From a virus: 54,250 nucleotides of DNA. The stretch spans positions 1 through 54,250 of the IMG/VR virus record IMGVR_UViG_3300017917_002358; one strand, written 5' to 3'. The notes below the pieces were generated by a model. That model did no database searches. It saw only the letters and a list, made by a program, of their open reading frames with translations, and had not been told where the DNA came from. Each line of letters opens with the position of its first letter. Within the stretch, counting starts at the first letter, position 1. Position numbers and translations under genes: made by a program. Of the stretch, positions 1-54,250 are shown one piece after another.

Positions 1-201
1 AGGCGAAGGTGAGGGCGAAGGTGAAGGTGGTGGTGGTGCAGGTGTAGGTGCAGGTGGTGGTGGCCAGAATTGCTTGTTAGTCCCAAGTTGATTTATGTAT
101 GCATTTTGTACAGTTTTCCAAGAACCGCCCTGGCGTATGTATAAATTTTGTACAAGTTGCCAGTCGCCGCCGTATTTAACCCAAAGTTTTCTTATTGGCA
201 T
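1..201 (-). CDS. Putative tail fibre protein, N-terminal part (runs off left edge)
   Basis: This frame opens at an ATG (201-199), three bases after the stop of the preceding fibre gene, and stays open to the window edge (67 codons). The start reads MPIRKLWVKYGGDWQLVQ. It holds two imperfect repeats of the pattern W-x(2,3)-V-Q-N-x-Y-I, followed by a Pro/Ala/Ser-rich tract (PPPPAPTPAPPPP, then SP repeats) encoded by CCN codons. Short W/Y-rich repeats before a flexible linker are common in adhesin-like phage fibre proteins, and all upstream genes on this strand are tail proteins, so a distal fibre or adhesin is the best guess. The C-terminus is outside the window. Function is inferred from position and composition only. 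Confidence 0.6.
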   Translation of the reverse strand, partial: MPIRKLWVKYGGDWQLVQNLYIRQGGSWKTVQNAYINQLGTNKQFWPPPPAPTPAPPPPSPSPSPSP

Positions 202-203
202 AA

Positions 204-1463
204 CTAGATTTGATACCAAATATCACCGTCTGAACCGCCTGAGGGCGGACTACTGCTGATTGTTCTAGCACCTTGTGAATTAAGGCCTGCAGTTTGTACA
301 TAGGATGTGACAAAAGACTGTGTTGCCAGCGCATTACCTGCAACTGTAACGGCTGTGGGTGTGATTGAAACATTACCAACCGCTACAGATCTTGCAGTTA
401 CATTTCCGGTTAAATTACCTAAAAATGCACCAGCAAAGACATTGGCAAATCTCTTGTCAGTAGCCCCAATATCTATAGAACCGTTAGAACTGGGAATTAT
501 CTTGTTTTGTAATGTAGTAACATCAACAAGAGTAGTTGTACTATTGGCAATAAATGCACCGCTTGCTCGCAATGATTGATTGACTCTCAATTGACCGTCT
601 ACAGTAACAATTCCACTAGACCCACTTATTCCAATGGTTCTTGTAAGAACCCCACTGATATTGCTGTAAAAATTGGTGTTATAGCCGTTGAGAAGACTGG
701 TAACTTGTACCTCATTATTGGAGGCTAATTGATTTAACGAAAGAGAACTACTAACTAATAAGTTACCAACTCCAAGTTGATAGGGCATACTAGAATTTTG
801 GTCGCTGCGTAAAAATTGTGCTGATCCAATTCCGTTGAGTTTTAACGCATTGCTCACGTCACCTGTAAACTGTGCTCCTGCAACTGCGTTGGTTCCTACT
901 AGATTAAAACCAGGATTTATAACTGTAAACCCATTGATTGAATTCTTTGGTGTAAATGTGCTGTCGTAACTTATTATACCAACGACATTATTAGACACAT
1001 AAAATTTTATTACTATGTGCGGATTGTCACTACTGTCGTTAATTGATTCTGCTATAGCACCGGAACCGCCGTAGGTGGGAGGTCCTATTAACTGCCATCC
1101 GCTGTTATAAGCATAGAGTTGATTATTTGCTGTGTCAAACCAGAGGTCTCCTAGGCTAGGGCCGGATGGCGCAGTTGACTGTGCAATACTGCTGCCAACT
1201 GGTTTCCATTGGTTTGATCCACTGTTCCAAACTTTTAAAGTACCGATACTAGTATCATACCAAATTTGGCCTGTTAGTTTTTGTTGAGGGGCCGTATTCC
1301 CTGCAAAATTTTCTAGTAGATATATAAAGTTTTCGTTTAAAAAAGCACCATAGCCAGCATAGTCTCTACCAATTAAAGTTATAGCAGTTGATGTGGTATT
1401 GATAGTTGCGTCTTGCACTGTGGCAACTGGAGTACCTGTGTAAGTAGATATTGAATAGGGCAT
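204..1463 (-). CDS. Tail fibre-like structural protein, paralogue of the next gene upstream
   Basis: 419 aa. The first 140 residues align by eye with those of the neighbour at 1477-2850: an N-terminal stretch ending in LIGRDYAGYG, an LLENFAGNTAP stretch, then two copies of a G(Q/D)xW(Y/F)D...LxxWxxG..W..(V/I)G module. The middle is Ser/Asn/Thr-rich with GNLTGNVTARSVAVGNVSI, typical of beta-rich fibre shafts. The end (SGGSDGDIWYQI) resembles the neighbour's end (GGSNDGDFWFQYAN). It is therefore a probable tandem duplicate of a fibre or fibre-base protein in the late tail operon. The receptor or partner cannot be read from the sequence. Confidence 0.7.
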   Translation of the reverse strand: MPYSISTYTGTPVATVQDATINTTSTAITLIGRDYAGYGAFLNENFIYLLENFAGNTAPQQKLTGQIWYDTSIGTLKVWNSGSNQWKPVGSSIAQSTAPSGPSLGDLWFDTANNQLYAYNSGWQLIGPPTYGGSGAIAESINDSSDNPHIVIKFYVSNNVVGIISYDSTFTPKNSINGFTVINPGFNLVGTNAVAGAQFTGDVSNALKLNGIGSAQFLRSDQNSSMPYQLGVGNLLVSSSLSLNQLASNNEVQVTSLLNGYNTNFYSNISGVLTRTIGISGSSGIVTVDGQLRVNQSLRASGAFIANSTTTLVDVTTLQNKIIPSSNGSIDIGATDKRFANVFAGAFLGNLTGNVTARSVAVGNVSITPTAVTVAGNALATQSFVTSYVQTAGLNSQGARTISSSPPSGGSDGDIWYQI

Positions 1464-1476
1464 ACTTTAATTTACC

Positions 1477-2850
1477 TTAATTTGCATATTGGAACCAAAA
1501 ATCACCATCGTTTGAACCACCATCATTTACGCCTGCTTGTGGAGCAGCATTGCTAACAAATTTGGCACTACCTCCCCACCATTGCGTGGCGGTTTTAACA
1601 AACTGAGTAGTTGCTACTCGACTATTACCGGTAGTATTATAAGTTTGTCCTTGTGTTGTGGCAGTTGCTCCATTGTTAAGAACTACACCAGAAGCCGTGG
1701 CCGATAACACAGTGGCGCCGTCAATGACGATATTAGCAGATCCAACTCCTGCATCATTGACCCATACCCAACTGTTGTTTTGATAAATTTTATAAGGGAA
1801 TATACCCGACAGACCACTAGTAACAAATTCAGTTGTGGCAATCATTGAATTTGATGTACCGGCTGGTGCAGTTGGTGCTATGGGAACTCCATACAACACC
1901 GTATCGTTAAATTTATTATCTACATACTGTTTAGTAGAAATACCCAAATTTGATACCGGATCCGCAACAACTTCTATCACTCCAGAAGTGCCGTTAATAG
2001 TTAAGGCCTTTCTTCTTATGAAGGCTGTGGTAGTGTAGAATTCAATGTTCTCATTGTTTATGGTATTCCAGAGAACTAAAGTATTTGCAACCAGGCTAAT
2101 ATTGGCATTGTTAATAGCACCAAGAGTAATACCTGCATTATTTTGTACAGTCAGCGATCCAGTGCCTGTGTTATTGGCTGTTGTGGTCCAAAACGATGCC
2201 GCCGGTATTCCGCTAAGATAACTAGAGTTGTTTGCAGTGCCCCATATGGAACCTATGGAGGCAGAACTCATATTGTAACCTACTTTTAGACCGGTAAAAC
2301 CTGAAATAGATATATTGGGAGTGAACTGATCCTGACTAATAATTGCTGTACGTGTTCCGTCCAGATAGATGGATACCACATCGTGCCAGTTTGTGCCGTC
2401 TGATAACTGCTCAAATAATGCTCCACTTTTTCCTAGTGCTGAACTATAACTAGGGCCCACAAGAGTCCAACCTTGCAAACTATAAGGTGATGTACCATCA
2501 TAGCAGTATAATTGCTTGTTTACTGTATCCCACCAAAAGTCTCCCGCTACTGTGGTACTGGGGGCAGTGGTCTGTGCTGTGGCCGATCCTACATTTTTCC
2601 ACACCGTTCCGGTATAGACCTTGCAAAGTTTTGCTGTAGAATCAAACCAAAGTTGTCCAGCATTTGGGAAATTAGGTGCAGTAGATTTTGCAAAGTTAAC
2701 CAAAAGGGCCACTAAATCTTCTGCAATAATTTCACCGTATCCACTATAGTTACGACCTACTAGTGTCAGACTTGAAGATGTATTGTCTACAGTACCATCA
2801 AGTATTGTTGTTAGTAAGGTTCCATCTGGTAAATTTACAATATACGACAT
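1477..2850 (-). CDS. Tail fibre-like structural protein, paralogue of the next gene downstream
   Basis: 457 aa. It has the same architecture as the 204-1463 protein: a TLVGRNYSGYG motif near residue 35, an LLVNFAKSTAP motif, and two tandem modules (GQLWFDSTAKLCKVY..W..VG and GDFWWDTVNKQLYCY..W.LVG). These are followed by a long Asn/Thr/Ser/Ala-rich region. Two repeats of the form ATTEFVTSGL / ATTQFVKTAT near residues 338 and 415 look like fibre-shaft repeats. The 13-base gap to the next gene suggests cotranscription. This is a virion structural protein by context and composition; the exact role is unknown. Confidence 0.7.
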   Translation of the reverse strand: MSYIVNLPDGTLLTTILDGTVDNTSSSLTLVGRNYSGYGEIIAEDLVALLVNFAKSTAPNFPNAGQLWFDSTAKLCKVYTGTVWKNVGSATAQTTAPSTTVAGDFWWDTVNKQLYCYDGTSPYSLQGWTLVGPSYSSALGKSGALFEQLSDGTNWHDVVSIYLDGTRTAIISQDQFTPNISISGFTGLKVGYNMSSASIGSIWGTANNSSYLSGIPAASFWTTTANNTGTGSLTVQNNAGITLGAINNANISLVANTLVLWNTINNENIEFYTTTAFIRRKALTINGTSGVIEVVADPVSNLGISTKQYVDNKFNDTVLYGVPIAPTAPAGTSNSMIATTEFVTSGLSGIFPYKIYQNNSWVWVNDAGVGSANIVIDGATVLSATASGVVLNNGATATTQGQTYNTTGNSRVATTQFVKTATQWWGGSAKFVSNAAPQAGVNDGGSNDGDFWFQYAN

Positions 2851-2863
2851 ATTTTTATCCTAG

Positions 2864-3556
2864 TTATGCTGTCAAATTAGTTAATGTTTGAACTCTCACA
2901 GTATACTCGATTTGAATTAGTCTATTCAAAGATTTTTGAACAGGGCTGAAAATCACATGTGTTAACAACGGCAATCCTGCACCTAGTCCACTTTCTCCTT
3001 CTATATAACCAAATAGACCAAGTTCATCAAATACATAATCACCTGTTAAATTTTGACTATTGTCAAAAACTGCTTGCCCGCTGGGTTCACCATAGTCTAA
3101 TAAACAACTAACTACGATATCAGTATACTTTAGCCCCGGGGTATGATTTACCAACATTTTGTTGTTTATTGGGTCAGTGTTTGCAGAATTTGTGTCATCT
3201 ACCAGTTTCCAATAGGTAGGATTATAAAGATCTGCATTGGCTACGTTTGTATTTGTGGGCAGATAGGTAATAACCCCAGTTGGATCAACAGTAGTACCTC
3301 CGTTGCCAAAATGCATTTCGCTAATGAATTTGGTGCCTTTATTTGCGGCATTTTGTGCTAGACAAATTGAAAAATTTTCGTAGTGAATAGCATTTCTTTT
3401 GTTAACAAAGATTTGATTAGTTTCAGGATCCCAAATTTTAATATGACCCTGAAGGTGAATTCCGCCGCGCTCATCTGGCTGCTTTTGAGGTTGTTGTCTC
3501 ACGGTTGTATCCTGTTGTTTTTGATCCATATTCTTATTTATCGCTGATTTTGACAT
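2864..3556 (-). CDS. Virion structural protein of the tail module, function unknown
   Basis: 230 aa. The N-terminus is charged and Gln-rich (KQPQKQPDERGG near residue 24). A folded domain follows with IHLQGHIKIWDPETNQI, HYENFSICLAQNA, HFGNGGTTVDPTG and a C-terminal strand-rich part (LTHVIFSPVQKSLNRLIQIEYTVRV). I do not recognise a family with a proven function. It lies in the run of late tail genes between two fibre-type proteins, so a fibre-attachment or baseplate-peripheral role is plausible. ATG at 3556 gives the longest frame; an internal ATG at codon 10 is also possible. No transmembrane segment or signal peptide is visible. Confidence 0.6.
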   Translation of the reverse strand: MSKSAINKNMDQKQQDTTVRQQPQKQPDERGGIHLQGHIKIWDPETNQIFVNKRNAIHYENFSICLAQNAANKGTKFISEMHFGNGGTTVDPTGVITYLPTNTNVANADLYNPTYWKLVDDTNSANTDPINNKMLVNHTPGLKYTDIVVSCLLDYGEPSGQAVFDNSQNLTGDYVFDELGLFGYIEGESGLGAGLPLLTHVIFSPVQKSLNRLIQIEYTVRVQTLTNLTA

Positions 3557-3579
3557 ATTTTTTAATACCAGATAGCAAT

Positions 3580-4917
3580 TTAAACTCTGCCCACAACTAT
3601 TTCAATTGATCCCTCTGATCCATTAAAATTTTCCAATGCTTTACCAATGACTGCACCAACTTTGGGATTACTCTCGGCTCTTGCTCGACCATTCCCGGCT
3701 GATACTAGCATATCTCCTTTACTGATCGATCCCTGTACCTTACAGGGCACTCGACCAAGCAGAGCCACCATTAAAACGTTTTCACCAATAAGTTTATCAT
3801 TCATAGTAAATGCAGGAGCAGTAGACACTACCCCAGCAACACGAGTGCAATGATCTGTGTCACAAACAGACACCTCTGCTACTCCACCAAAGTGTAATAC
3901 AGTCCCCGGCTCATATGGTTGATCTGACAGGTATCGTTCTGCAATATCCGCATATTGAGCAGATGTTGATCTTGCATGAACGGTATTAAACGTTGCGCCC
4001 ACCGAGCCAATATTAGAAATATTATTGGCCAGCGGTAAAATATTCCCAACTAGTATAAAGGATCCGGTGCCCGGATTTAAAGTAAGATTTCCGTTGCTGT
4101 TTGACAAATAGGTTGCTACTTTGGCGTTACTATACGAGCCCACATTAGCCGCTGCAATTTGGCCGTCAACATAGGCCTTAATAATTGCATTTCCCTGTTC
4201 AACATAACCAATCATACCAACGTTGGCTGTAATCACCCCTGCATTGGCTGCAGAAATTTGACCATTGATATACGATTGCTGAATGGTATTGGCAAAATCA
4301 ACATAGCCCCGCATACCAACGTTAGCCGCGGCCACGCCCGCATTGGCTACTGTAATACGACTATCAACATAACCAATCATACCAACGTTGGCTGCGGTAA
4401 CGCCCGCATTGGCTGCAGAAATTTGTCCATCGACATATGCCTGCTGAATGGTATTGGCGAAATCAACATAGCCTCGCATGCCTAGATTAGCAGCAGTAAC
4501 CCCTGCGTTAGCCACTGTAATGCGACTATCAACATAGCCCCGCATGCCAACATTAGCAGCAGTAACCCCAACGTTGGCTGCTGTAATCTGCCCGTTTATA
4601 TAAGACTGCTGAATGGTGTTAGCAAAATCTACGTAGCCCTGCATGCCAACGTTAGCAGCAGTTACACCTGTATTAGCCGCAGAAATTTGACCGTCTACAT
4701 AACTTCGCATAACCACGTTTGATGTAGAAATAAGGAAATTTAAAGATGCAACATTAGATGCTAGGTCACTGTTTACATCTATATTAATATAATTTTTAAC
4801 TTGATCAATATTTGCTCTATAGGTAACATTGGCACTGGAAATGTTACTAACAACAGGTATTAATATATTTCCCCAAACTGTGGTTAAAGAATTTAGTTGA
4901 CTGATTTTAATTGTCAT
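3580..4917 (-). CDS. Repeat-rich tail fibre protein with conserved C-terminal domain
   Basis: 445 aa. Residues about 60-265 are near-identical repeats of an 11-13 residue unit: Y(V/I)(D/N)GQI(S/T/A)AAN occurs five times, GYVDFANTIQQ three times, GYVDSRITVANAG twice, with (T/A)AANVGM linkers. The C-terminal 125 residues differ. They begin with YADIAERYLSDQPYEPGTVL and include RVAGVVSTAPAFTMN and KGDMLVSAGNGRA. This type of domain ends many fibres of T4-like phages from aquatic bacteria and is reminiscent of intramolecular-chaperone or peptidase-G2-like ends, though no catalytic residue can be assigned. The start ATG overlaps the stop of the giant gene upstream (TAATG), implying translational coupling. 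Confidence 0.75.
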   Translation of the reverse strand: MTIKISQLNSLTTVWGNILIPVVSNISSANVTYRANIDQVKNYINIDVNSDLASNVASLNFLISTSNVVMRSYVDGQISAANTGVTAANVGMQGYVDFANTIQQSYINGQITAANVGVTAANVGMRGYVDSRITVANAGVTAANLGMRGYVDFANTIQQAYVDGQISAANAGVTAANVGMIGYVDSRITVANAGVAAANVGMRGYVDFANTIQQSYINGQISAANAGVITANVGMIGYVEQGNAIIKAYVDGQIAAANVGSYSNAKVATYLSNSNGNLTLNPGTGSFILVGNILPLANNISNIGSVGATFNTVHARSTSAQYADIAERYLSDQPYEPGTVLHFGGVAEVSVCDTDHCTRVAGVVSTAPAFTMNDKLIGENVLMVALLGRVPCKVQGSISKGDMLVSAGNGRARAESNPKVGAVIGKALENFNGSEGSIEIVVGRV

Positions 4918-7900
4918 TACAGACCCTCTGTGTAGATTTCATTGTCATCTTCTGTGGTTAACGTATTTATCGCGTCTTCGTCTGTGAGTGCTTGATTTGT
5001 CCCAGGCAACTGATCAATTGCACTGGGGCTTACACGTAAGAACAATGCAGCAGTTGTGGTTGAATTCTGCATGCCTTGACCATCCAACGGAGGAGGCATT
5101 GCACCACTATTATAAAAAACATTAGCGTATTGTATTAAATTACCATATGAAGTTCCAGGTATTATCTGTTCTGCACCAGCGTCTACTACTTGTGTAAATA
5201 CCGGTATTACTGGGTATGTGCTGGTTCCCTGTGTCCCTCGTCTGAGTTGAGTCAACACATCAACATCATCTAACATGCGTAGATTACCAAACTCTTTTAC
5301 AGGGCGAACACCTATCCCGGTTGAAGTTGTATCTCCTGTGCCCGTATCGCCAAAACTTATGGCTGTTCCATCTAGAGTAATAACATTTGCACTGTTCATT
5401 ACTACATTAGCGTTGGCGTAGATCGCAATAACTTGAGCATTAGCGTTGAAACCAACATTTGCGTACATGCCAACGTATAATCCGTTGGTATTGTTAACTT
5501 GAATTATATTGCCACCATAACTTGTTGCGGTTACTACTACATTAGCAGGTCTAACTAGTTCCCCGTTAATGCGTAGATTGCCGCCGCCTAGGTCAAATTG
5601 TGTGGGTTGAGTGAGATATTGAACAACTACTACGTTACTGTTAGTAACGTTTGCTGACACTATCACTGCATTAACATTGCTACCAATTTGAGTAACATAA
5701 GATCCAACTACGGCGGTTAAGTTGCCTAGTAAGTTAATTTGATACTGCAACAAAGTGTCAAACACTGTGCCAGATAGTGTGTTAGTACTGATATAGTTGT
5801 TACCAGCATAACTTAGAATTCTATCAGCAGCATATCCAACACCAGAAACCCACGGTGTAAGTTCTTGCCTATAATTTCTATAGAAGGTGATGCGCTCACC
5901 ATTAATAAAGACCACACCCGGACGTGCTCTAATTGGATCTGGAGGTGTAAACACCGCTGCATTGGCCACATGAATATACGAATCAGACTCTAACAAGGTG
6001 CGTGAAAGAGGCGATGAATTGGCCAGGCCTATTCTTAAATAGGAAGGTTCGTCCATCATATTTTCAAAAATTCTATAGCCCAGAGATATATTTGCAACTT
6101 CACCAACTGATACAGTAGTAAACACTCTCAGGTCTAGAGTATCAAACATGATACCAGGAACTAATTCTTCTGGGGCTCTACTATGATATGTGTCAATAAA
6201 TTGGCCGCCATCGGTTATAATATCTTCTGGCGCTGTTCCCAACGCCAAGTTAGCATAAAGACTGTACAGGGCCTGATCATATATACTGGTTGAGAGCAAT
6301 GCAATACCATCGGTACTGTATTGAACCGGATCAAACGGTGCTAGGTCATAACTGCGACCAAACAGTGGGGTTACTTTAAAATTAGTACTTCTGGTTACTG
6401 CATAAGGATAACTTACTCCAGGAATTAATTGTTCAAGACTGTCAAATCTACCATATACAGTGCTGTCTGTGGACAGAGTTACATTTGCGCTTAGAGAAAC
6501 TTTAGATGCCTTAATTGGTATACCACCAAAAGAAATATTAGCAAATGAAACATTTGCAGTAATAGTGTCGCTAAGATTAATACTATTAGTTGTGTAGTTT
6601 ATACTTAATATTCTTGCTTCAAATGGAACTCCCTGGCCTGATACATATTCACCTATGTTAAGACCGCTCATATTATTAATGTTTTCAATCGAAGAAATAC
6701 CGGTAGATAAATTACCCAAGAAATGTCCTCGACCGTTAACCATCACCGTTACATTGCCTACAATTTCAGTGATATATCCGGCTTCAACCCCATTGCCGTT
6801 TATATACATATTCTTAACCATGCTTTGGGAATTGAATACATAGATCGTATCCGTATTAACTGCAGAATTAACTAAAGTTATAGGAGTGTTGATAAGATCT
6901 ATAGCAGGCATCGCTGTTGTGGGTTCATAATAACCCACAATACGATCGTTAGCATTGTCAAAATAACTAGACGGACATAAAGTATAATTTTCAATAAGGA
7001 ATGCATTACCAGTGGTAACATTAGCATTAACAAAGTACGATGCTCGTATGGTTGCATTACCATCTTGATAGGTTCGAGTAATAATATCTCCGCTGATAAC
7101 TCTACCGTTTGCATCAAATTCAGTTTTAATATAAGTAGTATTGGCTGACCAAACTTTGACGTTACTGTTATATTTGATACGGTCAAACTTTAATTTACTA
7201 CTAAAATTACGCACCTGAGGATTGTACATAACCGCATATCCAGATGCCGGCGAATCTGAACTACCATTAATTGTTACTATCGGTGTAGAAGTATAACCAA
7301 TTCCGCTGTTGGTTACTCGAATATTACTGATTGCACCGGTGTTTCCATCGACAATAGCAACAGCAGTAGCCCCAGACCCAAAACCGTTAGAACTTGTAAT
7401 GGTCACCGTTGGTGGTATGCCGTAGTTAGCACCAGCATGTCCAATTTCAATTCTATATACCTGCAGAGATCTATGATCATACCACTGGTTATAAGGCCAG
7501 TTCTGCCAAGTATTTTGATCTTGCCTGGTATAAGGATTTTCTCCACTTGGACTACGGAATATAGGGTAGTTCAAACTAGTATCATAATAAGCCGGAAGAT
7601 CAAAGTCAGTGATATCCCCACCAAACATGTCGTTCCCAGTGTAGTTCAACAGATATTCTCTTATCTTAGTGCGATAAGGTTTAACTTCTTCAATATAGTT
7701 TTGATAATATGTTTGGTTATCTACTGTGTAACTTGGGAATTGACTTAATGTTCTAAGTTTGTGTGTAATTCCAATGAAACTTGATTTGAATAACCAATCT
7801 ACGTAATTTTGTTCGTTCAACAGATAATTTATCATTATAAAAAATAAATTACCAAATTCTCCCTGAAGTGTATTGGTGAATATGGTGCTGTACACCGTGC

Positions 7901-10900
7901 CAATCATATTTCTTATTTCAATGTTTGGATTTTGATCATATCGATTGCTGTCAAAATCCTGATTACCAAAACCTAATCCGGTGTCTGCATAATTGGCTAG
8001 ATTACTGTTAATTTGAATAGTACCCTCTTGAATTCCTATTACTTTGAGGGTGCCACCAACGTCAACTTCAACTAGTTGCCAGGTGTTGTTACCGGTGGCA
8101 TTTTGAATATAGATAATTGTACCCGGCGTTGCATTTAATTTTATAGCATCTGCGGTAGTTCCAACACTGAAATCTGGTCTGGTGCTAGCACTATATCCTT
8201 GAGCATACCAATCAATGTAATACCAATAGAGGCTGGCTTTGTAGGACTGTACACGGGAAACTTGCCAGGTCTTTTCGTTAGTCAATTGGTATAAAACCCA
8301 CAGCCCACTTTGTGTAGTGTCAAATCCAACCAGGACCAAATATCCTGGATCTAAATCAGTTGTGTCGATATAGTACAACTCTGCTTCAGTTTCTACTCTT
8401 AAATCATATTCGCCGGCTTTGAAATTTGGCTCCGGTTCAGCAGCATTTAATCCGCTGATATTAAATTGTTCTACTATGGGGTTGGCAGCAAATACCGAGT
8501 TTACGTATTGTATCAGTTCGTTCAGTGCCGCAAGTCTGTCAATAAACATGCTCTGTCTTGGTCTGATACTAATACCGTAACGATTCGCTGGACTTAGATT
8601 AGGGTCTGGCACCGGTGACCCGTGTCTGTCGATGCCGGACAAACTATCAACTAATTTGTTTACAATATTACTGGGAATAACTACATTTGGATTTCCCTTT
8701 TGTATTAGTTCGTATTCGCTGTGAATTAAATCTGTGTTAATAACCAATTGGTGATCCAAGTGCATGATTGTGTTATCTGCACTCAAATATTCAGCAATAT
8801 TATAGAATGCCATAGCATTACTACGAATTAACGCAGCATAAGGTATTCCTTGATTTTTAGGATTTGCAATGAAATCGGCAATAGAATTGGTAGGTAATTT
8901 TCGAGTTTCGTTGTTTGGGTCAACAGTGGTTTTATTAGTAACCCAATAGTAATAAACAGTGGTGATTATTCCGGTTGCTGCATCAACTTGAGTTTGTTCA
9001 ACATATGCGCTGTCATCTGGATAAAGAGGACTGCCATCATTAACGTTATCTACATATTGGCTTGGTAGATATATACTGCTGATCCATTCACAAATTTCTA
9101 TGCTAGATCCGGCAAACAATTCTCCCCAATGTAGACTACGATAAATTAAAGTGTCTTGTTCATAGTCGATGTATCGAACTTTACTTAGATTCCACCAAAC
9201 CTTGCCTAATTGAAAATCTCCCCAATACAGGTTCTGATTAATGTTCGCCGCTGGATTATTTCCTCGGTTGTAGACTGCTGGATCATATTCCGTTTTGAAT
9301 GATATTTCCTGCTCAGCCGGACCAAGTATACGTCCTTTTGCTGGGTCAATAAACTGTAAATTTTCTTTGATTAAATTGGTTTGGCCGTCGTATAAGAATC
9401 CACGCGAAATGCTGTCGATATCAACTCTAGGTTCTTGATAACGAATCAACTTCCAACCTCGCGTGTTTGAAGGATTGCTAAACACGTAAATTGCGCCGTT
9501 GCCAGATGCTGTATCAGTAGTTAATGCTGATACAGTAACGTATCGATTTTCGATATCTATTGCATAACCAAATTGGTCACCAGAAACTAGATTATCTGGA
9601 ATTAACTGCTGAGCAAAAGCATATCGTCCAGGATGTTCAACTTCGTTACGCGGGTCATCATACAATTCATAGATGTACACTGATCCGCTGCCAACTATGT
9701 CATCTGTAAATATTGTTGTATCATCATCAAAAACAGTGCCGTTAACGGTGCTATCAATATCAAAGTTGGTTAATTCTCTGGTTGTTCCCCGAGCACTACC
9801 AATTACCAACATATAAGCATTACTGGCTAATTTAACTTTATTACCAAAGTATTCCCCAGGCAACCCAAAAGGATTGATAATAATCTGCATAAATGCAAAA
9901 ACAATAGTCCCCGCTTCACTAAGAATACCAGAACTTCCAATACTAGTGTTACCACTCAAAATACGCAACTGATCTTTGGCAACTTTCACATCTGAATCGA
10001 TTTGGAGATATCCGTTTTGATTTGATGCTGTTACTCCTAAAATACCCGACTCGTTGATATCTTGAACAAAATTGTCTAGGTTAGTTGATTGAACATATAC
10101 GTTGGGTGATAACCAAGAACCATTAATAGCAATATTTGCTCCTGTGACAAAAACATTACTATTTTGATATTTAGAAGTTTTGATTCTGTAAGTAACCGTA
10201 GCACTTTCCAATACCTGCACATTAGCACCGGTGCTTGGTTGTGTAATCCAATCTCCTGCATTGACATTTACTACGCCAGAAAGACTAAGGCTAACACGAA
10301 CTTCAAAATTGTTAAGTCTGATTGTATCTATTGGTTTGAATGTTGGATTTTTAACATATCCGGTATCAGTACCGTATAAACGTCCACGGTTGTGGAATTT
10401 CCATACCGCTCCCGAATTATATTGGGTACCATTATCATAATAGGGTGCACCTATATATATGGCACAATTATTTGAACAGATTGTGAGACTAGTACCAAAT
10501 GCCGCATTTGCCTGTATTGCTGCCAGGCCGCCTTCCAAACTATCAACACCGATAATTCTTTCTAATAAATTGAATTGATTAACTTCAACGTATATTACCT
10601 GTCCTATAGCAGGGGGATTTACAAAACGTACAGTATTTGTTCCAACAATCTGATAGTCGTCGACTTCTATCCCGTCGATGGTTACTTTATAAACATTAGA
10701 AATAGGATTTTCAGTTTGGTAATCTTGACCACCGGTTCCTGGTGCAGCGTCTGTTACGGTATTAAATGCTTCTATGACTCTGTCAAATACATACACTGCA
10801 CCTGCACCAGGTTGCAGAACGCCATCAAGGTCTTGAACCGTATCCCCAGGTGCGCCCACTGCTAGTTGTGCACCATCGAAACTACTTGAAAGAGCATACC

Positions 10901-13900
10901 CGTATTGAGCCCAGGAATTTCCAGTTGGTATAGGTAATTTAGTTAGCAGAGAGTAATATGGTTGTTGTGTGATGGTTAAGGTAGTTTGTTGCAGATTGGC
11001 TGCAAAATTAACAGTTGATCCAGACAACGTATACTCAAGTCCTGGTATAAAAGTCTTTGTAGGATCACTGATTACAAGGCTATTGGCATCGTTATCTGTG
11101 GGAGTAAAGTTAAGAGTAACTGAACTAACTGCTGCATTACTTACATTTCCAATTGGGAACACACTGGTTACAGCAAGATTGCCCGAACTTAATATACTGA
11201 TATTAGCAAGAATGGTTGTATTGCCTGATGTTACATTCCCATCGCTGCCAACTGTAGCAGTAACAAAATTAGTTAAACTATCTACAACAATTTCTCTATT
11301 AGATACCACCGATATTACACTTGTACGTGCACCAGTATTAGCCTGAATGATAACATCGGTTGGATTTACTGAAATATTTCCCGATAGATACAGCGTTGTC
11401 TTGTTTTTAATTGATACAGTTTGTTGTTGGAAAGGTATAAATCGTTTTAATCCATACGCATAAACTGTGTTATTTCCCGGAGCCCCTACATATAACCACT
11501 CACCGTCTCGATTAAATGTAAGGCTATATCCAAATTGATCTCCTGCAACATTACCTTGAAGAATCTGAGCAGGGACAAATATCTGAGAATTTATTGCCTT
11601 GTGGTATACATACACTAACCCATTGCCGCTAAAACTATTAGGAGCGCCGACAGCCATTCTAACAGTTTCTGCACCGTCGGTTGCAAGATCAACGGTATGT
11701 CCAAAAGATCTAACATTGGCATTTACTGCAGGCAATGCATACCCTTCTTTATAAAGTCCTTGAAAATCTTTTAACCATGTTGTGACCCGACCTACATTGC
11801 TGCTGTACCCGGGAGAACCTGCAACGATAATAAGCCCATCGCTGGACATCTTAACCGATGTACCAAATTGATCAATATTTGAATACTGGGTGGAATTTTT
11901 AATAATTTCTTGATCCAACGACCATGGATGTTGTTTTTCGTAAACCTTCCATGTACCGCTAGGTTGCGTTCCAAACGGTTGTCCTTGCACTTCCGTTGTT
12001 TCTGCATCATCGTCAATCCAAATCTTATCCCCAACTTTCCAACCATTGGGGGGATTTGTCAGACCGTAGACACGAGAGTCCTCCATATAACGGAAACGCA
12101 TACTGTCTAAACGAAGCAAAATACCATCGCCGTCTTTGCTGATTAAATCAGTCACATCACCAGAATATTTCACTAATAATCTGTTTGAATCAACGATCTG
12201 AAAAACCTGATAGAACCCATCAAATTCTGTTATAAAGTCTTTGACTAAAAACACGTTGTTAATTTCTAATTCATGAGGAGTTTTAGTTGTAAATGTGATA
12301 AATCCATTAAGACTGTTGGTTACTTGAACAATATGATTATTAGTTTCGGTAACTCGATATACATTCCATTGTTGACTAAAATCTTTGGCTACCCAGATTA
12401 GGTATCCCGACCCCATGTCTGCAATTTTGCCATCTAAGTCTGAATAATTGGCTAAATCAAAAATTTGTGTGTCAACGTCATCAATGTTGACATAACCTGC
12501 AACAGGTATATCATTATCGTAATTACTGATAGATGTTCTGTTGAGAGCAACATTTGCACTGTATTCGCCGTAAGATTTATACAGTTGTCTAGAATTAAAA
12601 ATATCTATTCCGTTGGCTAGATTAATATCTGCATCGTCTACAAATCTAGCCACGCTAGGATTAATACCAAAGGTTTTTTCGTCTAGAGGTATTTCAACAA
12701 ACGGATTGCTTACTAGAGCACCGTACTCCCCTACACGAACTGCCCATTCTTCATACATGCTAATAGAACTAGTTAAATTATTAATATTCGCACTAGTGAA
12801 TGCGTCAACTGCATTTTTACTGCCCTTTTGTGCAATATAGCCTTTGTAAAATTCAATTTGAGTAGTTTCAGTTAGCCCCAGGTCTGCCATATACTGGCGT
12901 TTTTTAAATCCGATCAGTGCATGACTGTATGCCACTTGATCCTTGTTTCTAATTTTTGCATAACTGTCATAGTATGATTGGCTTTCTACGGCTATGGTAC
13001 TGAAGTTAGGCAATAGTCCTTTTTGAATTTGATCTGCTGATAGAATCTGCCAGTTTTGCCATTGGAAGTTTGGATTTGCAGGAGTGTCTTTTAAAGCCGT
13101 ATAATATTGTTTTTTATACTGTACAAGATCTCCCTTAAGATAGTCTTGTCCCTGATTCCATTCATCCACTTGACCCGAGTTGTAGACAAACCCCGCGGGG
13201 CTTAGACTTCCGTCCCAATCGGCGGTGCGTTGTCCTATAACCTTAAGTCGGTATTGTCGATTACCAGATTCAGGTTGGTAGATCACATCATTAAAAACAG
13301 TTACATTGTCAAAAATTAACGTGTGTTCATACTGAACTAAATTAATTTCTACATATCCAATAACACTTGCTGCGTCATCAATAGTAAGTTTAAAATCTGA
13401 TGGGGTTCTATAGACTGTGTACTTGTTGTTCTTGATGAGGTTAAAGTTTTGATCTAACACTCTGCTTCCGTACTGACTGTCTGAAATCCCTTGAGTTACA
13501 GCGCCAATTGAGATTGCATTTAGGGTATTTGATACTGGGCTTACAACCAGTATACTACCAGGCTTCCACCCCTGCTGAGACCAATAGAGAAACTCTCGAA
13601 CACTTAATTTCCAATCTTTGACCTGATTCAGTTGTGGGTCAATATCGTCAAAGGTAAAACCCTGAGCAATTAGCCAGCGTTCGTAACTGACAAGGAAATC
13701 TGATACCTGCTGTTGAGTGTTAAATTCGTATCCATACGGTACATTGATTTTTAAATTTTGATAATCATTATAAACTGCAGCACTGCTGTTTAATACTGTA
13801 ATTTTTGAAGAGTTATTGTTTACTACACTGGGTATTATGGTGAAGAAACTATTAAAAAGATCGTAACCTCGTACACTATAACCATTGGTTGTTTTTTCAA

Positions 13901-16900
13901 TTATAACAGCACTATAGGTTATCTTATCAACAACTACAGGATTGTCATTTAAATAAATCTTATAGTTTTCGTTGGGTATTAGAATACTGTTGTTAGTGCT
14001 AGTTGGGCTAACTTGTTCTGCTAGAATTTCTAGATAATTTTGATCAGTAAAACCACTTACCTTGTAGGTTAGATTTACCTGAAAATTCTTTAATAGATTA
14101 ATCAAATAATTTGATGGATTAATTCCCTGATTTATCAGATAATCAGCAACCCAATTTAGATAACCCGCTCCTCTGTATATGCTACCAGCATCAGTATTAC
14201 CATTGAAATTTATAGCCGACTGTGTTAGGTGACCATTGGTACTGGTTAGAAGATACTGTTGTGAATCTGCTGTCTTAATAGGATTTAGACTAGTATAGGT
14301 ATAATTATCAATTAAACTACCAAAGTATTCTGCTGGTCTAGCCAGAGCCAGAGCCTGCTGAACAGCAAACGGAAAATCACTACTAGTACGCCAGGCAAAT
14401 TCCACAGGGCCCTGTTGACCCACGCTCCACGCACTGGCTGTTTTTTTACTGTTAAATACCTTGCAAAGTATTTGTGCAGGGGGAATTAAATTACCGTTTT
14501 CATCGACTGGAATATATTTGCTCAACCCAGGACGAGCATAGGTTAAGTCAACGCCCTGACGATAACCGTAACGAATATATCCGCTTTCCAAATCTTGCCA
14601 TAGCAGTGAGTTGCCGCCGGTATAAGGTTCAGGACCATAAAATCCTTCCCACCAATCTGGTTTAGCAGAAAAACCCAGACATTCCCACGGTGTCAGATGA
14701 GGACGATATGTGTCATAAAAATATTGGTAGCAGGCGCGCCAACTTCCCGGCAGTAAAGAACCATCAACCTTGTCTTGACTTGAACTATAGTTCCACGTAA
14801 ATGGATCGTTGGCTAGGAACGTTTCGTTTGTTGAATAATCTAATTTATTGTTTCCAACCCAATTTAAGAAACTTGTACTTACGATTTGATTAAACTCTAA
14901 TAGAGAATAATCACCTTCTCTGAATCTTCCAGGAACCAATGAGAAAATATCAGAGAAGGTATTAGTTTCTGCTAGTTTAATGTTATTATAGATACGCTTT
15001 TCTAATTCAAGTAAAAATTCATCTCGGTAGTCATTAAATGTTGGAGTGATGCTGCCGTCGTGACCTCGAATAACATAAGTTGGAGTTCTATAGGTGTTAT
15101 CATAGAATCTTTGGGGCACAAATGCAGGCCAAAGTCCAAGTTTACTGGGAGTTTCTGGTATAAAATTAGCATCAGTGTTGCTGTATTCAACTATCTTTAG
15201 TATGTCCCCAACTTCCAGTGATATCTTAAAATCAACACTTGGTGTTTCTCTATTAAATGTATAATCTTGGTCTTTTATAAGTTGTTGATCATTTAAATAA
15301 ATTAATACTGCCTTGTTGCTCAATTGGCGATCGTTAAATATTTCAGTAATTTCATAGTTAGTTTTTAGTGGATCAAAAACTTCAAATCCGTCAATATTGC
15401 CAATTTGTCCAACAGTATTCTTTAAGGGACCATATGGTACCATGTCTGAATAATACCATGGGAAGGTTTTATTTTTAACTTGATTAATTTTGTTTAATAT
15501 CAGATCTACACTGCTGATTGGATCATTAGCATTGATGCCTGGTAAACTCAGCGACAGTTCTAAAAATTTATTTTTGAATTTGGTATATTCTTGCTGTGCA
15601 AATCTAATAGAATTAATAAAGTTTGCTTGCTTGTCAATTAAAAATAAACTGGCATAAGGTACTGGGGCACTGTGTTGTAAAATAGTTCCCCCTTGTTGTT
15701 TGATATCAATATCACGCAGGTTACTCTGTGCTAGAATATTGCCTTCAACAATAGTACTATTTTGAGACAACGCCACTAAGTGGTTTCGAAGTTGTCCCAG
15801 AGTCAATGTTGTAATATCTATATTTTGAGCATTTAGATCTAGATTTTGTGGGATTTGGAAGAATCCCATTTTGCTGATTTCTGAACTGTATACCAATATA
15901 TCAATTTGATCGTTGACAGTTAACTGAGAATTAATGGTAATTGTTTTGTTTGAAATAGACCACTCGGTGGGAGATAGATAATTAAAGTTTTGAAAAATCT
16001 TAAGATAAGGGATAGTTCTCTCACCGGTATTTGGAGTAACATCTATGGTAAAGACATTACTAGTACCGTCGTAAACAAAACTTATAAGTTGATACTGGTG
16101 ACTGGGTTCAGCCACAGTCAACCACATGTTTTTTGGAACCAGCGTACTTGTATCTAAGAATTTTTGTAAATATCCTAGATCAATTTTTTGTGTAATTATA
16201 CTATCCCCAACATCATTTAGATAAGAGAATGTATCGCTATTAAAGAAATTTTGGAAATTAATATCACCTTGGGTGGCAAAATTTTTATAACTTAAATAGA
16301 AGTTATAGACAGCAGCACCGGTAGAATCATAAATTGGAGCAACTGGTCCTCTCGACAACACAGGATCTGCAACACCGCTGGTAGCACGCAAATATCCAAA
16401 TATTTGCGTTCCTTTGAATGTGCTGCGAGAATAGTTACTAAAACTCTTGTCAGTTTTATCAAAAACGTCAAATAATGGCGGTTGTTGAAGATATGATTTT
16501 TCTTGTCCTAGGTGCCATATGACTCCATCAAACCAAAAAACACCGCCTCTATAGAGACCAGATTTAATCACAATATTCTCGTTGGCCTTGACATCCCCGT
16601 CTGCAGCCAAAGAAAGTTCTATATAATATGGACCGGTTGGTTGTCCAAACGTATCGACATCATATTGAACTAACAATAGATCATAAACTTTATTTGCTAC
16701 CAAAGGATCTTTGTCATGAGCAAATATTATTCTAAGACCGTCTGGATAAACAGGATTACCATCTGAATCAATAATTTCTACGCCGCAGATTGTAGTAAAG
16801 GTTTTTCCTTGGAATTCTTCAAAAGCATAATGAATTGTGGTATCTAAAATATCTATGGGTTTGAGTCCTTTGCGCCCATAATTAAACAGTTGATAATCGG

Positions 16901-19070
16901 CTTCAAATTGAACGATAGGACGTTGTGCTCTGGCGCCGTTGTCAAAGTTTGCCTGAGTACTGTTATAGGTTGCAGTTGCAGTTATTACATCAGCGTGGAA
17001 CCAGCGATTGGTTCTAGACCAACCATTACGATCTTTACTGGCACGATTGATGGTAATATAATCTGGAAGATATTCACCAGGATAATTAGTAGCAATTTCG
17101 TCAAGGTATCTTTCTGGAGTTACTAACTCGTCAACTGGAACCAATTGAATTCCACCACCGATGTCGCCCACCTGTTCTACATAAAATTGTCGATTTTGAT
17201 ACTCAACTGGGGTAACATCATCCCCAAACTGTACTTTAAGACCCGAAGTAAACTCAACACCATTTGGGCTAGTGTAGTTTTGTTGTCCTATGATATCTGT
17301 TTCAACATCGATGCTCCACCCTACATACTCAACAATCTTAACAGGAGTATAGATGTCTCCTCTGATGCCATCTTGTATCCATAATTGATCTAAAGTTGCA
17401 GTAATCAATGGGGTTTGTTTGAAGAACCCATCATAGTCTTTGTAGTATTCTTTATTGGCATTTTCTATACCGTATTTGACATAGACTTTTTCGTCCGCGG
17501 CTACAGCCTGTTGATGAACTAGTCTAAGAAGTGGATCACCAAAAGACACATTTAAAACTTTACTGCCTATGGGGATAACTGTATAACTACCAGTAACTGA
17601 CATCACTCCTGTTGCACTGGTTAATGCAAACTCGCTTCCACCAGCAGTGGCGCTGATGGTCATGGTATTTGGTCCTAGTATTTCTTTAACATAATAGGTA
17701 GTGCCAGCAACAATATCTCCTATAGCAGTGCCGGCAAAGACCACAGGCATGTCTACTTCAAATCCAACGGTCGAACTCACTGTTAAAATATTAGTACCGC
17801 TGGTTGTAGTTGATAATGAAGTTACTGCATCTGCTTGGCGAACAGTAAATTCTCTTCCATCCCAAGTGATAGTGGGTACCCAAACATAATCCTGTCCAAC
17901 TTCTGCATCATACAAAAGACCGGTGTCAATCGAACGAACAACAGCGCCATTGTCTATAGTATCTACAGTTAAACGGGTTCCAGCAGTAAGATTGCCGGTT
18001 AATGTTTGATCCAACTTGACTTTTTGGCCAAGATCTACGTATACTATTTTCCATACACCAAATCTTTGAGACTCTGGTATGACTTCGCCAGCATTGTATC
18101 CGGGTATGATATCCCCGTCTTTATCGTAGACCACAGGATTAGTCCACGCAGTTTCACCGAGATTATTCCAAGCATCAGTTACAAGGAAAACAGTATATTT
18201 CCCGTTTAACTGCCCAGTAATGCCAGCATACTGTGGATATTTTGCAAGAAATTGACTTAGAGTTTTATTTGCAAGTTCACTATATGGTATAGGCGTAGCA
18301 TAATCTACGTTAAACACCGTTGCCATATTTATAAAACGATCTTGTGCATTGTTTTGGGGAACACGGAAGGTAATGGTGCCTTGATCAGTTCCGTTGTTGG
18401 TTACTCCTAAAATCGAGCGAGAACTTATGGTAGGCGTAGCATTGATTGAACCGTCTGTGCCTATTTCAGTCTGGATCCAGAAGGGAGCGCCAGGTTGGTC
18501 TACTACAAATTCGTAAACACCGCCGCGTGCTAGAATAATACTATTATCTGTTACTCCGTTATTTTTAAAAATATATCGTCCGTTGGTAGTGTCTCTGGTT
18601 ACTGTATAAGTAATTCTCAGATCCAATCCGCTGGTTGTTACTTCTACCGGATCTGGTCCATTAGGTAACCAGTAGTACTGACCAAAATTTATCAACTTGT
18701 CAAAACTTATTTTTGGATCAAAACTATAGTATTCTTGCTCAAACAGGCGACTGTGGTCTTTGATATTACCACCGTAATAGGCAATTTGATCTAAAAGGTC
18801 TTGGTAGTCAGCAAAAAAGGTTGTTTGTCTTTGGTCATTTTGAACCACTACACTAGGTTCAAGTTGATAATTCTGGCGAGTTTTGTTTTTTTCAATGACG
18901 TAACTATCACCCACAGTGAATGTTGGGGCAAACTTACGACCAATGTATCCATATAAAGTTTCTAAATTAGGATCAGTGGTCAATTGATCCATTGTGGCCG
19001 CTAGAAACTTTTTATTGGTGTCTGTTTGAAATATTGCAGGTAAAAAATTATATGTTTTTCTTGTCGCCAT
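4917..19070 (-). CDS. Giant 4717-aa tail/baseplate structural protein with FG-GAP propeller
   Basis: One uninterrupted frame of 4717 codons, roughly 0.5 MDa. The start ATG (19070) lies 18 bases after the gp6 stop. Residues 1-150 form a charged, aromatic-rich domain (NFLPAIFQTDTNKKFL, FDKLINFGQYYWLPNG). Residues about 175-270 look cupredoxin-like (GGVYEFVVDQPGAPFWIQT, GTDQGTITFRVPQ) without obvious copper ligands. Residues about 2390-3200 hold seven FG-GAP-type repeats near 2400, 2455, 2509, 2721, 2857, 3075 and 3165 (for example QFGYSLTFNRDGEWLYVGAPG). The last 1000 residues are Asn/Val/Thr-rich and share modules with the 48133-49086 protein. In T4 the genes after gp6 encode gp7-gp12; this protein may do part of their work at the baseplate rim. 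That role is inference; structural status is likely from position and composition. Confidence 0.8.
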   Translation of the reverse strand: MATRKTYNFLPAIFQTDTNKKFLAATMDQLTTDPNLETLYGYIGRKFAPTFTVGDSYVIEKNKTRQNYQLEPSVVVQNDQRQTTFFADYQDLLDQIAYYGGNIKDHSRLFEQEYYSFDPKISFDKLINFGQYYWLPNGPDPVEVTTSGLDLRITYTVTRDTTNGRYIFKNNGVTDNSIILARGGVYEFVVDQPGAPFWIQTEIGTDGSINATPTISSRSILGVTNNGTDQGTITFRVPQNNAQDRFINMATVFNVDYATPIPYSELANKTLSQFLAKYPQYAGITGQLNGKYTVFLVTDAWNNLGETAWTNPVVYDKDGDIIPGYNAGEVIPESQRFGVWKIVYVDLGQKVKLDQTLTGNLTAGTRLTVDTIDNGAVVRSIDTGLLYDAEVGQDYVWVPTITWDGREFTVRQADAVTSLSTTTSGTNILTVSSTVGFEVDMPVVFAGTAIGDIVAGTTYYVKEILGPNTMTISATAGGSEFALTSATGVMSVTGSYTVIPIGSKVLNVSFGDPLLRLVHQQAVAADEKVYVKYGIENANKEYYKDYDGFFKQTPLITATLDQLWIQDGIRGDIYTPVKIVEYVGWSIDVETDIIGQQNYTSPNGVEFTSGLKVQFGDDVTPVEYQNRQFYVEQVGDIGGGIQLVPVDELVTPERYLDEIATNYPGEYLPDYITINRASKDRNGWSRTNRWFHADVITATATYNSTQANFDNGARAQRPIVQFEADYQLFNYGRKGLKPIDILDTTIHYAFEEFQGKTFTTICGVEIIDSDGNPVYPDGLRIIFAHDKDPLVANKVYDLLLVQYDVDTFGQPTGPYYIELSLAADGDVKANENIVIKSGLYRGGVFWFDGVIWHLGQEKSYLQQPPLFDVFDKTDKSFSNYSRSTFKGTQIFGYLRATSGVADPVLSRGPVAPIYDSTGAAVYNFYLSYKNFATQGDINFQNFFNSDTFSYLNDVGDSIITQKIDLGYLQKFLDTSTLVPKNMWLTVAEPSHQYQLISFVYDGTSNVFTIDVTPNTGERTIPYLKIFQNFNYLSPTEWSISNKTITINSQLTVNDQIDILVYSSEISKMGFFQIPQNLDLNAQNIDITTLTLGQLRNHLVALSQNSTIVEGNILAQSNLRDIDIKQQGGTILQHSAPVPYASLFLIDKQANFINSIRFAQQEYTKFKNKFLELSLSLPGINANDPISSVDLILNKINQVKNKTFPWYYSDMVPYGPLKNTVGQIGNIDGFEVFDPLKTNYEITEIFNDRQLSNKAVLIYLNDQQLIKDQDYTFNRETPSVDFKISLEVGDILKIVEYSNTDANFIPETPSKLGLWPAFVPQRFYDNTYRTPTYVIRGHDGSITPTFNDYRDEFLLELEKRIYNNIKLAETNTFSDIFSLVPGRFREGDYSLLEFNQIVSTSFLNWVGNNKLDYSTNETFLANDPFTWNYSSSQDKVDGSLLPGSWRACYQYFYDTYRPHLTPWECLGFSAKPDWWEGFYGPEPYTGGNSLLWQDLESGYIRYGYRQGVDLTYARPGLSKYIPVDENGNLIPPAQILCKVFNSKKTASAWSVGQQGPVEFAWRTSSDFPFAVQQALALARPAEYFGSLIDNYTYTSLNPIKTADSQQYLLTSTNGHLTQSAINFNGNTDAGSIYRGAGYLNWVADYLINQGINPSNYLINLLKNFQVNLTYKVSGFTDQNYLEILAEQVSPTSTNNSILIPNENYKIYLNDNPVVVDKITYSAVIIEKTTNGYSVRGYDLFNSFFTIIPSVVNNNSSKITVLNSSAAVYNDYQNLKINVPYGYEFNTQQQVSDFLVSYERWLIAQGFTFDDIDPQLNQVKDWKLSVREFLYWSQQGWKPGSILVVSPVSNTLNAISIGAVTQGISDSQYGSRVLDQNFNLIKNNKYTVYRTPSDFKLTIDDAASVIGYVEINLVQYEHTLIFDNVTVFNDVIYQPESGNRQYRLKVIGQRTADWDGSLSPAGFVYNSGQVDEWNQGQDYLKGDLVQYKKQYYTALKDTPANPNFQWQNWQILSADQIQKGLLPNFSTIAVESQSYYDSYAKIRNKDQVAYSHALIGFKKRQYMADLGLTETTQIEFYKGYIAQKGSKNAVDAFTSANINNLTSSISMYEEWAVRVGEYGALVSNPFVEIPLDEKTFGINPSVARFVDDADINLANGIDIFNSRQLYKSYGEYSANVALNRTSISNYDNDIPVAGYVNIDDVDTQIFDLANYSDLDGKIADMGSGYLIWVAKDFSQQWNVYRVTETNNHIVQVTNSLNGFITFTTKTPHELEINNVFLVKDFITEFDGFYQVFQIVDSNRLLVKYSGDVTDLISKDGDGILLRLDSMRFRYMEDSRVYGLTNPPNGWKVGDKIWIDDDAETTEVQGQPFGTQPSGTWKVYEKQHPWSLDQEIIKNSTQYSNIDQFGTSVKMSSDGLIIVAGSPGYSSNVGRVTTWLKDFQGLYKEGYALPAVNANVRSFGHTVDLATDGAETVRMAVGAPNSFSGNGLVYVYHKAINSQIFVPAQILQGNVAGDQFGYSLTFNRDGEWLYVGAPGNNTVYAYGLKRFIPFQQQTVSIKNKTTLYLSGNISVNPTDVIIQANTGARTSVISVVSNREIVVDSLTNFVTATVGSDGNVTSGNTTILANISILSSGNLAVTSVFPIGNVSNAAVSSVTLNFTPTDNDANSLVISDPTKTFIPGLEYTLSGSTVNFAANLQQTTLTITQQPYYSLLTKLPIPTGNSWAQYGYALSSSFDGAQLAVGAPGDTVQDLDGVLQPGAGAVYVFDRVIEAFNTVTDAAPGTGGQDYQTENPISNVYKVTIDGIEVDDYQIVGTNTVRFVNPPAIGQVIYVEVNQFNLLERIIGVDSLEGGLAAIQANAAFGTSLTICSNNCAIYIGAPYYDNGTQYNSGAVWKFHNRGRLYGTDTGYVKNPTFKPIDTIRLNNFEVRVSLSLSGVVNVNAGDWITQPSTGANVQVLESATVTYRIKTSKYQNSNVFVTGANIAINGSWLSPNVYVQSTNLDNFVQDINESGILGVTASNQNGYLQIDSDVKVAKDQLRILSGNTSIGSSGILSEAGTIVFAFMQIIINPFGLPGEYFGNKVKLASNAYMLVIGSARGTTRELTNFDIDSTVNGTVFDDDTTIFTDDIVGSGSVYIYELYDDPRNEVEHPGRYAFAQQLIPDNLVSGDQFGYAIDIENRYVTVSALTTDTASGNGAIYVFSNPSNTRGWKLIRYQEPRVDIDSISRGFLYDGQTNLIKENLQFIDPAKGRILGPAEQEISFKTEYDPAVYNRGNNPAANINQNLYWGDFQLGKVWWNLSKVRYIDYEQDTLIYRSLHWGELFAGSSIEICEWISSIYLPSQYVDNVNDGSPLYPDDSAYVEQTQVDAATGIITTVYYYWVTNKTTVDPNNETRKLPTNSIADFIANPKNQGIPYAALIRSNAMAFYNIAEYLSADNTIMHLDHQLVINTDLIHSEYELIQKGNPNVVIPSNIVNKLVDSLSGIDRHGSPVPDPNLSPANRYGISIRPRQSMFIDRLAALNELIQYVNSVFAANPIVEQFNISGLNAAEPEPNFKAGEYDLRVETEAELYYIDTTDLDPGYLVLVGFDTTQSGLWVLYQLTNEKTWQVSRVQSYKASLYWYYIDWYAQGYSASTRPDFSVGTTADAIKLNATPGTIIYIQNATGNNTWQLVEVDVGGTLKVIGIQEGTIQINSNLANYADTGLGFGNQDFDSNRYDQNPNIEIRNMIGTVYSTIFTNTLQGEFGNLFFIMINYLLNEQNYVDWLFKSSFIGITHKLRTLSQFPSYTVDNQTYYQNYIEEVKPYRTKIREYLLNYTGNDMFGGDITDFDLPAYYDTSLNYPIFRSPSGENPYTRQDQNTWQNWPYNQWYDHRSLQVYRIEIGHAGANYGIPPTVTITSSNGFGSGATAVAIVDGNTGAISNIRVTNSGIGYTSTPIVTINGSSDSPASGYAVMYNPQVRNFSSKLKFDRIKYNSNVKVWSANTTYIKTEFDANGRVISGDIITRTYQDGNATIRASYFVNANVTTGNAFLIENYTLCPSSYFDNANDRIVGYYEPTTAMPAIDLINTPITLVNSAVNTDTIYVFNSQSMVKNMYINGNGVEAGYITEIVGNVTVMVNGRGHFLGNLSTGISSIENINNMSGLNIGEYVSGQGVPFEARILSINYTTNSINLSDTITANVSFANISFGGIPIKASKVSLSANVTLSTDSTVYGRFDSLEQLIPGVSYPYAVTRSTNFKVTPLFGRSYDLAPFDPVQYSTDGIALLSTSIYDQALYSLYANLALGTAPEDIITDGGQFIDTYHSRAPEELVPGIMFDTLDLRVFTTVSVGEVANISLGYRIFENMMDEPSYLRIGLANSSPLSRTLLESDSYIHVANAAVFTPPDPIRARPGVVFINGERITFYRNYRQELTPWVSGVGYAADRILSYAGNNYISTNTLSGTVFDTLLQYQINLLGNLTAVVGSYVTQIGSNVNAVIVSANVTNSNVVVVQYLTQPTQFDLGGGNLRINGELVRPANVVVTATSYGGNIIQVNNTNGLYVGMYANVGFNANAQVIAIYANANVVMNSANVITLDGTAISFGDTGTGDTTSTGIGVRPVKEFGNLRMLDDVDVLTQLRRGTQGTSTYPVIPVFTQVVDAGAEQIIPGTSYGNLIQYANVFYNSGAMPPPLDGQGMQNSTTTAALFLRVSPSAIDQLPGTNQALTDEDAINTLTTEDDNEIYTEGL

Positions 19071-19088
19071 TCTAGTTACACTCTTTTA

Positions 19089-22000
19089 TTATGATACAGT
19101 TAAACTACCAATTTGATTAATTTGTGCCGCAGTAATTGCAGAAATAATCTGCACGTTGTCTACGGTTGCTGCACTGGTAATGATTTCGTTAATATTGCAA
19201 TTAACCTGCATTAAACTACCAAATACTTCAGACTCGTTAACTGGTACTATGATAATACTTGAAATATTTGGACTTAGTTGCACATGCAGATATGCTGCTA
19301 ATTCACTGAAATAAAATGTTTCTCCAAAATCCCAATTGGCAATGTCAAAATATTGATTAATTGCAGCAATTACACTGGTTTTGACTTCGTTATCGCTGAT
19401 AACCACGTTTGGGTTTTTAACTACTTTAAAAGTTGCCTGCAGTGTAGGATCAGCCTTAGAGCCAAATAATGGCTTAAATTTTGCTGGATTATATATGATG
19501 GTATCGCTGATGGCTTTGTAATTATCCAGTGTACTGTAGTCCGTTTGAAGTTGTTCTCCAGTGGGCAAAGTTGGCTCTGGTACTATTCCCGACGTATCTT
19601 GAACCCACACTAAGTAATCAGCGGTGTACTGTTCAGTCAGCATGTAGAGATCAATGATATTATTTGGACTTGGGTCAATTCGACGATTGTTTGGACTGTT
19701 GTGACGATATTGGAAATATAGATCTTGACGACCAATTTTAGCAATATAATTTGTGACTTTGGTTAAGGTATATTTTGAATTTACCACAGACAATTGGTAA
19801 AACTCATCAGTTGTGGTCAAATAAAACAATTGACCATTTGGAAATAGAGTTTTAGCCTGCTCAAGGTCACGAAGAGTGTCATAACTACTGTTGACTGCGG
19901 CGTTGTCCACAGGAACCTCTACCGTAAATTTATCGTATCCAGATGTAGATTTAAAATAAATGTATTTGTTTTTGGTATTAACGTTTGGTGCCACAAGAAG
20001 ATCAAAAAGTTCTGGATTGTCAGGTATTCCGTCATTGTCTGAATCAGAGAACGTGATTTGTATCTTATTAATATTAACATACCCATCAACTTCTACAATG
20101 GCTTTGTTAATGTACCAAACATAGTCTAGGGCCAGTGGCTGACTGCTATCAGGAGTCGTATTGATTTTTAAAACTTTAATTTGATCATTGACAGTAAGAC
20201 CAGTTTTGGCATCATAGATTTTAGTTAGATCTTCATAGTAGAAATTGGTTTCAAGTACACTGCCAAACACATAGTTTAATCCTCGGTAATAGACTGTATA
20301 TGTCTTACCGATGGTTTGGAATGCAATAAACCAACTGCTGTCTTGTCCTTGACCGCTGGTATCTCCAGCATAGGTTAGGCTAAAATCAGAAGTTAAGTTT
20401 AAATTCTCAGGGGTGATTATTTTCCAACTGCCCGATGCTGAATCGTAACGTAATCCAAAATTAGCATAGGCCTGTATATAACTAATCATACTGTTGACTA
20501 AACTATTTGAAAGATCAACATTAAACACTGCAAAAACTTTATCCCCAATAATGGTCTGATTTGGTGGTAATATTTGATTGATAGTTACCGGACCTGACCC
20601 GTTGGCTAAATTACCCTGTCCGTTATTGGTACCATCTCCAACCACCAACTCTATGGCTGCATACACGTAATATTTGTCGCCGGGCTGATTTGGTGTTCCT
20701 GTTTTTACATAATTTCTGCTGTCAAAATAGTTTCCCGGGCCGGCACTAAAACGCACAATTGCACCCTGTTGAATATAACTGGCCGGCCCTGTCACTGCAG
20801 ATCCTATCTGCAGAATTTTTCCATCAACATCAACAAAATAACCAGTGCAACCATTGGCTATAGTTGTGCTAGTATGCCAATAAACGTTTAACAGTTCAAT
20901 CAAAGGATAGTCAGCATAAAAAAGTTGTTTTGTTTCAACTGCCTGTATGATAGGCACCACACGATCATAGATCACTCGGTAGATATTATTCAGGGTGTTA
21001 TAATCAAAATTGAAAGAGTTAGAAAAACTATCTCTATACAATATGCCATCTTGCGAAAATATATTGGTGCTTGAATATTTTCCTGTAACATCAATGACAT
21101 CTAGGTAACGGCTAATACCCGAACTGGTACGGTTAACTGCTTTGACTTTGATAATATTACTGAACAATGTATAGGGCAGAATGTTATAATCTTCCCCTGT
21201 GACCATTCGATTTTGGGTATAAAATTGTTGTGGTGCTTTGAGTTTTATATCGTCCAGACTTTCTCTCGTGCTGGCATTGGCTATGGTATACTGCAGACTA
21301 GCCGTAACAATAAGATTTTCTATTCGTCCGGCCTGACTAACATAAGGTATTGAAAATATCAATCCCTGCATTTCATCGGGGACAATTTTATATTGAAGAC
21401 CATTTGAAGTTCTATAATAAAGTCGATAACGTCCCACTGGCATGTTTGCAAAAGCACCGTCACCAAAGACCAAATCAATTTGGTCCCCAGCACGAGTATG
21501 CACTTGATAGATGTTTCTATTTAGAGTATTGTTATAGACAACGTTGGTACTGGCCACTGCAGGTACCTGAGACCATAGAGTGTCTAGGTTCCCGTTGCTG
21601 TCAACACTATATAACCACAAATCTGAATTATTAATATTATTGGTATTGATGCTGTACACACGATTTGGAATGGATTCAGCAAAATCAAAATCTATAGACT
21701 GCAGTGTGCCTTGCTTAAAATAAAAGAAAAAGCCTGTGTTAGGGCTACCGTTGCCTAACCCATCGTTTTTGTATAAAAAGTTAAAAGGTGCGTTTAGATA
21801 TGGATTGCTTTCATATATGTAGTTTTCATCCAACATCGTAGCACTTACTGCTTCAAATGACATCTGAGTACCCGATACCACCGACTGAAATGGCAGCACG
21901 GATATAGTATTGGGTATATAATTTATTTGATATTGCTCTGTTTGTATACCGTTGATAATTTTGCTAGCAGACGGCTTACCAATACCTTGATTGCTCTGCA

Positions 22001-22490
22001 GACACAGATTAAGCACTAGAGTAAACTGTTCTAACCAGTTGCTGTTTGCTGAATCGGCCCAATTTATTACTAGTCCGCTTAGATTGATACCGTTGCTATC
22101 AGAAACAGTTTCAGTAGTACTGACGCTGTCAAACTTTAAGAAGCCGCGGCTATTGATATTACGCTTTGGACTATAACTGATCAATCGAGCCAGTTTAAGA
22201 ATACTGTCTCGGCGCTGTGCAGTGTCAATGAAGTTTTCGCGAGCATTTAGGTCTCCTCGGAAAGATAATGCTTGCCCCAAAAAGGCAATCATATCTATTA
22301 AAGCAACAAATTCGCTGCTTTCGATATAATCATTAAAATCTTCAGGATAATACAACTGAAGATAACTGATCATTGAGGCTCGAAGAGTTTCGTAGTCGTA
22401 ACTTTGGAAGTCAGCGTTGCGGAAACTTTGATAAAGTTTAGTCCAATCCTCTGCGACTAGTAAACTTGTCTGTCTGGTAGTTGTGGCCAT
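19089..22490 (-). CDS. gp6: Baseplate wedge protein gp6-like
   Basis: 1133 aa. The N-terminus (DWTKLYQSFRNADFQSYDY, YLQLYYPEDFNDYIESSEFV, IDMIAFLGQALSFRGDLNAREN, RRDSILKLARLISY) matches the conserved start of T4-like gp6, the wedge protein that forms the continuous ring around the baseplate hub and holds gp25 and gp53. T4 gp6 is about 660 aa, so this version is much longer; the extra length lies mostly in the beta-rich middle and C-terminal half. It follows gp25 as in other T4-like baseplate clusters. A GATAAATA octamer lies 22 bases upstream of the ATG. Confidence 0.9.
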   Translation of the reverse strand: MATTTRQTSLLVAEDWTKLYQSFRNADFQSYDYETLRASMISYLQLYYPEDFNDYIESSEFVALIDMIAFLGQALSFRGDLNARENFIDTAQRRDSILKLARLISYSPKRNINSRGFLKFDSVSTTETVSDSNGINLSGLVINWADSANSNWLEQFTLVLNLCLQSNQGIGKPSASKIINGIQTEQYQINYIPNTISVLPFQSVVSGTQMSFEAVSATMLDENYIYESNPYLNAPFNFLYKNDGLGNGSPNTGFFFYFKQGTLQSIDFDFAESIPNRVYSINTNNINNSDLWLYSVDSNGNLDTLWSQVPAVASTNVVYNNTLNRNIYQVHTRAGDQIDLVFGDGAFANMPVGRYRLYYRTSNGLQYKIVPDEMQGLIFSIPYVSQAGRIENLIVTASLQYTIANASTRESLDDIKLKAPQQFYTQNRMVTGEDYNILPYTLFSNIIKVKAVNRTSSGISRYLDVIDVTGKYSSTNIFSQDGILYRDSFSNSFNFDYNTLNNIYRVIYDRVVPIIQAVETKQLFYADYPLIELLNVYWHTSTTIANGCTGYFVDVDGKILQIGSAVTGPASYIQQGAIVRFSAGPGNYFDSRNYVKTGTPNQPGDKYYVYAAIELVVGDGTNNGQGNLANGSGPVTINQILPPNQTIIGDKVFAVFNVDLSNSLVNSMISYIQAYANFGLRYDSASGSWKIITPENLNLTSDFSLTYAGDTSGQGQDSSWFIAFQTIGKTYTVYYRGLNYVFGSVLETNFYYEDLTKIYDAKTGLTVNDQIKVLKINTTPDSSQPLALDYVWYINKAIVEVDGYVNINKIQITFSDSDNDGIPDNPELFDLLVAPNVNTKNKYIYFKSTSGYDKFTVEVPVDNAAVNSSYDTLRDLEQAKTLFPNGQLFYLTTTDEFYQLSVVNSKYTLTKVTNYIAKIGRQDLYFQYRHNSPNNRRIDPSPNNIIDLYMLTEQYTADYLVWVQDTSGIVPEPTLPTGEQLQTDYSTLDNYKAISDTIIYNPAKFKPLFGSKADPTLQATFKVVKNPNVVISDNEVKTSVIAAINQYFDIANWDFGETFYFSELAAYLHVQLSPNISSIIIVPVNESEVFGSLMQVNCNINEIITSAATVDNVQIISAITAAQINQIGSLTVS

Positions 22491-22511
22491 ACTTTTTATT
22501 CCATTATTTTA

Positions 22512-22519
22512 TATTTATC
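22512..22519 (-). promoter_or_regulatory. Predicted T4-type late promoter for gp6
   Basis: The minus strand reads AGATAAATAT here, 21-29 bases upstream of the gp6 start codon. This matches the T4 late -10 element (TATAAATA) except at the first base and is the form seen before other late genes in this window. Confidence 0.55.
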
Positions 22520-22539
22520 TAATGGATAAAGTACGTAGT

Positions 22540-22917
22540 TTATTGCACAGACAAATTGTTATTTTGCCCGTTAAAGTTTAGACGCATGGTACCTGATTGA
22601 TTTGTAGGAACGTATCTCAGTTGTAGTTCAATGAGAATGCCCTGTTCGTATTCTGTGACCAGTACATTTTCAAAACTAACTCTAGGATCGTATTTGGCAA
22701 TGGCTTTGATATCTTCTATTATGGCTGCTTTTAGGTCTTCAGTAAAGGGTTCAAAAAGAGCATTCCATATAATAGTGCCAAAGTTTGGGCGCATGAGTTT
22801 TTCGCCTTTACGAATGTTGAAATGATTAAGAATATCTTGTTTAATCAGATCAAAACCAGTAAGACGAAAGTTAGTGGTTCTATTTTGTGTGCTAAAACCG
22901 CGGTAAATGGTTGTCAT
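22540..22917 (-). CDS. gp25: Baseplate wedge protein gp25-like
   Basis: 125 aa, close to T4 gp25 (132 aa). It contains the family pattern: a short N-terminal strand, a DLIKQDILNHFNIRKGEKLMRPNFG region (the RKGE..M.P.FG signature), IIWNALFEPFTEDLKAAI and a C-terminal strand pair. gp25 of contractile injection systems links wedge to hub and sheath initiation; related proteins exist in type VI secretion and R-type pyocins. It lies between gp5 and gp6. The ATG at 22917 is 8 bases from the gp5 stop. Confidence 0.92.
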   Translation of the reverse strand: MTTIYRGFSTQNRTTNFRLTGFDLIKQDILNHFNIRKGEKLMRPNFGTIIWNALFEPFTEDLKAAIIEDIKAIAKYDPRVSFENVLVTEYEQGILIELQLRYVPTNQSGTMRLNFNGQNNNLSVQ

Positions 22918-22922
22918 AACTA

Positions 22923-22930
22923 TATTTATC
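22923..22930 (-). promoter_or_regulatory. Possible late promoter overlapping the gp5 stop codon
   Basis: The minus strand reads GGATAAATAT across the gp5 stop (GGA TAA). Only five bases separate the octamer from the gp25 ATG, so any transcript would be nearly leaderless, and the match may simply come from the stop codon. Confidence 0.25.
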
Positions 22931-25040
22931 CTGCGTTTACTGCAGGTAATCGCGGCGCTAGGACGCTCACTGCGTAACTACCGCGTTGAAAATAAACATC
23001 GCCAGAGGTACCGTTGGCATCAGTTTTTCCTGACCCTTTTCTCCAGGAATTTGCGCCGCCTGCTCCTAGCAGATGGCCTACGGAAAGCATGCCTGCAACA
23101 GACTTATTGTCTAGGTCTTTGGTTATTGCACCGTTGGATACCATGGCTGTATAATTAGTTTTAGTGAATTCACACACTGCATTCTCTTGTTCAGATCCGT
23201 TAGACAACCATGCTTCCTTACTGTCTATTCCGTTCTTTCCAGTCCAACTGTTAGGATTGGCCAGCAGGGCTTTATGGCCGCTGGCTCCCAGTTTTGAATA
23301 ACTGGTTACTAATCCCTCTTTGATATACTTTAGTTGTTGCAGTGCTTCGGCACCAAATTGATATTTTCCAATGTACCCAAATTGATTTTCTTTAGTATAG
23401 ACGCCACCACTTTCACTTTTGCCTAACTGAGCATAGTATGCTGTCATTTCATCTGACGTTAGATTGCCAATTTGACAAGTACATGGTGGTTGATTTCGAA
23501 GATCTTTATCACCCGCTGGATTTGACACGCCCGATGTTGAAACCGAAGGTTGCTTAGTCTGATCTACCGAACTAGAAAAAGTAGGCGAAGGTTGTATTCC
23601 TGCACCAACGGGCGTTGAAGTTGCCGGTGTTTGACCGCGGTTGTAGGGCTCATGCGTTGGAGCTGCTGTTACTATAGAATTGATTTTTTTAGGTACACTT
23701 GTCCAACTTCCTCCGCTGAATTCAGTATCTGGTAAGTCTCTCGTTGGTATTACCTTGACTGGATCAACCGCATCAGTGCCCCCGCTGTTTTGTACTATAG
23801 ATGCCCCTTCTAAGGCCAAAATTCCGCCGGCTTTGACTGAGATTTTAGCATCTGCTTGTATTCTGTACAGGCCTGTCTTAAATTCTGTGCCTTCATTGGC
23901 AGTGACTTTAAATTTGCCTAAAGTAAGAAATTCAATGGTTGGTGCTTCAAATTTCAATTGAGTATTTGATTTTATATTGATAGCACCCTTAGCATTGAGA
24001 TTAAATCCAGAATCTGCATGCAGGTTAAATGTTCCTTTGGTTCGTAGATTTATTCCGCCTGATGAAAACATACTAATAACACCGTTTTTGTCAAGTTCGA
24101 TCCAACTCTCGCCGTTGGCATGAGATATATAAACAGTCTGTTCAGTATCATGCATGAGAATTTGGTGGCCCTGGGCTGTGCGCAGTCTGATCAGTTGATC
24201 ATTGCCCGTTACAGATCCGTCATCCATTACAAAAGTATGCCCGCCCTTGCGAGTGGCTACATATTGATATTTTGTATCTAACTTACCGGCCTGCAGATTG
24301 GTTAAAAAGGTGTTGTCATCTGCTGGGTCATTTTTAGGTCGTCCCGGAGTACTGATTCCAAAAACTTGGCTAGGGCTTTCTCTTTGACTGCTACTGCCTA
24401 TGACTCCTCTGATTTGATCTCTATCTAATCCCTGATTCTGCAGAATTTTATACTGTACTTCGTGCAGCGGCTTAGGAAATGTATAGTAGTTAGGGTCAAC
24501 GCCGGCCGATTTATTACCTTTAGTAGCGTATTCATTAAATTCAACTACGGGCAAAGGGGATCCTGGGCTAGTTCCTTGAGGCAAACTAGAAGAATCAACG
24601 TTGACGCTTGACCCAATAGCCGGGATCATCCAGTGGCTAAGATTTGGATTTACGCAGGCTAGCCAATATCCTCGCATAGGGTCGCCGGCTATGAAAATAA
24701 CAATGACCTGTACTCCTATGTCCGGGGGTACCATCCACATGCCATAGGTATGGCTAACTACATCAAAATTATTGGCCGGACTAACTCCAGATTGCGTTTG
24801 ATTTAATTGGCTGGTATATCCTTGATAAGGGCTAGCATAACTAACTGTGCGCCAATTGGTTGCATCAGCAGGGTCTCCCCCTAGATCTGGGATGAACACC
24901 TGTAGGCGGCCGCTACGGGTTGGATCTAGATTGTTCTTAACTATACCAATATAAGGATAGGGGTCAACTCGAGTAGCCGAGGCCTCTTCGCGCCTGGCGC
25001 TTTTAATAACTTTGGTTCCTATTCTATGATCTATAGGCAT
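22926..25040 (-). CDS. gp5: Baseplate hub / spike protein gp5-like with C-terminal lytic-like domain
   Basis: 704 aa. Residues about 25-150 look like the gp5/VgrG OB-fold domain (YPYIGIVKNNLDPTRSGRLQVFIPDLGG, MWMVPPDIGVQVIVIFIAGD). Residues about 300-425 are a run of short alternating strands (INLRTKGTFNLHADSGFNLN, INIKSNTQLKFEAPTI) typical of the triple-stranded beta-helix needle. A Pro/Ser/Thr-rich linker follows to about residue 520. The last 180 residues form a separate domain with KSESGGVYTKENQFGYIGKYQFG near residue 540, resembling phage transglycosylase/lysozyme-like domains, where the Glu of SESGG would be catalytic. In T4 gp5 the lysozyme lies between OB fold and helix; here it follows the helix. 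Confidence 0.88.
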   Translation of the reverse strand: MPIDHRIGTKVIKSARREEASATRVDPYPYIGIVKNNLDPTRSGRLQVFIPDLGGDPADATNWRTVSYASPYQGYTSQLNQTQSGVSPANNFDVVSHTYGMWMVPPDIGVQVIVIFIAGDPMRGYWLACVNPNLSHWMIPAIGSSVNVDSSSLPQGTSPGSPLPVVEFNEYATKGNKSAGVDPNYYTFPKPLHEVQYKILQNQGLDRDQIRGVIGSSSQRESPSQVFGISTPGRPKNDPADDNTFLTNLQAGKLDTKYQYVATRKGGHTFVMDDGSVTGNDQLIRLRTAQGHQILMHDTEQTVYISHANGESWIELDKNGVISMFSSGGINLRTKGTFNLHADSGFNLNAKGAINIKSNTQLKFEAPTIEFLTLGKFKVTANEGTEFKTGLYRIQADAKISVKAGGILALEGASIVQNSGGTDAVDPVKVIPTRDLPDTEFSGGSWTSVPKKINSIVTAAPTHEPYNRGQTPATSTPVGAGIQPSPTFSSSVDQTKQPSVSTSGVSNPAGDKDLRNQPPCTCQIGNLTSDEMTAYYAQLGKSESGGVYTKENQFGYIGKYQFGAEALQQLKYIKEGLVTSYSKLGASGHKALLANPNSWTGKNGIDSKEAWLSNGSEQENAVCEFTKTNYTAMVSNGAITKDLDNKSVAGMLSVGHLLGAGGANSWRKGSGKTDANGTSGDVYFQRGSYAVSVLAPRLPAVNAG

Positions 25041-25041
25041 G

Positions 25042-28000
25042 TTACAAACCTAACCTTTCTCTTAGTTGTGCTCTTTGCTGTAGACTAGATTCCCATTCGC
25101 GGCGAGCCACCGCAGCCCTAGCATAATCTCCTTGATTCTCATAAATTGTCTGTAGTGTTCTCCACTTATCTGCAGAATCATTAACGATTTCAAGTTTTTT
25201 TGCTGGATCAGTAGTACTTAACTGTTTAGTTAAATTATCTTGCACATCAGAGATCAATTGATCTTCTTTGGATATCCCTGCAGAGGCTGCAGGTTCGTTG
25301 CTTGCATTAATGTCTTGTGTTGGTGCTGTATCTCGCACTGTTGCAAGTTCCTGCTGAGTCTGACTTTGTCCCACAGGCTGATTGTTGATCTCTGCCACCG
25401 GTTGATCTTGTCCCGGCTGTTGGGCCGCAGCGGTGTCTGCTTGTTGTGCTGTGCTAGGCGGTATACTATTTTCAGTAGCAGTATCAACTGTGGGAGCGGG
25501 CGGTTTTTGTAGTTGCCCCTGAGAGTCAACTGTTGCACCATCTTGAGGCCTGTTGTTATCTCCAGCAGGTTGGTAAGTTGTGTGATCATAAGCCACTTGT
25601 CTTGGTAGTCGAACCAAATCTAATTCTTGAGTGAAAATACCGTTGGAAAACTGATTAGCCACAGTGACCACCTGATATAGGCCACTGAATGTATTATATT
25701 CAGGATTGATTTCTTCAATCAGTCCAGTGCTTTCGTTGTAGTCTCTACCTGTATTAAATAGAATTTGTACGTAAACCCCGCCGTCATCCATTATTAAACT
25801 ATTGTTTCCAGGAAGAAGCCTAGGGTCAACACTGGGCATGCGATTTAAAGTTTTTTGTTCCTTTTCAGTAGGCGGTCGAAAGTATATATCGTCCTGTTTG
25901 ATAAAATCAGGATCTCCTAAAATCTTTAATTTTACATTTACCATGTCAGCGTAACTGCGAGTGAGTATGCTGTCGTTCAAATCTGCAGCCGCAACCTTTT
26001 TAGCAACTATCGAATCTCCAGTGGCTACCTGTGGACTGTTTTGCACGGTATATTTTATTACCGAAGGCATTACCGAATTTGGGTCTTGTACAACACTACC
26101 GTCATCACTACGTGGTCTTGCCCCTGCATAATTAGGGCTGTTTGTGTCTTCATAATTGTACAGTTTACCACCCGGTACCGAGTATACCGAGGTAAGATTA
26201 TCTCTATATGCAGTATACTGCATATAATAAAGAACGTTAAATTTTAAGTCAAAGTCAATAATATCGTCGTTTTTTCCAGTAAAAATGTAGTTGTAGATTT
26301 TAACTGGATTTCTTTGAACGCCTTGTGGTCCAACTTCACTTCTGAGATTATATATTTTATAAGGTTTTACAGTGTAGGTTATTTCTCGAGAATATATGCC
26401 GCGGCGGCTGTCAAATTTAGTAATGCGAATTGTGGGTATTATTTTAAACCAATTTAAAGGTTTATCTTTGTATGTTTCTTTTTGTTGTTCATAATCACTG
26501 CTCTCTGGAACAGCCAATTGATCTAATATATAACTGCTGTTGCGTATAACATACTCTAAAAGTTTTTCTATGGTAGTGCCTCGATTTATTTGAAACACTG
26601 TTTTGTCTGGTTCATATATGCTACATTCTACCCCGGTGTCTGCTCGTCTCATTTTGATTTGATCATCTTGCATGGGAGTTTTTCTTGGGGAATTAGTATC
26701 TTGGCTAATAAATGTTGCTGCGCCAATGTCAAACTTTCCCTCTGGGTCTTTGATAAATTCAAATTTATAGGTATCATACCATTCAATTTTGTTTTTTATT
26801 TTTAATGCCTTATACCATGCATTTATAGCACTACCATAACTTCCGGCTCTAAAATAAGCCAGACCACCCGGACTATAAGTAGGATTAATAGTTTTCTCTG
26901 CTACACCGCTTTGTGTAACATTAAGTTTGCCACCAGAAAAGGTTTTTGGAATAACTTGTCTGTTTTTTTCTTCAGTTTCTCTGCGTTGCTGCTCGTTTTG
27001 GAAATCAAGAGCCTGTTGCAGTTCATCTCCCTGGGTCCCTTCGATACTTTGAAAAAATCCTCTAACGTCAGACGCTGCAATTTCAAAATTTGCCGGAGTT
27101 GACACGGTGGTTACATCATAAGCACTGTGACTGTATGGCACCGCAGTTATTTTATATTCAGAGCCCCGAGTACTGATATTAACATCTACAGTTACGAGTT
27201 TTATAGGTATGCGTTTTTTAAGTTCCTCAATTGATCCTACGATTGATCCGTCTTCCCCTATGGCAAAAAATTCAATTTGCAGAAGATAACTAATGTCTAG
27301 ATAATTTTTAATACCTAGTTTGTCGCAGGCTTTTTGTAGATTTTGTATAAAAGTAAATCCATAGGGTTCAATGAGAGTAAAACTCATGTCGACTGCATTG
27401 GTATTTCTACTTAGATCATTGGGAGCAATTACCGTATTGAGATTAAAATCATCAAAATAAAAGTCATTTGCAAAAAATTCATTTCTAGGTAGAGTTTCGC
27501 TATATCGCCCGGCGCTGGCAACTAACACATGTTTAGGAGTATAATTCTGATTTAATACCAAATCATTGTATTCTGAAACTGTTACAAGGTCCAGGCTGAG
27601 TGCATAGATGTAACTTGGATATTGTTTTAATCTATTAGGTATTGGTTTTAATGGTACCGCCGATCCCTCGCCCACGTCGGCTACACGGTCTGCGCCAACG
27701 ACTGTTACTGTCAATGGATCAGCACTGGTTGCAGATATATCATCACCCACCAGTGCCCCAACAACTTGAAATTGCCGTCCTAAACTAGTATCAACAGCAT
27801 CACCGGGTGTCAAAGGTTTGGCAAGATTCGCTTTTTCTTGGTCGCTTAAAGGTTGTTCACTGGCAGTTACCGAATCGGCATTACTCGTAGAAACATTGGC
27901 CGCAGCGGCAGGATCGGCGGCTGAAGATGGACCACTGACTGTGGTAGCCTGGGCGGCGCTAATCTGTTGTTGTAGAGTTTCAACCTGTGATTTAGCATTT

Positions 28001-28245
28001 TGATATTGGGTATCAAGGGCACTGAATTCATTTCTATAAAAAGATCTGGCTGCATTGAAAGCATCTTGGGAGGCTTGATATAATTCTTGATTGTCTGGAT
28101 TGGCACGTGATGCTGCCCGAGCACTTTCTGTGGCTGCGGTTAGTTGCTTGTAACGAGCATCTGCGGCCTCCCACTGCGACTGTAGGGCCAACAGAGTGGA
28201 CTGCGCTTGAGTCAACTGCTGTTGAAGAGATGCTAAATCTGCCAT
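25042..28245 (-). CDS. Large baseplate hub-like protein, gp27 candidate
   Basis: 1067 aa. Residues 1-130 are Gln/Ala-rich and predicted coiled coil (LASLQQQLTQAQSTLLALQSQW and further heptads). The folded part begins near residue 205 (YPSYIYALSLDLVTVSEYNDLV) and includes MSFTLIEPYGFTFIQNLQKACDKLG and a strand-rich region to about 890. The last 170 residues are Gln/Pro/Thr-rich and likely disordered, ending in another charged helical segment. It sits between gp53 and gp5, and a gp27 hub is otherwise missing from the window. A gp27-type or fused hub protein is therefore the best hypothesis, resting on position and fold-like features rather than a clear motif. No catalytic motif was seen. Confidence 0.6.
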   Translation of the reverse strand: MADLASLQQQLTQAQSTLLALQSQWEAADARYKQLTAATESARAASRANPDNQELYQASQDAFNAARSFYRNEFSALDTQYQNAKSQVETLQQQISAAQATTVSGPSSAADPAAAANVSTSNADSVTASEQPLSDQEKANLAKPLTPGDAVDTSLGRQFQVVGALVGDDISATSADPLTVTVVGADRVADVGEGSAVPLKPIPNRLKQYPSYIYALSLDLVTVSEYNDLVLNQNYTPKHVLVASAGRYSETLPRNEFFANDFYFDDFNLNTVIAPNDLSRNTNAVDMSFTLIEPYGFTFIQNLQKACDKLGIKNYLDISYLLQIEFFAIGEDGSIVGSIEELKKRIPIKLVTVDVNISTRGSEYKITAVPYSHSAYDVTTVSTPANFEIAASDVRGFFQSIEGTQGDELQQALDFQNEQQRRETEEKNRQVIPKTFSGGKLNVTQSGVAEKTINPTYSPGGLAYFRAGSYGSAINAWYKALKIKNKIEWYDTYKFEFIKDPEGKFDIGAATFISQDTNSPRKTPMQDDQIKMRRADTGVECSIYEPDKTVFQINRGTTIEKLLEYVIRNSSYILDQLAVPESSDYEQQKETYKDKPLNWFKIIPTIRITKFDSRRGIYSREITYTVKPYKIYNLRSEVGPQGVQRNPVKIYNYIFTGKNDDIIDFDLKFNVLYYMQYTAYRDNLTSVYSVPGGKLYNYEDTNSPNYAGARPRSDDGSVVQDPNSVMPSVIKYTVQNSPQVATGDSIVAKKVAAADLNDSILTRSYADMVNVKLKILGDPDFIKQDDIYFRPPTEKEQKTLNRMPSVDPRLLPGNNSLIMDDGGVYVQILFNTGRDYNESTGLIEEINPEYNTFSGLYQVVTVANQFSNGIFTQELDLVRLPRQVAYDHTTYQPAGDNNRPQDGATVDSQGQLQKPPAPTVDTATENSIPPSTAQQADTAAAQQPGQDQPVAEINNQPVGQSQTQQELATVRDTAPTQDINASNEPAASAGISKEDQLISDVQDNLTKQLSTTDPAKKLEIVNDSADKWRTLQTIYENQGDYARAAVARREWESSLQQRAQLRERLGL

Positions 28246-28248
28246 ATT

Positions 28249-28551
28249 TTATAGCCCTAATGCAGTGACTAAATTTTGTTTTTGCGGTACGTAGATAATT
28301 ACGCCAGGTTCAAAATCAAACACAGGGTCTTGTATAACATTGGGGTTTCGAACACTAAACACCCACCAAAGTGTTGGATCCCCGTATAGGTCATAGGCCA
28401 ATAGATCTGGTCTGTATTTGTATATGCTGTCAATTTGATAGGCTAGATCAGAAGAAGTTATGGGTATACTAGGAATGTTTGCTATATCAAGAAAAAAACC
28501 ATAGATATTGGTCTTAGCATAGGGGCTGGTCTTACCGTAGTTCGCTGCCAT
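28249..28551 (-). CDS. gp53: Baseplate wedge protein gp53-like
   Basis: 100 aa. It carries the pattern typical of gp53 in T4-like phages: a Tyr-rich start (YAKTNIYGFFLDI), then IDSIYKYRPDLLAYDLYGDP, TLWWVFSVRNPNVIQDPVFDF, and a LysM-like end (EPGVIIYVPQKQNL). T4 gp53 is about 196 aa, so this is the shorter form. gp53 clamps wedges together around the hub. The ATG overlaps the stop of the upstream gene (TAATG), indicating translational coupling; a GGAGG-type ribosome binding site lies upstream. Confidence 0.85.
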   Translation of the reverse strand: MAANYGKTSPYAKTNIYGFFLDIANIPSIPITSSDLAYQIDSIYKYRPDLLAYDLYGDPTLWWVFSVRNPNVIQDPVFDFEPGVIIYVPQKQNLVTALGL

Positions 28552-29618
28552 TAGATAAATCCTCCCAGTCCCTTGTCTGGGTCTGCTAGCAGAGCACCCT
28601 CAGCAAAGTCATTGAGATTAAATCTTTCATGAATGTTTCTACGGCTATACATTGGACGCAGTGTAATAGAAACCGTGCTCAGAGCAGGCAATCTGGTAAT
28701 CTGTTGAATTGTTTTGGTAATAGTATCCTGTGTTGGGCCACCAAAAAATGTGGTCTTACCTGTTTCAGCAGTTTGAATACTCCCGTTAACATTGGTCTGT
28801 GTTCTACTAAAGGATGTAGTCTGTCCGGGGTTGCCCGATGTAAAGGATGTCTGTGTTTGACTGGTCACTGGCACCGGCAAATAGTCAACATCATTAGGCA
28901 AATTATGACTAAAACTAGTGACCACGCATGGAATGTGTGGGAAGTAATGACTGCCGTAACCGTCTAAAAATACCAAAGGTGGAGGGTTACCAACATTGGC
29001 TCCCTGGCCAAAAAACATTTTTGTGACTGTTCTGAAAAAATAGATCACAGCCATTAAGTATTGACCGTCTGCAGCGCCTTGTACAGTAAAATCACCTGAT
29101 ATTTGAATGTCTGCTACTTCGGAATTGTTGTAAAAATGAGCAGGATAATTGCTGTGTGTTAACTGCGCTGTGGTATAGTGTGCATTATGTGTAACAGAAA
29201 TACTAGGGGTATAAGGCCATATTACACCGTTGGTTTGCACCAATGGGCTTAATATTGCATCAACCGACATCAGCGGATCTTGATAAAACATCTTACAGTT
29301 AGGTGCTAGACTTACTCGGACACGCCAATCGTTGTCACCTGTAGCAGCCGCCTTGTCTGCAGCACCCGAAATTGAGATAGTGGGTGTGGTTTTGCCCTGG
29401 CCAAAAAACCCACCCGCAGGCATGCCACTGATTGCCATACGTGCATTTTTTGGGTCAAGCAAACTTACTGCAGATCCTCCAGAACCAGTTGGCGCTCCCA
29501 CTGTTCTCCAATCAAACCCGCCCCCAGGATTATTTGCATCTGAGGTGTAGTTGTTAGGATTATAGGTCCCCTGACCAATCTTAGTGTAGTCAAATGAGGT
29601 GTCGTCAATAATAGGCAT
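28551..29618 (-). CDS. Baseplate-tail tube junction protein, gp48/gp54-like
   Basis: 355 aa. The N-terminal 70 residues are Gly/Asn/Pro-rich. The central part (RVRVSLAPNCKMFYQDPLMSV, YTPSISVTHNAHYTTAQLTHSNYPAHFYNN, ADIQISGDFTVQGAADGQYLMAVIYFFRTVTKMFFG) has the strand pattern of tail-tube-like domains and matches T4-like gp48 tube-cap proteins better than gp54. These sit on the hub and start tail-tube assembly. It is first in the minus-strand baseplate operon, with a late promoter just upstream and gp53 directly after. I favour gp48 but cannot exclude gp54. Confidence 0.72.
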   Translation of the reverse strand: MPIIDDTSFDYTKIGQGTYNPNNYTSDANNPGGGFDWRTVGAPTGSGGSAVSLLDPKNARMAISGMPAGGFFGQGKTTPTISISGAADKAAATGDNDWRVRVSLAPNCKMFYQDPLMSVDAILSPLVQTNGVIWPYTPSISVTHNAHYTTAQLTHSNYPAHFYNNSEVADIQISGDFTVQGAADGQYLMAVIYFFRTVTKMFFGQGANVGNPPPLVFLDGYGSHYFPHIPCVVTSFSHNLPNDVDYLPVPVTSQTQTSFTSGNPGQTTSFSRTQTNVNGSIQTAETGKTTFFGGPTQDTITKTIQQITRLPALSTVSITLRPMYSRRNIHERFNLNDFAEGALLADPDKGLGGFI

Positions 29619-29642
29619 TTAGTCAAATTCCTCGTGTAAATA

Positions 29643-29650
29643 TATTTATT
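29643..29650 (-). promoter_or_regulatory. Predicted late promoter for the baseplate module
   Basis: The minus strand reads CAATAAATAT, 25-32 bases upstream of the gp48-like start, followed by a GAGG ribosome binding site. It is the only visible promoter-like element at the head of the baseplate operon, divergent from gp55. Confidence 0.5.
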
Positions 29651-29655
29651 GACGT

Positions 29656-29661
29656 TATAAT
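29656..29661 (+). promoter_or_regulatory. Possible sigma70-like -10 box for the gp55 operon
   Basis: TATAAT lies 30 bases before the gp55 ATG in the divergent gap. No good -35 hexamer was found at a 16-18 base spacing, so this is only a candidate early/middle promoter. A GTATATTTAAAGGAATTT segment with an AAAGGA ribosome binding site follows. Confidence 0.3.
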
Positions 29662-29690
29662 AGTAGTATATTTAAAGGAATTTAAAATTA

Positions 29691-30569
29691 ATGCGTAAAG
29701 TAAATTACCTTAACAACAAAGATATATTAAAGGAAATACACAAGAGCAAGTTAACCTACTGTAGTTTTAATGATTCCGCAGACAAGGACTATGACATAAT
29801 TGTCAGCAGTATTGATAAAATCAATAAAAAGACCATAGTAGAAGGTCGCAAGTTACGTGCAGAGCGGCTAGCCAAAGAGCAACAAGAAATAGATTTACTC
29901 AATGGTGTCAAAAAGAAAATTGACGAGTACCTAGAACCTTTAAATAATCTTCCACAGACTGACGTAGTTTTTCGTGTCATGACCTGGGAGCACATTCCTA
30001 TCGACGAAGCCAAGCAACGCAAAGCAGATGCAAAATTTTTAGAAGAATTAGAAGAAGAAACAATTGAAACTGAGTATGATGATCCTAGTCTTGAACTCAA
30101 GGCTCCAGCCAAGTACGTCAAGGTAAACTTCCCCCCGTTTCAGCACTACCGAGTTGACAGCGAAGGAACACCTGTTTTAGTAGGTAAAAGCCATTGGAAG
30201 GGTGGGTTGGAAAAAGGCAAGTTCTCGCGAGATCATGGTAACATGACTGCAAAGTTGGCTCATATGTTTATTAAACTGTGCGAACGCTATGCCACAAGAT
30301 CTAACTGGCGCGGTTATACTTACAATGATGAAATGCGAAGTCAAGCACTGCTACAACTCAGTCAAATTGGTCTGCAGTTTGATGAAAGCAAAAGTCAAAA
30401 TCCCTTTGCTTACTATACCGCTGCTATTACCAACAGTTTTACTCGTGTGTTAAACATCGAAAAACGTAATCAAAACATACGAGACGATATTTTAGAAATG
30501 AACAACTATACACCCAGTTACACACGCCAGGGAGAATGGGGTAGTGGCGGGTGGGGACCTGATGAGTAA
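29691..30569 (+). CDS. gp55: Late transcription sigma factor gp55-like
   Basis: 292 aa. The C-terminal half carries the signature of T4-like gp55: HMFIKLCERYATRSNWRGYT-type segments (about residues 190-215), MRSQALLQLSQIGLQFDESK, and NPFAYYTAAITNSFTRVLNI near residues 238-257, the highly diverged sigma region 2. gp55 binds host RNA polymerase core and, with the sliding clamp and gp33, recognises the late -10 octamer. T4 gp55 is 185 aa; the N-terminal ~150 residues (acidic/Lys-rich, LEELEEETIETEYDDPSLE) are extra. It heads the plus-strand operon and the octamers it would read are visible elsewhere in this window. Confidence 0.88.
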   Translation: MRKVNYLNNKDILKEIHKSKLTYCSFNDSADKDYDIIVSSIDKINKKTIVEGRKLRAERLAKEQQEIDLLNGVKKKIDEYLEPLNNLPQTDVVFRVMTWEHIPIDEAKQRKADAKFLEELEEETIETEYDDPSLELKAPAKYVKVNFPPFQHYRVDSEGTPVLVGKSHWKGGLEKGKFSRDHGNMTAKLAHMFIKLCERYATRSNWRGYTYNDEMRSQALLQLSQIGLQFDESKSQNPFAYYTAAITNSFTRVLNIEKRNQNIRDDILEMNNYTPSYTRQGEWGSGGWGPDE

Positions 30570-31299
30570 TATATTAGTTGTAGGAGACTCATTCAGCCAC
30601 GTTAACGGATTTGACCGCCCAGAAGGAAAATTATGGTTTGATATTTTTTCAGACCGTCATAATATTACCAATCTCAGTTTGTACGGTCAAAGTAATTATA
30701 AGATTTTTTCTAAAACTACAAAAGCACTGTATCAAAATGAATTTGATTTGATTATCATACAATGGACTAGTCTATTTAGATTAACATTTAATTCTGGCCA
30801 TTCAATTGACGACAACGAGGAAATCTGCACTTTTACCAGTGTTTGGAATCCGCAACTTAAAAAAATACATTCTGTTTGGTCTAGATACTTCATACACCCC
30901 AGGGTAGAAATTGTTGAATTTTTATTGCACATACTGGCTTTGTCAGATTTGCTGCAGGCCAAAAATATTCCATATATTTTTATCAAAACTTTTGAGAATT
31001 ATTTTTCAGAACTACAAAAAGATACATGGACTTTGTGCAGTGATGACTTTCTAGACACAGTACTATTCAGACATCAATCGCAGGATTGGGAAATAGAAAA
31101 ATTTTATACAGAACTGAAAGATCTGTATGACAAGGTTGAATCACTAACTGGTAAACATTGGCTCAACCTCAAAAGCGATCCGTGGTTTGATCAAATTTTT
31201 GATTACGCCGACGATGGCGGCCATCCAGGTATCAATACCTGTAAAAAATATGGCAACGATGTAGTTGATTTTGCCAAAACACTTAGAATTTTACTGTAA
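30562..31299 (+). CDS. SGNH-hydrolase-like protein
   Basis: 245 aa from the ATG at 30562, chosen over an ATG six codons upstream because it overlaps the gp55 end (ATGAGTAA) and gives the usual start MSNILVVGDSFSHVNG. GDS at residues 8-10 is the block I motif of SGNH/GDSL hydrolases, and DDGGHPG near residue 217 fits block V (D-x-x-H). Such enzymes de-acylate or acylate sugars and lipids. The block II Gly and block III Asn are not clear (LYGQSNYK near residue 40 may contribute both), so activity is uncertain. It is visibly AT-richer than the nuclease genes around it, suggesting a cargo gene inserted between gp55 and gp47. Confidence 0.65.
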   Translation: MSNILVVGDSFSHVNGFDRPEGKLWFDIFSDRHNITNLSLYGQSNYKIFSKTTKALYQNEFDLIIIQWTSLFRLTFNSGHSIDDNEEICTFTSVWNPQLKKIHSVWSRYFIHPRVEIVEFLLHILALSDLLQAKNIPYIFIKTFENYFSELQKDTWTLCSDDFLDTVLFRHQSQDWEIEKFYTELKDLYDKVESLTGKHWLNLKSDPWFDQIFDYADDGGHPGINTCKKYGNDVVDFAKTLRILL

Positions 31300-31318
31300 A
31301 CCCTATAAAATATAGTAT

Positions 31319-32335
31319 ATGGCTACATTATTTAAAAAAGCAGCAGTCTGCACAGACATACATTTTGGATTAAAATCAAACAGTCAATTACATAACGATG
31401 ACTGTCTAAATTTTATTCAATGGTTTATTAAAACAGCCAAGGAACAGGGTTGCGAAACTGCATTTTTTCTTGGTGATTGGCACAATAATCGAGCGTCCAT
31501 AAATATTGTCACGCTGAATTACAGCCTTCGTGCCCTGGAGTTGCTGAATGCAAACTTTGATCGTGTTTATTTTATTCCTGGCAATCACGACCTTTATTAT
31601 CGTGACAAGAGAGATATACAAAGCGTTGAGTGGGCTCGACATCTCCCCAATGTACAAATTGTTAATGATTGGTTCGTTGATGGCGATGTTGTTATTGCTC
31701 CTTGGCTCGTCGGCCATGATCATAAACGCATAGGCAAACTTGAGGGCAAATACTGCTTTGGGCACTTTGAACTACCGCATTTCTACATGAATGCCATGGT
31801 GGCCATGCCAGATACCGGAGAGATTGCTCGAGAAGACTTTATGGGCTTTGATCACGTGTTCAGTGGGCATTTTCATAAACGTCAAACCTATAAGAACATC
31901 ACTTATATTGGCAATTGCTTCCCGCATAATTATGCAGACGCTGGAGACGACGAGCGTGGTATGATGATCTTAGAATGGGGTAAAGAGCCAGAATATCATG
32001 CTTGGTCAGACCAGCCCAAATATAGAGTGTATAATCTAAGTGATATTCTTAAGACTCCAGAATCACTGTTGCTGCCAGGCATGCACTGCCGTGTAAACAT
32101 TGACATTGATATTACCTATGAAGAAGCCACCTTCATCAAAGAAACGTTTGTAGGCACTTACCAACTTAGAGAACTCACCCTGATTCCTGTTAAGAATGCA
32201 GACGTTGGCACTGACATTGCTCTAGGCAATGTAGCATTTGAAAGCATCGACACTATTGTCACTAACAATTTAACCAATATTGAAAGCGACCACTACGACA
32301 GTAAGTTATTGTTAGATATCTATAGGCATCTGTAA
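31319..32335 (+). CDS. gp47: Recombination endonuclease subunit gp47-like (Mre11/SbcD family)
   Basis: 338 aa, the length of T4 gp47 (339 aa). All metallophosphoesterase motifs are present: DIH at residues 13-15, GDWH at 52-55, GNHD near 92, GHFE near 148 and GHFHKR near 180. These bind two Mn ions in Mre11/SbcD nucleases. With gp46 it resects broken phage DNA for recombination-dependent replication and helps degrade host DNA. gp46 lies 1.2 kb downstream, separated by one cargo gene. Confidence 0.93.
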   Translation: MATLFKKAAVCTDIHFGLKSNSQLHNDDCLNFIQWFIKTAKEQGCETAFFLGDWHNNRASINIVTLNYSLRALELLNANFDRVYFIPGNHDLYYRDKRDIQSVEWARHLPNVQIVNDWFVDGDVVIAPWLVGHDHKRIGKLEGKYCFGHFELPHFYMNAMVAMPDTGEIAREDFMGFDHVFSGHFHKRQTYKNITYIGNCFPHNYADAGDDERGMMILEWGKEPEYHAWSDQPKYRVYNLSDILKTPESLLLPGMHCRVNIDIDITYEEATFIKETFVGTYQLRELTLIPVKNADVGTDIALGNVAFESIDTIVTNNLTNIESDHYDSKLLLDIYRHL

Positions 32336-32359
32336 TTCTAACCTGGCCAAGATACCACT

Positions 32360-33532
32360 GTGAAAGATACTTTAATTTACAATCCAACTTCTACTCTACC
32401 GTGGACTCAAATCACCGAGCATTTAAATTCAAAATATCAAATACTTGGAACGTTTGACCTGTCTGATTTTGATCACGACATGGAAAATTTGTATGTAGAA
32501 TTATCTAAAGTTAAATTAACCAAATACTCTCCTACTCAAAAAATAGTTTTATATTACTATGAAACTGATTTTTATCTTAGCGGAAAAAGTTTTTTACTAT
32601 ACAATCTACAACAGATATTATGCAAATTGGATATACCCCAGTTTGCAGTTATCATGCTGTCTGCACATTATGGTATCGACCGCGAGGTGCATACCTTAGC
32701 AAAACAAATATGCAACGATTCTACAAAAATGAATATATGGACTAGCAGTTATGTGCAAGTTCTAGCCAACCCTTCTGCTCCGTTAAATAATAATTCTAAC
32801 GTAGATACAATTAAATATCCGTTTATCTGTCTAAACGGAACACAAAGAACACATCGTCTAATGTTTCTATGTCTACTTGATTATTTGAATCTGGTAGAAC
32901 AAGGTATTGTCACATGGTATTTTTCTTCTAATAATATTAAAAACAATAGAATTCAACGACAAAAGAATAGTTTAAACTATGACAGTGGCTGCTTGTTTTT
33001 AACTACAGTACCGCATTCAAGAATAAACGATCATGTTACATGGTCAAATGCACTGCATGAAGTTTTTCAGAGTCATGCCTTAAAATTTAAAGGTACGTCT
33101 AGATCGCACCCTGAGGTTTCACCGTACTCAATTGACTGCACTGTTGAGGAACACTTTGCTAAATCTTTTTTATATGTAATCACAGAAACTGTTTACGATT
33201 ATCCTAATAGGTTGTTAACAGAAAAAATATTTAAAGGATTTATTAATCGGCGGCCGTTTATTGTTGTCGGTACGCCCCATACTTTAAAACAATTACGAGA
33301 TTTAGGTTTTAAAACCTTTGATAGCATCATTGACGAAAGTTATGACGACATTTTTGATCCAAGTGATAGACTAATGGCTTTAGGTAAAATAGTTAAAGAT
33401 ATTACTAGTAAGCCAATTGAAGTACTTAAAGAAATGTGCTATAGTATAGAAGACATCTTAGAGTATAATCACAATTACTATCATGATAATTTTTGCAAAG
33501 TTGATTTAATTAGAAAATTAAAAAGCCTTTAA
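32360..33532 (+). CDS. Unknown protein, possible glycosyltransferase-like, between gp47 and gp46
   Basis: 390 aa with a GTG start (32360). I cannot assign a proven function. Visible segments: YPFICLNGTQRTHRLMFLCL near residue 155, where the R-x-H-R pattern stands out, and a C-terminal block ITETVYDYPNRLLTEKIFKG then RRPFIVVGTPHTLKQLRDLG and FDSIIDESYDD (residues about 275-330). An E-K-x-F-(K/R)...P-F-I-V-x-G block is reminiscent of GT10-type glycosyltransferases and recurs in proteins of unknown function in large aquatic phages. The gene is AT-rich compared with gp46 and gp47 and splits that pair, so it looks like inserted cargo. It ends 3 bases before gp46. Confidence 0.6.
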   Translation: MKDTLIYNPTSTLPWTQITEHLNSKYQILGTFDLSDFDHDMENLYVELSKVKLTKYSPTQKIVLYYYETDFYLSGKSFLLYNLQQILCKLDIPQFAVIMLSAHYGIDREVHTLAKQICNDSTKMNIWTSSYVQVLANPSAPLNNNSNVDTIKYPFICLNGTQRTHRLMFLCLLDYLNLVEQGIVTWYFSSNNIKNNRIQRQKNSLNYDSGCLFLTTVPHSRINDHVTWSNALHEVFQSHALKFKGTSRSHPEVSPYSIDCTVEEHFAKSFLYVITETVYDYPNRLLTEKIFKGFINRRPFIVVGTPHTLKQLRDLGFKTFDSIIDESYDDIFDPSDRLMALGKIVKDITSKPIEVLKEMCYSIEDILEYNHNYYHDNFCKVDLIRKLKSL

Positions 33533-33535
33533 AAT

Positions 33536-35308
33536 ATGTTTAGAATAAAACATCTTACAGTAAAAAACTTTATGAGTGTGGGTAATACCACACAGGCAGT
33601 AAACTTTGACCGCAAGGATCTTACCTTGGTATTAGGTGAAAATATTGACCTAGGTGGTGATGACACTGGCGCTAGAAACGGCACGGGCAAAACTACTATC
33701 ATCAATGCCCTGAGTTACGCTCTCTATGGCCAAGCATTAACTAACATTCGCAAGGACAATTTAGTTAACAAGACTAACAGCAAAGGCATGTTGGTAACCA
33801 TTGACTTTGAGGTCAATGGTGTTGACTATAGAATTGAACGCGGGCGTAAACCTAATGTGCTAAAGTTTTTCATAGGTGATGCTGAACAAGAAAGCAAGGA
33901 CGACAACAGTCAAGGCGACAGTCGCGAAACGCAGGCAGAAATAGAACGCCTGCTGCAGATGTCACATGACATGTTCAAACATATTGTAGCCTTAAACACC
34001 TATACAGAACCTTTTCTTGCACTAAAGAGCAACGACCAACGCACTATCATTGAACAGTTGTTGGGCATTACTTTGCTCAGTGAAAAGGCAGAAGCACTCA
34101 AAGAACAACAGAAAGCCACTCGCGATGCTATACAAGCAGAAGAGTTTAATATCAAAGCCATTCAAGATGCCAACAGGCGTATTGAAGAGCAAATAGAAAG
34201 TCTCAAACGTCGGCAAACCCTGTGGCAGAACAAACACAAGGAAGACATAGAAAAACTGCAGACAGCCCTAGATGAGTTACTAAAGATTAACATCGATGCA
34301 GAAATACGTGCACACAAGGATCTATCTGCGTGGAATCAAAAACGCAAGGACATTGATGATCTCAACCGTGTGATTCAACGTGCAGAACAGGATCAGTCAC
34401 GCGAAGAACGTACTATCGATAAACTTAACAAAGAAATTGAAGATCTTAAGAATCATAAGTGTTACGCTTGTGGCCAAGATCTACACGATGCTAAACATGA
34501 AGAAGTGTTGGCCGCTAAAGAAGCCGCATTAAAGGACGCTAGTCTGCAATACCTTAGCACACAGACTCAGTGGTTAGAACTTACCGATGCTTTAAAATCT
34601 TTAGGAGACCCGGATCCTCAACCTAAGGTATTCTACGACAAGGAAGAAGATGCCATACATCATCGATCAACTGTGGCAAATTTACAACAACAGTTGACTA
34701 ATAAGGGCATTGAAGCAGACCCCTATGCTGAACAGATTGAGGAAATGACTCACACCGCCCTAGCAGAGATTGATTATACCGCAATGAATGATTTGGTCAG
34801 AGTCAAAGACCATCAGGAGTTTTTGTATAAGTTACTGACCAACAAGGATTCTTATATCCGCAAGCGTATTATTGATCAGAACCTAAGTTATCTTAACGCT
34901 AGACTTGGTCACTATCTTGACAAGATAGGTTTGCCACACACGGTAAACTTTGTCAACGACCTTAGCGTTAACATTACAGAACTTGGGCGCGAACTAGACT
35001 TTGACAACCTCAGCAGAGGCGAACGCAACAGACTAATTCTAAGTTTATCATGGGCATTCCGTGATGTTTGGGAAAGCCTATATCAACCCATTAATTTGTT
35101 GTTTATTGATGAATTGGTAGACAGTGGTATGGATGCTAGCGGTGTTGAAAACTCACTGGCCATACTCAAACGCATGAGTCGCGATACTCACAAGAGCATC
35201 TGGTTAGTTTCACATCGTGATGAACTAGGAGGTCGCGTAAATAATGTCTTAACTGTAGTAAAAGAAAATGGTTTTACCACGTACAATACTGATGTGGATA
35301 TATCATGA
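33536..35308 (+). CDS. gp46: Recombination endonuclease subunit gp46-like (Rad50/SbcC family)
   Basis: 590 aa (T4 gp46 is 560). Walker A GARNGTGKTT lies at residues 45-54, a coiled-coil arm surrounds the zinc hook CYACGQD near 310, the ABC signature NLSRGERNRL lies near 490 and Walker B NLLFIDEL near 520, followed by a D-loop and the SHRDE switch. This is the ATPase partner of gp47; the zinc hook dimerises two complexes across DNA. The gene overlaps the next by four bases (ATGA), so the cargo gene downstream is probably translationally coupled. Confidence 0.94.
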   Translation: MFRIKHLTVKNFMSVGNTTQAVNFDRKDLTLVLGENIDLGGDDTGARNGTGKTTIINALSYALYGQALTNIRKDNLVNKTNSKGMLVTIDFEVNGVDYRIERGRKPNVLKFFIGDAEQESKDDNSQGDSRETQAEIERLLQMSHDMFKHIVALNTYTEPFLALKSNDQRTIIEQLLGITLLSEKAEALKEQQKATRDAIQAEEFNIKAIQDANRRIEEQIESLKRRQTLWQNKHKEDIEKLQTALDELLKINIDAEIRAHKDLSAWNQKRKDIDDLNRVIQRAEQDQSREERTIDKLNKEIEDLKNHKCYACGQDLHDAKHEEVLAAKEAALKDASLQYLSTQTQWLELTDALKSLGDPDPQPKVFYDKEEDAIHHRSTVANLQQQLTNKGIEADPYAEQIEEMTHTALAEIDYTAMNDLVRVKDHQEFLYKLLTNKDSYIRKRIIDQNLSYLNARLGHYLDKIGLPHTVNFVNDLSVNITELGRELDFDNLSRGERNRLILSLSWAFRDVWESLYQPINLLFIDELVDSGMDASGVENSLAILKRMSRDTHKSIWLVSHRDELGGRVNNVLTVVKENGFTTYNTDVDIS

Positions 35309-35829
35309 ATATAGCAATCACTGGTCACACAAGAGGTGTGGGCAAATTCATATACGAACACTTTAAACCCAAAGCAAATGTAATTGGTTTGTCTAGAAGT
35401 AACGGCTACGATATTAATGACACTTCTGATATTTTAGATGCAGTTAAAAATTCTGATGTTTTTATCAACAATGCCTACAGTGGATACCAGCAAGTATTTC
35501 TATTAGAAGAATTATATCAACGTTGGAAGGATCTAGATAAAATTATAATCAGTATTGGTAGTGTGATTACTGATTATCCTAGGATTGAGGAAGAACTAGA
35601 TAATGACCCGTGGCCATATAGAGATCACAAACTTGCTTTACAGAAAAAATTTAGGCAGTTAGTTTGGACTCCTAGTAGATGTCATTTAGTGTTGATTAAT
35701 TTGGGAGCAACCGACACTGATCTTATCAAACATTTAAATTGTACTAAATTAACTGCCAAAGACATAATATACACAGTTGAACTGGCATTTAATAAAATAA
35801 TTAAAGAAATCACAGTTTATGCAAAATAA
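35305..35829 (+). CDS. Short-chain dehydrogenase/reductase-like protein
   Basis: 174 aa. The N-terminus MNIAITGHTRGVGK matches the TGxxxGxG nucleotide-binding loop of SDR enzymes (residues 6-13), FINNAYSGY near 54-62 fits the NNAG motif, ISIGS (residues 82-86) supplies the serine position and YRDHK (105-109) is a textbook YxxxK catalytic motif. At 174 aa it is shorter than classic SDRs (about 250 aa), missing mostly the C-terminal substrate loop. It probably binds NAD(P); the substrate is unknown. Start overlaps gp46 by four bases; its end overlaps the radical SAM gene by 11 bases. Confidence 0.72.
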   Translation: MNIAITGHTRGVGKFIYEHFKPKANVIGLSRSNGYDINDTSDILDAVKNSDVFINNAYSGYQQVFLLEELYQRWKDLDKIIISIGSVITDYPRIEEELDNDPWPYRDHKLALQKKFRQLVWTPSRCHLVLINLGATDTDLIKHLNCTKLTAKDIIYTVELAFNKIIKEITVYAK

Positions 35830-36940
35830 GTACGGCTTTCAATTTTATCACTGGCACTTAGAACCCAGTAGTCGGTGCACTCTGCGTTGTCCTCGATGTC
35901 CGCGAGAAGAAATGCAAAAAGATATCCCGTGGCTTAACAAAGACCTAACATTAGAATTGTTTAAAAAAGTTTTTGACGAAAACATGTTAAAAAATCGCGT
36001 TAAGCGTATCACCATGTGCGGTGATGTTGGTGATCCTATATATTGTCATGACTACTTAGATATTTGTGCGTATATTAAAGAAATGAATCCTAAGATTCAC
36101 ATATACACCATTACAAATGGTAGTTATAAGAAAAAAGAATGGTGGGAACGTTTTGGTAATATACTCAACGAAAATGACACTGTAGCATTTAGTATAGATG
36201 GATATGATGATGCAAGTAACAATTTGTATCGAGTCAATAGTAATTGGAATAGTATAATGTTAGGTATGTCAACGTTGACTCAGATAAAACGAGCACATAT
36301 CACTTGGGCCGTTATTGTTTTTGCTTTTAATCAAGATAAATTAAAAGAAATAGAACTTATGGCAAAAACTCTTGGGTGTGACACTTTACAAATAACGAAA
36401 AGTATTAAATTTGGTAGCAGATTTAGTGTTTACAACACTGATAATTCTATAGACAATTTAGAGCCTAGAAAAGAATTTGTAAGTCAGAGTGGTAGATACG
36501 AAAGATATAGTATACAGTTAAGTGATCGAGTTTTAGATAATAACGAGTATATGAATACAAATAAAATTAACTGGATTAATACTGTTGAAACTTACAAAAA
36601 TGATTATATAATTCCATTGTGTTTAATAGGCAATCGAGGTATGTACCTCAACGCCGATGGACAAATTTATCCGTGCAGTTGGGTTGCGGCACCGCACCGC
36701 GGAAGACAAAGTCCCTTGACAGGGAAAATATTAAAATTAGAAAATAGTTTATTTAGGAAATACGAACATCTTTTTAATGTTAATTATAGAACGTTTGAAG
36801 AAATCATTAATGATCCAATTTGGGAAAAATTATTTAAAAGTTGGCACAGCAAAGATCATGCCTTTATTGAGTGCGAAGAAAAATGCAACAATTGCGCTGT
36901 TCAGGATGAAAAATATAGCGTAGGGTATCTTACAAATTAA
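35819..36940 (+). CDS. Radical SAM protein with SPASM-like C-terminus
   Basis: 373 aa. C20-x3-C24-x2-C27 (RCTLRCPRCPRE) is the iron-sulfur site of radical SAM enzymes. CGDVGDP near residue 68 fits the SAM-binding GGE-type strand and VAFSIDGYDD a later barrel strand. The C-terminal third holds additional cysteines: CLIGNRGMYLNADGQIYPCSW near 261-281 and C-x3-C-x2-C (CEEKCNNC) near 355, a SPASM-like arrangement for auxiliary clusters. Such enzymes modify peptides or small molecules; the partner is not obvious. It overlaps the SDR gene by 11 bases, so the two are expressed together. The gene is AT-rich and looks like cargo. Confidence 0.85.
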   Translation: MQNKYGFQFYHWHLEPSSRCTLRCPRCPREEMQKDIPWLNKDLTLELFKKVFDENMLKNRVKRITMCGDVGDPIYCHDYLDICAYIKEMNPKIHIYTITNGSYKKKEWWERFGNILNENDTVAFSIDGYDDASNNLYRVNSNWNSIMLGMSTLTQIKRAHITWAVIVFAFNQDKLKEIELMAKTLGCDTLQITKSIKFGSRFSVYNTDNSIDNLEPRKEFVSQSGRYERYSIQLSDRVLDNNEYMNTNKINWINTVETYKNDYIIPLCLIGNRGMYLNADGQIYPCSWVAAPHRGRQSPLTGKILKLENSLFRKYEHLFNVNYRTFEEIINDPIWEKLFKSWHSKDHAFIECEEKCNNCAVQDEKYSVGYLTN

Positions 36941-36972
36941 ATAATACATAACTTTCTAAGGAGAAAATCAGT

Positions 36973-37161
36973 ATGTCAACAACACATGAACAAATTCAAG
37001 CAGCATTTGAATCATACCTAGCAGAAAACGAAAAGTTTGAAGGCAAGGGCGTTAAGGCCGCGGCCGCACGTGCTCGCGGAGCATTGGGCGATCTTGGCAA
37101 GTTAGTCAAGGCTCGACGCGCAGAGATTCAAGAAAAGAAAAACGCAATGACAGGTAAGTAA
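36973..37161 (+). CDS. Small basic histone H1-like protein
   Basis: 62 aa. The first 25 residues are polar/acidic (HEQIQAAFESYLAENEKFEG), the rest Lys/Arg/Ala-rich (KAAAARARGALGDLGKLVKA, RRAEIQEKK), resembling the Lys/Ala-rich tails of bacterial histone H1-like proteins. It may bind DNA, but charge pattern is the only evidence. Similar small proteins occur in many T4-like phages of aquatic bacteria. A strong AAGGAG ribosome binding site precedes the ATG. Its stop overlaps the next start (TAATG). Confidence 0.7.
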   Translation: MSTTHEQIQAAFESYLAENEKFEGKGVKAAAARARGALGDLGKLVKARRAEIQEKKNAMTGK

Positions 37162-37700
37162 TGCCTAGCCCGCAGAAAGCCAAAGGATCGTCATGGGAGC
37201 GCGATGTAGCACGATACCTCACTGAACTTTATGGTGAGACATTTATTCGTGCTCCTGGTTCTGGTGCTTACGTAGGCGGGTCAAACAATCAACGAAAACA
37301 ATTTTTACACGAAGGGCAAATACGTTCATTCAAAGGAGACATTGTTCCGGGACAGAGTTTTCCAGGGTTGAACGCAGAGTGTAAGAGTTATGCAGATTTT
37401 CCATTTCATCAACTATTTCAAGGCACAGTTAACAAACTAGAAGAATGGATTACACAGTGTATGGACGCAGCCGACGACGGTGACTTCAACATACTGTTTA
37501 TGAAATTCAACCGCAAAGGTAAATACGTAGCAGTTCAGGCACAGCCCAATCATACTCAATTACTCTTTACTAGGCACTTCAATTATGGGTCACGCAATCA
37601 TGGGCACTGGTTCATCATGGATATGGACCTTTTCTTTGAATTAAATTCCACCGTAGTACAAGAACTTTGCAGTAAACAATTAGCCGCAACTGCAGCCTGA
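37161..37700 (+). CDS. PD-(D/E)XK nuclease, Holliday-junction-resolvase-like
   Basis: 179 aa. An N-terminal helix with the conserved Glu (KGSSWERDVARYLTELYG, residues 8-25) is followed by RAPGSGAYVGG, then GDIVP (Asp near residue 55) and NAECKSY (E-x-K near residues 70-72). This spacing is the PD-(D/E)XK core seen in Hjc/RecU-type resolvases and other phage nucleases. It could cut branched DNA before packaging or join host DNA breakdown; specificity cannot be read. It is the last plus-strand gene of the DNA-metabolism block. Its TGA stop lies in the three-base loop of a hairpin (37691-37707) that begins the structured region downstream. Confidence 0.78.
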   Translation: MPSPQKAKGSSWERDVARYLTELYGETFIRAPGSGAYVGGSNNQRKQFLHEGQIRSFKGDIVPGQSFPGLNAECKSYADFPFHQLFQGTVNKLEEWITQCMDAADDGDFNILFMKFNRKGKYVAVQAQPNHTQLLFTRHFNYGSRNHGHWFIMDMDLFFELNSTVVQELCSKQLAATAA

Positions 37701-38134
37701 GGCTGTATCCAGAGGTGATGGCGCTCGCGTAATGGCCGCGTCGGGAACGTAGGGACTAGACCCTACACTGGATGGCATCAGACGAACATTAGGTGTAAAA
37801 ACCAAATGATTGGGCTCTGCTACATTGCAACCCAAAAGCAAAATACAGTTCGCAGACCAGAACTGTTGCGCTACCGTCAGAAGAATCTGGAGTAGGGGGT
37901 ACCGGCTGACCGCCTCCGTTGTCTGTAATACAAGTACTAATTCTTTGGAAATTGTACTTGTAATACGTACAAATCTCCTATGGTCTGTGTGATGCCAAAC
38001 TCGGATGATGTATGGTAGTTACAGTTCTCCCGGAAACGGGTGAATTGTGACTGAAATCTGGATGATATCAGAAAGACAAAAGAAAAAGGTTTGTGAGCGC
38101 AAGCGAAACAAACAGATGTTCGAAGAACATCTTT
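37691..38134 (+). ncRNA. Candidate structured noncoding RNA between convergent operons
   Basis: About 430 bases hold no convincing gene but many paired segments. Local stems: GTAGGG/CCCTAC (37749-37766); TTGGG/CCCAA (37810-37835); ACAGTTC/GAACTGT (37845-37866); a 16-bp imperfect stem with core TACAAGTAC/GTACTTGTA (37925-37966); a 10+4 bp stem with a CCCG-GAAA-CGGG tip (38018-38051); GTTTGT/ACAAAC with a GCAA loop and tandem G-A pairs (38089-38113); and AGATGTTC/GAACATCT (38114-38132). Long-range pairing: TGGCATCAGAC (37773-37783) with GTCTG and ATGCCA (37983-37997, 4-base bulge), enclosing several stems; and GCGCTCGCG (37721-37729) with TGTGAGCGC (38092-38100), which competes with a local stem. 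G-U pairs and GNRA loops make sense on the plus strand. It does not look like tmRNA, RNase P RNA or a tRNA. Ends and promoter are unknown. Confidence 0.6.
38114..38134. terminator. Possible bidirectional terminator
   Basis: An 8-bp perfect stem AGATGTTC/GAACATCT with a three-base loop lies immediately after the stop of the small minus-strand gene and at the end of the structured region on the plus strand. It is followed by TTTAAAA on the plus strand and GTTTGTTTCG on the minus strand, so the T-tracts are weak both ways. Confidence 0.4.
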
Positions 38135-38348
38135 AAAAGAATGGTAATTTAGATTTCTTAGTTGTTTCTATATTGTCAGCAATTATTTTTGAAATGATAT
38201 TTCTTTCAACTGTGCTTAAAAATACGGCTTCCTCATAGGTAAGTCCACCGCGCATATACCAGCACATTTTAAGGGTTTCTTCTTTTAAGGCTCTTACTTC
38301 TCTATCCAACTTATCTAGCAGTTGGATAATTTCACCCTGATCTAACGT
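38133..38348 (-). CDS. Small conserved T4-like protein, possible gp51-type hub factor, non-canonical ACG start
   Basis: 71 aa, directly after gp26. The reading DKLDREVRALKEETLKMCWY, MRGGLTYEEAVFLSTVER, NIISKIIADNIETTKKS, LPFF resembles a small protein found beside baseplate-hub genes in T4-like phages of aquatic bacteria, sometimes labelled gp51 (hub assembly). No ATG, GTG or TTG precedes the conserved part; the first in-frame ATG falls in the middle of it (TLKMCWY). The likely start is ACG (38348-38346), which shares its A with the gp26 stop (TAACG), exactly where other gene pairs here have TAATG. An AAGG lies upstream. Coding status is well supported; start and function are less sure. Confidence 0.72.
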   Translation of the reverse strand, partial: TLDQGEIIQLLDKLDREVRALKEETLKMCWYMRGGLTYEEAVFLSTVERNIISKIIADNIETTKKSKLPFF

Positions 38349-39190
38349 TAAGAGCCTTGTGCGAAAAAATTTGAGTAATCAAATTCTATTGTAGTCTTGT
38401 ACTGTTGTCCGCAATTGGTACATTCGGTATCATAGGGTTTAACTCCTGCAGTACTGGCTACCATGGCCATGTGTTCCTGAATTTCTCTGATCAATGCAGA
38501 TTCAGCATTGGCATAGAATTCTTTGATAAAGTCAACGTCGGTAACAAAATTCCCCTCCGAGGTTAGCACAAATTCAGTGCTGTTGGCCAACGAGACAAAA
38601 TTCAAATCAATCATTTCTTCAGTTAGTTGTCTAATATTAATTTCGCGCTCTTCTGCGGAAATATCTGTTTTGGTTAGATTTTCTAATATTTTTTCTTCTT
38701 TGAATCTTATGTTGTTTACTCGATTGACTGCAAAGTAATTCTGCGGCTTTAACTTTATTTTCAGCCCCTTGTATTCGATTAGATCATCATAATTGGGCAT
38801 GCTGATATTATCCAATATGCCGGTTAACTCCAGAGTGTGGTCGTTGGTGGTACTACATGCTGGGCATTTGCTATTGATATCCATGTCATTTCCATAACTG
38901 GCAATTCTAATGGCAACGAGACAGGCATCTACATCAATACTGGGCATTTTCCACGGATCCAGGATATTAGGTATACAACTTTGTATAACAGAAACTACCC
39001 CGCTACCGTTCATCAGCGCATCGGGGGTGCGCAGTGTAATTTCATCGCGAGTAGTCATGGGAAATACGGGTAATTCACCGGTGGCCGGTAATTCTATAGA
39101 TCCTTCTTCCCAATACTTGCCTTGACTGGGTAGTTTGAGATATATTGCTGGTTGACGAAAATGCTTGCTTAAGGGGTTGGTCTGATTCAT
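38348..39190 (-). CDS. gp26: Baseplate hub protein gp26-like with zinc-ribbon cysteines
   Basis: 280 aa. The start (SKHFRQPAIYLKLPSQGKYW, then TGELPVFPMTTRDEITLRTPDALMNG) is the hallmark of the T4-like gp26 baseplate hub family. Two CxxC pairs, CPAC at 109-112 and CTNC at 257-260, could bind one zinc. T4 gp26 is about 208 aa. gp26 works in hub assembly with gp51, gp27, gp28 and gp29, fitting its place opposite the tape measure gene. A minus-strand late octamer lies 38-45 bases upstream of the ATG. Confidence 0.87.
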   Translation of the reverse strand: MNQTNPLSKHFRQPAIYLKLPSQGKYWEEGSIELPATGELPVFPMTTRDEITLRTPDALMNGSGVVSVIQSCIPNILDPWKMPSIDVDACLVAIRIASYGNDMDINSKCPACSTTNDHTLELTGILDNISMPNYDDLIEYKGLKIKLKPQNYFAVNRVNNIRFKEEKILENLTKTDISAEEREINIRQLTEEMIDLNFVSLANSTEFVLTSEGNFVTDVDFIKEFYANAESALIREIQEHMAMVASTAGVKPYDTECTNCGQQYKTTIEFDYSNFFAQGS

Positions 39191-39202
39191 AGATTTAGTT
39201 CC

Positions 39203-39210
39203 GATAAATA
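39203..39210 (+). promoter_or_regulatory. Predicted late promoter for the tape measure/head operon
   Basis: CGATAAATAT lies about 50 bases before the tape measure ATG, in the 69-base divergent gap. It forms a back-to-back pair with the minus-strand octamer at 39228-39235. Confidence 0.55.
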
Positions 39211-39227
39211 TATAGTCGATACATAAT

Positions 39228-39235
39228 TATTTATT
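39228..39235 (-). promoter_or_regulatory. Predicted late promoter for gp26
   Basis: The minus strand reads CAATAAATAA, 38-45 bases upstream of the gp26 start, giving a plausible leader of about 30 bases. Confidence 0.5.
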
Positions 39236-39259
39236 GGCCAAAAAGTGAGCATTTAATAA

Positions 39260-41593
39260 ATGGATGAAGCCCAACTTAAAGAATTTTTAGAAATACTGAT
39301 CAATACCATGCAACGCATGGGGTCATCAGTTGAGGGTGTTTCTAAGAAATTTGACGATATTGCAGATCCGGTCGAGCGCCAGCGTAAGATCGTAGAAGCA
39401 TTCAATGAATCCTTTGATAAACTCAATAGAGACATAAAGAAAGGTCGAAAAAGTTGGATAGAACTTGGTCCGGTGGTCAAAGACCTTACGGAAAAAATAG
39501 AAGACCTAGAAGAAGAAATAGAAAAAGCCACTGATTTTGAAGAACAGCAGCGTCTCACAGAACAAAAAAATCTCTTAGAAACACAGAAAAATCACATGGC
39601 TGTCAGAGCCGGGCTTGCGGTATTGGGCAAGTCTTTTATGCAGACTGGGTTGGCCATTGGGGACGTAGTAATAAAAGGCCTGCTGCGCAGTAGCCAAGAT
39701 CTAATATCAGGCCTGCAGAACAACACCAGCGGCATAGGTATCGCAGGTACTCTGTTAACAGATGCACTAGATACTGGTCAAGGTGCGGTCAGCGCATTTT
39801 CTCAAGGTGCTAATGCAGTTGGCACAGGGCTTATGTTCCTTGGCAGGAGGTTTGTACCCCTAGGAATTGCTACACAAGTTGCTACAGGTGCACTGGATTA
39901 TTTTAGTCAGGTGGCCACAGAAGCAGCCAAATTTGGTATATCTGTACTGACCAAAGAAGTAGAAAAAACAGTAGCGGCTTTTCACACAGCTACTGGTGCT
40001 GGTGCACTGTTTGCACGCGGCATGGATGATGTTAGATTCTATGCCAGACGTGCTGGATTAACCACAGATCAGTTTGCTGAAGTACTTAAAAATAACAGCG
40101 GTTTGCTGGCAGAATCGGGCTATACAGTCACTGATGCTACTAAAATCTTAGGTAATGTAACCAGTCGTTTTGCAGTGCAGACAGGCAAGTCCGGCCAGAC
40201 ACTACAGCGCGAGATGATGAATCTAGGCATTGGAGTACAGGAGCAAGCAGAACTTACTGCTCAAGTAGTGGCCAGTCTTAAGAGAACCGGTCAAGGAACA
40301 GCCTCAACCAATGCTGCAGTAGCAGCGGCCACAGTTGAGATGGCCAAAAATATGAAAACTGTGGCTGGCATACTAGGCGACGAGGCTAAATCTCGTATGG
40401 ATGCGGCTAAGAAGCAAGCAGAGCAGTATGCATTTCAAACTAAGATCAACGAAATGGCCAAACGTTTGGGAGATCCAACACTACCTAAAAGAGTTGAAAT
40501 GGCTTTGGGGATGATGGATTCGCACACCAGAAGACTTGCCATACAGTATGTGGCTGCAGAAGGCGCTATGACGGACATACCTGGTCTAATAATTGGCGGT
40601 GGGCAAGCGGCTAAGATATTTGGCGACAATCTACAAGCGGGAAATACCAACCTAGAATCACTCACACAAGGTGTTGCACAAATGGGTGATAGAATGCAGT
40701 CTGGTATAGATCCCATGCTAACCCAATTGAGTAGAGCAGCAATACTAATTGGTAGCCATGCAGACATGAATGAAGCAGCCACTGAAGCCTATCAAAACAG
40801 TTTTATGGTTAACACACAAAATGTACAAAAGGCAATTGGTCAGGCCGAAGCAGCGACTGCAGCCCAAGGCAAACTGCACGACAGCGTTATGGATGCTGAA
40901 TCTGCGGCTCAGGCCATGAGAGTCGCCCTGCAAGATCATCTTGGACCATTCATAGTGAAGTTTGCTCAGGTTGGAAATGCTTTATTGGATCAACTTAAGG
41001 CTCGTATTGATAAAGATTTGGCCACGGCCTTGGGCGGAACTACAGCACCCGGTGGCGGACACACAACCAAAGAAAACGTAAAACATGTTTTTGAAAAAGC
41101 CGTTGGGATGGGCGTAACGGGTGCAGGTCTGGGTGCTATGGCCCTGGGCAGTGCTGGTACATTGGCACTACCTGTAGTTGGCACAGTTGGGGGTGGTCTT
41201 GCAGGTGGTATTTTAGGAGGCATATCCGGAATAGCCGGTGGTGCAATATCAGGAATTTATGATATCTATTCTGGAAAATATGCAGAAGGGGGTATTGCAA
41301 CAGGCCCGGTTAGTGGTTATGCCGCGCAGTTACATGGTACTGAGGCTGTGGTTCCCTTGCCAGATGGTAGAAGCATACCGGTGGAAATGAAGGAAACCAA
41401 AGTGTCTGCTGATCTAGTACAACAGGTATCACAGATCAAAACAGACAACGGAAAGCAAGAAAAGATGATGCAAGATTTGATTGAAGAAGTTAAACAGGGG
41501 AACTCAAATACTCAAAACAGTCTAAGAGACCTTATTCGAGTAATGAAGACCAACAACAACCTAACCTCGGGAATATTAAACCACAGTTATTAG
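39260..41593 (+). CDS. gp29: Tail tape measure protein, gp29 equivalent
   Basis: 777 aa. Charged coiled coils occupy residues about 40-125 (DLTEKIEDLEEEIEKATDFE), long Ala/Gly-rich helical stretches fill the middle, and a Gly/Ala-rich hydrophobic segment lies near 615-665 (GAGLGAMALGSAG, GTVGGGLAGGILGG). Next comes the tape-measure C-terminal motif KYAEGGIATGP with HGTEAVVPLPDGRSIPV. The tape measure fills the tail tube and sets its length. At about 1.5 angstrom per residue a tail near 115 nm is expected, slightly longer than T4 (gp29, 590 aa). It lies divergent to gp26, and no sheath or tube gene lies between it and the portal. Confidence 0.83.
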   Translation: MDEAQLKEFLEILINTMQRMGSSVEGVSKKFDDIADPVERQRKIVEAFNESFDKLNRDIKKGRKSWIELGPVVKDLTEKIEDLEEEIEKATDFEEQQRLTEQKNLLETQKNHMAVRAGLAVLGKSFMQTGLAIGDVVIKGLLRSSQDLISGLQNNTSGIGIAGTLLTDALDTGQGAVSAFSQGANAVGTGLMFLGRRFVPLGIATQVATGALDYFSQVATEAAKFGISVLTKEVEKTVAAFHTATGAGALFARGMDDVRFYARRAGLTTDQFAEVLKNNSGLLAESGYTVTDATKILGNVTSRFAVQTGKSGQTLQREMMNLGIGVQEQAELTAQVVASLKRTGQGTASTNAAVAAATVEMAKNMKTVAGILGDEAKSRMDAAKKQAEQYAFQTKINEMAKRLGDPTLPKRVEMALGMMDSHTRRLAIQYVAAEGAMTDIPGLIIGGGQAAKIFGDNLQAGNTNLESLTQGVAQMGDRMQSGIDPMLTQLSRAAILIGSHADMNEAATEAYQNSFMVNTQNVQKAIGQAEAATAAQGKLHDSVMDAESAAQAMRVALQDHLGPFIVKFAQVGNALLDQLKARIDKDLATALGGTTAPGGGHTTKENVKHVFEKAVGMGVTGAGLGAMALGSAGTLALPVVGTVGGGLAGGILGGISGIAGGAISGIYDIYSGKYAEGGIATGPVSGYAAQLHGTEAVVPLPDGRSIPVEMKETKVSADLVQQVSQIKTDNGKQEKMMQDLIEEVKQGNSNTQNSLRDLIRVMKTNNNLTSGILNHSY

Positions 41594-41595
41594 CC

Positions 41596-41603
41596 GATAA
41601 ATA
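41596..41603 (+). promoter_or_regulatory. Predicted late promoter for portal gp20
   Basis: CGATAAATAC lies 22-29 bases upstream of the gp20 ATG in the 31-base gap after the tape measure stop. Confidence 0.5.
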
Positions 41604-41624
41604 CTGCATCTGTGAGAAAAATCT

Positions 41625-43337
41625 ATGGCCTGGAAAAAATATTTTAAAACTGCTAATACCAGTGGAATGCTAAGTCCGATAAACGGTGCTAGAGATACTC
41701 TGCCTGATGCAGGATATCGTAACTTTGCTAGCCAATTACCGGAAGTCTACATTGGACACCCAAACCGCACTGAACGCTATAACCAGTACGAACAAATGGA
41801 CATGGATTCTGAAGTCAATGCTGCGCTGGATATCATAGCAGAATTCTGTACACAACCAAACATAGAAAATGGCACAGGTTTTGATCTATTCTTTAAAGAA
41901 GATCCCACCGACAACGAAGTTAAAATTCTCAAAGATCAACTGCAGCAATGGGTTACATTAAATGATTTAAACAAGCGACTGTTTAAACTATTCCGCAACA
42001 CTATCAAGTACGGTGATCAGGTATTTCTGCGTGATCCAGAAAACTTCAAACTCTACTGGTGTGAGATGTTTAAGATTGTTAAGGTTATTGTTAACGAAAG
42101 CGAAGGTAAAAAGCCTGAGCAATATGTTATCAAAGACCTAAACATTAACTTTCAAAACCTCACTGCTACAGCACTGAGTTCTTCTGACACCTTTATCAAT
42201 CATCCCCAAGTTGGTGGACCTAGCGGCGCTTATGTACAGCCGCAGACACCATATAGCGGCGGTACAAGATTCAGTCACGCTAAAAATGAAGCAGTTATAG
42301 ATGCAGAACATGTAGTGCACATTAGTCTAACAGAAGGATTAGACTTAAACTGGCCATTTGGTACCAGTGTGCTGGAAAGTATTTTTAAGATCTTCAAACA
42401 AAAAGAACTGTTGGAAGACGCTATTATTATCTATCGTATACAACGTGCTCCGGAACGTAGAATTTTTAAGATTGATGTAGGCAACATGCCTACACACATG
42501 GCCATGGCCTATGTTGATCGAGTAAAAAACGAAATACACCAACGTCGCATTCCAACACAGACCGGTGGCGGCCAAAACATGATGGATGCTACTTACAATC
42601 CTCTGGCTACAAATGAAGATTACTTCTTCCCTGTGACTGCTGATGGTCGCGGTAGTAGTGTTGAGGTATTCCCCGGCGGCCAGAATCTAGGTGAAATCAC
42701 AGATCTACGATACTTTACTAACAAGATGTTCCGCGGTCTGCGCATCCCTAGCAGTTACCTGCCCACCGGCGACGATGACAGCGAGCGCACATATTCAGAT
42801 GGTAAGACTACTACAGCACTGATTCAAGAATGGCGTTTTAATCAATACTGTATACGATTACAAACACTAGTAGCAGAAAAACTAGACACTGAATTTAAGA
42901 TGTTTATGCGTTGGCGCGGTATTAATATCGACAACGCTCTGTTTGAATTGCGCTTTAACGAGCCGCAAAACTTTGCCAAATATCGTCAGGCTGAAGTTGA
43001 TTCTGTGCGGATCAATACCTTTATTCAACTTGAACAAATTCCCTATTTGAGCAAACGCTTTCTACTTGAACGCTACTTAGATCTCAGTGAAGAAGAAATG
43101 CAGCGCAATGATGAACTGTGGGCGCAAGAAAATGGCAGCGTTGCTGATACGGAAATTCCTGATGCTGGACTTCGTGCGGTTGGCGTGACCAACGCAGGTC
43201 TACAACAGGATCTAGAAACTCTGGCACCCCCAGAAACAGCAGTACCTGTGGAACCTGGTACAGTACCTGGAGCAGGGCCTGAACAGGCTGGAGCACCTGC
43301 TAGTCAACCCGCAACTCCTGTAGCCCCAGGTTTATAA
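41625..43337 (+). CDS. gp20: Portal vertex protein gp20-like
   Basis: 570 aa (T4 gp20 is 524). Family landmarks are clear: NRTERYNQYEQMDMDSEVNA and ALDIIAEFCTQ (residues about 48-78), YRIQRAPERRIFKIDVGNMP near 273, YVDRVKNEIHQRRI, EDYFFPVTADGRGSSVEVFP near 327, and LRIPSSYLPTGDDD near 370. Twelve copies form the portal that starts head assembly and through which DNA is packaged. The C-terminal 45 residues are Pro/Ala/Gly-rich and probably disordered. It opens the head gene run gp20, small protein, acidic core, gp21, gp22, gp23. Confidence 0.95.
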   Translation: MAWKKYFKTANTSGMLSPINGARDTLPDAGYRNFASQLPEVYIGHPNRTERYNQYEQMDMDSEVNAALDIIAEFCTQPNIENGTGFDLFFKEDPTDNEVKILKDQLQQWVTLNDLNKRLFKLFRNTIKYGDQVFLRDPENFKLYWCEMFKIVKVIVNESEGKKPEQYVIKDLNINFQNLTATALSSSDTFINHPQVGGPSGAYVQPQTPYSGGTRFSHAKNEAVIDAEHVVHISLTEGLDLNWPFGTSVLESIFKIFKQKELLEDAIIIYRIQRAPERRIFKIDVGNMPTHMAMAYVDRVKNEIHQRRIPTQTGGGQNMMDATYNPLATNEDYFFPVTADGRGSSVEVFPGGQNLGEITDLRYFTNKMFRGLRIPSSYLPTGDDDSERTYSDGKTTTALIQEWRFNQYCIRLQTLVAEKLDTEFKMFMRWRGINIDNALFELRFNEPQNFAKYRQAEVDSVRINTFIQLEQIPYLSKRFLLERYLDLSEEEMQRNDELWAQENGSVADTEIPDAGLRAVGVTNAGLQQDLETLAPPETAVPVEPGTVPGAGPEQAGAPASQPATPVAPGL

Positions 43338-43343
43338 AAAAAT

Positions 43344-43351
43344 AATAAATA
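43344..43351 (+). promoter_or_regulatory. Possible late promoter between gp20 and the small core gene
   Basis: TAATAAATAT lies right after the gp20 stop, but only five bases separate the octamer from the next ATG, so it would give an almost leaderless message. Confidence 0.3.
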
Positions 43352-43356
43352 TTGGT

Positions 43357-43581
43357 ATGAACCTAATTGAATTTTTTGAACCCATGCCAGCAGGCTATCA
43401 AACTGAGAAAGACGACAACACGGCCGTCAAACTCAGAGACCTCCGCAAGACTAAACTTACTCTTAAGCAGTTAAATCGTCTGCGTATCATGAATGATATA
43501 CGTAGATTAGAGCATGAAAAGAAAATAGAAGCAGTACAAAATCAATATAAACCAGCGCAACAACCTCCAATGGGCCTATAA
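43357..43581 (+). CDS. Small basic prohead-associated protein
   Basis: 74 aa. A short N-terminal stretch (MNLIEFFEPMPAGYQTEKDD) is followed by a Lys/Arg/Leu-rich helix (LRDLRKTKLTLKQLNRLRIM) and a Pro/Gln-rich end. Similar small proteins sit between portal and protease genes in T4-like phages of aquatic bacteria; T4 has the core proteins gp67 and gp68 there. A role in prohead core assembly is inferred from position. Confidence 0.65.
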   Translation: MNLIEFFEPMPAGYQTEKDDNTAVKLRDLRKTKLTLKQLNRLRIMNDIRRLEHEKKIEAVQNQYKPAQQPPMGL

Positions 43582-43663
43582 TTATATCTCATTTTGACTC
43601 AAAAACAGCGCATTTAACCCCATAATTTTATTAAATTTGTAAATAATATTACAAGTATACAAT

Positions 43664-43676
43664 TACCAATTTGGTA
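43664..43676 (+). other. Small hairpin in the leader of the acidic core gene
   Basis: TACCA-ATT-TGGTA forms a perfect 5-bp stem 40 bases before the ATG at 43717. The 135-base gap also holds a GTAAATAAT element (43639-43647) and a clear AAGGAG ribosome binding site just before the ATG. Confidence 0.3.
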
Positions 43677-43716
43677 GATCAATTACACACCCCAACAAAT
43701 ATATTAAGGAGTTCAT

Positions 43717-44598
43717 ATGAACAACAAGTACGAACAGTTAGTTGAATACATCATCAATGATGAAACTGACAAGGCTCGTGAACTTTTCCACAAAATCGTT
43801 GTTGAAAAGTCGCGCGATATCTACGAAAGCCTAGTGTCAGAAGAAGATCTTGATGAAACTATGGGCGGCAACGAAGTTGAAAGCCTAGTTGATGAAGTTA
43901 GTTGTGACGAAGAAGGTCTTTCGGAAGAAGACGAAGAAATGGAATTTGATTCTGAAATGGATTCAGACGAAGACATGGGCGATGACCATCATGATGATGT
44001 TGGTGGCGATGAAGAATTAGAAGACCGTGTTATGGATCTAGAGTCAGCACTTGATGAACTCAAAGCCGAGTTTGATGCACTGATGGCTGACGAAGCAGGT
44101 GAAGATCACGGTGAAGAAGAATTTGGTGGCGAAGAAGAATTTGGTGGCGAAGAAGAAGGTGCCCCTGAAGAATTCTTTGAAGCAGAAGAAGATGACGAGG
44201 AAGATGACGAGGAAGAAGATCTTGAAGAATCTATCGTTCGTGAATATGTAGAAAAGGTTGCTACACCAAGTAATACTGAAGGTGCTGCAGTTGGTTCAGG
44301 TAAGTCAGTTTCGATTAACAAGAAGCCAACTGTTGCTGGTCCTAACGATATGGGCGGAACTGCAGTTGACGTAACCAAAGGCGGAGCACATAACGAAGAC
44401 GGATCGCGTCCTGCCAAGCACCCAACACCAAAGGGCGATCTAGTTAGCAATCCACAAAACAAGCCCGGTGCTAATGCTGGTAAGACTGCATTTAAGACCA
44501 AAGAACCAATGCAAGGTGGTAATGAAGGTAAGTTAGCAGGCGCAGATGGTTCACGTCCTATCAATGACAAGGCAGTTATTTCAAAGACACCTCGTTAA
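43717..44598 (+). CDS. Highly acidic prohead core protein (gp67/gp68 position)
   Basis: 293 aa. The first 45 residues are helical and mixed-charge (YEQLVEYIINDETDKARELF); residues about 45-180 are dominated by Asp/Glu with two copies of a GEEEFG unit; a helix SIVREYVEKVATPSNTEG follows near 174. The rest is Lys/Gly/Pro-rich and likely unfolded. Acidic core proteins in T4 (gp67, gp22) are cut by the prohead protease and partly leave as peptides. Position just before gp21 and composition support this role. No direct alignment to gp67 is claimed. Confidence 0.7.
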   Translation: MNNKYEQLVEYIINDETDKARELFHKIVVEKSRDIYESLVSEEDLDETMGGNEVESLVDEVSCDEEGLSEEDEEMEFDSEMDSDEDMGDDHHDDVGGDEELEDRVMDLESALDELKAEFDALMADEAGEDHGEEEFGGEEEFGGEEEGAPEEFFEAEEDDEEDDEEEDLEESIVREYVEKVATPSNTEGAAVGSGKSVSINKKPTVAGPNDMGGTAVDVTKGGAHNEDGSRPAKHPTPKGDLVSNPQNKPGANAGKTAFKTKEPMQGGNEGKLAGADGSRPINDKAVISKTPR

Positions 44599-44611
44599 TT
44601 AGGAATCGACA

Positions 44612-45247
44612 ATGGCTTATTTAAAAGAAAACTTAACCTTTGACAATGCTAGAATTGAAGTTCTGATGGAAGACCATGACGGCAAAGGTAAGAATCTTTA
44701 CATGAAGGGTATATTCATTCAGGGTGGCGTCAAAAACCACAATGAACGGGTATACCCTGTTCATGAAATAGAAAGGGCCGTTAGTCAAATTAACGAACAA
44801 ATCAAAGGTGGTTATAGTGTATTAGGTGAAGTAGACCACCCAGATGATTTAAAAATTAACCTAGACCGTGTAAGTCATATGATAACTGACATGTGGATGG
44901 ACGGTCCTAATGGCTTTGGAAAACTAAAGATTCTACCAACTCCGATGGGTCAGTTAGTGCAAACTATGTTGGAGAGTGGAGTAAAACTTGGCGTATCAAG
45001 TCGCGGTAGCGGAAACGTTAACGAGTCTGATGGCAAAGTTAGTGACTTTGAAATAGTCACAGTTGATGTAGTTGCGCAACCTAGTGCACCCAATGCATAT
45101 CCTCATGCTGTTTACGAAAGCCTGATGAATATGAAAGGTGGTCACAAGGTATTCGAGATGGCTCGCGAAGCCGGCGCAGATCAAAAGGTACAGAAGTATC
45201 TGAAAGAGGCTGTAACAAGCCTTATCAAAGAGTTGAAATTAAAATAG
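44612..45247 (+). CDS. gp21: Prohead core protease gp21-like
   Basis: 211 aa, the length of T4 gp21 (212). Diagnostic segments are GIFIQGGVKNHNERVYP (residues 33-49), GEVDHPD with the probable catalytic His76, and LGVSSRGSG near 126-134 with the probable nucleophile Ser. These match the herpesvirus-assemblin-like serine protease fold of prohead proteases. It would cut gp22, the acidic core and gp23 during head maturation and also cut itself. Gaps of 13 and 9 bases to its neighbours indicate a single operon. Confidence 0.93.
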   Translation: MAYLKENLTFDNARIEVLMEDHDGKGKNLYMKGIFIQGGVKNHNERVYPVHEIERAVSQINEQIKGGYSVLGEVDHPDDLKINLDRVSHMITDMWMDGPNGFGKLKILPTPMGQLVQTMLESGVKLGVSSRGSGNVNESDGKVSDFEIVTVDVVAQPSAPNAYPHAVYESLMNMKGGHKVFEMAREAGADQKVQKYLKEAVTSLIKELKLK

Positions 45248-45256
45248 GAGATCACA

Positions 45257-46351
45257 ATGTTAGACGCTATCAAACCATTGTTAGATAGTGGCATCATTAA
45301 TGAAGATACTCGGTCGGCTATTTCAGAGGCTTGGGAACGTCAAATTAATGAGGCTCGCGAAACAATTCGTGCAGAATTGCGCGAAGAATTTGCGACACGC
45401 TACGAACATGACAAGAGTGTAATGGTTGAAGCTCTAGACAAAATGGTTACTGAAAGTCTCACCGCTGAACTCAAAGAGTTCGCCGAAGAGAAACAGGCTC
45501 TTGCAGAAGACCGTGTTAAGTTTAAGCGTCACATGGTTGAAAGTGCAGGCAAGTTTAACGACTTTATGGTTACTAAACTTGCTGAGGAAATCAAGGAACT
45601 ACGCGAAGATAAGAAAATGCATAGTGATGCCATTGGCAAACTAGAACAATTCGTTATCAAAGCACTAGCCGAAGAAATCCAAGAGTTTGACCAAGATAAG
45701 CGTGCAGTTGTTGAAACCAAAGTTAAACTAGTTGCAGAAGCCAAGACAAAGTTAGCAGAACTTCAGCAACAGTTTATCAAACGTTCAGCACGCCTAGTCA
45801 AGGAAGCAGTAGCACAAAACCTAGGGTCAGAATTAGCCCAACTAAAAGAAGACATTCAAACTGCTCGCGAGAACATGTTTGGTCGTCGTCTATTTGAAGC
45901 ATTTGCTAGTGAATTTGCAGTAACACATCTCAATGAGAATCGTGAAGTTGCTAAATTACGTGTGGCTTTGGAAAAGAAAGAAATAGAACTTGCTGAAAGC
46001 CGCAATGCAATTGCTGAAAAAGAAGCACTAGTTGAGTCTAAGAACCGTGAAGTTAAGGTAATCACAGAATCCATTGCTCGTAAGGAGAAAATGGCTGAAT
46101 TACTGAAACCTCTAAACAAGGAAAAGGCAGACATTATGTCTAGCCTATTAGAAAGTGTGCAAACTGATCGTCTTCAGAATGCATACGAAAAGTATCTACC
46201 AGCAGTTCTAAACAACTCGGTAAAGCCCAAGGCTGACAAGGCTGTGCTTGCAGAGTCACGTGTAGAAGTAACTGGTGATAAGGCTGCTAAGACAGACGTT
46301 GAAATGCCCGACAATGTCGTGGACATCAAACGTTTAGCAGGGCTAAAGTAG
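45257..46351 (+). CDS. gp22: Prohead core scaffolding protein gp22-like
   Basis: 364 aa (T4 gp22 is 269). Nearly the whole protein is predicted charged alpha-helix/coiled coil rich in Lys, Glu and Ala. The segment FGRRLFEAFASEFAVTHLNE (near 212-231) is the conserved landmark of T4-like gp22. The C-terminus (MPDNVVDIKRLAGL) is likewise typical. It is the major scaffold around which gp23 assembles, later degraded by gp21. It is preceded by gp21 and followed by gp23, the standard T4 order. The start has an AGGAG site upstream. Confidence 0.92.
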   Translation: MLDAIKPLLDSGIINEDTRSAISEAWERQINEARETIRAELREEFATRYEHDKSVMVEALDKMVTESLTAELKEFAEEKQALAEDRVKFKRHMVESAGKFNDFMVTKLAEEIKELREDKKMHSDAIGKLEQFVIKALAEEIQEFDQDKRAVVETKVKLVAEAKTKLAELQQQFIKRSARLVKEAVAQNLGSELAQLKEDIQTARENMFGRRLFEAFASEFAVTHLNENREVAKLRVALEKKEIELAESRNAIAEKEALVESKNREVKVITESIARKEKMAELLKPLNKEKADIMSSLLESVQTDRLQNAYEKYLPAVLNNSVKPKADKAVLAESRVEVTGDKAAKTDVEMPDNVVDIKRLAGLK

Positions 46352-46376
46352 TAACTTTTAAAAGGAAGAAATAGAA

Positions 46377-47546
46377 ATGACAAACCAACTATTAGAAGGC
46401 CGTTGGAACGAGACCAAAGACGCCCTGTTAGAAGGTCTACAAGGTTCTCGTCGTACATCAATGGCTGTTATATTAGAAAACACCCGTAAGCACTTGATGG
46501 AAACCGCTACCAGTGGTGCAACAGCAGTAGGTAACGTTGCTACACTAAACCGCGTGATCCTGCCAGTGATTCGTCGTGTTATGCCCACAGTTATCGCTAA
46601 CGAAATCGTTGGCGTTCAACCAATGACTGGTCCAGTTGCTCAAATCCACACGTTACGTGTTCGCTATGCTGATCAAGTTACAGCAACCAGCGGAGACAGT
46701 ACAGTTGGTGGTGATGAAGCACTAAGCCCATTCAAGATTGCAACTGCATATTCTGGTACCACTGCTGGTAAGGCTGCTTCAACAAGCACCCTAGAAGGTA
46801 CACCAGGTAACAGAATCAACGTGCAAATCCTGAAGCAAGTTGTTGAAGCCAAGACACGTAAGTTAAGTGCTCGTTGGACATTTGAAGCAGCACAGGACGC
46901 ACAGGCCATGCACGGTCTTGATGTTGAAGCAGAAATTATGGCTGCTCTAGCACAAGAAATCACCGTTGAAATTGACCAAGAAATCCTGGCTAGCCTCTAT
47001 GCTCTAGCAGGCAACACCTACAACTTCAACCAAGCCACAGTTTCAGGCACTGCAACATTCGTTGGTGACGAACACGCTGCTCTAGCAGTTCTAATCAACC
47101 GTGCTGCTAACCTGATTGCACAACGCACACGTCGTGGTGCTGCTAACTGGGCAGTTGTATCACCAGAAGTACTAACAGTACTGCAAAGTGCTACAACTTC
47201 AGCATTTGCTCGTTCAACAGAAGGCACATTCGAAGCCCCAACCAACACCAAGTTTGTTGGTACCCTAAACTCAGCAATGAAGGTTTATGTAAACTCATAT
47301 GCTGGTACAGGTACTTCGGTACTAGTTGGTTACAAGGGTTCTTCAGAAGCAGACGCTGCTGCGTTCTACTGCCCATATGTACCCCTAATGAGTAGTGGTG
47401 TTGTACTGGATCCGAATACATTCGAACCAGTAGTTGGCTTCATGACACGTTACGGATATGCAGAACTAACCAACACTGCATCATCGCTAGGTAACGCTGC
47501 TGACTACCTCGAAACAATCGGTGTTTCAAACCTGTCGTTCCAATAA
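46377..47546 (+). CDS. gp23: Major capsid protein gp23-like
   Basis: 389 aa against 521 for T4 gp23. The HK97-fold family segments are present: LNRVILPVIRRVMPTVIANE then IVGVQPMTGPVAQIHTLRVR (residues about 58-97), LSARWTFEAAQDAQAMHGLD near 163 and a C-terminal PVVGFMTRYGY region. A candidate maturation cut lies after LME (residue 42), in the same place relative to the VQPM motif as the T4 site. It lacks much of the T4 insertion region, placing it with the shorter gp23s of distant T4-like phages. A strong terminator follows. Confidence 0.95.
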   Translation: MTNQLLEGRWNETKDALLEGLQGSRRTSMAVILENTRKHLMETATSGATAVGNVATLNRVILPVIRRVMPTVIANEIVGVQPMTGPVAQIHTLRVRYADQVTATSGDSTVGGDEALSPFKIATAYSGTTAGKAASTSTLEGTPGNRINVQILKQVVEAKTRKLSARWTFEAAQDAQAMHGLDVEAEIMAALAQEITVEIDQEILASLYALAGNTYNFNQATVSGTATFVGDEHAALAVLINRAANLIAQRTRRGAANWAVVSPEVLTVLQSATTSAFARSTEGTFEAPTNTKFVGTLNSAMKVYVNSYAGTGTSVLVGYKGSSEADAAAFYCPYVPLMSSGVVLDPNTFEPVVGFMTRYGYAELTNTASSLGNAADYLETIGVSNLSFQ

Positions 47547-47568
47547 TTTGTTTATTGGTGTTGACTAC

Positions 47569-47594
47569 AAAAAACCCGCGCAAGCGGGTTTTTT
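47569..47594 (+). terminator. Rho-independent terminator after gp23
   Basis: CCCGC-GCAA-GCGGG with flanking A6 and T6 runs forms a stem with a GNRA loop and a clean U-tract, starting 23 bases after the gp23 stop. The flanking A-run makes it potentially active in both directions. Confidence 0.9.
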
Positions 47595-47605
47595 GTTGAC
47601 TATAA

Positions 47606-47613
47606 GATAAATA
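47606..47613 (+). promoter_or_regulatory. Predicted late promoter for the small virion protein genes
   Basis: AGATAAATAT lies 12 bases after the gp23 terminator and 83 bases before the next ATG, restarting transcription behind the terminator. Confidence 0.6.
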
Positions 47614-47623
47614 TTATTGTTCG

Positions 47624-47676
47624 CTTTCATAATGAAAGTTTATGCGGTCCCCGCCGCGTAGAGCCTAGAACGCTAC
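47624..47676 (+). promoter_or_regulatory. Structured 5' leader with three hairpins
   Basis: Between the promoter and the ribosome binding site lie CTTTCA-TAA-TGAAAG (47624-47638), GCGG-TCC-CCGC (47644-47654) and GTAG/CTAC with an 11-base loop (47658-47676). AAGGAG follows 6 bases later. The leader may stabilise the message or control translation. Confidence 0.4.
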
Positions 47677-47696
47677 CATATAAGGAGACAAAACAA

Positions 47697-48122
47697 ATGG
47701 GACGCCCAATTAAACTAACAGAATCATCAACCGTTGACATAGGTTATGCCAGCGGGATAGGTGGTACAATTGGTGAGCCATACTCATCTACTGGTGTATA
47801 TACTATCGACTTCCAATATGCTGATGCATCCGGTAACGATGTGCTACATGGCTATGCATATAAACAAGTAGGTAAAAATAGATTTTATGTTGGTAACAGT
47901 GCAGCCATTGGTACTAGTCTAACTTTGGTAACTTTGGCAAATAATGATTTAGCGAATCTGGCTGCAAATACGGCCAGTATTCTTTGCTATAACACCAGCA
48001 ATGTGGCTTTTTATGCAAAACGTATAACTAGTCATCACGTGTGGGACTGGAATGATAACAGGTATGCCTATGACATTAGACAGGTAGCCAACCCAACCTA
48101 CGCTAACGTAGCAACATACTAA
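47697..48122 (+). CDS. Small virion structural protein (MGRP family start)
   Basis: 141 aa starting MGRPIKLTESSTVDIGYASG. The body is Gly/Asn/Tyr-rich with probable beta strands (YTIDFQYADASGNDVLHGYA, NRFYVGNSAAIGTSLTLVTL) and a C-terminal HHVWDWNDNRYAYDIRQV segment. It shares the opening MGRP with the next gene and MGR with the gene at 50119. Proteins of this type follow gp23 in T4-like phages of aquatic bacteria and are probably head decoration or other virion proteins. Function is inferred from context. Confidence 0.65.
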   Translation: MGRPIKLTESSTVDIGYASGIGGTIGEPYSSTGVYTIDFQYADASGNDVLHGYAYKQVGKNRFYVGNSAAIGTSLTLVTLANNDLANLAANTASILCYNTSNVAFYAKRITSHHVWDWNDNRYAYDIRQVANPTYANVATY

Positions 48123-48132
48123 GGAGAATATC

Positions 48133-49086
48133 ATGGGACGTCCCGTAGAAAAAAAATATTTTAGAGGTGACACTGGCGAAGGCGGTGAAGGCGTTGCAAG
48201 TTTAACCGTAACTAATCAAGGAAACAACTATTCGCAAGGTACTACAATTAGTATCGCTGCAAGCCCAATTGGTGGTGATACAGCAACCGGTACTATTACA
48301 ATTTGGACACCACAAACAAGTACTAATTTGTCCATTAATCGAACAACACAAACAGTAACCAATGCGGGTACTGGGTATCTAACTGCTCCGGCAGTTAGTA
48401 TTGTTAAACCGTCAAATGTAACAGTTACAGCAACAGCATTCAGCGGTAATCTAGCAGGTAATATCCTAACTGTTACAGACACAACTGGTTTGTATGTTGG
48501 TATGCATAGCACAGGTGGTAATTTAGCACAAACTGCGCACATTTTAACAATTTGGTCCGCAAACGGCAACGTTGAAATGAGTCGCGGCGTTACAAGTACA
48601 TTTAGTGCTGCATATCCAATTACATTTGGTGATGTGGGACGTAACGGTGCGATTACGGCAACGCTCATTAATCCAAGTGTAAGCGCAAACACCATTGCGG
48701 CCAATGCATGGACAACTAGCGCCAGTATAGGTCTAGTGTCTGATATTAACAAACAAGAAAGCAGTCGTCAATACTATGTAGTTAACTCAGCAGATACTAA
48801 TGGTCGTGTTCGTTTAGTTCCTCCCGGTACAAATGGTGTTAACAGCCCAACGGTTGCGGCTGTTACATCTGCCGGTGGTCCTACACAAGCAGGCGAAATG
48901 ACCATCAACGCTACCGATAGTGCAGGTGGTACATATTGGGTAGTTAAACTTGAAGGCCGCACCGCATGTATTGTAAGTGGCGGAACAGGAACTCCTGGTA
49001 CACAATTTGATGATTATAGTCACGTTGTTTGGACTTTAGATAGCCCAACGGTTAACGTTAGCGTTCAGTTAGACAATAACGATTAA
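48133..49086 (+). CDS. Virion structural protein sharing modules with the giant protein
   Basis: 317 aa starting MGRPVEKKYFRGDTGEGGEG. Residues about 20-105 contain two V-x-N-x-G-x-x-Y strands (VTNQGNNYSQG, VTNAGTGYLTAP), and residues about 96-180 contain TGLYVGMHSTGG and SANGNVEMSR. Both modules also occur in the C-terminal third of the 4717-aa protein (SGIGYTSTP, NGLYVGMYANVG, YANANVVMN). The C-terminal part (VSDINKQESSRQYYVVNSAD, TYWVVKLEGRTACIVSGG) resembles proteins next to gp23 in related phages. Likely a capsid-decorating or other surface virion protein. A terminator follows. Confidence 0.68.
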   Translation: MGRPVEKKYFRGDTGEGGEGVASLTVTNQGNNYSQGTTISIAASPIGGDTATGTITIWTPQTSTNLSINRTTQTVTNAGTGYLTAPAVSIVKPSNVTVTATAFSGNLAGNILTVTDTTGLYVGMHSTGGNLAQTAHILTIWSANGNVEMSRGVTSTFSAAYPITFGDVGRNGAITATLINPSVSANTIAANAWTTSASIGLVSDINKQESSRQYYVVNSADTNGRVRLVPPGTNGVNSPTVAAVTSAGGPTQAGEMTINATDSAGGTYWVVKLEGRTACIVSGGTGTPGTQFDDYSHVVWTLDSPTVNVSVQLDNND

Positions 49087-49099
49087 TTGTTAACCAACC

Positions 49100-49130
49100 A
49101 AAAATAGCGGCTCAGGCCGCTATTTTTTTA
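49100..49130 (+). terminator. Rho-independent terminator
   Basis: A 12-bp stem AAAAATAGCGGC/GCCGCTATTTTT with loop TCAG and a run of T lies 14 bases after the stop at 49086. It is symmetrical enough to work on both strands. Confidence 0.9.
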
Positions 49131-49144
49131 TCTACAGCCAAGTT

Positions 49145-49152
49145 GATAAATA
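49145..49152 (+). promoter_or_regulatory. Predicted late promoter for the fibre operon
   Basis: TGATAAATAA lies 21-28 bases before the ATG at 49173, just past the terminator. Confidence 0.55.
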
Positions 49153-49172
49153 ATGTAAATTGGATAGAATAA

Positions 49173-49793
49173 ATGCCTAGTGTTAAGAAATTTAATGGTA
49201 ATCTAGTAATACAAACACCTTTCTCAATTGGTGTTGCTAGTAATATTACTTTAGATACAGATTATGTTTATGTAACAGGTAACCTTACGGTTCAAGGTAA
49301 TACTACCACAGTTACATCAAATAACTTAGTTATAACTGACAATGTTATTGTACTTAACAAAGGCGAAACCGGAGGCGGAGTAACCAAGGGCAATGCTGGG
49401 ATATTAATTGATCGTGGTAGTCAGATCGCTTCTCAGTTGCAATGGAATGAAAATCTCAAAACTTGGCAAGCATCAGGTAATAGTGCAGTATTTGCTAATG
49501 TTTTAACTTCTACGTTGGGTAATATTGGATTAACCAGCGTATTTGATGACAAAGCACCAGTTTTGGGTGGAAATTTAAATGTCAGTAATTTTATTTTGTA
49601 TGCTAACATTGGTTCAAATATTGCAATTAACGGTAACGTGACAATAACAAATACCGTAAGCAGTGATACTACTAAACTGTATGTATCAGCACCGGGTGTT
49701 GGCGGAGTAGGTATATTTACAATCAATTCTCAGGTTGCTGATGAAGAATTAATTACAAAGAAACGAGCAATTGGTTTCTCACTTTATTTATAG
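49173..49793 (+). CDS. Fibre-type virion structural protein
   Basis: 206 aa. The N-terminal half has the segment VYVTGNLTVQGNTTTVTSNN then LVITDNVIVLNKGETGGGVT, a common beta-strand block in tail fibre and baseplate-fibre proteins of T4-like phages. The middle (ILIDRGSQIASQLQWNENLK) is typical of the same family. The C-terminus ends in KKRAIGFSLYL. No enzyme motif is seen. It begins an operon of four or more fibre-type genes. Confidence 0.68.
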   Translation: MPSVKKFNGNLVIQTPFSIGVASNITLDTDYVYVTGNLTVQGNTTTVTSNNLVITDNVIVLNKGETGGGVTKGNAGILIDRGSQIASQLQWNENLKTWQASGNSAVFANVLTSTLGNIGLTSVFDDKAPVLGGNLNVSNFILYANIGSNIAINGNVTITNTVSSDTTKLYVSAPGVGGVGIFTINSQVADEELITKKRAIGFSLYL

Positions 49794-49801
49794 GAATTAT
49801 T

Positions 49802-50107
49802 ATGCCAATATCAAACGCTACACTAACACTGGGAATTTCTAATGTATTCGTTAGTCCGCTCTCTACGGTAGTTGGTACTATGTACTTTTGTAACTATGGC
49901 GCAGCTGCTGCTAATCTAAATGTGTGGCTACTGTCGTCGGGAAACAGTGTTGCTTCAACTAGTACATTGATCTATAGAGAAGTGCAAATTGCCGCTGCTG
50001 ATACATTTGTAATCGACAGAGAAAAACTTGTTCTAAATCCCGGAGATCAAATTCAAGCCAATGCCGGCGGTTCGGTTACGGCTACTATAAACTATACACC
50101 CGTTTAG
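49802..50107 (+). CDS. Small virion protein, possible neck or fibre component
   Basis: 101 aa, predicted all-beta (ATLTLGISNVFVSPLSTVVG, LIYREVQIAAADTFVIDREK, LVLNPGDQIQANAGGSV). The strand order resembles small immunoglobulin-like or jelly-roll virion proteins found beside fibre genes in T4-like phages; no firm family assignment. It is 8 bases after the previous gene and 11 before the next. Confidence 0.6.
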   Translation: MPISNATLTLGISNVFVSPLSTVVGTMYFCNYGAAAANLNVWLLSSGNSVASTSTLIYREVQIAAADTFVIDREKLVLNPGDQIQANAGGSVTATINYTPV

Positions 50108-50118
50108 GAAATCTAAAT

Positions 50119-50559
50119 ATGGGACGAATGTTAAAAAATCAAGTATTCAGTGGCGCAGCATATGCATTAGGTGTTCCGCGTGGAACCAGTAGTGTTGGTC
50201 CGGCAAATCCTGTCAATGGTCAAACAAGATTTAACACTACCACTAATCGTTTAGAGTTTTATGCTAATATAGCCGGATCCCCTAGTTGGAACGCTGTGGC
50301 TAGAGAAGGCAATGTAGTAATTTCTCGCGATAATTTTACAGGAAATGGCGTGCAAACGCAGTTCTGGCCTTTGAGTACTATTTTTGCGTCTGGCGACGAG
50401 AACAAGGTTTTGGTGCATGCTGGTACAGTGTACCAAATTCCTGTGACAAATTATACTTTTGATGGATCGGGGAATATTATATTCAGTAGCCCTCCTAGTA
50501 ACGGCGCAGCAATTACTATTGTCAGCGGATTTGCTAGCACGGTATCTACCCAAGCCTAA
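50119..50559 (+). CDS. Virion structural protein (MGR start), fibre-operon member
   Basis: 146 aa starting MGRMLKNQVFSGAAYALGVP. It contains TRFNTTTNRLEFYANIAGSP with W..VA, the same type of TRFN/LRFS..(L/I)E(F/Y)W module that occurs in the next gene (GYLRFSTTRQGIEYWDG), and a strand-rich C-terminal domain (ENKVLVHAGTVYQIPVTNYT, IIFSSPPSNGAAITIVSGF) that resembles the IQRPVYSYDI/IQFTETPLTT part of the next gene. It is probably a short fibre or fibre-base protein. Confidence 0.62.
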   Translation: MGRMLKNQVFSGAAYALGVPRGTSSVGPANPVNGQTRFNTTTNRLEFYANIAGSPSWNAVAREGNVVISRDNFTGNGVQTQFWPLSTIFASGDENKVLVHAGTVYQIPVTNYTFDGSGNIIFSSPPSNGAAITIVSGFASTVSTQA

Positions 50560-50566
50560 TTATCCA

Positions 50567-50574
50567 GATAAATA
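50567..50574 (+). promoter_or_regulatory. Predicted late promoter for the long fibre gene
   Basis: AGATAAATAG lies 24-31 bases before the ATG at 50598, in a 38-base gap. Confidence 0.5.
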
Positions 50575-50597
50575 GTGTAAAGGTTGGATAATTACTA

Positions 50598-53500
50598 ATG
50601 GCAATCAGTCGCGTCCCTGGATATTCACTACTAGCAAATCTTGACCGTCAGGGCACGGACCTTTACATCACCTCTTCCGGCCAAATTCTACAATACTGGG
50701 ATGTAGTTAATTATCGTGTGGGCATCAATAACTCTAGTCCACAATATGAATTAGATGTATCTGGCAACATCATTACCAGCAACGGGCACATCTATACTGG
50801 CGCTAATTTATCATATAACATTGGCACCATTTCAAACTGGTGGGGAACTGTATATGCTGCTAACATACAATCAACTGCCCTAACAGGCACACTCCTAACT
50901 AATTCTCAACCTAATATTACCAGCGTTGGTACAATTTCTAATTTATCGACTACAGGTAACACCTATTTAACAGGTAATACCACAGCCAACGGCAATCTTA
51001 CGGTCACTAACAATCTTTCTGCTGTCAATATATCGGCTGTTAGTATAACAGGAAATCTTACTGGTAATCTATCAGGCTACGTATTACAAGGTGATCAACC
51101 ATATATTTCTAACCTAAGCAATATTACGGTTTCTAATATCACTGTCACCGGCGGAAATTTAAATTTTGCCGGCAATGTTTCCTTTACAGTTTTAAATAGT
51201 CAACAGATTTTCCATAATGGAAATCTAGTTTTAGACACTGGTTCTAATATTTCAGTTAGTGGAGATGTATTTGGATTTGGTAGTAATGCCAATATAAATG
51301 TTTCATTACCAACAACCGGAGTTCAAGCAGGCACCTATCAAGCACCTTTGATAACTGTGGACGCTAAAGGTAGAGTGACCTTTGCTGCAAACGCTGGTAT
51401 TAGCCAAGTTGGTAACTTATTTTTTAGTAATACTACTATATCAAGTGACCAAGATATAACATTATTAACCAATACAAACGGTAACATTTATCTAAACGCA
51501 GGTAATGTAGGAATAGTGCGAGTAATTGGCAGTGATGCATTTGGATTGCCGGCAGGTGATGACAGCACTAGGCCTCCTAATCCGTCAACAGGTTATCTTC
51601 GATTTAGCACAACCAGACAAGGTATAGAATATTGGGACGGAACTGGATGGGCTAGCCCCGGTCAGGCTACAATTAGCAGTCAAATTATAAGCCCAGATGG
51701 TGCGGCCAATACCTTTGCCTTAAGTTCAAACACCACAGTCAGCGGCGTTCTAGTTAGCATCAACGGTACAATACAAAGACCTGTATATTCATACGATATC
51801 ATCAATAATAACCAAATTCAATTTACTGAAACTCCGTTGACCACGGATATTGTTGAAATTAGGTTTATGGCCCCAACTGCGGTGACCATTGGTGCTCTGT
51901 CATTTGGCGGTACTACTGCAGTTACACTTGATGCAGCCAATGTAAATGTAATGGGTAATATAATACCCACCGCAAACGTGACCTATAGTTTAGGCAGTGC
52001 AGACAAACAATGGAAAGATTTGTGGGTCAGTAACAACACTATCTACATTGGAGGCACCGCAGTCACAGTAGTAGACGGTAAGTTAAACGTTGGAGGTAAT
52101 GAAATTACTCCTAACTTAGCCGCCTATAGCGGGGATATATCGGCAAATAATGTTGTGGCTAATTCGTTTACTACGGTTGGCACAGTGGGCACTGGAAATA
52201 TTGCAGGGGTATACACTCTTTCAGCAATAAACGGAATCTTTAGTGGAAATGTGATCACCGGTGGTATACTCACAGACAACTACTACTATGCCAATGGAAC
52301 TCCGGTAAGTTTTGGTGGAAGCAGTTACAGCAATGTCCAAGTGGCCACATACTTGCCAACTTACTCGGGTAATGTTGCCAATGTCAGACTTGGCGTAAGT
52401 GGGATATTAACATTCCCAGATGGCACAACACAAATCACAGCAGCCGTCGGTGGTGGATCAAGTTACGGCAACGCTAACGTAGCCGCATATCTACCAACAT
52501 ACACTGGAACGGTTGGAGCCAGTCTGGTTAACTCAAGTGGTAATATTCTAGGTAGAACTCTTAATATTAATCAGATAACAGCAACCGGAATATTCAGCAC
52601 AACCGCGTTAATCAACACTTCGGCTAACCTACTGGTTGGCGGCACCGCTACATTATTTGGTAACACTTCGCATGGTAGGGTAGGAGCATCGACAGGCGCA
52701 TACCACAACTTTATTGGTAATATTACCCAATCTACCTCGGGCGGTGATGTCTATTTCAATACCACTGGTAATATTCTCTGTGGAGGTAATATCACCGCAG
52801 CCAATATCACTACAACAGGTAATGTGTTATCTGCAAATGTCATCACTGGTAATATTGTTAGTGCTACGGTTGTCAGTACAGCAAACACGACTATCTTTGG
52901 TAATCTGCGTGTGTACAGTGGTCAGCAGGCTTTTGGTGGGTCAGGTAATATACAATTAATTGGTTCAGGCGGAACTGCTTTCCTAAACTTGGGCATTACA
53001 CCGGGTCCTGGTAGTCCCATAATAGAAATGCAAAACTCTGGGGTTACTATTCCTGCCATGCGTTTTAGTGCATCGTCAAGTGGCGGCTCAAACATCACTT
53101 TACACAGTTCAGGAATTGTTGCTGGTGCCTATACCTATACAAATCTTATTGATTCCGGCAGTGGAGCAGATATACTATTAGCCACAAGAAACCTAGTGGT
53201 TTCAGGTACTGGCGCATCACCGGCATCAGTTACCATGAATATAAACGGCACAATGACCGCAAACGTTGCTAACATTGGTGTTTCGGCAAACATTGGCAAT
53301 CTTGGAGCCAACACACTTTCAGTTAGCGGCAATGTATCACTTTTTGGTAATACTAGATTTGGCACAGCAGGGGTTGTATCGGGCGCATACCATAACTTCG
53401 TAGGCAATATCAACCAGTACACATCAGGTGGCAATGTTTACTTTAATACCACCGGTAATATCATAGCCGCTGACGGTACATTTAATACTTTAACTACTGT

Positions 53501-54086
53501 ATCACGTATCTCATATTCAGCCACCGGTGGGAATCTGGTAGGAAAAAATGGTGAGCATTTGCTTTATGATACTAGTGGTGCAGTTATACTACGATCCACA
53601 TCTGGAAACATTGTTCTGGAGCCTAGTTCAGCAGTTACTCGTATAGTAGGCAGTGTAAATACTACAAGTAACTTAACTGTTGGGGGAAGTGTAGATATCA
53701 GCCAAGGGGTAACCTTAATTGGTACCACCACAGAAGAAATTACTTCTAATGCATCAGTGTCAGGCACCTATACTATTAACTACAACGGCGGAGTGTCTGG
53801 CAATGCTGTTCACTATTGGAATGCCATAACCAGTAATGTTACGGTGAACATAACCAATATGAACACTGCTAACAATCTAAGCACTACGTTTAGTATTTTA
53901 ATTAATCAAGGTGCCACACCATATGTGGCCAATGTACTACAAGTTGGAGGAGTTGCCCAGACAATCAAGTGGTTGGGGGCAACCACAGGCACAGGTACGG
54001 CTAACAACGTTAATGTGCAAAGTTTTACTCTACTACGCTATGCGGGTAGTTGGATAGTGTTGAGTAGCATCACACCCTACGGATGA
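50598..54086 (+). CDS. Long tail fibre protein
   Basis: 1162 aa. The N-terminal domain (MAISRVPGYSLLANLDRQGT, NYRVGINNSSPQYELDVSGN) is a typical fibre attachment start; YNIGTISNWWGTVYAANIQS is a motif of fibre shafts in aquatic T4-like phages and recurs as YSLGSADKQWKDLWVSNNTI near residue 465. The shaft is built from short (T/S)GN(L/I)xxxN(L/I) strands, suggesting a beta-helical trimer. A near-duplicate of about 40 residues (GAYHNFIGNITQSTSGG.VYFNTTGNI) occurs near residues 700 and 932. YSNVQVATYLPTY and YGNANVAAYLPTY near 575 and 622 echo YSNAKVATYLSNS in the 3580-4917 fibre. The C-terminus carries an all-beta domain. Confidence 0.78.
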   Translation: MAISRVPGYSLLANLDRQGTDLYITSSGQILQYWDVVNYRVGINNSSPQYELDVSGNIITSNGHIYTGANLSYNIGTISNWWGTVYAANIQSTALTGTLLTNSQPNITSVGTISNLSTTGNTYLTGNTTANGNLTVTNNLSAVNISAVSITGNLTGNLSGYVLQGDQPYISNLSNITVSNITVTGGNLNFAGNVSFTVLNSQQIFHNGNLVLDTGSNISVSGDVFGFGSNANINVSLPTTGVQAGTYQAPLITVDAKGRVTFAANAGISQVGNLFFSNTTISSDQDITLLTNTNGNIYLNAGNVGIVRVIGSDAFGLPAGDDSTRPPNPSTGYLRFSTTRQGIEYWDGTGWASPGQATISSQIISPDGAANTFALSSNTTVSGVLVSINGTIQRPVYSYDIINNNQIQFTETPLTTDIVEIRFMAPTAVTIGALSFGGTTAVTLDAANVNVMGNIIPTANVTYSLGSADKQWKDLWVSNNTIYIGGTAVTVVDGKLNVGGNEITPNLAAYSGDISANNVVANSFTTVGTVGTGNIAGVYTLSAINGIFSGNVITGGILTDNYYYANGTPVSFGGSSYSNVQVATYLPTYSGNVANVRLGVSGILTFPDGTTQITAAVGGGSSYGNANVAAYLPTYTGTVGASLVNSSGNILGRTLNINQITATGIFSTTALINTSANLLVGGTATLFGNTSHGRVGASTGAYHNFIGNITQSTSGGDVYFNTTGNILCGGNITAANITTTGNVLSANVITGNIVSATVVSTANTTIFGNLRVYSGQQAFGGSGNIQLIGSGGTAFLNLGITPGPGSPIIEMQNSGVTIPAMRFSASSSGGSNITLHSSGIVAGAYTYTNLIDSGSGADILLATRNLVVSGTGASPASVTMNINGTMTANVANIGVSANIGNLGANTLSVSGNVSLFGNTRFGTAGVVSGAYHNFVGNINQYTSGGNVYFNTTGNIIAADGTFNTLTTVSRISYSATGGNLVGKNGEHLLYDTSGAVILRSTSGNIVLEPSSAVTRIVGSVNTTSNLTVGGSVDISQGVTLIGTTTEEITSNASVSGTYTINYNGGVSGNAVHYWNAITSNVTVNITNMNTANNLSTTFSILINQGATPYVANVLQVGGVAQTIKWLGATTGTGTANNVNVQSFTLLRYAGSWIVLSSITPYG

Positions 54087-54090
54087 TACT

Positions 54091-54250
54091 ATGCCAACAC
54101 TGTCTAATCTAGGGTCTCAGGTACTTAACATCACAAGAGTTGCTGCGGATTATCTTCGCAGATTTGGTGGCGGCGCTGTTGCTACTCTGACGGTTGAATA
54201 TCTTGTCGTTGCTGGCGGTGGTGGCGGGGGTGGCGGTAACTCTAGTTTTA
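54091..54250 (+). CDS. Glycine-rich tail fibre/adhesin protein, N-terminal part (runs off right edge)
   Basis: ATG at 54091, four bases after the stop of the long fibre gene, opens a frame that continues to the window edge (53 codons). It starts MPTLSNLGSQVLNITRVAAD and reaches VEYLVVAGGGGGG, the entry to glycine-rich domains found in many phage fibre and adhesin proteins. Probably a receptor-binding fibre; most of the gene lies outside the window. Confidence 0.65.
   Translation, partial: MPTLSNLGSQVLNITRVAADYLRRFGGGAVATLTVEYLVVAGGGGGGGGNSSF

Follow-up and report, generated by a model that had tools for sequence, protein, structure and literature searches.

Among the closest described systems are beta-propellers found on phage baseplates. 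The C-terminal domain of gp131 from the jumbo phage phiKZ (PDB 4GBF) is a seven-bladed propeller located at the baseplate periphery and proposed to bind the receptor, and the baseplate of the Staphylococcus phage phi11 bears a beta-propeller within its receptor-binding protein Gp45 (PMC4901313). The propeller reported below can be likened, by description, to that of gp131, as both are seven-bladed and assigned to jumbo-phage baseplates, but the latter is the C-terminal domain of another protein, which gave no match in profile searches and is absent among the fold-search matches listed. Gp45 differs further, being a trimeric receptor-binding protein whose five-bladed propeller is not set in a wedge protein. 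The FG-GAP fold itself is already known in phages: gp054 of cyanophage S-TIM5, gp320 ('hemagglutinin') of Atu_ph07 and XYS97266 and XYS97267 of Phosso share with our propeller FG-GAP_2 repeats devoid of DxDxDG loops. As they occur in other jumbo phages and in a cyanophage, this fold is in phage use; these proteins are, however, encoded by separate genes outside the baseplate giant, and a phmmer comparison of our propeller with them gave no match. What is new here is an FG-GAP propeller embedded in a giant protein linked to the baseplate wedge; no paper on FG-GAP repeats in phage baseplates was found in a literature search of incomplete coverage.

The window, i.e. the whole stretch of DNA analysed (a 54,250-base IMG/VR virus record), carries on its minus strand an ORF of 4717 codons (4917..19070) that opens with ATG and encodes a 524 kDa product (computed mass 523.6 kDa), in agreement with the half-megadalton protein announced in a preliminary description of this DNA. 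Its parts and the neighbouring genes located below are all on the minus strand. Directly upstream lies the gene of a gp6-like baseplate wedge subunit (19089..22490; phrog_10646, E 3e-301), preceded by a phrog_43 gene (22540..22917; E 9e-19), whose product we take to be a gp25-like wedge subunit, and by the gene of a gp5-like baseplate hub/tail lysozyme (22926..25040; Phage_base_V). On the other side, the end of the giant gene overlaps the start codon of a gene encoding a 445-aa protein with a C-terminal phrog_6427/22593 part (3580..4917), beyond which lies the gene of a 230-aa protein (2864..3556; phrog_11259). In PA5oct, Phosso, SCTP-2 and Vibrio 2.275, the giant gene is followed by one for a protein of about 200 aa, whose likeness to the 230-aa protein is one of size.

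Residues 1-2349 of the giant protein match phrog_10938 (profile search, 1137 bits), a virion protein conserved in jumbo phages of the RaK2/PA5oct/Atu_ph07 type, and place it in this family. The same residues match 59 phage records, including RaK2, PA5oct, Atu_ph07, CBB and SCTP-2, and the segment located C-terminal to the propeller matches the same phages, so that these isolates share the core that flanks the propeller at either end and, where the genomes were inspected and annotated, the position of the gene after a gp6-like wedge gene. The record of the PA5oct homologue carries an ESI-MS/MS note. The baseplate linkage proposed previously is thus supported both by the gene order and by the phrog_10938 homology to the PA5oct protein. 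The conserved N-terminal part (residues 1-330; 18081..19070), of which residues 1-135 share 45% identity with the PA5oct homologue, gave an AF2 model too poor (pLDDT 53.5) for a gp7 fold search. In T4, gp7 is encoded directly after gp6, and the order of the gp6-, gp25- and gp5-like genes in the window is as around T4 gp6/gp7, but T4 gp7 has 1032 aa as against 4717 aa. Profile comparisons did not reveal homology to gp7: hhalign of nine regions with an alignment of eight gp7 sequences gave probabilities below 2%. The conserved core lies before (residues 1300-2372; 11955..15173) and after (residues 3207-3830; 7581..9452) the propeller; a PDB profile search with these two halves returned no match except one at chance level (E 0.64).

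The preliminary description had noticed seven FG-GAP repeats in this protein, with long insertions between blades 3-4, 4-5 and 5-6. A strict (F/Y)G scan puts the repeats within a few residues of the positions then given, at residues 2402, 2456, 2513, 2723, 2858, 3075 and 3167. The spacings (54, 57, 210, 135, 217 and 92) agree with the three long insertions and reveal a smaller one after blade 6. The pattern originally used has five strict matches in the protein; 2000 shuffled versions averaged 0.07 matches and never gave more than 2. Pfam FG-GAP_2 (PF14312) recognises four stretches (E 7.5e-11; 42.5 bits for a gathering cut-off of 23), which assigns the protein to this family. The Gly of FG is retained in all seven repeats of 37/37 nonredundant full-length relatives, and F or Y precedes it in nearly all of them; the spacings vary among these sequences chiefly behind three of the blades (116-293 aa after blade 3, 115-609 aa after blade 4 and 145-405 aa after blade 5). 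A distant and almost insertion-free relative, L198, has exactly seven FG repeats within about 405 aa. The integrin FG-GAP family PF01839 has no match in the window at E<=0.001 and none listed for the protein at E<=10, a direct tblastn search of 50,697 phage records with the propeller found no match, and canonical DxDxDGxxD calcium loops are absent from the window propeller, the full loop motif being found in 0/37 sequences. The term 'integrin-type' used by the preliminary description therefore holds for the fold, which is recovered by AF2 superposition, and not for integrin binding chemistry, as the canonical calcium loops of integrins are absent.

The AF2 model of residues 2330-3260 (built from 36 sequences; pLDDT 78.4, pTM 0.79) is a confident closed ring. 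With VIA-align 2, its first match is integrin alpha-M (9t3y_A; Z 39.4, 355 residues, 2.5 A, 19% identity), and integrin alpha heads fill all 50 matches listed. The superposed part covers model residues 52-879, i.e. residues 2381-3208 of the giant protein. In the model, the FG segment forms strand 1 of each blade and the segment ending in GAP forms strand 2; as model residue 52 aligns with residue 1 of the integrin chain, the N-terminal strand should close blade 7. The profile of the propeller region also finds integrin alpha-6 (7ceb) from sequence alone (E 8.3e-7). The top PDB row of Foldseek by E-value, SF3B, was discounted because of its poor TM-score, and the integrin rows of the aligner were preferred. 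As modelled, the region is thus a closed seven-bladed integrin-type propeller without calcium loops, as had been supposed from the repeats. The opposite view, of a degenerate remnant or a pattern due to chance that forms no closed propeller, can draw on the fact that just four stretches pass Pfam by themselves, but it meets a confident model that superposes on integrins with a Z of 39.4, seven Gly invariant in 37 sequences and the compact form of L198. At the level of prediction, this view is refuted, and the chance of its being right is very slight.

The module spans residues 2381-3206 (9453..11930), its boundaries being drawn from natural empty sites (see below). Blade 1 (11721..11873) and blade 2 (11550..11711) are followed by strands 1-3 of blade 3 (11436..11540), blade 4 (10755..10910; YG in place of FG) and blade 5 (10377..10505). 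Each of these three blades carries an insert in its strand 3-4 loop, made of residues 2556-2699 (10974..11405), 2773-2824 (10599..10754) and 2899-3055 (9906..10376), respectively. Strands 1-2 of blade 6 (9786..9854) precede a strand 2-3 loop with a short variable insert (residues 3096-3126; 9693..9785), and blade 7 (9453..9584) completes the ring. The inserts of blades 3 and 5 are homologous to each other (i-E 7.8e-9), and copies recur elsewhere within the giant proteins of relatives. From phage to phage, the strand 3-4 modules of blades 3-5 differ in length and presence, and the blade-3 insert has a mean indel fraction of 0.41 between relatives. In the integrin topology, the strand 3-4 loops all lie on one face. 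The three large modules should therefore cluster on one side, and, judging from the loop type, would extend from a single face of the disc. Apart from the seven blades and the topology (Z 39.4 at 2.5 A), this arrangement recalls the integrin alpha heads in another respect, as large domains are set in propeller loops in both cases (compare the alpha-I domain of some integrins). The alpha-I domain sits between blades 2 and 3, unlike the inserts of the window propeller, which occupy the strand 3-4 loops of blades 3-5, and the calcium loops and the PF01839 match are lacking in the latter. As side observations, the blade inserts form one family of small beta modules, with several copies per protein in relatives (L066, L079 and L080). 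An invariant Cys pair (2865/2869) forms a CSNNC motif in the strand 1-2 turn of blade 5 (about 10464-10478, minus strand); the whole giant protein has only 8 Cys, and this pair could be a metal site or a disulfide.

Isolated phages have homologues without the propeller. In BLAST comparisons, the core blocks flank a slot bracketed by residues 1704 and 1790 in RaK2, where it is an 88-residue linker, 1645 and 1818 in Vibrio 2.275, 1974 and 2297 in PA5oct, 1961 and 2336 in SCTP-2, and 1674 and 3200 in Phosso. The slot of isolates holds either a linker of 88-151 aa or unrelated sequence of up to about 1530 aa. The PA5oct, Vibrio 2.275, Phosso and SCTP-2 homologues have no FG-GAP match in Pfam. When RaK2 and Atu_ph07 are added to these four, none of the six isolates has a match to the propeller profile in its slot, and in this they differ from the window. 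Two environmental relatives nested in the propeller clade, L201 and L228, lack exactly the propeller: their empty site reads GWAVYTYN-GSTWTRTRQQ, versus GWGVYSFN[propeller, seven FG repeats]SWTLTRQQ in the sister L198. The equivalents in the window are the hairpin strands GTWKVYEK (about residues 2373-2380), at the end of the first core half, and RGWKLIRY (from about 3204), the first strand of the second half; the propeller therefore spans about 2381-3206. From this exact loss, it also follows that its edges sit in a WxVYxK/WxxxR hairpin. On sequence grounds, the propeller is thus a removable module set into the turn of one beta-hairpin of the body. As L201, L228 and all isolates examined do without it at this site, a baseplate can work without such a module; an essential scaffold role is further disfavoured by the core of L201 and L228, which lost exactly the propeller without visible collapse.

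Among 221 giant ORFs, a set that includes near-duplicate and re-fetched contigs, the propeller was found by profile in 183 and by motif in 13 more, the others having short linkers, other sequence such as GSGY-type repeats, or being incomplete. A tree of 113 thinned cores requires the propeller state to change twice, and well supported branches force both changes. One falls on the branch separating the group of the isolates and, the tree being unrooted, could represent either a gain or a loss. The other concerns L201 and L228 and, given their nested position, is best read as a loss. A core-centred scan confirmed at least 591 relatives, and the propeller profile matches in all of the best 80 of these. 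Carrier contigs reach 329 and 354 kb, and these viruses are therefore jumbo phages. In a different subclade (L163, L157-L161), the slot holds GSGYTxxPTVxI-type repeats and no propeller; it therefore accepts different domains. Seven other relatives (L193, L210, L214, L217, L218, L227 and L229) encode giant proteins of 5.4-6.4 thousand residues, exceeding that of the window, with diverged propellers in the identical slot.

Taken as a whole, these data lead us to view the propeller as an exchangeable plug-in adhesion module of the baseplate periphery that probably grips the host surface, a reading to which we give a probability of roughly 0.55. Its operation can be pictured as follows. The giant protein, whose body is common to other jumbo phages, would be made next to the gp6-like wedge protein as part of the baseplate. 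Inserted in a hairpin turn, as homology, the empty sites and the AF2 model show, the propeller would be displayed as a side domain, leaving the course of the body unchanged. The small beta modules that blades 3, 4 and 5 carry between strands 3 and 4 would project from one face of the disc and, together with blades 1-2, would make up a variable surface contacting glycans or proteins of the host envelope. In near relatives, the conserved blades 5-6 might dock onto the baseplate or a partner.

This picture takes into account the uneven conservation of the module. In near relatives, blades 5-6 have an identity of 0.81-0.85 (0.79-0.81 when pairs were graded by divergence), above that of the core (0.65), whereas blades 1, 2 and 7 are below it (0.45-0.57; 0.45-0.50 for blades 1-2). 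Indel fractions reach 0.35-0.41 in the two large inserts, versus 0.01 for the core. The excess conservation of blades 5-6 is gone in distant pairs, and a universal docking sector formed by these blades was rejected, as their high conservation holds for near relatives only. Blades 1-2 rank among the least conserved blades at each divergence tested. The variable inserts and the fast evolution of blades 1-2 point to an exposed position more than to a fixed interface, even if relaxed constraint can also cause fast evolution.

Propellers are common protein-docking discs. The module could be a structural platform that binds a protein of the phage itself, such as a tail fibre or outer wedge subunit, rather than the host, its variable parts co-varying with the fibre. 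The giant gene sits among baseplate genes and has fibre-like genes downstream, and of all parts measured in near relatives, blades 5-6 show the highest conservation, two features that fit such a platform; the three large variable insert modules and the fast blades 1-2 rather suggest exposure, and we regard this alternative as possible but clearly the less probable of the two. Some seven-bladed propellers are hydrolases. An enzyme or carbohydrate-processing domain acting on the cell surface can be envisaged as well, and the five-bladed receptor-binding propeller of phi11 resembles a cyclotransferase (PMC4901313). The nearest folds among the matches listed are, however, all integrin alpha heads, which are non-enzymes, FG-GAP_2 is the sole Pfam match and no catalytic motif was recognised, making this function improbable.

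The giant protein would be a concrete instance of an integrin-fold head placed within the body of the machine by which a virus injects its genome, instead of on a separate fibre. The slot marks a site at which domains of adhesion size are added, swapped and removed without breaking a baseplate protein, and it suggests where host recognition should be sought in these jumbo phages, a large group known from metagenomes only. More tentatively, a conserved wedge protein of the baseplate may offer this uncultured group a socket with exchangeable contents, the integrin-type propeller and its pluggable loop modules serving as a main receptor-binding device that replaces tail fibres or acts alongside them. 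With one copy per wedge, a baseplate would bear as many as six of these half-megadalton proteins.

Some minor observations concern other genes. In the Sinorhizobium phage Phosso (L152), two adjacent giant ORFs encoding 'hypothetical protein' (2339-11827 and 11901-22979; 3162 and 3692 aa) contain about 24 and 41 FG motifs and are probably strings of several propellers; the smaller FG-GAP proteins of this phage are encoded about 25 kb away. In the window, three genes have no PHROG match (50598-54086, encoding 1162 aa downstream of the head genes, 30544-31299 and 32360-33532). A radical-SAM gene (35819-36940) adjoins SbcC/SbcD-like and RusA-like genes, and Atu_ph07 and Phosso, too, have radical-SAM genes close to their giant gene.

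Follow-up and report, generated by a model that had tools for sequence, protein, structure and literature searches.

Phage contexts are known for GOLLD and ROOL. Together with OLE, these two classes resemble the RNA described here in their size class, their pseudoknotted multi-domain fold and their unassigned role (PMC12286853), whereas the RNA family gives no Rfam covariance match to any of the three and tRNA genes are absent from the 12 loci scanned. Another described motif, Polynucleobacter-1 (Rfam RF01718), originates from freshwater and Burkholderiales data and was labelled as probably cis-regulatory by Weinberg et al. 2010 (PMC2864571). Its full model aligns to the 5' end of the RNAs of two sister phages (loci L003 and L006), but it spans only about one third of the RNA and comes without the pseudoknot core, the repeats and the 3' hairpins that are described below.

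The locus and its relatives

The window, i.e. the whole stretch of DNA analysed, comprises 54,250 nucleotides (positions 1 to 54,250 of the IMG/VR virus record IMGVR_UViG_3300017917_002358) and belongs to a freshwater T4-like jumbo phage, with Portal_T4 and an SbcC-like gp46 present. The RNA lies on the plus strand, between a nuclease gene and a converging baseplate hub gene, and a small ORF sits between the RNA gap and the latter. The features are as follows.

37161..37700, plus strand: upstream gene, PDDEXK_15 / RusA-like Holliday junction resolvase (the nuclease)
37701..38134, plus strand: whole RNA candidate, from the nuclease stop to the terminal hairpin; homologues occur at the matching place elsewhere
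37701..37773, plus strand: variable 5' domain; Rfam RF01718 (Polynucleobacter-1) makes up the 5' third of the RNA in the L003/L006 subtype
37774..37780, plus strand: 5' arm (GGCAUCA) of the long-range helix, partner 37990-37996; from sequence and L001/L002 compensation
37811..37834, plus strand: conserved hairpin (UGGGCUCUG..GCAACCCA); pairs 37811-37834, 37812-37833 and 37813-37832 covary
37877..37880, plus strand: pseudoknot strand 1 (UCAG), partner loop 37906-37909; 14 pair types
37889..37978, plus strand: helix of GGAG (37889-37892) with CUCC (37975-37978); covarying pair 37889-37978
37895..37917, plus strand: core hairpin GGGGGUACCGG-CUGA-CCGCCUCC, whose loop 37906-37909 is pseudoknot strand 2
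37990..37996, plus strand: 3' arm (UGAUGCC) of the long-range helix, partner 37774-37780; from sequence and L001/L002 compensation
38003..38009, plus strand: repeat copy 1, GGATGAT 3' of ACTC; identity coevolution with 38060-38066
38018..38051, plus strand: hairpin separating the two repeats; double changes in 9/14 pairs
38060..38066, plus strand: repeat copy 2, GGATGAT 3' of ATCT; identity coevolution with 38003-38009
38089..38113, plus strand: hairpin with a UGAGC-GCAA-GCGAA apex; covariation in all pairs
38114..38132, plus strand: terminal hairpin C(GNA)G; double changes in 7/8 pairs
38348..39190, minus strand: converging gene, T4 baseplate hub protein (gp26-like)

Two further observations concern the window itself. 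A 62-aa histone Hc1-like protein (PF07432) is encoded at 36973-37161, immediately 5' of the nuclease, and an Rfam freshwater-2 RNA (RF02980) is matched at 47623-47699 on the plus strand (54.2 bits, E 1.5e-5), ending where the ORF 47697-48122 starts.

The search of the window RNA against Rfam gave nothing at gathering and, at a limit of E 10, three chance-level matches (E 5.7 to 7.6). In particular, RF01718 was matched neither at gathering nor at E 10, no tmRNA or tRNA was found by ARAGORN and Rfam, and no Rfam model of RNase P RNA, group I intron, HEARO or the known ribozyme families matched. The original prediction had recognised no known class and had likened the RNA to other large ornate phage RNAs. 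The first statement holds for the window and gives way in the sister subtype, whose 5' third is Polynucleobacter-1; the likeness is one of style, and the comparison with GOLLD and ROOL goes no further. In L003 and L006, all 141 positions of RF01718 fit the 5' 133-134 nt of the RNA with 101 and 118 bits, respectively (gathering score, 37), and the match to the window family starts directly 3' of it: an HMM built without these two loci detects their 3' two-thirds with E 4e-32 and 6e-28. Thus, RF01718 represents the 5' end of one RNA subtype; it was not matched in the other family loci scanned. A description of the family beyond this fragment was not found in the literature searched, mostly without subscription journals.

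Relatives of the window RNA are frequent at the same place. Among 80 loci fetched via the neighbouring nuclease alone and then searched by profile, 70 carry the RNA (E < 1e-6), which lies directly 3' of the nuclease stop in many loci and a few kb downstream in some. As for the other ten, four show partial matches near one end of the fetched stretch, and two of the remaining records carry the RNA elsewhere. The profile was seeded partly from the searched loci; a control HMM built without the divergent subtypes detects 155 loci at E < 1e-3, including the left-out L003, L006, L013 and L017. Scanning with the core pattern found the RNA in 119 of at least 120 viral stretches among the matches listed, and the 43 matches of this pattern among 84,980 prokaryote species genomes are chance matches that never represent the RNA, so that a host chromosomal copy was rejected. 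With model R1, no convincing match was obtained in PA5oct, Phosso, SCTP-2, Atu_ph07 and RaK2. PA5oct and Sinorhizobium phage Phosso have gaps of 1-1.5 kb beside the homologous nuclease (L202 7480-8990 and L203 7990-9000), with no convincing long genes, partly strong folding and, near L203 8275, a similar apex motif plus hairpin; these gaps are possibly diverged relatives of the RNA. The window RNA belongs to a large family of structured RNAs in T4-like jumbo phages, with a size of about 430 to 700 nt.

Covarying helices and a conserved pseudoknot

The plus strand of the 444-nt stretch has a fold energy of -158.1 kcal/mol (z -6.1), which is reached by 0/100 dinucleotide shuffles; the minus strand, against the same type of control, gives z -4.3. 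The longest plus-strand ORF of the region has 60 aa and a TTG start and is crossed by covarying stems, and no conserved gene candidate was found among the ORFs of the region. Comparison of 41 homologues reveals double changes in 24/30 base pairs within the 3' domain; the covariation score is 0.423 and drops to 0.06-0.09 when the partners are slid.

The key tertiary element of the RNA is a pseudoknot, which emerges from the columns with the strongest covariation along the full RNA. The loop NNNN of the hairpin GGGGGUACMGG-NNNN-CCGCCUCC pairs with the four upstream bases that lie 3' of CCG, and 14 strand combinations occur, such as UUGA/UCAA, UCAG/CUGA, UUGU/ACAA, UCGC/GCGA, UCAC/GUGA and AGAC/GUUU. 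When counted by anchored strings, as MAFFT had misaligned the pseudoknot strand, 93.8% of the cells are paired versus 69.6% when the strands are dealt anew, and 0/5000 shuffles are as high. The core hairpin that provides the loop is the block of highest conservation in the RNA and is surrounded, together with a variable hairpin, by the helix 37889-37892/37975-37978. Towards the 3' end, the apex motif UGAGC-GCAA-GCGAA is nearly exclusive to the RNA family (82 occurrences inside the RNA versus 2 outside, the window's own copy in L081 aside), and the terminal hairpin is also terminator-like on the minus strand, for the gp26 side. The order of pseudoknot core, repeat-hairpin-repeat, apex hairpin and terminal hairpin is found in the window, in the homologues and in the cultured isolates. 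A separate peculiarity of the last two stems (38089-38132 and homologues) is that they are fully compensated with G-U in 5 of about 600 pairing cells, and such near absence of G-U pairs is unusual for RNA stems.

Most of the original prediction, which was made from the window alone, is borne out by these data. It had proposed a large multi-helix noncoding RNA on the plus strand, now conserved with strong covariation in homologues; its local stems exist, the fold is better than that of the shuffled controls, and compensatory changes are present in both the 3' domain and the pseudoknot. Its first long-range helix is real, with seven perfect pairs (37774-37780/37990-37996) and compensatory changes in L001 and L002. 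The second (37721-37729 with 38092-38100) finds no support in the family: its 3' arm belongs to the hairpin 38089-38113, all pairs of which are double-changed, and homologues without the 5' arm still have this hairpin; the idea of two conformations loses its support along with it. GGATGAT was correctly placed on both sides of the stem 38018-38051, and these repeats proved to be the most informative feature.

Copies in cultured phages and the matched repeats

Xanthomonas phage XaC1 was reached via synteny, and its EndoVII-gp26 gap contains the RNA elements in the conserved order. The XaC1 copy has blastn matches in 44 phage records, and XaC1, Serratia phage BF, Cronobacter phage GAP32, Pectobacterium phage CBB and Salmonella phage Munch have about five places each, and every isolate place is on the plus strand of its record. 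An intact pseudoknot is present in 24/24 readable isolate copies, including UUGC/GCAA and UUAC/GUAA, and a -10 hexamer, mostly within TGNTATAAT, lies 5' of 21/22 copies tested versus 8.3 in shuffled sequence. Homology between the freshwater and the isolate groups rests on the shared locus, element order and motifs and is weak by sequence: the best direct match, which is collinear, has E 0.03, neither the window RNA nor L010 matched the isolate phages by blastn, and the isolate copies went undetected with a covariance model built on the 3' domain. The EndoVII-gp26 place, which is the window's locus, holds one copy in each of XaC1, BF and GAP32. In several isolate copies (sequences 5' of the RNA in L273, L275, L276 and L279), a perfect terminator-like hairpin with a U run begins no more than about 10 nt 3' of a -10 element and precedes the structured RNA.

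The two 7-mers of the RNA occupy the fixed frames ACUC-N7 and AUCU-N7, and among the covarying columns positions of the 7-mer track their counterparts as identities, not as complements. Identical copies are found in 106/110 distinct sequences, with 21 different 7-mers and a shuffling expectation of 13.6; only pairs agreeing in five or more leading letters entered this set, so that the raw count is inflated, while the covariation among columns was obtained without this selection. When the repeats are masked for tree building, at least 44 changes of the 7-mer are needed along the branches, and independent changes of position 1 are concordant between the repeats in 13/13 cases. Rare 7-mers (GGATGAG, AGCTGA, ATAGCAG and GTCGGAA) occur in L191, L128, L085, L102 and L008, some of which swap most letters in both copies together. 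A divergent clade (L039, L040, L048, L051, L057, L066, L072, L074 and L076) has no recognisable 7-mer pair and retains the position, the GGUAGUGC hairpin and the 3' hairpins. Further repeat copies in the window show no excess over chance.

In the isolates, the repeat consensus is YC(A)NCGUCAR, and the copy near 93-118 kb has CCGTCAG twice in BF, GAP32 and CBB and ACGTCAA twice in XaC1, while the other copies of those genomes have TCGTCAG or GCGTCAA twice. Repeats that are matched and yet differ between copies of one genome imply that the identity constraint acts in cis, and a trans-acting partner that reads the 7-mer strictly is disfavoured. Two other candidates were rejected as well. A symmetric tandem-GA internal loop predicted covariation of position 1 with position 7 of the other copy, which is absent, and a common third strand inside the RNA is not reflected in any enrichment of complements of the 7-mer (4.46 versus 4.55). 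The matching rule is not absolute in Munch, where position 1 is mismatched between the repeats in 4/4 copies read.

What the RNA may do

At about even confidence, we read the RNA as the product of a noncoding gene of its own in T4-like jumbo phages, a structural RNA that acts in trans. It has a compact multi-domain fold that is held by the long-range helix and the conserved pseudoknot and closes with two hairpins, and it would be transcribed as a unit; such a stable RNA would most likely work in trans during infection, either in complex with a protein or as an RNA-only oligomer. No promoter was found 5' of the window copy, which is probably transcribed via read-through from the gp46-nuclease operon. 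As the repeats must match within one molecule, both would show the same sequence to a single shared strand or symmetric contact used by their own RNA. It is also conceivable, if rather unlikely, that the family is a phage RNA class with near-regular dispersal and an in-cis identity rule for strand exchange, in which the 7-mers, free to vary yet always matched, might start replication or template a product.

An unlikely alternative is an origin or primer function in cis on the phage DNA: the RNA would provide an R-loop or primer at origins of replication dispersed over the genome, where direct repeats would allow the RNA or the nascent strand to re-pair with its own template. The in-cis identity of the repeats, the A-rich tract 3' of repeat 2 and the lack of a complement of the 7-mer inside the RNA are in line with this, as is the spacing of the five copies per isolate genome, which is evener than random (CV 0.10-0.32, P 0.0003-0.02). 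However, the enterobacterial phages have the sites in common, so that the spacing amounts to about one or two independent cases, and the shared strand of the copies is little evidence, as most BF genes lie on that strand. Moreover, long freshwater contigs have none to two copies each by model R1, and neither GC nor AT skew shows a significant step where the five BF copies lie (P 0.075 to 0.65). The R-loop origins of T4 offer a parallel in the T4-like replication genes, the dispersed sites and the promoter-like sequence in front; the phage RNA differs from them in its extensive conserved structure and in the absence of a significant skew at its sites.

The identity of the repeats might also be a by-product of templated mutation, i.e. 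of slippage across the hairpin, and not a function. Short direct repeats around a hairpin do favour misalignment, and the scarcity of G-U in the two 3' hairpins is what templated correction would leave. Nevertheless, matching is confined to the 7-mer, with the ACTC and ATCT flanks remaining different, and Munch retains its position-1 mismatch; as a full explanation this is quite improbable, although templated mutation may contribute both to the repeat identity and to this scarcity of G-U pairing.

A cis-regulatory leader of downstream genes, riboswitch-like or acting by translational control, is very unlikely. It would agree with the presence of hairpins close to start codons, with the label given to Polynucleobacter-1 by Weinberg et al. 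2010 (PMC2864571) and with the same-strand genes that follow the RNA at 4/5 BF places; the exception is the gp26 locus common to the window, GAP32 and BF, where a converging gene lies beyond the RNA. The BF and GAP32 copies at this place have no same-strand gene downstream and, therefore, a leader role fails there. Equally doubtful is a self-processing ribozyme or a strand-transfer template with identical repeats between which a nascent strand can hop: the pseudoknotted core and the identity-coevolving repeats that flank a hairpin would suit it, but known Rfam ribozyme families are unmatched and a reverse-transcribed template is unlikely because the reverse transcriptase domain RVT_1 (PF00078), which an RNA of the retron or DRT type would be expected to accompany, is absent from 20 phage records of 54-367 kb, many of them fragments.

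Collectively, an orphan Rfam motif of 141 nt becomes the 5' end of an RNA of 430-700 nt that extends across T4-like jumbo phages. Two sites that coevolve in cis toward identity rather than complementarity are unusual for a structured RNA, and the maintenance of one locus across very divergent phages, with five copies in some of them, suggests that the RNA has an important job, a function made testable by the cultured carriers (phages of Serratia, Cronobacter, Pectobacterium, Salmonella and Xanthomonas).
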